From contig JAGNUJ010000003.1 in NCBI GenBank assembly GCA_017987055.1, positions 1-31,386 of the forward strand: 31,386 nt of DNA, written 5' to 3'. The position numbers and the translations under genes are program-made. Below the pieces are notes generated by a model that was not told where the DNA came from, did no database searches, and was given only the letters and a program-made list of their open reading frames with translations. This DNA comes from Giesbergeria sp. (GTDB taxonomy: Bacteria; Pseudomonadota; Gammaproteobacteria; Burkholderiales; Burkholderiaceae_C). Below are positions 1-31,386 of the stretch, piece after piece. Numbering within the stretch: the stretch's first letter is position 1; every line of letters starts with the position of its first letter.

Positions 1-1126
1 TAAACACTTCTTCCACCAGCAGCGGTGCCAAGCCCATCGACGGCTCGTCCAGCAGCAGCAGCTTGGGCCGGCCCATCAGCGCGCGGCCAATGGCCAGCAT
101 TTGCTGCTGGCCGCCCGAGAGCGTGCCAGCGGGCAAAGCGCGCTTTTCTTTCAGGATTGGGAACATGCCAAAGACTTTTTCCATGTCGCCTTCGACCTGG
201 GTTTTGGGCTGGGTGTAGGCCCCCAGGCGCAGGTTGTCTTCAATCGACAGCGGGCCAAACACTTGGCGGCCTTCCGGGCTTTGGCAAATACCGCTGCGCA
301 TGCGCAGGTCTGAGCGCAGTTTGCTGATGTCGGCGCCGTCAAAGTAAATGCGACCCGCACTCATCGGCTGTACGCCCGACAAGGTGCGCAAAAACGTCGT
401 TTTGCCCGCGCCGTTAGCACCGACCAGCGCCACGGTTTCGCCCCGGCGCACTTCCATGCTCAGGCCTTTGAGCGCTTGGATGCGGCCGTAATGGCTGTCC
501 ATGCCTTTGATGGCCAACAGCACATCGGCTTTGCTCGGCGCTTCGGGCTTGAGTTGGCCGGCGCTTTGGCTGCCCAAGCCGACCGACTCGGGCGCCAGCG
601 CGACGATGCGGTGGTACAGCTCGCGGTACTGCTCGGTGGCTTGCTGGCCAAACAACGGGTCGTCGTTGTCGGCAAAGGCTTTGTCGATGACGACCCAGTC
701 TTCGGCCAGCAGCACTTGGCGCGCCAGCGGCAGGATGTCGCGCTCTTCGGTGCGGATGTGCTCTTCGAGGTTTTTGGTGTAGCTGCGCAGTGCGGCGGTA
801 AATGCGCCGCAGTTGCCCTGCGCCGCACGCGCCAAGTCGTTGCGCAAGGCACGCAGCGTGGCCGGGCCGTGTTGGTGGTTGGCTTCGAGTTGGAGCAGCA
901 CCGCCTCGGCCTTGTCGCTGCGCTGGCGCAGCAGGCGAAACAAAAAGTCGTCTTCTTTTGGGTGGTGCGCGTGGTCAATAAAGCCTTCGATGTAATCAAA
1001 GACCGCATGGAAGAACGGCGTGGGCACTGGGCTTCCGGCGTCCATCTCGTCAGCGACGATGTTGATGGTGCTGGCTACGCGCCAAAGTTTGCGGTGCTCG
1101 TCTTGGATGATTTGGATTGCTTGCAT
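1..1126 (-). CDS. livF: Hemerythrin (HHE) domain fused to LivF-type ABC ATPase; 3' end beyond window
   Basis: ATPase subunit of a branched-chain-amino-acid-type (HAAT) importer with an extra N-terminal di-iron domain. Translated from the ATG at 1126, 375 codons are open without a stop and leave the window at position 1. Residues about 1-155 form an HHE hemerythrin domain: DEH at 9-11, HHPKE at 54-58 (HxxxE), His84 in NHQHG, and HIRTE at 123-127 (second HxxxE). A linker of about 45 residues (155-200) follows. Then comes a LivF ATPase: Walker A GANGAGKTT at 236-244, Q-loop CQSPEGR, signature LSGGQQQ from about 336, Walker B LLLLDEP at about 356. A GAGG-type ribosome site lies 5 nt before the ATG, and livG ends 9 nt upstream. 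LivF proteins are normally about 235 residues with no such extension. The fusion is read directly from one frame. A role in O2, NO or redox sensing is inference. Confidence 0.93.
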   Translation of the reverse strand, partial: MQAIQIIQDEHRKLWRVASTINIVADEMDAGSPVPTPFFHAVFDYIEGFIDHAHHPKEDDFLFRLLRQRSDKAEAVLLQLEANHQHGPATLRALRNDLARAAQGNCGAFTAALRSYTKNLEEHIRTEERDILPLARQVLLAEDWVVIDKAFADNDDPLFGQQATEQYRELYHRIVALAPESVGLGSQSAGQLKPEAPSKADVLLAIKGMDSHYGRIQALKGLSMEVRRGETVALVGANGAGKTTFLRTLSGVQPMSAGRIYFDGADISKLRSDLRMRSGICQSPEGRQVFGPLSIEDNLRLGAYTQPKTQVEGDMEKVFGMFPILKEKRALPAGTLSGGQQQMLAIGRALMGRPKLLLLDEPSMGLAPLLVEEVF

Positions 1127-1135
1127 GGGTGCCTC

Positions 1136-1903
1136 TTACGCCTGCGTACCCAAATAGGCCGCGATCACATCGGGGTTTTTGCGCACTTCGGCGCCAGTGC
1201 CTTCGGTCAGTTTTTTGCCGTAGTCCAGCACCAAAATCCGGTCGGACAGGTTCATCACCATTTTCATGTCGTGCTCGACCAGCACCACGGTGACGCCCGA
1301 GTCGGCCACTTTGCGCACCAGCCTATCGACCTCAATGGTTTCGTTGGCGTTCAAACCGGCAGCTGGCTCGTCCAAGAAAATCAGGCGCGGCTTCATCGCC
1401 AGCGCGCGGGCGATTTCAAGGCGCTTCAAAGCGCCGTAGGGCATGCTGTCGGCGCGGGCTTGGACATAGTCTTTCAGGCCGACAAAGTCCATCAGCTCGG
1501 CCGCTTCGACGCGCAGCTGGGCATCGCGCTTGCGCAGCGAGGGCAGACGCAGCGCGGCTTTGAACAGGTTGCGGTCAAGGCGCAAATGCGCGCCGACCAT
1601 GACGTTCTCTAGCGCCGTCATGTTCATGCAGATTTGCAGGTTCTGAAAGGTGCGCGCCACACCGCGGGTGGCCAGCTCATTGGGCGATTTGCCACCGATG
1701 GACTCGCCATCGAGCTCAATCGTGCCGCTGGTGGGCTTGTACACCCCAGTGATGAGGTTAAACAGCGTGGTTTTGCCCGCGCCGTTGGGGCCAATCACCG
1801 CGTAAACAATGCCCGCTTCGATGCTGAAAGAGACGTTTTGCACGGCTTTGACACCGCCAAAGTGGATCGACAGGTCTGTGACGTTGAGCAGTGTCATGGT
1901 CAT
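1136..1903 (-). CDS. livG: HAAT-family ABC transporter ATP-binding protein LivG
   Basis: Second ATPase subunit of the importer (255 aa), expected on the cytoplasmic face of the LivH/LivM permease and pairing with the LivF-type subunit. Visible motifs: Walker A GPNGAGKTT at residues 38-46, Q-loop ARTFQNLQ, signature segment MPYGALKRLEIARAL (the YG form typical of LivG rather than LSGGQ), Walker B LIFLDEPAAGLN, and H-loop VEHDMKMVM. Length and the C-terminal NPDVIAAYLGT ending are normal for LivG. Its ATG overlaps the livM stop by 4 nt (ATGA), so translational coupling is likely. The substrate cannot be read from this subunit; the surrounding paa genes suggest an aromatic acid. Confidence 0.95.
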   Translation of the reverse strand: MTMTLLNVTDLSIHFGGVKAVQNVSFSIEAGIVYAVIGPNGAGKTTLFNLITGVYKPTSGTIELDGESIGGKSPNELATRGVARTFQNLQICMNMTALENVMVGAHLRLDRNLFKAALRLPSLRKRDAQLRVEAAELMDFVGLKDYVQARADSMPYGALKRLEIARALAMKPRLIFLDEPAAGLNANETIEVDRLVRKVADSGVTVVLVEHDMKMVMNLSDRILVLDYGKKLTEGTGAEVRKNPDVIAAYLGTQA

Positions 1904-2832
1904 TTCCCCCGCGCAAATTTGGCGGCCAAAGTGGGCACCAGCCCTTTGGGCATAAAGATCATGCAGGCCATCAAGATGGCACCGAAGGCGACGGTTTCCC
2001 AGCCTTCAAACGCCGTGAGCGCTTGTGGCAGCGCCGTCAGCAGCACCGCGCCAACCAGCGAGCCATAGACCGAAGCCATGCCGCCGACCACCACCATCGT
2101 CACCAACTCAATCGAGTGGAAGAAGTCCGCCAAGTTGGGCGTCACAAAGCCGACATAGTGGCCAGTGACGCTGCCCATGATGCTGGCAAAGCAGGCCGAC
2201 AGCACAAAGATGGCGACCTTGTAGCGCACCACGTCTACGCCCACGACTTGCGAGGCGACTTCGGAGCCGTGCAGGGCGCGCAGGGCGCGGCCAAACGGCG
2301 AGTCAATCATGTTGAGCGACGCCCAAACGCTGACGGACAGCAGCAACGCCACTACCCAGTACCAGTGCTTGTCGGTGCTCAAATCAAAGCCAAACAGGCC
2401 CATCGTTGGCACCGGCATACCGTCAGGGCCGCCGGTATAGGCGGCTTCGTTGCGCAAAGTGATGTTGATGATGATGCCCAGGCCCAGCGTGGCCATCGCC
2501 AAGTAGTGACCTTTGAGCTTAAAGATGGGGCGCGCCACCAAAGCCGCCAGCGCGCCAGCAATGGCCGCGCCCGCCGCCATAGCGAGCACCGGGTGCAAGC
2601 CAAAATGCGTCGGCAAAATCGCCGAGGCATAGGCACCGATGCCGATAAAGCCGGCGTGGCCCATGCTGATTTGGCCGGCAAAGCCGATCAGCAGGTTCAG
2701 GCCCAGCACGATCACTGCGTTGATCGCCATGCGGGTGGCCAGATCAAGGTAAAAATCGTTGGGGACGATAAACGGCAGCGCCACCAAGATGGCCATGGTC
2801 AGGTACAGACCGTAATAAGCGCTCTTTTTCAT
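1900..2832 (-). CDS. livM: HAAT-family ABC transporter permease LivM
   Basis: Inner-membrane permease of the branched-chain-type importer (310 aa). The protein is strongly hydrophobic with about eight to ten predicted membrane segments, starting with a segment at residues 7-24. It carries family hallmarks: GLNLLIGFAGQISMGHAGF near residues 44-62, the segment KGHYLAMATLGLG, and a C-terminal half with GGMASVYGSLVGA before the ending MPKGLVPTL. It starts 2 nt after livH and overlaps livG by 4 nt, so the permease and ATPase genes form one tight translational unit. It should heterodimerise with LivH and receive ligand from a periplasmic binding protein. The only one visible is encoded at 9572-10717 in the same run. 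Confidence 0.95.
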   Translation of the reverse strand: MKKSAYYGLYLTMAILVALPFIVPNDFYLDLATRMAINAVIVLGLNLLIGFAGQISMGHAGFIGIGAYASAILPTHFGLHPVLAMAAGAAIAGALAALVARPIFKLKGHYLAMATLGLGIIINITLRNEAAYTGGPDGMPVPTMGLFGFDLSTDKHWYWVVALLLSVSVWASLNMIDSPFGRALRALHGSEVASQVVGVDVVRYKVAIFVLSACFASIMGSVTGHYVGFVTPNLADFFHSIELVTMVVVGGMASVYGSLVGAVLLTALPQALTAFEGWETVAFGAILMACMIFMPKGLVPTLAAKFARGK

Positions 2833-2834
2833 GT

Positions 2835-3710
2835 TCAGACCCGATCAGTAGATTTGCCGCCAAACAATCCTTTTGGCTTGAAAAAGAGAATCAGCAGGAT
2901 GAGGACAAACGGAATGGCGTCTTTGTAGTTCGATGAGATGTAGCCTGCACCCATTGCTTCCAGTACACCGACCAGCAGGCCGCCCAGCACCGCGCCCAGG
3001 CCGTTACCGAGACCACCGACCACCGCCGCCACAAAGCCTTTCAGACCCAGCATGATGCCGACGTCATACGAAGTCAGCGTAATCGGCGTGACCAAAATGC
3101 CGCCCAACGCACCCAGTGCCGCTGCCATGACAAAGCTCATGAACAGCACCCAGCTGGTGTTGATGCCGACCAGCTCTGCGGCCAGTCGGTTGTACGAGGT
3201 GGCCAGCATGGCTTTGCCCTGCAAGGTGCGGGCAAAGAAGTACCACAGTGCGATCACCACCAGCGCCGTTACGCCCAGCACCCACAGGCTTTGCGGCAGC
3301 AAGATGGCACCAAACACTTCAATCGGTGTCTCGCCTGAAAACGCCGGCAGGCCAAAGGTGCCTTTACCCAGCCAGACCTGCACCAAGCCGCGAATCACCA
3401 GCGAGGCGCCAATGGTGATGATGATCAGCGTCACCGTCTCGGCACCGCGCACCGGCTCGATGGCGATTTTTTCAACCAGCACACCGACGACTGCCGGTAA
3501 CAAAATCGCCAGCAGCAGCACCACCGGCAGTGGCAAGCCCATGTGGGTGAAGAACACCGCCAACATGCCGCCCAACATGATGAACTCGCCTTGGGCGAAG
3601 TTGATGACGTTGCTGGCGTTGTAAATCAGCGTAAAACCCAGCCCGGCCAGCGCATAGGTTGCGCCGACGGTGAGACCAGAAAACAGAAATTGCAGCAGTT
3701 GCGCCATCAT
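2835..3710 (-). CDS. livH: HAAT-family ABC transporter permease LivH
   Basis: First membrane subunit of the importer (291 aa), with about eight hydrophobic segments. Family hallmarks are GLTVGATYALAGLGFTLIY near the N-terminus, VINFAQGEFIMLGG at about residues 36-49, and GGLGNGLGAVLGGLLVG in the C-terminal half, ending in FKPKGLFGG. Two adjacent ATG codons (3710 and 3707) could start it. A GAGGG ribosome site 8 nt upstream favours the first. The gene begins at the stop codon of a 19-residue leader ORF that has its own strong ribosome site. It lies 180 nt downstream of the regulator gene, the largest gap in the cluster, so a separate promoter for livHMGF is plausible. Confidence 0.94.
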   Translation of the reverse strand: MMAQLLQFLFSGLTVGATYALAGLGFTLIYNASNVINFAQGEFIMLGGMLAVFFTHMGLPLPVVLLLAILLPAVVGVLVEKIAIEPVRGAETVTLIIITIGASLVIRGLVQVWLGKGTFGLPAFSGETPIEVFGAILLPQSLWVLGVTALVVIALWYFFARTLQGKAMLATSYNRLAAELVGINTSWVLFMSFVMAAALGALGGILVTPITLTSYDVGIMLGLKGFVAAVVGGLGNGLGAVLGGLLVGVLEAMGAGYISSNYKDAIPFVLILLILFFKPKGLFGGKSTDRV

Positions 3711-3766
3711 GGTGCGAGCCCTCTTGGCGTGGCAAAAATCCCCTGTGCGGGGCGTTGAGTGAACAT
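3707..3766 (-). CDS. Putative 19-residue leader peptide upstream of livH
   Basis: A short frame (MFTQRPAQGIFATPRGLAP) begins 6 nt after a strong AAGGAG ribosome site. It ends with a TGA that overlaps the two candidate ATG codons of livH, so translation of livH could be coupled to it. The ribosome site is better than livH's own. The middle of the frame contains a small GC-rich hairpin followed by a run of five U. I do not recognise the peptide. It could be a translated leader or merely an older, abandoned start region. Confidence 0.4.
   Translation of the reverse strand: MFTQRPAQGIFATPRGLAP
3734..3752 (-). terminator. Weak attenuator-like hairpin inside the livH leader
   Basis: On the transcribed strand a 4-bp all-GC stem (CCCC, loop GCACA, GGGG) is followed by A and five U. 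The stem is short for an efficient terminator. The U-run and the position inside a translated leader make a minor attenuation role possible but unproven. Confidence 0.25.
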
Positions 3767-3825
3767 TGTTGTCTCCTTATAGTCCCGACACGCCGGGGGT
3801 TTATCACTGTTCGCCAAAGCTGGTA

Positions 3826-3851
3826 ATTCTGAATTGCAGAATTGATTCTGC
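3826..3851. promoter_or_regulatory. Interleaved palindromes, candidate IclR-family operator
   Basis: Two overlapping perfect inverted repeats share a half-site: ATTCTG-aattg-CAGAAT at 3826-3842 and GCAGAA-ttga-TTCTGC at 3836-3851. They sit in the gap between iclR and livH. IclR-family regulators commonly bind palindromes of about 15 bp, often in tandem, so this is the best operator candidate in the window. A related half-site (CAATTCAGA) occurs at 9551-9559. Binding by the adjacent regulator is inferred. Confidence 0.5.
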
Positions 3852-3890
3852 AAATTGTAATGAAGTCATCCCAAAAGGGAAATAGCTTTC

Positions 3891-4730
3891 TCAATCGTTG
3901 GCGACACAAACTTGTGTATCAGGTGCCGACTCGGGCAGCTGCTCACGCGTTGCACCCAAGCCCCACGACAGGGCTTCAGCGGCTTTTTTCAGCTCGGCAA
4001 TGATGGTGCTGCCCGGGCCCAAGTCACCGCTAATGCCATCGACACCGACGACGGAAATCGACATGGTGATCTGATTTTTGAAGTTGAATACGGGCGCTGC
4101 CACCGCATTGACACCCTCAAACAGATAGTGCTGCGACACTGGCGCTACGCCATCAGCACGGATTTGCGCCAGCAAGGTATCGACCTCGCCGCGTGTAGTC
4201 AGGGTGGGGTATTTGGTGCGCGCTTTGAGCTCTTTAGTGATTTGGGCTGCGGTTTGATTTTTGGGCAGCCAAGCGGCAAACACCCGGCCGCTGGCACTGG
4301 TGAGCAGCGGCAGCGAGATGCCGGTGACCACGTTGACAGTGATGGGCCGTTGCGGCCGCTCCCAGCGCACAATCACTGGTCCGTGGTCGCCCCAGACGGC
4401 CAGACCCACGGTTTCATTGATGCGGTCGCGCAGATCGGAAATGGCCGTCAGCCCTAGGCGCACGCGGTCGATGCGGTCGAGCGCTACCAAGCCAATGTCC
4501 AGTGCAAACGGCCCGAGCTTGTAGCGCGAGGTCAGCGGGTCTTGCTCAATCAAGCCGGTGCGAATCAGGCTGACCAAATAGCGGTGGGCTTTGGAGGGCG
4601 GCATCTCGGCCGCTGCGGCAACGTCTTTGAGTGTCATCAAACGCTGCTGGCCGCGCACCACTGCGCGCAGCACAGCGGCACCCACTTCGAAAGACTGCAC
4701 GCCGTGTTGAGCATCTTTTTCGTCGCTCAT
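3891..4730 (-). CDS. IclR-family transcriptional regulator
   Basis: DNA-binding regulator of 279 aa, normal for the IclR family. The N-terminal winged helix-turn-helix is visible at about residues 20-80 (VGAAVLRAVV, then LKDVAAAAEMPPSKAHRYL as the recognition segment, then wing residues SRYKLG). The C-terminal IclR ligand-binding domain includes VGLAVWGDHGPVIVRW, LTSASGRVFAAW and FEGVNAVAAPVFN. A ribosome site AAGGGG lies 5 nt before the ATG. The gene sits between paaE and livH on the same strand. Neighbouring palindromes at 3826-3851 suggest it controls the transporter genes and perhaps the whole cluster. Its ligand is unknown; phenylacetate or phenylacetyl-CoA are reasonable guesses. No PaaX- or TetR-type PaaR gene is visible in the window. 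Confidence 0.9.
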   Translation of the reverse strand: MSDEKDAQHGVQSFEVGAAVLRAVVRGQQRLMTLKDVAAAAEMPPSKAHRYLVSLIRTGLIEQDPLTSRYKLGPFALDIGLVALDRIDRVRLGLTAISDLRDRINETVGLAVWGDHGPVIVRWERPQRPITVNVVTGISLPLLTSASGRVFAAWLPKNQTAAQITKELKARTKYPTLTTRGEVDTLLAQIRADGVAPVSQHYLFEGVNAVAAPVFNFKNQITMSISVVGVDGISGDLGPGSTIIAELKKAAEALSWGLGATREQLPESAPDTQVCVAND

Positions 4731-4793
4731 AGAGACCCCTTGGGTGTGAAAAAAGGAAGTATTTTCATAAGGGTGTCACTATGCCGCTTTTGC

Positions 4794-4819
4794 CGCTGAT
4801 ACCGGCGAAGGGATCAGCG
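4794..4819 (-). repeat. 7-bp inverted repeat at the paaE stop
   Basis: A perfect stem CGCTGAT/ATCAGCG with a 12-nt loop overlaps the paaE stop codon. No U-run follows, so it is not an obvious terminator. It could be an RNA stability or processing element in the 83-nt gap before the regulator gene. Confidence 0.35.
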
Positions 4820-5902
4820 TTCGTCGAAGCTGACGACGACGTTTTCGCTGGTCGGGCGCGCCTGGCAGCTGAGCACAAAGCCCTGCTCCATCTCCCACGG
4901 CTCCAGTGTGTAGTTTTTCGCCATCGATACGGTGCCCGACATCACCTTGGCGCGGCAAGTGCAGCACACACCCCCACGGCAAGAAAATGGCAAATCAAGG
5001 CCAGCGTTGAGTGCCACATCCAAAATCACTTCGTTGCCACCCATTTGCAGTTGGTGCTCTTTGCCATCGACCACCACGGTGACGTTGGTCTGGCGGGCGA
5101 TGTTGATTTCGGGCTTTTCGCCGGCGGAAGAGGGGTTCTCCAGCGGCGTGGCCGAGATAAAGCGCTCCGAGTAAACGCGGCTGGCCGGCACGCCAGCGTC
5201 GATCAGCGTTTTTTCTGTGGCTTCAATCATGGCTTCAGGGCCGCAAACAAACACTTCGTCCATGCTGGCGACGGGCAAGAAGGCGGCAATGATGGCGCGC
5301 ACTTTGGCGGGGTCAACACGGCCTTCGAGCAATTCGGTTTCTTGCGCTTGGCTCGACAAGACGTGGATGAGCGTCAAGCGGTTGAGGTAGCGGTCTTTGA
5401 GGTTTTGCAGCGCCTCGTTGAACATCACGCTCGACATGCGGCGGTTGCCCAGCACCAGCGTGAATTTGGACTCTGGCTGCTCTTCCAGCGTGGTCGCCAA
5501 AATCGACAAAATCGGTGTAATGCCCGAGCCAGCGGCAAAACCGACGCGGTGGATGGCGCGCTGCTTGCGCACCGTAAAGCGCCCATCGGGCGGCAGCACG
5601 CTGAGCTTGTCGCCGACTTTGAGCTCGGTGGCCGCCCAGTTAGAAAACAGGCCGCCCAGCACCGGACGGATGCCGATTTCGAGCTCGCCTTTTTGCGTCA
5701 AGCGGCTGCGCGGGCTGCTAATGGAATAGCTGCGGCGCACTTCTTGGCCGTTGACGGTGGCGCGCAGCGTCAAAAACTGGCCCGGCTCAAAGCGGTAAAT
5801 CTCGCGCAGCGCGGGTGGAATATCCAGAGTCACCGCTACCGAGCCGCCCCCCTCGGTGTTGATGCGCTTGATGGTGAGCTCTTGAAAGCGGGGAGTAGAC
5901 AT
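4814..5902 (-). CDS. paaE: Phenylacetyl-CoA epoxidase reductase subunit PaaE
   Basis: NADPH-dependent flavin/iron-sulfur reductase (362 aa) that passes electrons to the PaaAC oxygenase core. The N-terminal FAD domain has RRSYSISS near residue 57. The NAD(P) domain has FAAGSGITPILSI and VFVCGPEAMI. The C-terminal plant-type 2Fe-2S ferredoxin domain has Cys308, Cys313, Cys316 (CxxxxCxxC) and Cys346. The frame is open upstream to 6058 inside paaD, but the start at 5902 (MSTPRF) is chosen because it begins the family's N-terminus and follows a GGAAG site. It lies 46 nt after paaD, in the usual paaABCDE order. Normal length and intact ligands suggest a working enzyme. Confidence 0.96.
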   Translation of the reverse strand: MSTPRFQELTIKRINTEGGGSVAVTLDIPPALREIYRFEPGQFLTLRATVNGQEVRRSYSISSPRSRLTQKGELEIGIRPVLGGLFSNWAATELKVGDKLSVLPPDGRFTVRKQRAIHRVGFAAGSGITPILSILATTLEEQPESKFTLVLGNRRMSSVMFNEALQNLKDRYLNRLTLIHVLSSQAQETELLEGRVDPAKVRAIIAAFLPVASMDEVFVCGPEAMIEATEKTLIDAGVPASRVYSERFISATPLENPSSAGEKPEINIARQTNVTVVVDGKEHQLQMGGNEVILDVALNAGLDLPFSCRGGVCCTCRAKVMSGTVSMAKNYTLEPWEMEQGFVLSCQARPTSENVVVSFDER

Positions 5903-5948
5903 AGGGTGATCTTCCGGTAATAACGACAAAAGGGGCAGGGCTAATGGC

Positions 5949-6518
5949 TTAGTACGGCTTGAAGTAATCAAATGGCTCAAAGCAGTCCAAGCACTTGTAG
6001 AGAGCTTTGCAGGCGGTGGAGCCGAAATGTGAGATTTCGGTGGTATTTTCAGAGTCACATTGCGGGCAAACGACCGTCTGGCGTGCGCTAGTAGCTATAT
6101 TTTTAGGAGCAAAATGCACTATGTTATGGCCGCAGGCGCTGTCGCCGGTGCCGACGGGTGGCGGGGCAATGCCGTATGCGCGCAGTTTTTCGCGGCCTTC
6201 GGGCGTCATCCACTCGGTGGACCACGCCGGTGCCAATTGGGTCACCACGCGCGCTGCCAAGCCAGCGCCGAGCAGCGCCGCGTGTATGTCATCGGCCATT
6301 TGCTCCATAGCTGGGCAGCCGCTGTAGGTGGGCGTAATCACCACCTCTAGCTGGCCGTCCGCTGCTTGGCGCACCGCTCGCAAAACACCCATTTCGCGCA
6401 GCGACACCACCGGAATTTCCGGATCGGTCACCGCTTCGAGCAGCGTCCACACCGCGTGGTGTGCATCGGTGGCCTGTTTGGCCGCAATCGGGCCGTTGGG
6501 CAATGGGGTATTGGGCAT
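5949..6518 (-). CDS. paaD: PaaD, MIP18/DUF59-type maturation factor of the epoxidase
   Basis: Cytosolic iron-sulfur/metal-centre maturation protein (189 aa) needed for phenylacetyl-CoA epoxidase activity. The N-terminal DUF59 domain contains VTDPEIPVVSLREMGV (about residues 31-46) and the SGCPAM cysteine motif. The C-terminal zinc-ribbon-like part has CPQC at 151-154 and CKALYKCLDC ending at Cys179, then FDYFKP. The linker between the two parts is longer than in the PaaD proteins I know. It includes about nine residues (137-145, APKNIATSA) encoded by a copy of the dispersed AGCTAT-type repeat, inserted without breaking the frame. It starts 6 nt after the paaC stop with only a weak ribosome site. 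Confidence 0.94.
   Translation of the reverse strand: MPNTPLPNGPIAAKQATDAHHAVWTLLEAVTDPEIPVVSLREMGVLRAVRQAADGQLEVVITPTYSGCPAMEQMADDIHAALLGAGLAARVVTQLAPAWSTEWMTPEGREKLRAYGIAPPPVGTGDSACGHNIVHFAPKNIATSARQTVVCPQCDSENTTEISHFGSTACKALYKCLDCFEPFDYFKPY
6085..6111 (+). repeat. Dispersed GCGCTAG-AGCTAT repeat copy inside paaD
   Basis: GCGCTAGTAGCTATATTTTT matches, with small differences, the intergenic copies at 19521 and 23186. It lies within the paaD linker region and is translated in frame on the minus strand. Confidence 0.6.
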
Positions 6519-6524
6519 ATGTCT

Positions 6525-7310
6525 TTACCAGACAGCTTCAGGGTGGGCGCGTGCCAAGCTTTGCATTTCACTCAATACAAAGTCCAAGTGCTCAGAGTGC
6601 ACGCCGTGCTTGCCGGTGGTGACGTAGCCGCCAGCGGCGGGGCGCTGCAAGGTGGCTTCGGCCAAGGCTTCGTTCAGCATGGTGTCAAAGTCGCCCTGCA
6701 AGGCGCGCACGTCAAAGCCGACTCCGGCCGCAGCCGCTGCAGCTTCCATATCGCTGTGCGTCCAGAACTCTTGCACAAACGGCATGAAGTGGTTCAGTGC
6801 GCGCTGCGCCCGCTCGTGCGATTCGGCGGTGCCGTCGCCCATGCGCACCAGCCAGTCGCGCGAGTGGCGCAGGTGGTACAGCGCCTCCTTGAACGACTTG
6901 GCCGCGATAGCGGCCAGCTGTGCGTCTTTGGACGATTGCAGCTTGCTCCACAGCGGCACCATCAGCGCGCTGTAGAGAAAGTTGCGCACGATGGTGGCGG
7001 CGTAGTCGCGGTCAGCGGCGGCGGTCGGCACCAAGCCGCTGTTGTGCGGCAGTTCCAGCAGCGTGTAGTTGCGAAACTCTGGCGCATCGCGAAAGTACGC
7101 CAGCGAGTCTTCGGTGCTGCCGTCGTTCTTCAGCGTGGCGACATGCTCGTACAACATGCGCGCTTGACCGATCAGGTCCAAGCTCATGTTGGCCAGCGCC
7201 AAGTCTTCTTCCAAGATCGGGCCGTGACCGCACCACTCGGCATTGCGCTGACCCAAGATCAGTGCGTTGTCTGCCAAGTGCAGCAGGTAGTCGAGGTGTT
7301 GCTGAGCCAT
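6525..7310 (-). CDS. paaC: Phenylacetyl-CoA epoxidase subunit PaaC
   Basis: Ferritin-like structural partner of PaaA in the ring 1,2-epoxidase (261 aa). Recognisable segments are the N-terminal YLLHLADNALILGQRNAEWCG, then LANMSLDLIGQARMLYEH, and the central YHLRHSRDWLVRMGDGT. The family keeps the four-helix di-iron fold but is not the catalytic subunit. The start codon overlaps the last base of the paaB stop (TAATG), indicating coupled translation. Length is within the family range, and nothing looks damaged. Confidence 0.96.
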   Translation of the reverse strand: MAQQHLDYLLHLADNALILGQRNAEWCGHGPILEEDLALANMSLDLIGQARMLYEHVATLKNDGSTEDSLAYFRDAPEFRNYTLLELPHNSGLVPTAAADRDYAATIVRNFLYSALMVPLWSKLQSSKDAQLAAIAAKSFKEALYHLRHSRDWLVRMGDGTAESHERAQRALNHFMPFVQEFWTHSDMEAAAAAAGVGFDVRALQGDFDTMLNEALAEATLQRPAAGGYVTTGKHGVHSEHLDFVLSEMQSLARAHPEAVW

Positions 7311-7630
7311 TACATGTACCCCACTTCCTCAGGGATTTGATAGAAGGTCGGGTGGCGGTAAATCTTGTCAGCCGCTGGCTCAAAAAAGGCTTCTTTGTCT
7401 TCGGGCGCGCTGGCGGTGATCTGCGCCGAAGGCAGCACCCAGATGCTGACGCCTTCTTGGCGGCGTGTGTACACGTCGCGCGCCATGGTCAGCGCTTGCT
7501 GGGCGTCAGCAGCGTGCAGGCTGCCGCAGTGCTTGTGCTCCAAGCCTTGCTTGCTGCGGACAAAAACTTCCCACAACGGCCATTCTTTCAGGGCTGCGGG
7601 CGTGGGGGTAGCGGTGGCGGTCGTGTTCAT
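7310..7630 (-). CDS. paaB: Phenylacetyl-CoA epoxidase subunit PaaB
   Basis: Small bridging subunit of the PaaABCE complex (106 aa). The core [20 protein letters not shown] followed by [20 protein letters not shown] and VWVLPS-like (IWVLPSAQI) segments is typical. The ATG at 7630 is preferred over an upstream open frame because it overlaps the paaA stop by 4 nt (ATGA) and gives the usual family length. The alanine/threonine-rich N-terminal ten residues are variable in the family. Confidence 0.95.
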
Positions 7631-8640
7631 GCTGCTTCCTTCAATGCTTTGGTCTGCTGTTTGCGGGCATAGGCTTGGGCGGCGTCGCGCACCCATTGGC
7701 CGTCGTTGTGGGCTTTGACGCGGGTGGCAAGGCGCTCTTTATTGCACGGGCCATTGCCGTTCACGGTTTCCCAGAACTCGTTCCAGTCGATGGCACCGTA
7801 GTCGTAGTGCTTGCGCTCTTCGTTCCATTTCAGGTCCGGGTCGGGCAGCGTCACACCCAGCACCTTGGCTTGCGGCACGGTGGCATCGATAAACTTTTGG
7901 CGCAGGTCGTCGTTGGAGATGCGCTTGATACCCCAGCGCATGCCTTGGGCGCTGTGCGGGCTGTCGGCGTCTGGCGGTCCAAACATCGCCAAGCACTTCC
8001 ACCACCAGCGGTTGACCGAGTCTTGCACCATGTCTTTTTGGGCTTGGGTGCCCTTCATCATGGTCAGCAGCGCTTCGTAGCCTTGGCGCTGGTGGAAGGA
8101 CTCTTCCTTGCACACGCGCACCATGGCACGGGCGTAAGGGCCGTAGCTGCAACGGCACAGCGGAATCTGGTTGCTAATCGCCGCGCCATCAACCAGCCAG
8201 CCAATCGTGCCCACGTCGGCCCAGTTCAGGGTCGGGTAGTTGAAGATTGAGCTGTACTTGGCACGGCCCGAGTGCAGGCCGTCCAGCATCTCGTCGCGGC
8301 TGGTGCCGAGGGTTTCCGCAGCGCTGTACAGGTACAGGCCGTGTCCGCCTTCGTCTTGCACCTTGGCAATCAGAATGGCTTTGCGCTTCAAGCTGGGCGC
8401 GCGGCTGATCCAGTTGCCTTCGGGCAGCATGCCAACGATTTCGCTGTGGGCGTGCTGGCTGATTTGGCGCACCAGCGTTTTGCGGTAGGCATCGGGCATC
8501 CAGTCTTGCGGCTCGATCTTGCCGTCGGCATCGATTTTGGCGTCAAAACGGGCTTGTGCTTCTGGGTTGTCCGACACCGATACTGTGGAAACTGGCTTCA
8601 GTCCAGCTTCGTTTTGCACGTTAAATGATTGCGTATACAT
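7627..8640 (-). CDS. paaA: Phenylacetyl-CoA epoxidase catalytic subunit PaaA
   Basis: Di-iron monooxygenase subunit (337 aa) that epoxidises the ring of phenylacetyl-CoA using O2. Metal ligands fit the family: Glu67 in HSEIVG, Glu97 and His100 in DEGGH (ExxH), and Glu180 and His183 in EESFH (second ExxH). The surrounding segments [18 protein letters not shown] and [13 protein letters not shown] are strongly conserved in PaaA. An AGGAGA ribosome site precedes the ATG. Upstream lie 86 nt containing two small hairpins, then the enoyl-CoA hydratase gene. The protein is complete and appears functional. Confidence 0.97.
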
Positions 8641-8668
8641 GGTTCTGATCTCTCCTGGTGGGGAAAAT

Positions 8669-8706
8669 GGACTGCGTTCGAGCCAGTCCGGGACAGTGAT
8701 CCACTG
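8669..8706 (-). repeat. Two adjacent hairpins in the paaA 5' leader
   Basis: A perfect 6-bp stem GGACTG/CAGTCC (8669-8689, loop 9) and a perfect 5-bp stem CAGTG/CACTG (8694-8706, loop 3) lie back to back between the hydratase gene and paaA. No U-run follows. They may stabilise the paaABCDE segment of the transcript or mark a processing site. Confidence 0.35.
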
Positions 8707-8726
8707 CGGGATCTAACGCTTGCGCC

Positions 8727-9518
8727 TTACGGTAGCCAGGGCGCCGGACGTTTATCAAGAAAGGCACCAATGCCTCCCTTGGCTTCTTCTGTGGTGCGTT
8801 GGCGCGCGATGCGCTGCGCCGTTTCTTCCAGTACCGACGCATCGATCGGGCGCTCGCGCATGGCTTCAATCAGGTCTTTGGCCGCTTTTTGCGCTTGTGG
8901 CGCACCCAGCCGCAGTTCTTTGACCAAGGCTGCAATACGCTCGTCGAGCTGCTCGGCGGGCACCACTTCATTGACCAAACCGATCAGCAGGGCGCGCTCG
9001 GCAGCAATGCGTTCGGCACTTTGGAAGTAGCGCAAGGCGTGGCGCGGTCCAATGGCGCGCAGCACATACGGGCTGATCACCGAAGGAATAATGCCAAAGC
9101 GCACTTCCGAGGTGGCAAACACCGCATCGGTGGTGGCCACTGCCATATCGCAAGCCGCCGCCAGACCAGTGCCACCGCCCAACGCCAAGCCCTGCACCCG
9201 CGCAATGGTGGGTTTGGACAGGTTCGAGAGCAGGTGCAGCATCTGGGCAAACAGGCGCGCATCTTTGAGGTTGTCCTCTTGGCTGCTGACAGAAGCGCGG
9301 CGCATCCAGTTCAAGTCAGCACCGGCAGAAAAATGCCGTCCACGTCCGGCCAAGACCACTACGCGCACTGCAGGGTCGCTATCGAGGGCGCTGCAGGCCG
9401 CGCTCAAATCGGCAATCAACTCCTCGTTAAAGGCGTTGAACACCTCTGGACGGTTCATCCAGATGGTGGCCATCGACCCGTTGATTTCAACTTCTAAAGT
9501 GGCGTAACTGGTTGTCAT
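8727..9518 (-). CDS. Enoyl-CoA hydratase/isomerase family protein (PaaF position, LiuC-like sequence)
   Basis: Crotonase-fold enzyme of 263 aa. Oxyanion-hole segments are visible as HFSAGADLNWMRR (about residues 62-74) and VQGLALGGGTGLAAACD. In the paa pathway a hydratase (PaaF) is required for 2,3-dehydroadipyl-CoA, and this is the only unassigned crotonase in the cluster. However, the ADLNWM motif and the C-terminal pattern (RPIDASVLEETAQRIARQR, then GIGAFLDKR) resemble methylglutaconyl-CoA hydratases (LiuC/AtuE). The pathway role is therefore inferred from position. The ATG at 9518 is chosen; a TTG two codons upstream (9524) is in frame but less likely. It lies 53 nt after the binding-protein gene. 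Confidence 0.85.
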   Translation of the reverse strand: MTTSYATLEVEINGSMATIWMNRPEVFNAFNEELIADLSAACSALDSDPAVRVVVLAGRGRHFSAGADLNWMRRASVSSQEDNLKDARLFAQMLHLLSNLSKPTIARVQGLALGGGTGLAAACDMAVATTDAVFATSEVRFGIIPSVISPYVLRAIGPRHALRYFQSAERIAAERALLIGLVNEVVPAEQLDERIAALVKELRLGAPQAQKAAKDLIEAMRERPIDASVLEETAQRIARQRTTEEAKGGIGAFLDKRPAPWLP

Positions 9519-9571
9519 GGTCAAAACGTCTCAGGCAATAACTGCAAGGTCAATTCAGAGAAAACGCCGCC

Positions 9572-10717
9572 TTAAGGGGCGAGAGTCCAGTCGCCGTTTT
9601 TGATTTCCAGCATGCGGAAGGCGCTCAAATCCAAGCCCATGTGGTCGGTGGCCGACATGTTGACCACGCCGCCGGTGCCGACATAGCCCTTGGTGGCTTC
9701 GATGGCGTCACGTACCTTGGCTTTGTCGGTGCCGCCAGCGCGCTTGATGGCTTCGACCGCAATCATCAAACCGTCGTAGGCGTGGCCACCGAAGGTAGAG
9801 ATGTCGCTATTCCACTTGGCGGTGTAGGCCTTGGTGTAGGCCACCGATACGGGCTTTTGCACGTCGTTGTCGGGCAACTTGTCAGCCACCAGCAACGCGG
9901 CAGCTGGCAAGCGCACGCCATCGGCCGCAGGGCCAGCCAGCTTGATGAATTCTTCCGAACCTACGCCGTGGGCGTGGTACAGCGGCAAGTTGATGCCCAA
10001 CTGCTTGTAGTTCTTGGTAGCAATAGCTGGGCCTTGGCCCAGACCGAAAATGAATACGGCTTGCACGCCGGGGGTGTTTTTGATCTTGGTGAGCTGGGGG
10101 CTCATGTCGGTGTCTTTGGGACCGTAGGTTTCGTTGGCAACTAGCGTGATGCCGTATTTGGCGGCAACGCTTTCAGTTTCTTTTTTGCCCGACTGGCCAA
10201 AACCGCTGGTCTCCGAGAACAACGCCACCTTGGTGAGGTTGCGCTTGCGCATGTCTTCAAACACTTTTTCAGCGGCCATGCGGTCGGTGTGCGGTGTCTT
10301 GAAAACAAACTTCTTCACGGGTTCGACCACTACCACGGCACCGGCCAGCGAGATGAAGGGCACCCCGGCTTTTTCTACCAAAGGAACAATTGACATGGTC
10401 GAGCCCGTGGTCGTGCCACCCACCAACACGTCCACTTTGTCGCTCTCGATCAAGCGCTTGGCAAAGCCGTTGGCCTTGCTGGCATCGCTGCCGTCGTCGT
10501 AGTGCACCAATTCGAGCGGACGACCAAGCACGCCGCCGTCCTTGTTGATTTTTTCCACATAGAGCTGCATGGTTTTCAGCTCAGGGTCGCCCAAGAAAGC
10601 GGCGGGGCCGGTGACGGACAGAATGGAGCCGATTTTGATCGGATCAGCGGCATAGGCGTTGAGGGCGCCAAACGCCAAAGCGGCGCAGGAAATGAGTTTT
10701 TTAACGGGGAAGTTCAT
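9572..10717 (-). CDS. Periplasmic LivK-type substrate-binding protein
   Basis: Type I periplasmic binding protein of the HAAT importer family (381 aa). A Sec signal peptide is clear: KK at residues 6-7, a hydrophobic core, and cleavage predicted after AYA at about residue 23. The mature part begins ADPIKIGSILSVTGPAAFLG, the usual family opening, and includes LVGGTTTGSTMSIVPL and GGHAYDGLMIAVEAI. It is set between paaJ and the hydratase gene, well away from its likely partners livHMGF but in the same co-directional run. This suggests the importer brings in phenylacetate or a related aromatic acid. A strong CTAGGAGA site precedes the ATG. Substrate specificity is inference; binding residues were not modelled. 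Confidence 0.93.
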   Translation of the reverse strand: MNFPVKKLISCAALAFGALNAYAADPIKIGSILSVTGPAAFLGDPELKTMQLYVEKINKDGGVLGRPLELVHYDDGSDASKANGFAKRLIESDKVDVLVGGTTTGSTMSIVPLVEKAGVPFISLAGAVVVVEPVKKFVFKTPHTDRMAAEKVFEDMRKRNLTKVALFSETSGFGQSGKKETESVAAKYGITLVANETYGPKDTDMSPQLTKIKNTPGVQAVFIFGLGQGPAIATKNYKQLGINLPLYHAHGVGSEEFIKLAGPAADGVRLPAAALLVADKLPDNDVQKPVSVAYTKAYTAKWNSDISTFGGHAYDGLMIAVEAIKRAGGTDKAKVRDAIEATKGYVGTGGVVNMSATDHMGLDLSAFRMLEIKNGDWTLAP

Positions 10718-10758
10718 CGTTTTGTCTCCTAGGTTGTAGTAGTTTGATATTGAAATAC

Positions 10759-11970
10759 TTAAATACGTTCAATGATTAAGGCAATGCCCTGGCCAACGCC
10801 AATGCACATGGTGCACAAGGCGTAGCGGCCACCACGGCGCGCTAGCTCGTAGCTGGCAGTGGTCACCAAACGCGCGCCACTCATGCCCAGCGGATGGCCG
10901 ATGGCAATCGCGCCGCCGTTGGGATTGACTCTTTCTTCGTTGTCTGCGAGTTTCAAATCCCGCAGCACGGCCAGCCCTTGCGCGGCAAAGGCTTCGTTCA
11001 GTTCGATCACATCCATCTGGTCTAGCGTCAGGCCAGCCTTGGCCAGCACTTTGCGCACGGCCGGTGCTGGGCCAAAACCCATGATGCGTGGCAACACCCC
11101 CGCCGTGGCCATCGCCACCACCCGCGCCCGAGGTGTCAGGCCGTGGGCTTTGACACCGGCCGCCGAGGCCAGCAGCAAAGCGCAAGCGCCGTCGTTGACG
11201 CCCGAAGCGTTGCCTGCCGTCACTGTCAAATCGGCACCGTTGACGCCTTTGAGCTTGGCTAGCATCTCCAGCGTGGTCTCCGGGCGTGGATGCTCGTCGG
11301 TGTCAAAGACGATGGGGTCGCCTTTTTTGCGTGGCACCAGCACCGGCACCAACTCATCGGCAAAACGCCCAGCCGCGTGGGCTGCGGCCCAGCGCTGCTG
11401 CGAGCGCAGCGCAAACGCGTCTTGGTCGGCGCGCGAGACACTGAACTCTTGCGCCACGTTGTCCGCTGTTTGCGGCATCGAGTGGGTTTCGTAGACCTTC
11501 TTCATCAACGGGTTGATAAAGCGCCAGCCAATGGTGGTGTCGTACATGGTGGCGCTGCGCGCGAACGCGCTCTCGGCCTTGCCCATGACAAATGGCGCGC
11601 GTGACATGCTCTCGACACCGCCAGCAATCATCAAATCGGTGTCACCCGACTTGATGGAGCGCGCAGCCAGACCAATCGCATCCATGCCCGAGCCGCACAG
11701 GCGGTTTACGGTGGTGCCGGGTACTTCGACCGGCAAACCAGCCAGTAAGCCAGACATGCGGGCGACGTTGCGGTTGTCTTCACCGGCTTGGTTGGCGCAG
11801 CCGTAAATGATGTCTTCCACCGCCGCCCAGTCCACTTGGGGGTTGCGCTCCATCAAGGCCTTGAGTGGCACCGCGCCCAAGTCGTCGGGACGCACGCTGG
11901 CGAGCGTTCCGCCGTAGCGGCCAATCGGGGTGCGAATAGCGTCGCAGATAAATGCTTCGGTCATGGTCAT
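10759..11970 (-). CDS. paaJ: 3-oxoadipyl-CoA/3-oxo-5,6-dehydrosuberyl-CoA thiolase
   Basis: Thiolase (403 aa) that cleaves 3-oxoadipyl-CoA and the C8 intermediate of the phenylacetate route, releasing acetyl-CoA. The acylated cysteine is Cys92 in NRLCGSGMD. The catalytic His359 is in GHPLG, and Cys389 is in TMCIGVGQG, the ending typical of PcaF/PaaJ. The opening EAFICDAIRTPIGRYGG also matches that subfamily. A PcaF role in the beta-ketoadipate pathway cannot be excluded by sequence, but the location between paaK and other paa genes supports PaaJ. It starts 21 nt after paaK. Confidence 0.95.
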   Translation of the reverse strand: MTMTEAFICDAIRTPIGRYGGTLASVRPDDLGAVPLKALMERNPQVDWAAVEDIIYGCANQAGEDNRNVARMSGLLAGLPVEVPGTTVNRLCGSGMDAIGLAARSIKSGDTDLMIAGGVESMSRAPFVMGKAESAFARSATMYDTTIGWRFINPLMKKVYETHSMPQTADNVAQEFSVSRADQDAFALRSQQRWAAAHAAGRFADELVPVLVPRKKGDPIVFDTDEHPRPETTLEMLAKLKGVNGADLTVTAGNASGVNDGACALLLASAAGVKAHGLTPRARVVAMATAGVLPRIMGFGPAPAVRKVLAKAGLTLDQMDVIELNEAFAAQGLAVLRDLKLADNEERVNPNGGAIAIGHPLGMSGARLVTTASYELARRGGRYALCTMCIGVGQGIALIIERI

Positions 11971-11991
11971 ATTGCTGCTCAGGGCTTGGGC

Positions 11992-13317
11992 TTAGTTTTG
12001 TTTTGGACGGTGGTCAAACACGCGGCGGGCTTTGCCCACTTCGGTGCGCGGCAAGGTCTCAAACAGCATCACATTGACGCGGGTGGACACGCCAACGTTG
12101 GTCTTGATGCGGTGCTGCAACTCTTTGCTGATGTTGCTGCGGTCGGCATCGCTCAAACCGAAAGACAGCTCGCGCGTCACTTCGCAGCAGACTTCGATGT
12201 TGTCCAGGTGGCCATCGCGGTTCAGGATGATTTGGTAGGTACCGGCCAAACGCTTATCGCGCAGAATTTGCTCTTCAATTTGCGACGGGAACACGTTCAC
12301 GCCGCGAATAATCAGCATGTCGTCCGAGCGGCCGGTAATTTTGTCCATGCGGCGGAACGAGCGCGAAGTCGGTGCCAGCAGGCGTGTCAGGTCGCGGGTG
12401 CGGTAGCGAATGACCGGGAAAGCTTCCTTGGTCAACGAGGTGAACACCAGTTCGCCTTCGGATCCGTCGGGCAGCACTTCGCCGGTTTCGGGGTCGATGA
12501 TTTCTGGGTAGAAATGGTCTTCCCAAATCACTGGGCCGTCTTTGGTTTCAATGCACTCGCACGCCACGCCGGGGCCCATGACTTCGGTCAGGCCGTAGAT
12601 GTCGATGGCGTCCAGACCCAAATCGCGCTCAATCTCAGCGCGCATACCTTCGCCCCACGGCTCGGCACCAAAAATGCCGACCTTGAGCGAAATTTCTTCC
12701 GGTGGAATGCCCCGGCGCTGGAATTCTTCGGCAATCACCAGCGAGTACGACGGCGTAACCATGATGATTTCGGGCTGGAAGTCGATGATTTGCTGCACTT
12801 GCTTTTCGGTCTGACCACCCGACATCGGCACCACGATGCAACCCGCGCGCTCAGCGCCGTAATGCGCGCCCAAGCCGCCAGTAAACATGCCGTAGCCATA
12901 AGCGTTGTGTAGCATGTCGCCGGGGCGGCCACCGGCCGCACGAATCGAACGCGCCACCAAGTTGGCCCAGTGGTCGATGTCGTTGGCGGTGTAGCCGACG
13001 ACGATGGATTTGCCAGTGGTGCCCGACGAAGCGTGCAGGCGCGAGAGTTTTTGGCGCGGCACCGCAAACAGGCCAAACGGATAGTGATCGCGCAAATCCG
13101 TTTTGGTCATGAACGGAAACTTGGCCAAGTCGGCCAGCGTTTTCAGATCGTCCGGGTGTACACCTTTATCGTCAAAGGCCTTTTTGTGGTGTGGCACGTT
13201 GTCATAAGCGTGCTTGAGCGACCACTTCAGGCGCTCCAGTTGCAGCGCGGAAATTTCGTCGCGGCTGGCTTTTTCAATCGGCTCTAAGTCTTCCGGCAGG
13301 GATTTTTTGACGGTCAT
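11992..13317 (-). CDS. paaK: Phenylacetate-CoA ligase PaaK
   Basis: Cytosolic AMP-forming ligase (441 aa) making phenylacetyl-CoA, the first committed step. The ATP-binding P-loop SSGTTGK lies at residues 97-103. Other conserved segments are GYGMFTGGLGAHYGAE, FGAEPWGEGMR, DIYGLTEVMGPG, and the C-terminal ITGRSDDMLIIRGVNVFPSQIE. Length and motifs are normal. An AGGAG site lies 6 nt before the ATG. It follows paaI after 43 nt. Its product feeds PaaABCE encoded further along the same transcript. Confidence 0.97.
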   Translation of the reverse strand: MTVKKSLPEDLEPIEKASRDEISALQLERLKWSLKHAYDNVPHHKKAFDDKGVHPDDLKTLADLAKFPFMTKTDLRDHYPFGLFAVPRQKLSRLHASSGTTGKSIVVGYTANDIDHWANLVARSIRAAGGRPGDMLHNAYGYGMFTGGLGAHYGAERAGCIVVPMSGGQTEKQVQQIIDFQPEIIMVTPSYSLVIAEEFQRRGIPPEEISLKVGIFGAEPWGEGMRAEIERDLGLDAIDIYGLTEVMGPGVACECIETKDGPVIWEDHFYPEIIDPETGEVLPDGSEGELVFTSLTKEAFPVIRYRTRDLTRLLAPTSRSFRRMDKITGRSDDMLIIRGVNVFPSQIEEQILRDKRLAGTYQIILNRDGHLDNIEVCCEVTRELSFGLSDADRSNISKELQHRIKTNVGVSTRVNVMLFETLPRTEVGKARRVFDHRPKQN

Positions 13318-13360
13318 GGGTGACTCCTGGTTTCAATAGCGGTGTGCGGGGCGGGCTGGT

Positions 13361-13831
13361 TTACTTTTGCTGAGCGGCTTGTGCCAGCCCCGCAATCACT
13401 TCGCCTTGAATGCGGTATGACTTGCCCCGAAACAGTGCCACCACCTTGCCAGCTTGCGTGCGCACGGTGATGTCGTAGACCCCGGTGCGACCGGCTTGCG
13501 AGCGCTCGACAGCTTCGGCGTGCAGTACATCGCCTTCTTTTGCCGGTGCCAAAAAGTCGATGTTGCAGCCCGAGGCCACGGTGTTTTTGTTGTAGCTGTT
13601 GCAGGCGTAGGCAAAAGCGGTGTCGGCCAGCGAAAAAATCATGCCGCCGTGGCAAATGTGGTGGCCATTGACCATGTCGGCGCGCACGGTCATGGTCAAG
13701 TGCGCCGTGCCCGGCGCGACGCTGACGATGGCCATGCCCAGCGCCTGCGCTGCGTTATCGCGCGCCCACATGGCGTCGGCAGCAGCTTGCGCCAGCGCTT
13801 GGGCGGCTTCGGGGGTGAGGGCTTCAGTCAT
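13361..13831 (-). CDS. paaI: Phenylacetate-pathway hotdog thioesterase PaaI
   Basis: Acyl-CoA thioesterase (156 aa) that hydrolyses stalled phenylacetyl-CoA derivatives and frees CoA. The hotdog-fold core is visible: GHHICHGGMIFSLADTAFAY with the catalytic Asp in LADTAF, then ASGCNIDFLAPAKEGDVL. The ATG at 13831 (MTEALTPEAAQ) is preferred. It has a GGAAAG site 7 nt upstream and overlaps paaH by 8 nt. An in-frame TTG at 13849 would add six residues but lacks such a site. Confidence 0.94.
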   Translation of the reverse strand: MTEALTPEAAQALAQAAADAMWARDNAAQALGMAIVSVAPGTAHLTMTVRADMVNGHHICHGGMIFSLADTAFAYACNSYNKNTVASGCNIDFLAPAKEGDVLHAEAVERSQAGRTGVYDITVRTQAGKVVALFRGKSYRIQGEVIAGLAQAAQQK

Positions 13832-15356
13832 ACAAAGGCTTTCCGGCAAAAATATGGCGTTGGATGAGCGGTGAAATGCGGTAACGGTCTTCGCCGTAGC
13901 TGGTGCCGAGGTGGGCCAGCACGTCGCGCACAGTGCTTAAGCCAATGTGCTCGGCCCAAGCCAGCGGGCCTTGTGGATAGTTCACGCCCAAGCGCATCGC
14001 GGAATCGGCGGCGGTGACGGAGCAGACGCCTTGGTTCACGGCATCAGCGGCTTCGTTGGCCAGCATGGCCACGGTGCGCATCACGGCCAAACCGGGGATG
14101 TCGGCCAGTGGCGAGACTTTGAAGCCCGCTGCTTGCAACAAACCGACCGCTGCATCGACAGCCTTCGGTGCGCAACCAGCGGCGCTGGCCAGCGCCATGC
14201 GCGTGGCTTTGCTGTAGTCCAGCGCCAAGTCGATCAAAACGGTATTGGCGGTGCCCGACTCGTAAGCGCGCTGCGTAGCGCTGCGGCCATCGGTGACAAA
14301 CAACACGGCATCGTCGGCCTGCGCAATGCGGCCATCGGCCGAAGGGCTGCGGCTAAAGCCGACGCCAGCGGCGCTCAGTCGCTCGGCCAATGCTTTAGCG
14401 GCAGCCGATTCACCGCAAACGGTGATGGCGGCCGGCTGCGCGCAAGCGGCAGCCGTGGCCGGCGCAGGCATTTCAGCCCCGGCGCGGTAATCGTAAAAAC
14501 CACGGCCGGATTTTTTGCCGAAGAAACCGGCATCCACCAGCTCTTGCTGAATCAGCGACGGCAGAAAACGCGGGTCGTTGAAAAACGCATTCCACACCGA
14601 GCGCGTAACGGCAAAGTTGACATCGTGGCCAATCAAATCCATCAGCTCAAACGGGCCCATGCGAAAGCCACCGGCTTCGCGCATCACGGCGTCCAGCGTG
14701 GCGCAATCGGCTGCGCCCTCGCCCAGCAAGCGCAGGCCTTCGGCGTAATAAGGCCGGGCGACGCGGTTGACGATGAAACCGGGTGTCGATTTGGCGTGTA
14801 CCGGAACTTTGCCCCACGCGGTGGCGGTGGCAAACAGGGTGTCAGCGACAGCGCGGTCGGTGGCCAGACCCGAGACCACTTCCACCAACGCCATCAACGG
14901 CGCGGGGTTGAAAAAGTGCAGGCCCGCCAAGCGCTCAGGGTGCTTGAGCGCCGCGCTGATGGCCGTGACGGAAATTGACGAAGTGTTGGTGCCAAAAATG
15001 CAGTCGGCAGCGACGATGGTTTCTAGCTCGGCGTACAACCCTTGTTTGGCGGGCAGGCTTTCGACAATCGCCTCCACCACCAAGCCGGCATCGGCCAAAT
15101 CGGCCAATTTTTCTGCCGCTTGCAGGCGGGCGCCAGCTGCTTGCGCGGCCTCGGCGGTCAGCTTGCCTTTGGCGGCTAGCTTGTCAAATTGGGCGCGCAG
15201 ACCGGCAATGGCTTGGGCAGCGGCGTCGGCGCGGGTGTCAAACAGCTTGACGGGGTGGCCAGCGGCAGCAGCGACTTGGGCAATGCCGGCGCCCATCGCG
15301 CCAGCGCCAATCACGCCGACGACGGTTTGCGGGGACAAGGGTTGTGTACTCGCCAT
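13824..15356 (-). CDS. paaH: 3-hydroxyadipyl-CoA dehydrogenase PaaH
   Basis: NAD-dependent 3-hydroxyacyl-CoA dehydrogenase (510 aa) acting before the PaaJ thiolase. The Rossmann motif GAGAMG is at residues 17-22. The catalytic-region segment LHFFNPAPLMALVEVV is clear. The first C-terminal dehydrogenase domain includes GFIVNRVARPYYAEGLRLL and GPFELMDLIGHDVNF. A second copy follows near the end (AAVGLLQAAGFKV, then GVNYPQGPLAWAE). This duplicated C-terminal domain and length of about 500 residues are typical of PaaH/PaaC-type enzymes. A GGAGAG site precedes the ATG. It starts 5 nt after paaG. Confidence 0.96.
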   Translation of the reverse strand: MASTQPLSPQTVVGVIGAGAMGAGIAQVAAAAGHPVKLFDTRADAAAQAIAGLRAQFDKLAAKGKLTAEAAQAAGARLQAAEKLADLADAGLVVEAIVESLPAKQGLYAELETIVAADCIFGTNTSSISVTAISAALKHPERLAGLHFFNPAPLMALVEVVSGLATDRAVADTLFATATAWGKVPVHAKSTPGFIVNRVARPYYAEGLRLLGEGAADCATLDAVMREAGGFRMGPFELMDLIGHDVNFAVTRSVWNAFFNDPRFLPSLIQQELVDAGFFGKKSGRGFYDYRAGAEMPAPATAAACAQPAAITVCGESAAAKALAERLSAAGVGFSRSPSADGRIAQADDAVLFVTDGRSATQRAYESGTANTVLIDLALDYSKATRMALASAAGCAPKAVDAAVGLLQAAGFKVSPLADIPGLAVMRTVAMLANEAADAVNQGVCSVTAADSAMRLGVNYPQGPLAWAEHIGLSTVRDVLAHLGTSYGEDRYRISPLIQRHIFAGKPLYD

Positions 15357-15361
15357 GCTGC

Positions 15362-16159
15362 TTACTCTCCGGAAAAACGCGGAGCGCGTTTTTCCATAAA
15401 CGCGGCCACGCCTTCGGCGTAATCCGGGCTCCAGCCCAGCTCGCGCATAAAGCCGCCTTCCAGCGACAGTTGCTGCTCCAGCGTGTGCATGGGCGCGGCG
15501 TGCATGGCTTGGCGCGTGCGTACCAGCGCTTTGGTCGGCATGGCAGCCAGTTTGGCGGCCAGTGCGTCCACCGTGGCGACGAATTCAGCGTCTTCCACCG
15601 CCTGCCAAATCAAGCCCCACTCGGCGGCTTTTTCAGCCGGCAATTTGTCGGCCAACAAAGCCAAGCCCATCGCCCGCGCCATGCCGACGCGCTGCGGCAA
15701 GAACCAGGTACCGCCGGTGTCTGGAACCAAACCAATTTTGCTGAAGGCTTGCAAGAACGAGGCCGACTTGGTGGCGACCACCAAATCGCAGGCCAGCGCC
15801 ACGCTGGCACCAGCGCCAGCGGCAATGCCGTTGACCGCAGCGATGGTCGGCACGCGCAGGTTTTGCAAACGCAAAATCAGCGGCTTGTAGTGAGCTTCGA
15901 CCACGTTGCCAATGTCGGGCATCGGTGCGCCGGCTTGCACCGCCATTTCGGGGTCGGCCAAGTCTTGCCCGGCGCAAAAACCGCGGCCCGCGCCGGTCAA
16001 CACCAGCACGCGGACGCTTTTGTCGGCTTGGATGCCGTCGAGCACGGTGCGGATTTCCGCGTGCATCGCGCCGGTAAAGCTGTTGAGCTTGTCCGGGCGG
16101 CTCAAAGTCAGGCGGGCCACGCCCGCAGCTACGTCAAATTGGATGTTTTCAAACGTCAT
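15362..16159 (-). CDS. paaG: 1,2-epoxyphenylacetyl-CoA isomerase PaaG
   Basis: Crotonase-fold isomerase (265 aa) converting the ring epoxide to oxepin-CoA and later shifting a double bond. PaaG hallmarks are GRGFCAGQDLAD with the catalytic-loop Asp, AAVNGIAAGAGASVALACD, and FSKIGLVPDTGGTWFLPQR. The ATG at 16159 is chosen because an AAGGA site lies 9 nt upstream. A TTG three codons earlier is in frame but sits almost on that site. It begins 12 nt after the paaN stop. Confidence 0.95.
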   Translation of the reverse strand: MTFENIQFDVAAGVARLTLSRPDKLNSFTGAMHAEIRTVLDGIQADKSVRVLVLTGAGRGFCAGQDLADPEMAVQAGAPMPDIGNVVEAHYKPLILRLQNLRVPTIAAVNGIAAGAGASVALACDLVVATKSASFLQAFSKIGLVPDTGGTWFLPQRVGMARAMGLALLADKLPAEKAAEWGLIWQAVEDAEFVATVDALAAKLAAMPTKALVRTRQAMHAAPMHTLEQQLSLEGGFMRELGWSPDYAEGVAAFMEKRAPRFSGE

Positions 16160-16171
16160 GGCGGGCAATCC

Positions 16172-17839
16172 TTAAACGTGGCGGCGGCGCTGGATCACGC
16201 GGAAGCGATTGGCGACAAACGCTGAGTCCGCATACGAAGCGTTGGCCGATGGGTTGCCACCGGTGCCGTGGTAGTCCGAGAACGCTGCTGACTGGTTGAC
16301 AAACACGCCGCTGGTCAGGTTGATGGACAGTGCCACCTTCGAGCGCCACGTGGCCGCCGTCATCGCCTCAATCACCTCGGGGCGGGTGGAGTAGATGCCG
16401 ACGGTCAATGCGCCGTGCTCACTGGTCAGGCGCTCGGACAGGGCAATCGCCGCCTCTGCCGACGCTACTTTGACGATGAAGCTGATCGGGCCAAAGCGCT
16501 CTTCCATATAGGCTTTTTCGTCCGAAGCGTCGCAGGCCAGCAGCACCGGGGTGCGCACTTTGGCGTTGGGAAACTCGGGGTTTTCGAGCTTTTGCGACGC
16601 CAGCACCACTTTGCCTAAGCTGCCGCTGTTGGCAATTTCGACGCGCTCGGCGGTGTCAGCCGACTGGATCGCGCCCAGCACGGCGTGCGCCACTTCGGGC
16701 TTGGAGAGAAAGCGCTCGAGCGCTTGCGCCAAATCAGCACAGACCTCGTCATACGACTTGTGGCCGACATCGGTGTCGATGCCGCCTGCGGGCACCAGCA
16801 GCGCTTGCGAGGTGGTACACATCTGGCCCGAGTACAGCGACAGCGTGAAGGCGATGTTGCCCAGCATGGCTTTGTAGGCGTCGGTCGATTCGATGACGAT
16901 GTTGTTGACACCGGCCAGCTCGGCATAGACCTGCGCTTGGCGGCAGTTGTCGATCAGCCACTGGCCAAAGACGTTGCTGCCGGTGAAGTCAATCGACTTG
17001 ACGCTGGCGCTGGTCACCAACTCGCGCGTGGTTTCGCGCTTGGCGGCGACGCACAGGGTGACCAAATCGGGGTTCAGGCCGTTCTCGGCCAGCACGGCGC
17101 GCAGCGTGCGCACGGTGATGGCGGCGGGCAAGATGGCGTTGCTGTGTGGCTTGACGATCACGGCGTTGCCGGTGGCCAAGGTGGCAAACAAGCCGGGGTA
17201 GGTGTTCCAAGTGGGGAAAGTGCCGCAGCCGACGACGACGCCAACGCCGCGCCCAACCACTTCAAAATTCTTTTGCATCACCAAGGGTGGGTTTTTGCCC
17301 TGTGGCTTTTCCCAGCGCGCCTCGGCGGGCACCGCGCTTTGCTCGCGCCAAGCGTAGGTCACGGCCTCTAGGCCGCGGTCTTGGGCGTGCGGTGCGCCGG
17401 CTTGGAAGGCCATCATCCAGCCTTGGCCGGTGGTCATCATCACCGCGTGGGCGATTTCAAAACTTTGTTGGTTCAGGCGCTCGAGCATTTCGATGCAGAT
17501 GCCGGTGCGGCCTTCGGCACCGACGGCTTGCCAACCAAGCATGGCTTTTTCGCCGGCGCTGATCAAGGTATTGACCTCGCACACCGGGTACTGCACGTTC
17601 ATTTCGATGCCAAAGGGCGACTGCTCGCCGCCGTGCCAGCCAGTTTGGCCGGGCTGACCCAACTCGAACTGCTGGCCCAGATGCGCTTCAAACGCCCGCT
17701 TGCCGTCTTCGGGGGCGGTTGCGCCATACACCTTGGGGCTGGGCATCTCGTTGTACGCAGACCAGTAACCGCGCGTTTGGATGGCTTGGACAGCGCTTTC
17801 CAGCGTGGCGCGGTGTTTTTCAAACAGAGGGTGAGACAT
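16172..17839 (-). CDS. paaN: PaaN/PaaZ-type aldehyde dehydrogenase, no hydratase domain
   Basis: NAD(P)-dependent aldehyde dehydrogenase (555 aa) expected to oxidise the semialdehyde formed after oxepin-CoA ring opening. The catalytic general base is Glu307 in YAELAG and the nucleophile is Cys341 in SGQMCTTSQ; their 34-residue spacing is standard for the superfamily. The nucleotide-binding segment GTFPTWNTYPGLFATLATGNAVIVKP is clear. It matches the stand-alone PaaN type. The C-terminal MaoC-like oxepin-CoA hydrolase domain of the about 680-residue E. coli PaaZ is absent. The start at 17839 (MSHPLFEKH) follows an AAGGAAG site; an open frame extends further upstream but begins in the control region. 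It is the first gene of the paa run. Confidence 0.93.
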   Translation of the reverse strand: MSHPLFEKHRATLESAVQAIQTRGYWSAYNEMPSPKVYGATAPEDGKRAFEAHLGQQFELGQPGQTGWHGGEQSPFGIEMNVQYPVCEVNTLISAGEKAMLGWQAVGAEGRTGICIEMLERLNQQSFEIAHAVMMTTGQGWMMAFQAGAPHAQDRGLEAVTYAWREQSAVPAEARWEKPQGKNPPLVMQKNFEVVGRGVGVVVGCGTFPTWNTYPGLFATLATGNAVIVKPHSNAILPAAITVRTLRAVLAENGLNPDLVTLCVAAKRETTRELVTSASVKSIDFTGSNVFGQWLIDNCRQAQVYAELAGVNNIVIESTDAYKAMLGNIAFTLSLYSGQMCTTSQALLVPAGGIDTDVGHKSYDEVCADLAQALERFLSKPEVAHAVLGAIQSADTAERVEIANSGSLGKVVLASQKLENPEFPNAKVRTPVLLACDASDEKAYMEERFGPISFIVKVASAEAAIALSERLTSEHGALTVGIYSTRPEVIEAMTAATWRSKVALSINLTSGVFVNQSAAFSDYHGTGGNPSANASYADSAFVANRFRVIQRRRHV

Positions 17840-17912
17840 CAATACTTCCTTGGCAAGGCGTTGATCGGATACCACTGGCAGCGCTGTTTTTCGAGCGCCA
17901 CGGGTGCGATAC

Positions 17913-17946
17913 AAAAAAAGAGGAGAGACGTACCAGAGCACGTCTC
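17913..17946 (-). promoter_or_regulatory. Palindrome plus U7 in the paaN leader: attenuator, terminator or operator
   Basis: On the transcribed strand a perfect 7-bp inverted repeat GAGACGT-N8-ACGTCTC (17925-17946) is followed, after five bases, by seven U (17919-17913). The shape fits an intrinsic terminator. It might end transcripts arriving from the channel gene at 18108, act as an attenuator just after the candidate paa start site, or be a repressor operator. The sequence alone does not decide. Confidence 0.5.
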
Positions 17947-17963
17947 ATCATTCATTGGACTGA

Positions 17964-17991
17964 ATATTACACTATGCGTAATTAATTCCAA
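17964..17991 (-). promoter_or_regulatory. Candidate sigma70 promoter of the paa cluster
   Basis: Minus-strand TTGGAA (-35, 17991-17986) and TAATAT (-10, 17969-17964) are separated by 16 bp in an AT-rich island. Each hexamer matches 4 of 6 consensus bases. A short inverted repeat ATTAC-N7-GTAAT (17966-17982) overlaps the -10 and spacer and could bind a regulator. The predicted leader to paaN is about 120 nt. Confidence 0.4.
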
Positions 17992-18037
17992 GTTTTATTT
18001 TTTATTTATTAAAAACAAAGACTTAGAAAGAAATTTA

Positions 18038-18052
18038 TCAGCATGTTGCTGA
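18038..18052. repeat. Inverted repeat TCAGCA-tgt-TGCTGA
   Basis: A perfect 6-bp palindrome with a 3-base centre lies in the AT-rich gap between the channel gene and paaN. The flanking A/T runs are too short for a confident terminator. It could be a regulator site about 60 bp upstream of the candidate paa promoter. Confidence 0.3.
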
Positions 18053-18107
18053 AAAATTATGCAATCTGTTCACTTTTTAGCACAAAAAACCGGCCTAGAG
18101 AGCAACC

Positions 18108-19400
18108 CTAGTTTGCGTGCAAAGAGGACGCGCGCTGCGCCAAGCCAACGCGCAAATCGTGGCCGCTGGGGCTTTGGTAGGGGCGCAGACCGAACTCGGG
18201 CAGGATGGCCAGCAGGTGGTCAAAGATGTCGCCCTGCACGCTCTCATACACCACCCACGCGGTGGTGTTGGTAAAGCAATACAGCTCCATCGGCACACCT
18301 TCTGCCGTCGGCTCCATCGTGCGCACCATCAGCGTCATGCCTTTGTGGATGCTGGGGTGGGCCTGCAAATACGCCTGCACGTAAGCGCGGAAAGTGCCCA
18401 AGTTGGTCAGGTGGCGCTGGTTGGCGAGCAGCTCGGCTTTGTCGCCCAGCAGGGTGCGCGCTTGGGCATTGGCCTCGTCCAGCGCCGTACTTTTGGCAGC
18501 CATGTAGTCCTGCAGCAGCTTAAAGCGCGAGAAATGCGCCATCTGCTGAGCGTCCAAAAAGCGGATCGAGCTGGCGTCCAGCCGCAGCGTGCGCTTGATG
18601 CGCCGGCCGCCCGATTCGCTCATGCCGCGCCAGTTTTTGTAGCTCTCGCTCATCAGCCGCCATGTCGGAATGGTGGTGATGGTTTTGTCCCAGTTTTGCA
18701 CTTTGACGGTGTGCAGCGCCATGTCGATCACGTCGCCATCGGCACCGACTTGCGGCATCTCGATCCAGTCGCCTAGGCGCAGCATGTCGTTGGAGGTCAG
18801 CAGCACGCCGGCGGTGAACGACAGGATGGTGTCCTTGAACACCAGCATCAGCACCGCCGACATCGCGCCCAAGCCCGACAACACAATCAGCGGCGATTTG
18901 TCCATCAGCGAGGCCACCGTGACCACGGCGCCGCCCAGCATCAGCACCAGCTTGGCCAGTTGGATGTAGCTTTTGATGGAGCGCGCTTTGTGTGCGGCGG
19001 CTGCTGCGCCGTCTTTGCCGACGCCGCTTTCTTGGCGCTCCAAGATGACGTCGAGCATCGCCATCAGCGCGCGCACGATTTGCACCGCCATAAAGGCCAT
19101 CGCCACATTGGCGACGATGGTGGCAATCGTTGTGCTCAGATGCGGCACATGCCACACGCCCAACTGCACCATCAGCGAGGGCAGCACGCGGGCGACGCGG
19201 TGCAGCACCGCGTCGTGCAGCACGATTTCTAGCAAACCGGTGTTGGCCTGCGCGCGCACCCGGCGCAGGGTGGGCATAAAAATCATCAGCGCCAAGATGC
19301 GAATCGCCACCGCCAGCAGCAGCAGCAGCGCCAGCCCGACGCTGGCTTGCACCCACGGCTGGGCCTGCGCGAGCGGGGCAAAGAGGGGGGGTGTAGTCAT
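18108..19400 (-). CDS. ybdG: YbdG-type mechanosensitive channel (MscS family)
   Basis: Inner-membrane small-conductance mechanosensitive channel (430 aa), very like E. coli YbdG. Hydrophobic segments lie at about residues 16-40, 92-122, 145-166 and 171-205. The pore-lining/MscS region has GDWIEMP at 210-216 and VKVQNWDKTITTIPT at 232-246. The cytoplasmic part has MSESYKNWRGMSESGGRRIK and the C-terminal VQGDIFDHLLAILPEFGLR. The ATG at 19400 is chosen. A TTG at 19406 lies at better spacing (8 nt) from the AGGAGG site and is a real alternative; longer frames run through the upstream terminator hairpin. It likely protects against hypo-osmotic shock. No functional link to paa is evident. Confidence 0.9.
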   Translation of the reverse strand: MTTPPLFAPLAQAQPWVQASVGLALLLLLAVAIRILALMIFMPTLRRVRAQANTGLLEIVLHDAVLHRVARVLPSLMVQLGVWHVPHLSTTIATIVANVAMAFMAVQIVRALMAMLDVILERQESGVGKDGAAAAAHKARSIKSYIQLAKLVLMLGGAVVTVASLMDKSPLIVLSGLGAMSAVLMLVFKDTILSFTAGVLLTSNDMLRLGDWIEMPQVGADGDVIDMALHTVKVQNWDKTITTIPTWRLMSESYKNWRGMSESGGRRIKRTLRLDASSIRFLDAQQMAHFSRFKLLQDYMAAKSTALDEANAQARTLLGDKAELLANQRHLTNLGTFRAYVQAYLQAHPSIHKGMTLMVRTMEPTAEGVPMELYCFTNTTAWVVYESVQGDIFDHLLAILPEFGLRPYQSPSGHDLRVGLAQRASSLHAN

Positions 19401-19441
19401 CAGCAATGCGGTGTCCTCCTGAAAAAACGTACGAACCATAG

Positions 19442-19478
19442 AAAAAACCCTGTCTGACCGATGCCGGCCAGCAGGGTT
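19442..19478 (-). terminator. Long hairpin with U-tract downstream of gltS
   Basis: On the minus strand AACCCTG pairs perfectly with CAGGGTT. An inner arm CTGGCCG pairs with CGGTCAG (one G-U) around a GCAT loop, with a single bulged A, and is followed by a U-tract. This is a strong intrinsic terminator form for gltS. It lies only about 40 nt upstream of the ybdG start, inside that gene's leader. Confidence 0.75.
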
Positions 19479-19520
19479 CCAAAATATCAACGAAAAGTGG
19501 CTCTAGGCCAATAGATACGG

Positions 19521-19546
19521 GCGCTAGCAGCTATTATTTTAGATAG
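19521..19546 (+). repeat. Dispersed GCGCTAGCAGCTAT repeat copy
   Basis: GCGCTAGCAGCTATTATTTT lies between the gltS stop and its terminator. It shares GCGCTAGCAGCTAT exactly with the copy at 23186-23199 and closely with the copy inside paaD. Confidence 0.65.
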
Positions 19547-20736
19547 TTCATATAGCCGGTGATGATGACGGCGTTGAAAAAATCAATGAACAGCGAGCCG
19601 ACCAGCGGGATGACAAAAAACGCCTTCAGCGACGGGCCGTTGGCGGCGGTGAACGCTTGCATATTGGCCATCGCGTTGGGCGTGGCGCCCATGCCAAAAC
19701 CGCAGTGGCCGGCGGCAATCACCGCCGCGTCGTAGTCGCTGCCCATCACGCGGAAGGTGACGAAGTAGGCATAGGCAAACATCACCACCGTTTGCACCAG
19801 CAAGATGATGAGCAGCGGGCCGGCCACCTGCGCCAGCTCCCACAGCTTCATCGACATCAGCGCCATCGCCAAAAAGAACGCCAGCGAGACGCTGCCGACC
19901 ACGTCGAACTGCTGCATCGGCAGCCGCCAATTGCGCCAGTCGATGACGTTGCGCAGGATGGCTGCCACCAGCATCGGGCCGAGGTAAGCCGGCAGCGTGA
20001 TGCCCAGGTCTTTGAGCCAATTGACCAGCAGCGTGCCCGCACCAATCGCCACCGTGACGAGGATGGTGGCGTACATCACGGTTTGGTGGTTGGTCTCGCT
20101 GGTCAGCGGCGCGGTCTCGGTGCCATTGGACTGCGCCTGCGCCTGCGCCTGCTGCGCCGGGCCTTTGAGGCCGTTGCGCCGCATCAACAGCGTGCCGACC
20201 GGGCCGCCAATCAAGCAGCCCGCCACCAAGCCATACGTGGCCGCCGCAATCGCCGCCGGCAACGCGCCGACCGCGCCGGCTTGTTCGAGCAGCGGGCCAA
20301 ACGCCGCTGAGGTGCCATGCCCGCCGGTCAGCGCAATCGAGCCGGCCGCCAAGCCAATCAGCGGACTGACGCCCAGCATGCTGGCCAGCGCTGCGCCCAA
20401 GGTGTTTTGAATCACCACCAGCCCCACGGCAGCCGCCAAGAACAGCGCCACGCCAATGCCGCCCTTTTTCAGCAGCTCAAAGCTGGCGGAGAAGCCGATG
20501 GTGGTGAAAAACACCAGCAGCAAAAACGCCCGCATGTTGTCGTAAAAGACAAAGGTAAAGCTATTGGTTTCGTGGCCGACCAGTGCAATCAGCGAGAACA
20601 ACACCCCGCCAATAATCGGGCCGGGAATGAAGTAGCGCTCTAGCACGCTGACGTGCTTTTTGATGAAATCGCCGACCACTAAAAGCACGGCGGCAATGCC
20701 CACGGTTTGGGCGATGTCGAGCTGGAGGGTAATCAC
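19534..20736 (-). CDS. gltS: Sodium/glutamate symporter GltS
   Basis: Na+-coupled glutamate uptake carrier of the inner membrane (400 aa; E. coli GltS is about 400). About ten hydrophobic segments are visible. Two glycine-rich repeat regions typical of the ESS family are seen: ALTGGHGTSAAFGPLLEQAG in the first half and AGHCGFGMGATPNAMANMQ in the second. A cytoplasmic loop in the middle carries QAQAQAQ, encoded by a hexanucleotide repeat (20131-20150). The start is a GTG at 20736, placed 6-7 nt after an AGGAGA site; longer frames lack a site. It is transcribed away from the FUSC gene and followed by a terminator. Confidence 0.94.
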   Translation of the reverse strand: MITLQLDIAQTVGIAAVLLVVGDFIKKHVSVLERYFIPGPIIGGVLFSLIALVGHETNSFTFVFYDNMRAFLLLVFFTTIGFSASFELLKKGGIGVALFLAAAVGLVVIQNTLGAALASMLGVSPLIGLAAGSIALTGGHGTSAAFGPLLEQAGAVGALPAAIAAATYGLVAGCLIGGPVGTLLMRRNGLKGPAQQAQAQAQSNGTETAPLTSETNHQTVMYATILVTVAIGAGTLLVNWLKDLGITLPAYLGPMLVAAILRNVIDWRNWRLPMQQFDVVGSVSLAFFLAMALMSMKLWELAQVAGPLLIILLVQTVVMFAYAYFVTFRVMGSDYDAAVIAAGHCGFGMGATPNAMANMQAFTAANGPSLKAFFVIPLVGSLFIDFFNAVIITGYMNYLK

Positions 20737-20793
20737 AGTGCGTCTCCTGAACAAGGTTGTGCGAGGTGGGAGGAAGGTCTTAATGCTATTGAA

Positions 20794-20820
20794 TATATAG
20801 CTTCAAGCGCTTATTCTATG
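20794..20820. repeat. Divergent AGCTTCAAGCGCT repeat copy
   Basis: ATATAGCTTCAAGCGCTTAT in the divergent gltS/FUSC gap resembles the other arm of the same dispersed repeat type (ATAGCT followed by AGCGCT). It is more degenerate than the copies at 19521 and 23186. Confidence 0.4.
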
Positions 20821-20870
20821 GACGTTACAGCCCTATTTTCTGCGAATCTTTTACTTTTCCTGACACCACC

Positions 20871-23108
20871 ATGCTGCTTGACCCTACCCTTCGCCTGCGC
20901 CGTCTGCTGCGCGTGGCGCTGAGCCATTACGTGCTCAATGGCCTCAGCGTGGCGCTGGGGTTGCTGGTGATTTCTGCCGGCGTGCATTGGTGGTTGGGCG
21001 CGTTTGCCGCGTCGGCGGCGGCGGTGGGCGTCATCGTCTCGGGCCCGCCCGATGTGCCAGCGCCCCGGCGCGGCAAGTTTTGGCACATGTTGCCCGCGCC
21101 GCTGCTGGGCACGCCGCTGTTTTTTGCCGTGCAGTATTGGCAACACGACCCGCTGGCACTGGGGCTGCTGTTGGTGCCGGCGACGTTTTTTATCTTCTTG
21201 GGGATGGCGTGGGGCAAGCGCGGTGCGCCGGTGGCTATCTCGCTGATGTTTGCGATGGTGTTCTCGCTGGCCGCTGGCCGCCACAGCGCGGGCGCAGGGG
21301 TCAGCAACCACCTCAGCACGGCGCTGACCAGCACGCTGTACTTTGCGCTGGGCGCGCTGCTGTATCTGCCGTGGTCGGTGCTGGCCAACTTGCTGCTCAA
21401 CGGCCGCTACCGCGTGCAATTGCTCAGTGACGTGCTGCTGTCGCTGGCGGCGCTGATGCGCTTGCAGGCCAGCCAGTTCACGCTGGCCAGCGGCACCAGC
21501 GGCGCGGATGCACCCGAAGCGCATACCGGCGTGATGCTGCTGCACCACGCCGCCTTTGCCGACCAATTGCAAGGTGCGCGCGATTTGATTTTGGAGTCAC
21601 CGCGCACGCCCCGGCGCCAGCAACGCGCCGCGATGCTGGTGCAAATCCTAGAAATGCGCGACCACCTGCTGGCCTGCGAACTCGATTTGGACACCCTGCG
21701 CGCCCAGCCCGAGCAAGCCGCCGTGCTGGCCAGCCAGCAAGCGGTGCTGCAAGCGCTGGCCGACGAGGTCGAACGCTTGGCTGACGCCTTGCTGTGGGGG
21801 CACCAGCCGGTGGCGTTTGCCGATATGCGCTGGCGGCTGCAAACCCTCAGCACCGAAACTGCGCCGCAAGTGACCCCGGCTGGCTTTAACGCGCCGCTGC
21901 TGGCGCGCGGCTTGGCCGACCGCATGGGCCACATCAACGACGAAGCGCTGCGCCTGATTGCGCTGGCACGCGGCGACGTGGTGCCGGACTTGGCGGTAGT
22001 GCGCGTGTATTGGCAAATGTTTGTCAGCCCGACGACGTGGTCGTGGCAGCCGCTCAAAAGCCTGTGGCACTGGGACGCGCCGCCGCTGCGCCACGCGGTG
22101 CGCGCCGCGCTGGCGATGGGCGTGGGCTACGCCGTCACCGTGCATCTGCCGTGGGGCACGCACCCGTATTGGGTGCTGCTGACCATCGTGGTGGTGCTGC
22201 GCGGCAGCTTGGCGCAGACGCTGGAGCGGCGCAATCTGCGCGTTGCCGGCACTTTGCTCGGCTGCGTGCTGGCCGTCGCCGTGCTGGCGGCGCAGTGGCC
22301 GGCGTGGGCGCTGCTGCTGGCGATGACGCTGGCGCAAGCCATAGCGCACAGCTTTGCGCTGCGCCGCTATTTGGTTACTGCCGTCGCCGTCACCGTGCTG
22401 GGACTGGTGCAGGCGCACTTGCTCAACGCCGACAGCAGCACCGCGTTTGCGCTGCTGGAGCGCTTGGTCGATACGCTGATTGGCACCGGCATTGCGTGGG
22501 CATTTGCCTATGTGCTGCCGTCGTGGGAGCGCACGCAAATGGCCGCGCTGGTCCAGCGCACGCTGGCGGCGCAGGCCCACCACGCCCGCGTCGCCCTCGG
22601 CCTGGGCCAGCTGCAAGCGGTCGATAACACCCCGGAGCTGGCATGGCGCTTGGCGCGGCGCGAGGCGTATGACAGCCTGTCGGCGCTGGTGCTGGCGACG
22701 CAGCGCTCGCTGGCCGAGCCGCGCGCCGTGCGCCCGCCGCTGCAGCCGCTGGAGCACCTGCAAGCGCACAGCTACCAGTTGCTGGCGCAGCTGAGCGCGG
22801 TCAAAACTTTGCTATTGCTGCGCCGAGGCCGCTTGCAGCCCGAGCAGGTGCAAGGGCCGCTGGTGCAGGCGGGCGAGCGCATCAGCGCGATTTTGTCGGC
22901 CCCGCTGTCAGGCGCAGCGCCCGCCTGCGCGCCCACGTCCACCTCCACCTCCACGTCCACGCCTGAATCTGAACCGCTGCCCGACTGGGACGCGCGCGAC
23001 CTGAACGTTTGGTTGCTGCGCCGCCTGCAACTGGCCACCACGATGGCAGAGCAACTGCGCGGCGATGCCGATGCGGTGCTGCAAGCGCTGCACCAAGGTC
23101 AAAAATAA
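20871..23108 (+). CDS. FUSC/YccS-type membrane protein, possible aromatic-acid exporter
   Basis: Large membrane protein (745 aa) with the two-block architecture of the fusaric-acid-resistance/YccS/AaeB superfamily. A first bundle of about five to six hydrophobic segments lies in the first 180 residues. A soluble helical domain follows to about residue 400 (with LILESPRTPRRQQRAAML). A second bundle at about 410-540 includes RHAVRAALAMGVGYAV, PYWVLLTIVVVLRGSLAQT and RVAGTLLGCVLAV, with a cytoplasmic tail after it. The C-terminal region has a TSTSTSTST run from a six-base repeat at 22933-22960. No strong ribosome site precedes the ATG. Known relatives export aromatic carboxylates, so a link to the phenylacetate genes is possible but unproven. 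Confidence 0.87.
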   Translation: MLLDPTLRLRRLLRVALSHYVLNGLSVALGLLVISAGVHWWLGAFAASAAAVGVIVSGPPDVPAPRRGKFWHMLPAPLLGTPLFFAVQYWQHDPLALGLLLVPATFFIFLGMAWGKRGAPVAISLMFAMVFSLAAGRHSAGAGVSNHLSTALTSTLYFALGALLYLPWSVLANLLLNGRYRVQLLSDVLLSLAALMRLQASQFTLASGTSGADAPEAHTGVMLLHHAAFADQLQGARDLILESPRTPRRQQRAAMLVQILEMRDHLLACELDLDTLRAQPEQAAVLASQQAVLQALADEVERLADALLWGHQPVAFADMRWRLQTLSTETAPQVTPAGFNAPLLARGLADRMGHINDEALRLIALARGDVVPDLAVVRVYWQMFVSPTTWSWQPLKSLWHWDAPPLRHAVRAALAMGVGYAVTVHLPWGTHPYWVLLTIVVVLRGSLAQTLERRNLRVAGTLLGCVLAVAVLAAQWPAWALLLAMTLAQAIAHSFALRRYLVTAVAVTVLGLVQAHLLNADSSTAFALLERLVDTLIGTGIAWAFAYVLPSWERTQMAALVQRTLAAQAHHARVALGLGQLQAVDNTPELAWRLARREAYDSLSALVLATQRSLAEPRAVRPPLQPLEHLQAHSYQLLAQLSAVKTLLLLRRGRLQPEQVQGPLVQAGERISAILSAPLSGAAPACAPTSTSTSTSTPESEPLPDWDARDLNVWLLRRLQLATTMAEQLRGDADAVLQALHQGQK

Positions 23109-23112
23109 AATC

Positions 23113-23207
23113 AAAAATAATAGCTGTAACCGCACGTGTTTAAAGCAATTGAGATAGATTTGTATCCAAAATGCCCTGAATACCTGCGCTAGCAGCTATC
23201 AAAATAG
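23113..23207 (+). repeat. Inverted pair of dispersed repeat units before the prenyltransferase gene
   Basis: AAAAATAATAGCTG at 23113-23126 and GCGCTAGCAGCTATCAAAAT at 23186-23205 are facing copies of the dispersed repeat about 60 bp apart. The second ends just before the ribosome site of the next gene. The pair could fold in RNA, but no clean terminator is seen. Confidence 0.6.
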
Positions 23208-23218
23208 AGGAGCTTGTT

Positions 23219-24151
23219 TTGCCTTCAATTGTTTCTCGCTGGGTTCGCAGCGCGGCGCTGGGGTGGCGCATGGCGCGTCCGGGGTTTTTGGTGATTACGG
23301 TAGTGGCCTGCTTGGTTGGCATGGCCTCGGCTGCGGCGTGTGGCTGCGGCTTTGCGCCGGGACGCGCAGCTGCCACGCTGGGGCTGGCGCTGCTGGCGCA
23401 CGCGGCGGCCAACATGCTCAACGACCACGCCGACGCCGTCAGCGGTGCCGATGCCGCCAATGTTGAGGGCGTGTTTCCCTTCACTGGCGGCTCGCGCTTG
23501 GTGCAGCAAGGCGTGGTGCAGGCGCAAGACATGCGCCACTTGGCCATCGCGCTGCTGATGCTGGTGGTGCCCGGCGGCCTGTGGTTGGCCGTGCAAAGCG
23601 GTGCCGGGTTGGTGCTGCTGGGGCTGATGGGTGTGCTGCTGGGCTGGGCGTACTCCGCGCCGCCGCTGGCGCTGATGTCGCGCGGCGTCGGTGAGCTGGC
23701 AGTCGCCGTCGCGTGGGGGCTGATGGTGGTCGGCGCTGACTATGTGCAGCGCGGCCAATTTTTTCTGATTCCCAGCGTCGCCGCCGTCAGCTACGCGCTG
23801 TTGATTGCCAATATTTTGATTGCCAACGGCTTGCCGGATGCGCGCTCCGATGCCCAAGTGGGCAAACGCACGTTGGCGGTGCGCTGGGGTGCGCGTGCTG
23901 TGGCGTGGGTGTATTTGGCGCTGGCCGTGCTGGCGCATTTATGGATAGCGGTGATGGTCTGGGTCGTCATCCTGCCTGAGCAGGCGCTGTGGGCGCTGGC
24001 CTCCGCGCCGCTGGCGCTGGCAGGCGGTGCCCAACTGTTGCGCCACGGCGATCAGCCAGCGCGTCTGCGCCCGGCGCTGGTGCTGGGCATTGCCGCCGCT
24101 GTAGTCCACGGCTTGGGGTTGGCGCTGGGGTTTTGGTTGGTGCGGGTGTAG
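23219..24151 (+). CDS. UbiA-family prenyltransferase
   Basis: Integral membrane aromatic prenyltransferase family member (310 aa). The first Asp-rich motif NDxxDxxxGxD is at residues 68-78 (NDHADAVSGAD). The YSAPP segment is at 145-149. The second motif DxxxD is at 207-211, followed by VGKRTLAVRWG. About eight to nine hydrophobic segments are present. The spacing and motifs resemble MenA-like members more than UbiA itself, but the acceptor cannot be assigned. The start is taken as a TTG at 23219 because GAGGAG lies 6 nt upstream; the first in-frame ATG (23270) would remove 17 residues. It follows the FUSC gene by 110 bp holding two repeat units. Confidence 0.86.
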   Translation: MPSIVSRWVRSAALGWRMARPGFLVITVVACLVGMASAAACGCGFAPGRAAATLGLALLAHAAANMLNDHADAVSGADAANVEGVFPFTGGSRLVQQGVVQAQDMRHLAIALLMLVVPGGLWLAVQSGAGLVLLGLMGVLLGWAYSAPPLALMSRGVGELAVAVAWGLMVVGADYVQRGQFFLIPSVAAVSYALLIANILIANGLPDARSDAQVGKRTLAVRWGARAVAWVYLALAVLAHLWIAVMVWVVILPEQALWALASAPLALAGGAQLLRHGDQPARLRPALVLGIAAAVVHGLGLALGFWLVRV

Positions 24152-24165
24152 GGCGATGGCCTGCG

Positions 24166-24240
24166 TTTACACTTGGAGATGCTTTGGTAAAAATCGCAAA
24201 AATAACCGTACTTCCTTGTCTGGCTTGCTAAGCCGGCTTA
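24166..24240 (+). promoter_or_regulatory. Candidate promoter and palindrome before the phosphatase gene
   Basis: TTTACA (24166-24171) and TAAAAA (24188-24193), 16 bp apart, resemble a sigma70 promoter. Downstream a perfect 12-bp palindrome TAAGCCGGCTTA (24229-24240) lies 14 bp before the start codon and could be an operator. Both are weak by eye. Confidence 0.3.
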
Positions 24241-24254
24241 CCTAGGACGAGCCC

Positions 24255-24983
24255 ATGCAGTGCCCACCCTTTGTACACCGCCAGTGGCGATCCACACGCC
24301 GGCTTGGCTTGAGTGGGCTGTGCTGCTCAGCGTTTATCGTTTTTGCGCCCAGCGTAACCACCGCCGAGGTGCGCCCGCGCGAACCAGTGGCGCTGCCGGC
24401 TCGCTCGACCTTTCAACCCATCTTGCCCACCACCGAGCACCTGCGCCTGCTGCGCCAAGGCGGGCTGGTGGTTTATATGCGCCACGGTCCCTCCGATGCC
24501 CGCCGGCCTGACCAATTGCCAGTCAGTCTCAATGACTGCAGCACCCAACGGCCACTGACCGAGGCGGGTCGCAAATACCTTGACCAAATGGCCCGTGACG
24601 TCGCCTTGCTGAAGTTGCCCTATCAGGGCGTTATCAGCAGCCCGTTTTGCCGTGTCGAAGAAAGCGCTCGCCGTGTCTTTAACGAACCGGTGCTGGTCGA
24701 TGTATTGCTGCGTTACACCGCCGCCATGCCCGAGGCCGAAAAACGCCCGGCCATAGAACGCACGCGCCACTGGCTGTCGTTGCCAGTGCAAGAGCCGGGG
24801 CTAAACCGCGTTGTCGTCGCCCATGGCCCGAACTTGGCAGAACTCATGAATTACCTGCCCCCCGAGGGCACTTTGCTCATCTTTCGACCGCTGGGGCTCG
24901 ATACCCGCCCCAGCTTTGAGTACCTCGCCAGCGTGGCACCCACGCAATGGGACGCAACGCTCAAGGCGCTAGGTCTGCGATGA
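24255..24983 (+). CDS. Exported histidine phosphatase superfamily protein
   Basis: Branch-1-like histidine phosphatase (242 aa), probably periplasmic. The N-terminus is basic (residues 9-16) then hydrophobic (LGLSGLCCSAFIVFA, 18-32), with a likely signal peptidase I site after TTA at about residue 37. The catalytic RHG motif is at 76-78 (YMRHGPSD), the second Arg at 133 in SPFCRVEESA, and the second catalytic His at 190 in VVAHGPN. The substrate is unknown; relatives act on sugar phosphates, phosphoproteins or lipopolysaccharide heptose phosphates. Its stop overlaps the next gene's start (ATGA), so it is translationally coupled to a c-di-GMP-type protein. Confidence 0.87.
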   Translation: MQCPPFVHRQWRSTRRLGLSGLCCSAFIVFAPSVTTAEVRPREPVALPARSTFQPILPTTEHLRLLRQGGLVVYMRHGPSDARRPDQLPVSLNDCSTQRPLTEAGRKYLDQMARDVALLKLPYQGVISSPFCRVEESARRVFNEPVLVDVLLRYTAAMPEAEKRPAIERTRHWLSLPVQEPGLNRVVVAHGPNLAELMNYLPPEGTLLIFRPLGLDTRPSFEYLASVAPTQWDATLKALGLR

Positions 24984-27148
24984 GTCGGGAGATGGCGCGC
25001 AGCATCCAGATGCTGCTGTTACTACCGCTGATTGGCGTGCTGCTGGTGACGCTGGTGTTGTTGTATATGACCCAGCAGAGTTTGAACCAACGGCTTGCCC
25101 AAACCAGCCAAGCGCAGCAGCAAGACTTGGTGGTGATTGCCGATTCAGCCCGCTTTGCGCGCGAGCTGGGGCAGGTGCAGCAGCACATGAATGCCGCCTT
25201 GGTTGGTGCTATGGACGGCAGTTTGGATGAGCTGCAGCTCTACCGCATGCACAGCCGCATCGTCAACGACCTTGAAGCCTTGGGCGGCCAAGTGCAGCAA
25301 CTGGCCGGCTCACAACTGGTGCTCGACGCCAACCACGGCAGCGCGCGTGGCCTGCGCCAAGAGTTTGACGCTTATCGGCGCTTTGTCATCATGACCACCG
25401 ATGTGTTGGCGGTCGATCCGGAGGTGGCTAGCAACTTTATGCGCCAAGCGCAGCAGCACTACACGGAGATGTCCATTTTTGCCAGCCTGATCAGCCAGCG
25501 CATCACTTTGCGCTCCCAAGAGCGCAACCAAGAGCAGGCCAGCACTTTCGCGCACCTCTCGACACGCATGTGGCGCATTGGCCTTGGGGTTTTGGTGCTG
25601 ATGTGTCTGTTGGGTTTGGCGCTGGCGCGCCGTACCAGCGTGCGCTTAGGCGCCATCGCCAGCGCCTTGGAGCAGCTCTCTGAGCAGCAACAAGGTGTGC
25701 CGGTGCTGGCACCCATCGAGGCGCTACAGCACAGCAGCCGTGGCATATTGCAGCGCTTGGCCAGCGCCGTACTGGCTTTTCGTGCTGCGCTGCAACGCCA
25801 ACAAGCAGCTGAACAAGAGGCCTTCACGCTAGCGTTTTATGACCCGCTGACCCGCTTGCCCAACCGGCGCTTGCTGAGCGAGCGCATGGTGCAAGCCGTA
25901 GGCGAGTGCCGACGCCACCCACAGTGGATGGCGCTGTTGGTGCTGGACTTGGACGGTTTCAGGCACTTCAATGATGAGCGCGGGCACAGCACCGGCGACT
26001 GGCTACTGGAACAAATGGGCCAGCGCCTGCGCAGCGCCATGGGCAGCGACGACACTGTGGCGCGCATTGGTAGCAATGCCTTCGCTATTTTGTACAAGGG
26101 GCTCGAGTCCGAGCTCACCGCTGCTGCCAGCCAAGCCGGTGCGCTGGCCAAAGAGCTGGTGCATACACTGGCTGAGCCGCTGCAATACCAAGGCCACAGC
26201 CTCAGCACTACGGCCAGCGTCGGTGTGGTGCTGTTTAACGCTGCGTTACAGGATATGGAGCAGCCACTCAAGCACGCCGAGGCGGCCATGTACCAAGCCA
26301 AGGCCGAGGGACGCAACTGCGCGCACTTCTACGACCCACAAATCCAAGCGCGTCTGGAAGAAACCATGCGCCTGCAAGCCGACTTGCGCCAAGCAGTACC
26401 GCTGGCGCAATTGCACCTGTACTACCAAATTCAGGTCGATACGCACGACCGCGTGATCGGCGTGGAGTCGCTGCTGCGCTGGCAGCACCCTGAGCGCGGC
26501 ATGGTCTCGCCCGGTCAATTTATCCCGCTGGCCGAAGCCTCAGGTCTGATTTTGCCAATCGGGCGCTGGGTGTTGCACACCGCCTGCCTGCAGTTGCGCG
26601 CTTGGGCAGCAGAGGAGCGCTACGCCCACCTGAGCATTGCCGTGAACGTGAGCGCGCGCCAGTTTCGCCAGCCTGACTTTGTTCAGCAGGTGCGCCAAGA
26701 GTTGGCTACCACCGGCGCTGCTCCCGAGCGCCTAGAGCTGGAGTTGACCGAAAGCCTGGTGCTGGAGGAGATGGAAAGTACGATTGCCAAGATGGCCGAA
26801 CTGCGTGCGCTGGGCGTGCGGTTTTCGCTCGACGACTTTGGCACCGGCTACTCCTCGCTGCAATACCTCAAACGCTTGCCGCTAGACCAGCTCAAAATTG
26901 ACCAATCCTTTGTGCGCGACATCACCACCGATGCCAACGATGCCGCCATTGTCAACACCATCATCGCCATGGGCCACGCCTTAGGGCTGGAGGTCATCGC
27001 TGAGGGCGTGGAAACGCGCGAACAGCAGGCGTTTTTGTTTGCTAACGGCTGCAGCCTGTACCAAGGCTATGTCTTTGCCCGGCCCATGCCACTGGCCGAG
27101 TTGCAGCAGCTGCTGGCCATCAGCATACTGGCACCAAGAAGTCCATAG
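24980..27148 (+). CDS. Membrane GGDEF-EAL protein with degenerate GGDEF, probable c-di-GMP phosphodiesterase
   Basis: Signalling protein of 722 aa. A membrane segment at about 11-30 and another at about 199-217 bracket a helical periplasmic sensor region. HAMP-like and coiled sequence runs to about 280. A GGDEF domain follows at about 286-455 (YDPLTRLPNRRLL). Its active-site motif is replaced by GSNAF at 364-368, so cyclase activity is unlikely. The EAL domain spans about 465-712: ESLLRW at 496-501 keeps the first Glu, and NVSARQF, LTES, DDFGTGYSS at 618-626, KID and EGVET are all intact. This suggests an active phosphodiesterase, perhaps tuned by GTP binding to the dead GGDEF domain. The ATG overlaps the phosphatase stop by 4 nt. 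Confidence 0.93.
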   Translation: MSREMARSIQMLLLLPLIGVLLVTLVLLYMTQQSLNQRLAQTSQAQQQDLVVIADSARFARELGQVQQHMNAALVGAMDGSLDELQLYRMHSRIVNDLEALGGQVQQLAGSQLVLDANHGSARGLRQEFDAYRRFVIMTTDVLAVDPEVASNFMRQAQQHYTEMSIFASLISQRITLRSQERNQEQASTFAHLSTRMWRIGLGVLVLMCLLGLALARRTSVRLGAIASALEQLSEQQQGVPVLAPIEALQHSSRGILQRLASAVLAFRAALQRQQAAEQEAFTLAFYDPLTRLPNRRLLSERMVQAVGECRRHPQWMALLVLDLDGFRHFNDERGHSTGDWLLEQMGQRLRSAMGSDDTVARIGSNAFAILYKGLESELTAAASQAGALAKELVHTLAEPLQYQGHSLSTTASVGVVLFNAALQDMEQPLKHAEAAMYQAKAEGRNCAHFYDPQIQARLEETMRLQADLRQAVPLAQLHLYYQIQVDTHDRVIGVESLLRWQHPERGMVSPGQFIPLAEASGLILPIGRWVLHTACLQLRAWAAEERYAHLSIAVNVSARQFRQPDFVQQVRQELATTGAAPERLELELTESLVLEEMESTIAKMAELRALGVRFSLDDFGTGYSSLQYLKRLPLDQLKIDQSFVRDITTDANDAAIVNTIIAMGHALGLEVIAEGVETREQQAFLFANGCSLYQGYVFARPMPLAELQQLLAISILAPRSP

Positions 27149-27325
27149 CCGCCGGCAACGCTTGCTGTAGCACGGCAAACATTGGCTGTTGTGCGGTTGC
27201 GCTGTCGGTGGCGCGCAGCGTGGCCGCCGTCAAGGCAGTCATAAGCGGGCACGATTATCCTTGCGCCCTCCACTGCGCCCCTGGCGCACGACACCACACC
27301 ACCCAAAAACACAAGGAATTCTCCC

Positions 27326-28294
27326 ATGGCCATTCAGTGGTTTCCAGGCCATATGCACCTGACGCGCAAAGCGATTGGCGAGCGCGTGAAAGACATCGAC
27401 GTCGTCATCGAAGTGCTCGACGCGCGCCTGCCCGGCTCCAGCGCTAACCCGCTGCTGGCAGAGCTGACCGGCCACAAGCCGACGCTCAAAGTGCTCAACA
27501 AACAAGACATGGCCGATCCAGAGCGCACGCCGCTGTGGCTGGACTGGTACAACGCCCAGCCGGGCGTGCGCGCCTTGCCATTGGACGCTTCTGACACCGC
27601 GCCCACCCGCAAGTTGATTGAGGGCTGCCACCAGCTCTCACCCAACCGCGGCGGCATGGCCAAACCGATGCGCGTGCTGATTTGCGGCGTGCCCAACGTC
27701 GGCAAATCGACGCTGATTAACACCATGAGCAACAAGCGCCAAGCCAAAACCGGCGACGAGGCCGGCATCACCAAGCTAGAGCAGCGCATCACGCTGGCCG
27801 ACGATTTTTATCTGTGGGACACGCCCGGCATGCTGTGGCCGCGCATCACCGCGCCCGAAAGCGGCTACAACTTGGCCGCCAGCGGCGCCGTCGGCCGCAA
27901 CGCCTACGACGAAGAGCTGGTGGCGCTGGAGCTGCTGCGGCGCTTGCAGCGCCAGTACGCGCCGCTGCTGGAGGCGCGCTACAAACTCGGCCTGCCCGAG
28001 GGTGCCGTGGCCGAAATGCACGACGAAGAGCTGCTCGCAGCCATTGGCAAGAAACGCGGCGCAATGCTAGGCGGCGGGCGGGTGAATCTGCAAAAGACGG
28101 CAGAAATCGTTTTGACCGACTTTCGCACCGCCATTTTGGGGCGCATCACGCTGGAAACCCCGGCAGAATTTGAAGTCTGGCGCGAGACCGGACTACTGGC
28201 AGACGCCGAGCGCACCCTCCGCAAAGAAGCGCGCAAGGTCAAAACCAAAAAGCCACAGCGCGGTGACCCACCCGAGGTAGGAGCCTCAGATTGA
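27326..28294 (+). CDS. rbgA: Circularly permuted ribosome-biogenesis GTPase RbgA/YlqF
   Basis: GTPase (322 aa) of the YlqF/RbgA family, which acts in large ribosomal subunit assembly. The order of G motifs is permuted: G4 NKQD at 58-61 precedes G1 GVPNVGKS at 121-128, G2 in AGITK at 146-150 and G3 DTPG at 165-168. The opening MAIQWFPGHMHLTRKAI and the VIEVLDARLPGSSANP segment are highly typical. An AAGGA site lies 8 nt before the ATG. The C-terminal tail is basic then proline/acidic. A bidirectional terminator follows the stop. I see no clear promoter in the 177 nt upstream. Confidence 0.95.
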   Translation: MAIQWFPGHMHLTRKAIGERVKDIDVVIEVLDARLPGSSANPLLAELTGHKPTLKVLNKQDMADPERTPLWLDWYNAQPGVRALPLDASDTAPTRKLIEGCHQLSPNRGGMAKPMRVLICGVPNVGKSTLINTMSNKRQAKTGDEAGITKLEQRITLADDFYLWDTPGMLWPRITAPESGYNLAASGAVGRNAYDEELVALELLRRLQRQYAPLLEARYKLGLPEGAVAEMHDEELLAAIGKKRGAMLGGGRVNLQKTAEIVLTDFRTAILGRITLETPAEFEVWRETGLLADAERTLRKEARKVKTKKPQRGDPPEVGASD

Positions 28295-28302
28295 GCGCCC
28301 AT

Positions 28303-28343
28303 AAAAATGCCCTCCAACGCCGCAAGGCAGTGGAGGGCGTTTT
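28303..28343. terminator. Bidirectional intrinsic terminator
   Basis: A perfect 8-bp stem GCCCTCCA (28309-28316) / TGGAGGGC (28331-28338) with a 14-nt loop is flanked by an A-run on the left and TTTT on the right. It can therefore serve both the plus-strand GTPase gene and the convergent minus-strand small gene. Confidence 0.85.
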
Positions 28344-28360
28344 GACCCAGTGGGCGCGGT

Positions 28361-28507
28361 TTATTTGTTTTTCAATTTGCCGCGCGGAGCTACTGCCGTG
28401 ATCGGCGGTGTCGGGCGATCCGAAACGGAGCCGCCTTCTTTGGGTGGTGAAGTGTCCTTTTTGGGCTTTTTTGCCATTTTGTTGTTATGCATCTGTCCTT
28501 TGGCCAT
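28361..28507 (-). CDS. Small basic protein, 48 aa, MAKGQ family-like
   Basis: A short gene ending at the bidirectional terminator. The product starts MAKGQMHNNKMAKKPKKD and is rich in Lys and Pro. This N-terminus is very like short uncharacterised proteobacterial proteins I recall that begin MxKGQxxxNxxxKKPK. No domain or membrane segment is visible and the function is unknown. The ATG at 28507 follows an AGGAGG site with close (4 nt) spacing. A longer upstream frame to 28624 lacks any such support. The strong ribosome site, family-like start and shared terminator argue that it is real. Confidence 0.65.
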   Translation of the reverse strand: MAKGQMHNNKMAKKPKKDTSPPKEGGSVSDRPTPPITAVAPRGKLKNK

Positions 28508-28761
28508 ACATCCTCCTAACGGTCGCGAAATGTGACCTGAGCTGGCAATGGTAAGCCACTCCAGCACCGCGCCAACTGGGTTGTAAGTGAGCGGCGGTTT
28601 GTTTTCAATCGTTTGTAAAGACACAAAACTGGCAAAATTTGACTGCTTTGGGGCGCTTGCATCGCATCTTTCGCCTTTTTTCTACGATGCACCTTGTTCG
28701 TGCAATCCCCACACGGGCTGCTGATAAGCCCATAAACCTATAAGCCGACACCACCATACCC

Positions 28762-30490
28762 ATGAATAACCTTAAAGTTGGCAGCCGTTTAGCGCTGGCA
28801 TTTGGCCTTGTACTGTTGATTGCAGCCTTGGTTGCAGCCGTTGGCATCTGGCGCTTGCAAGAGCTGGCGGCAACGACGAATTTCTTGGTGACCAAAGAAG
28901 CTGAGAAGCTGAATTTGGCAACCAAGCTGCAAGAAACCGCTAGCCTCAACTGGGTGCGTACCCGCGCCATGGTGCGCGACAACGAAAACGATGACGCCGC
29001 GCTATGGACCAGCGAAATCGCTGAGACCGCCAAAGTCACCGCCGCCGCCCACAAAGGCTTGCTGGAGCTGATTTATCTGCCCGAGAGTAAGCAGATGCTC
29101 GACCGCATGGAAGAGCTGCGCAAGGCCTACAGCGGACCGCGCGGCGCACTGCTGGCGCGCAAGCAGCAAGGCGAAGACATCGGCGCAGAGTTTGATCGCA
29201 CTATCGTTCCGCTGTTTGACGCCTATGTCGCCTCCATCAACGCTTTCAAGCGCGCGCAGCAGCAGCTGTACGACCAAGCGGTGGCCGATGTGCATGCCAA
29301 TGTGGCCAATGGCCGGCTGATTTTGATTTCGGGCACCGCGCTGGCGCTGGCGCTGGGCGTAGCGGCTGCCGTGGCGCTGAGCCGCTCTATCACTGCGCCA
29401 CTGGCACAAGCCGTGCGCAGCGCCCGTGCCATTGCCGAGGGCGATTTGACCCAGCCAATTAACACCAGCGGCAGCGACGAAGCCGCTGAGCTGCTGCAAG
29501 CGCTGCAAAACATGCAGTCCAGCTTGGCAGCTACCGTCAGCAGCGTACGCCAAGGCACCGACTCTATCGCCACCGCGTCCAGCCAAATTGCCTCGGGCAA
29601 CAACGACCTTTCAGCGCGCACTGAGCAGCAAGCCAGTGCGCTGCAAGAGACGGCGGCCTCGATGCAGGAGTTGACCTCCACCGTGCGCCAAAATGCCGAC
29701 AACGCCCGCCAAGCCAATCAGCTGGCAGTCTCGGCCTCATCGGTGGCGGTGCAAGGCGGCGCGGTGGTGTCGCAAGTGGTGGACACCATGAGCGCCATCA
29801 ATGTCTCATCGCAAAAAATCGCCGACATCATTGGCGTGATTGACTCGATTGCGTTTCAAACCAACATCTTGGCGCTCAACGCTGCTGTCGAAGCCGCCCG
29901 CGCCGGCGAGCAAGGGCGCGGCTTTGCGGTGGTGGCATCTGAGGTGCGCTCGCTAGCTGGACGTTCAGCGGCCGCGGCCAAAGAAATTAAGGCGCTGATT
30001 GACGACTCACTCGGCCAGCAAAGTCAGCGCCGGCACCGCTTTGGTCGGCGAAGCGGGCAAAACCATGCAAGACGTCGTTAGCAGTATCCAGCGCGTCACC
30101 GACATCATGGGCGAGATTACTGCCGCCAGCCAAGAGCAAACCGCTGGCATTGAGCAGGTCAATCAAGCCGTGGTGCAAATGGACCAAGTGACGCAGCAAA
30201 ACGCGGCACTGGTCGAAGAAGCGGCCGCAGCGTCCCAGTCGCTGCAAGAGCAAGCCAGCACGCTGGCGCGTACCGTCAGCGCCTTTAAGCTGCAGTCGGG
30301 CAGCCACTATGCTGCGCCGCGCCAATCCAAAGCACAACCTAAAGCACAACCTAGAACGACGGCGCCGCGCATGGCTGCGCCGTCTCGTCCGCCAGCCACT
30401 GCCCAAGTAGCGCACCACGCGCCAGCCGCTCCGAAAGCGGCGACACCGGCGCTGGGCAGCGGGGCATCGGACGATTGGGAGTCCTTCTGA
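28762..30490 (+). pseudogene. Methyl-accepting chemotaxis protein gene with a frameshift
   Basis: Chemoreceptor in two frames. The first frame (28762-30081) gives a Tsr/Tar-like N-terminus: membrane segment at about residues 10-30, periplasmic four-helix sensor, second membrane segment at about 189-210, HAMP, then the signalling hairpin with [20 protein letters not shown] and [10 protein letters not shown]. Frame is lost just after IDDSL (about residue 417, position 30012), and that frame stops at 30081. The rest of the receptor continues in another frame from about 30014 ([17 protein letters not shown]) to 30490. That part includes the methylation helix and an Ala/Pro-rich tail ending DWESF, close to the CheR/CheB-binding NWETF pentapeptide. 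Removing four bases (30013-30016) would restore a normal family sequence. It may be a true mutation or a sequencing error. Confidence 0.88.
30329..30352 (+). repeat. 12-bp tandem duplication in the chemoreceptor tail
   Basis: AAAGCACAACCT occurs twice in direct tandem and encodes a KAQP repeat in the flexible C-terminal tail, between the signalling domain and the DWESF end. Confidence 0.7.
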
Positions 30491-30496
30491 AAAATC

Positions 30497-31386
30497 ATGA
30501 AAAAAACCATTCTTCCCCTGTCTTTGTTGGTCGGTCCGAGCAAAAACGATCCCCAGCCACTGATTATTTACCACGGCCGGCGCTGCCCTGATGGCTTTGG
30601 CGCGGCACTGGCCGCTTGGCTCTATTACGGCGCGGACGGTGCCGAGTTTCTCGGTCTGGACCACGGCGATATCGAGTCGATGGCCGACCTGCCGGCCATC
30701 GACGCACGGGCGGTGTATATCCTTGATTTTTCGTTTTCTGCCGACATCCTGCGCGGCATTGAAGAGCGCGCCGCCAAGCTGGTGATGCTGGACCATCACA
30801 AAAGCGCGGCCGAAAAGCTCACCGGCTTTGCCTGCCGCTGCGGCGTGGTCCACTTTGATATGAATAAATCAGGCGCGCGCCTGTCGTGGGAGTTTTTTCA
30901 CCCCGACCAGCCGGTGCCGATGCTGCTGCAATACATCGAAGACCGCGATATCTGGAAATGGGAGTTCCCCGAAAGCGCCGCCTTTTTGTCGGCGCTGGAC
31001 ATGGAGCCGCAAGACTTCGTGCGCTGGCAAGAGATTGCCGCTTTTACGCCGGCGCAAATCGACGCTTTCATGGCGCGCGGCGGGGCGATGGACGAGAAAT
31101 ACCGCAAGCTAGCCGCCGACATTGCTGAGGGCGCGCAGCCCGTCACCTTCAACGGCATTGAGGGCTTGATGGTCAACTGCCCCGGCATGTTTCACAGCTT
31201 GGTCGGCAATATGCTGTCCGAGAAAAACGGCACCTTTGCGCTGATGTGGAGCGCCAGCACCAAAGGCGTCAAAGTGGGGCTGCGCGCGCAGCGCAACTTT
31301 GACTGCATTGCGCTGGCCGAGAGCATGGGCGGCGGCGGCCACGCGCAGGCGTGCGGCTTCAAGATGGGCATTGAGCGCCTGCCCGA
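30497..31386 (+). CDS. DHH-family phosphoesterase, 3' end beyond window
   Basis: Cytosolic metal-dependent phosphoesterase of the DHH/DHHA1 superfamily; 296 codons are visible. The N-terminal DHH domain has YHGRRCPDGFGAALAAW at about 25-41, VYILDFSFS at 73-81, and the signature DHHK at 99-102. A DHHA1-type glycine-rich motif GGGGHAQACGF starts at about residue 278, near the right edge. Members degrade nanoRNA, cyclic dinucleotides or polyphosphate-type substrates; the exact one cannot be told here. The start is the ATG 6 nt after the chemoreceptor stop, although the ribosome site is weak and the first 20 residues are not conserved by eye. Confidence 0.88.
   Translation, partial: MKKTILPLSLLVGPSKNDPQPLIIYHGRRCPDGFGAALAAWLYYGADGAEFLGLDHGDIESMADLPAIDARAVYILDFSFSADILRGIEERAAKLVMLDHHKSAAEKLTGFACRCGVVHFDMNKSGARLSWEFFHPDQPVPMLLQYIEDRDIWKWEFPESAAFLSALDMEPQDFVRWQEIAAFTPAQIDAFMARGGAMDEKYRKLAADIAEGAQPVTFNGIEGLMVNCPGMFHSLVGNMLSEKNGTFALMWSASTKGVKVGLRAQRNFDCIALAESMGGGGHAQACGFKMGIERLP

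Follow-up and report, generated by a model that had tools for sequence, protein, structure and literature searches.

Hemerythrin-type domains fused to an output domain have been described in the sensors DcrH, Bhr-DGC and Bhr-HD-GYP, and a hemerythrin-fused c-di-GMP cyclase and a hemerythrin-fused phosphodiesterase are reported to be more active when reduced (PMC9388753). Furthermore, the P1B-5 ATPases are described as membrane transport ATPases with a hemerythrin-like domain (PMC9388753). Genes for COG3945 hemerythrins occur in ben and box clusters together with a benzoate ABC transporter, with a role stated to be unclear (PMC6449761).

In this work, we characterized a reading frame at the edge of a 31,386-nucleotide stretch of DNA from Giesbergeria sp. 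(contig JAGNUJ010000003.1, referred to as the window), in which a hemerythrin-like (HHE) domain is joined to the LivF-type ATPase of an ABC importer. It resembles the above sensors in its general construction; DcrH and the Bhr proteins, however, carry the motif H-HxxxE-HxxxH-HxxxxD (PMC9388753), whereas the fusion has H-HxxxE-H-HxxxE and an ABC importer ATPase as its output, with redox control that is putative. Similarly, the P1B-5 proteins are characterized there as P-type metal transporters with a C-terminal domain of the type H-HxxxE-HxE-HxxxxD, in contrast to an ABC importer for what is probably an aromatic acid. The COG3945 proteins of ben and box clusters have, by their description, the same kind of motif as the HHE domain of the fusion, a likeness short of established family identity, but they are encoded by separate genes and the excerpt mentions no fusion (PMC6449761). 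In the open-access literature searched we found no ABC transporter described as bearing a hemerythrin domain, and the supplement of PMC4919030 may tabulate this architecture. Among proteins of the LivF type, PRK11614 and 1ji0 share the fold and motifs of the nucleotide-binding domain (NBD), to which the fusion adds the N-terminal HHE domain and a probable aromatic-acid substrate. The FBXL5, YtfE and Rv2633c-type proteins share the fold and the ligand order of the HHE domain, and none of them is known to be part of a transporter. Control domains of the hemerythrin-fused type were known already, as was a single class of metal pump with such a fusion, and the ABC importer version is, as far as we found, new; if gated by O2 or redox state via the attached metal site, these would be the first such ABC importers known to us.

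The fusion frame occupies positions 2..1126 of the minus strand (375 codons, read from 1126 to 2) and is open at the contig start, since the window begins at base 1 of its contig. Pfam searches of the encoded protein gave PF01814 (Hemerythrin) over its cut-off at residues 3-135 (E 8.9e-15, 55.7 bits vs 25.3) and PF00005 (ABC_tran) over its cut-off at residues 219-363 (E 1.9e-29); with its Walker A, Q-loop, LSGGQ signature and Walker B, the second domain is of the LivF type, its fold and motifs matching LivF and other branched-chain ATPases, and the NCBIfam LivF equivalog NF008626 scored 187 bits against a cut-off of 441 on the sequence as cut by the contig end. Thus, the HHE domain and LivF-type ATPase that the initial annotation had placed in one frame were recovered by the domain search, with the corrections that the coding strand is the minus strand and that about 60 C-terminal residues of the ATPase fall outside the contig. 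Complete relatives that are nearly identical measure 435 residues, and P0002, of that length, matches the whole query at 100% (rounded) and supplies the rest of the ATPase. Database entries already pair both domains, and the complete proteins, where named, are called ABC ATP-binding proteins.

The linker of about 45 residues originally proposed between the domains was not upheld, being mostly the tail of the HHE family. Stand-alone hemerythrin-like proteins align to approximately residue 186 (alignment A3), and most of those at 37-44% identity span 94-99% of a 192-residue HHE query, so that residues 136-186 do not constitute a free linker. On this sequence evidence, the HHE part belongs to an extended hemerythrin-like family of about 190 residues and the true linker measures about 15 residues. 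Accordingly, we delimit an extended HHE domain at residues 1-186 (569..1126, minus strand), as supported by PF01814, the stand-alone relatives and the AF2 model, a linker at residues 187-201 (524..568, minus), and the LivF-type NBD from residue 202 to residue 375 (2..523, minus), its C-terminus lying off the contig. The linker is the least conserved stretch among 304 fusion proteins (0.60-0.63 vs 0.75 and 0.88-0.91), and pLDDT falls below 50 across residues 176-198 of the full-length fusion model.

The set of HHE ligands is complete, at the very positions first assigned to it. The predicted metal ligands, all encoded on the minus strand, are His11 (1094..1096), His54 (965..967), Glu58 (953..955), His84 (875..877), His123 (758..760) and Glu127 (746..748). 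In a conservation set confined to 304 fusion proteins of 380-470 residues, His54, His84, His123 and Glu127 are invariant, His11 is kept in 303 with a gap in one, and Glu58 is kept in 303, so that all ligands are retained in 302/304; they are also kept in 48/48 other domains compared, a set from which the long-branch rows L140-L142 were left out. Since the fold searches of the full-length model were filled by NBDs, the HHE part was folded alone, and its AF2 model is a four-helix bundle (pLDDT 86.3) which, together with the H-HxxxE-H-HxxxE ligands, identifies an HHE domain and matches the fold of an iron-bound Rv2633c homologue as well as an FBXL5-like fold. The full-length model (pTM 0.61; the other four models had mean pLDDT of 61-66) leaves the mutual placement of HHE and NBD unfixed. 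The canonical O2-carrying hemerythrin motif, H-HxxxE-HxxxH-HxxxxD, is absent from the HHE domain of the fusion: the residue four positions after His84 is Pro88 and not His, and both the fourth and fifth positions after His123 are Glu, with no Asp at the fifth. Judged by its residues, the ligand set is YtfE/FBXL5-like and not of the O2-carrying type, and as HxxxH and HxxxxD are missing from the site, reversible O2 binding is not to be assumed.

The fusion gene is preceded by livG, livM and livH with few-base gaps or overlaps, and from the fusion gene through a PaaZ-like aldehyde dehydrogenase gene all genes lie on the minus strand. These are, in the order of their coordinates, a LivG-type ATPase without extra domain (1136..1903; ORF and ABC match), a LivM-type permease (1900..2832; ORF, matching an annotated Azospirillum oryzae branched-chain permease), a LivH-type permease (2835..3710; ORF, in the same order in relatives), an IclR-type regulator (3891..4730; named by reading, with no NCBIfam match at 1e-30), PaaE (4814..5908; TIGR02160, 396.1 bits, below the cut-off of 420.8), PaaD (5949..6518; TIGR02159), PaaC (6525..7310; TIGR02158), PaaB (7310..7696; TIGR02157 at residues 39-126, the true start being probably downstream of the ORF start), PaaA (7627..8640; TIGR02156), a member of the enoyl-CoA hydratase family (8727..9524; profile search), a LivK-type periplasmic binding protein (9572..10717; ORF, matching an annotated A. 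oryzae substrate-binding protein), a 3-oxoadipyl-CoA thiolase (PaaJ/PcaF; 10759..11970; TIGR02430), the phenylacetate-CoA ligase PaaK (11992..13317; TIGR02155), a 4HBT thioesterase, PaaI by position (13361..13849; PF03061), a 3-hydroxyacyl-CoA dehydrogenase, PaaH by position (13824..15356; PF02737, PF00725), an enoyl-CoA hydratase (15362..16168; PF00378), and an aldehyde dehydrogenase, PaaZ/PaaN-like by position (16172..17941; PF00171). With PaaA-D and PaaK over their profile cut-offs and PaaE below, the fusion does sit inside a paa cluster, as had been proposed. The importer is probably of the Liv type (LivKHMGF), with phenylacetate or a close relative as substrate, and, because LivG lacks the extra domain, each LivF/LivG transporter would carry one HHE domain.

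The same architecture recurs in other genomes. Both Pfam domains were found in each of the best 120 of 8000 proteins scored with the full-length query, and again in each of the best 120 of 665 passing when a distant member supplied its HHE part as the query. A genome scan yielded 254 relatives, the best 80 of which were kept as loci, and the frame is unbroken from HHE to Walker A in 80/80 of them, all from other genomes (73 are full length, 5 are truncated at the end of a contig and 2, L027 and L071, are short); these include the isolates Dechloromonas agitata, Dechloromonas denitrificans ATCC BAA-841 (L022), Azonexus hydrophilus, Simplicispira psychrophila DSM 11588 (L009) and Malikia granosa. 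In the window, the frame breaks off where the contig ends, and the genome bin is 61% complete, which could have pointed to an assembly artefact or a chance join of two genes; the recurrence in all kept loci, isolates included, and in all 120 listed proteins refutes this, so that a sequencing error joining two genes is ruled out, and we regard such an origin as extremely improbable. In the relatives, genes were called by codon usage, as longest-ORF calling is unreliable in GC-rich DNA, and some genes were missed or extended. Of the 80 fusion loci, 78 encode LivG, 75 encode LivH and 77 encode LivM at >70% identity. As regards the survey of paa clusters for the same fusion, a strict marker (any of PaaA-E, PaaK and PaaZ, at >=55% identity) is present at 51/80 fusion loci, and at 34/43 of those of at least 18 kb; a broader set, which adds PaaX and genes for a FAD hydroxylase, a metallo-hydrolase and an indolepyruvate oxidoreductase, marks 63/80 and 39/43. 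Of the 17 loci without any marker, 13 are shorter than 18 kb, and L025, L029, L040 and L044 reach that length.

Other genes near the fusions deserve mention. A 342-residue protein with two ExxH motifs (L018:5159-6187, plus strand), weakly similar to AurF (PF11583, E 2.4e-4, below cut-off), has relatives in 27/80 fusion loci, where its gene is accompanied by a Fer2/FAD/NAD reductase in 26/27 and by paaZ in 22/27; PaaA was found at these loci as one cut fragment at the edge of L012. The AurF-like gene is present in 14/21 genomes tested (G111 and G1115 being apparently the same genome), and 10 of the 14 show no PaaA. Its product is a candidate diiron oxygenase replacing PaaABCE, and a literature search found no report of AurF with phenylacetyl-CoA. 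Moreover, a FAD hydroxylase of the PRK08132 type is encoded near the fusion gene in 23/80 loci (e.g., L011, L037, L047), often also with a metallo-hydrolase and DUF2783 (clusters 11, 12 and 14), and from this gene content these loci perhaps represent a hydroxyphenylacetate branch.

The domain is also found in other arrangements. Among other ARRANGEMENTS, 399 genomes of the order were searched, of which 62 held relatives, at 88 places; going by score and frame length, 10 of these were N-terminal fusions, and 40 of the remaining 78 places were fetched, namely the best-scoring ones bar one at a contig edge (G364). The domain lies directly behind a same-strand livF, or is fused to it, in 7/40 sites: a separate HHE gene directly follows livF in L093, L095, L126, L128 and L129, and C-terminal LivF-HHE fusions, with both domains over cut-off, are encoded in L116 and L123. 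These seven sites are not independent, as L126, L128 and L129 are close relatives, and likewise L093 and L095. By chance approximately 0.13 direct livF neighbours would be expected, a rough estimate rather than a shuffled control, based on 457 LivF-like genes (E <=1e-30) in 33 genomes of about 139 Mb with one gene per kb assumed. A same-strand livF lies within 6 kb in 11/40 sites, or 13 if the weak ABC matches of L104 and L124 are counted, and in 29/40 stand-alone-type sites the fetched stretch shows no livF on the same strand within 6 kb. An apparent LivM-HHE fusion in L094 (505-residue ORF) was discarded, its first part being a shifted reading of livM behind which the HHE gene starts independently.

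The neighbourhoods of these sites extend to several aromatic pathways. On a plasmid of A. oryzae (L090), LivKHMGF genes are followed by a hemerythrin gene, and the set lies behind annotated genes for 3-hydroxybenzoate 6-monooxygenase, a cupin, a fumarylacetoacetate hydrolase family protein and maleylacetoacetate isomerase. Taken together, these read as a gentisate pathway; A. lipoferum (L089) has an N-terminal fusion. Protocatechuate 4,5-dioxygenase-type genes lie within about 10 kb in L123, L093 and L095, and the profile cut-off is exceeded by LigA in L146 and by the extradiol beta subunit in L149 and L150. L128 and its relatives, in the representatives, adjoin genes for a bphD-like hydrolase (below cut-off), oxovalerate aldolase and acetaldehyde dehydrogenase. 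In L116, molybdenum-hydroxylase-type and benzoyl-CoA-reductase/dehydratase-activase-type genes, the latter below the reductase cut-offs, are located 6-17 kb away, a setting that is perhaps anaerobic and, if so, argues there against a simple account in which O2 is needed.

The stand-alone relatives also touch on respiration and benzoate degradation. Six of the 40 sites (L096, L098, L101, L102, L107 and L117) have the same conserved surroundings, in which cbb3 oxidase genes occur, ccoP being identified in L096 and ccoG in L102, and the HHE relatives of L092 and L115 adjoin boxA and boxB; the other stand-alone sites have mixed neighbours among those read. In Accumulibacter, FNR-controlled clusters contain a hemerythrin gene with the cco operon, filed under oxygen detection (PMC6446978). 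In L120, a benzoate-CoA ligase gene, a hemerythrin-like gene and a LivKHMGF set lie in one row, in a benzoate cluster whose 3,4-dehydroadipyl-CoA semialdehyde dehydrogenase marks it as box-type.

In a tree of 83 domains (of 84 intended rows), a branch supported at 82/81 separates the 32 N-terminal fusions from 46 other domains, both C-terminal fusions among them. Five long-branch stand-alone rows (L140-L142, P0287, P0290) fall on the N-fusion side, and a single origin of the N-terminal fusion is therefore possible, short of demonstrated. The C-terminal fusion of L123 and the stand-alone gene of L090 form a group supported at 99/97; as the domain order also differs, N- and C-terminal fusions represent separate events. 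The HHE family is thus coupled to LivF in three arrangements, namely N-terminal fusion, C-terminal fusion and separate gene.

Using LivH as a clade marker for importers, we found 12 genomes with LivH at >=67% identity, of which 9 have a fused LivF, recognized in some cases just by the length of the frame, whereas LivF is unfused in the other 3 (L151, L152 and L153), all three with paa genes. The unfused LivF of L151 is 84% identical to that of P0002, and L151 shares its genus with G184, a genome with a match of fusion length. Since orthologous importers without the domain exist even within a genus, the HHE domain is an optional module. It is absent from the 9 importers fetched (of 14 found) with LivH at 58-66% identity; L154 and L156 have a longer frame before LivF, with no match to anything here. 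Searches at class and phylum level gave matches in 72/369 and 52/398 genomes, and the 12 places fetched comprised fusions (L131-L136), stand-alone domains (L137, L138, L140-L142) and one stretch with no match (L139); L143 and L145 come from the order-level search, and L144 is a wrongly placed stretch. In one genus, all 3/3 genomes retain the fusion with two of the six ligands lost, E58T and H84Y (L134:8578-9942, L135:7664-9028, L136:8261-9625). By these substitutions the metal site is broken, and the loss either supports a structural role or is secondary.

Denitrification was considered as a correlate of the fusion and rejected, as its markers fail to separate 15 fused from 17 unfused genomes: narG is present in 9/15 vs 11/17, the cytochrome d1 family, whose profile also catches paralogues, in 12/15 vs 8/17, and one or the other in 15/15 vs 13/17, the unfused state being seen in the DNA of 12/17 genomes and resting on the lack of a fusion-like match in G157, G179, G342, G355 and G368. 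FNR-like palindromes (TTGATNNNNATCAA, <=2 mismatches) number 14 in the window on both strands, against 5.9 expected, a count reached by 0/100 shuffles; they lie mostly inside genes, and the interval between the livH and IclR genes of the window contains none.

We propose, at about even chances, that the LivF motor subunit with its N-terminal HHE domain is a diiron redox- or O2-responsive regulator of the importer. The HHE site would hold two irons, whose redox or O2-bound state would alter the attached ATPase, and uptake of an acid that needs O2 for its breakdown would then follow the O2 or redox state of the cell; we favour damping of uptake while the site is reduced, that is, when O2 is lacking, the sign of the effect being a guess. 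The N-terminal join lies about 10 residues before Tyr213, which we take to correspond to the tyrosine that stacks on adenine in ABC ATPases; the nucleotide edge could thus be within reach of the domain. The regulatory reading is favoured because the domain is optional, is joined to the motor in several ways and nearly always keeps its ligands, and because it travels with mostly O2-dependent aromatic pathways and has relatives beside a low-O2 oxidase. The link to oxygen or redox state suggested initially is made more likely by relatives adjoining ring-cleavage clusters and cbb3 oxidase genes, but its restriction to PaaABCE was too narrow, since several fusion genomes show no PaaA and other aromatic pathways share the coupling. 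Counting against a regulator are the ligand set unlike that of O2-carrying hemerythrin, the ligands lost in L134-L136, the 29/40 sites with no livF nearby, the nitrate-respiration markers that do not separate the genomes, the perhaps anaerobic setting of L116 and the livH-IclR gap free of FNR-like sites. More broadly, HHE may be a module that recurs in ABC importers of aromatic acids to control them by O2 or redox state and that has been attached in three or more ways; we put this at slightly under even chances.

Rv2633c has catalase activity, and the fold match to its iron-bound homologue, along with the many relatives that are separate proteins, is consistent with a tethered catalytic or scavenging module that removes peroxide, O2 or NO, or stores O2 or iron, and leaves the ATPase uncontrolled. 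Such protection would leave unexplained the repeated fusion to the motor subunit, or position behind it, and at one domain per transporter its capacity would probably be small; we consider it unlikely. A structural or assembly role, in which the bundle aids subunit folding or docking and the metal site is secondary, would account for the genus of L134-L136, which keeps the fusion despite the ligand loss, but is hard to reconcile with the near-complete ligand conservation elsewhere and with close importers that do without the domain, such as L151, and appears unlikely. FBXL5 has an iron-sensing function and is folded when iron is plentiful; by its ligand order and its fold, the HHE domain might likewise be an iron-supply sensor, folded only with plentiful iron and limiting import of a substrate that is broken down with the help of iron enzymes. 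We judge this very unlikely, as the partner pathways have O2 use in common more clearly than any special need for iron, and the same genus retains the fusion with lost ligands.

If the HHE domain does gate uptake as the preferred regulatory reading proposes, uptake of a nutrient would respond directly to the presence of O2, its co-substrate, with no transcriptional step in between. Natural variants form a test set that makes the question of gating directly testable: the domain may sit at either end of LivF, be encoded separately, be missing altogether or have a broken metal site. Furthermore, gating might suggest what the hemerythrin genes of ben and box clusters, whose role is unexplained, are for.
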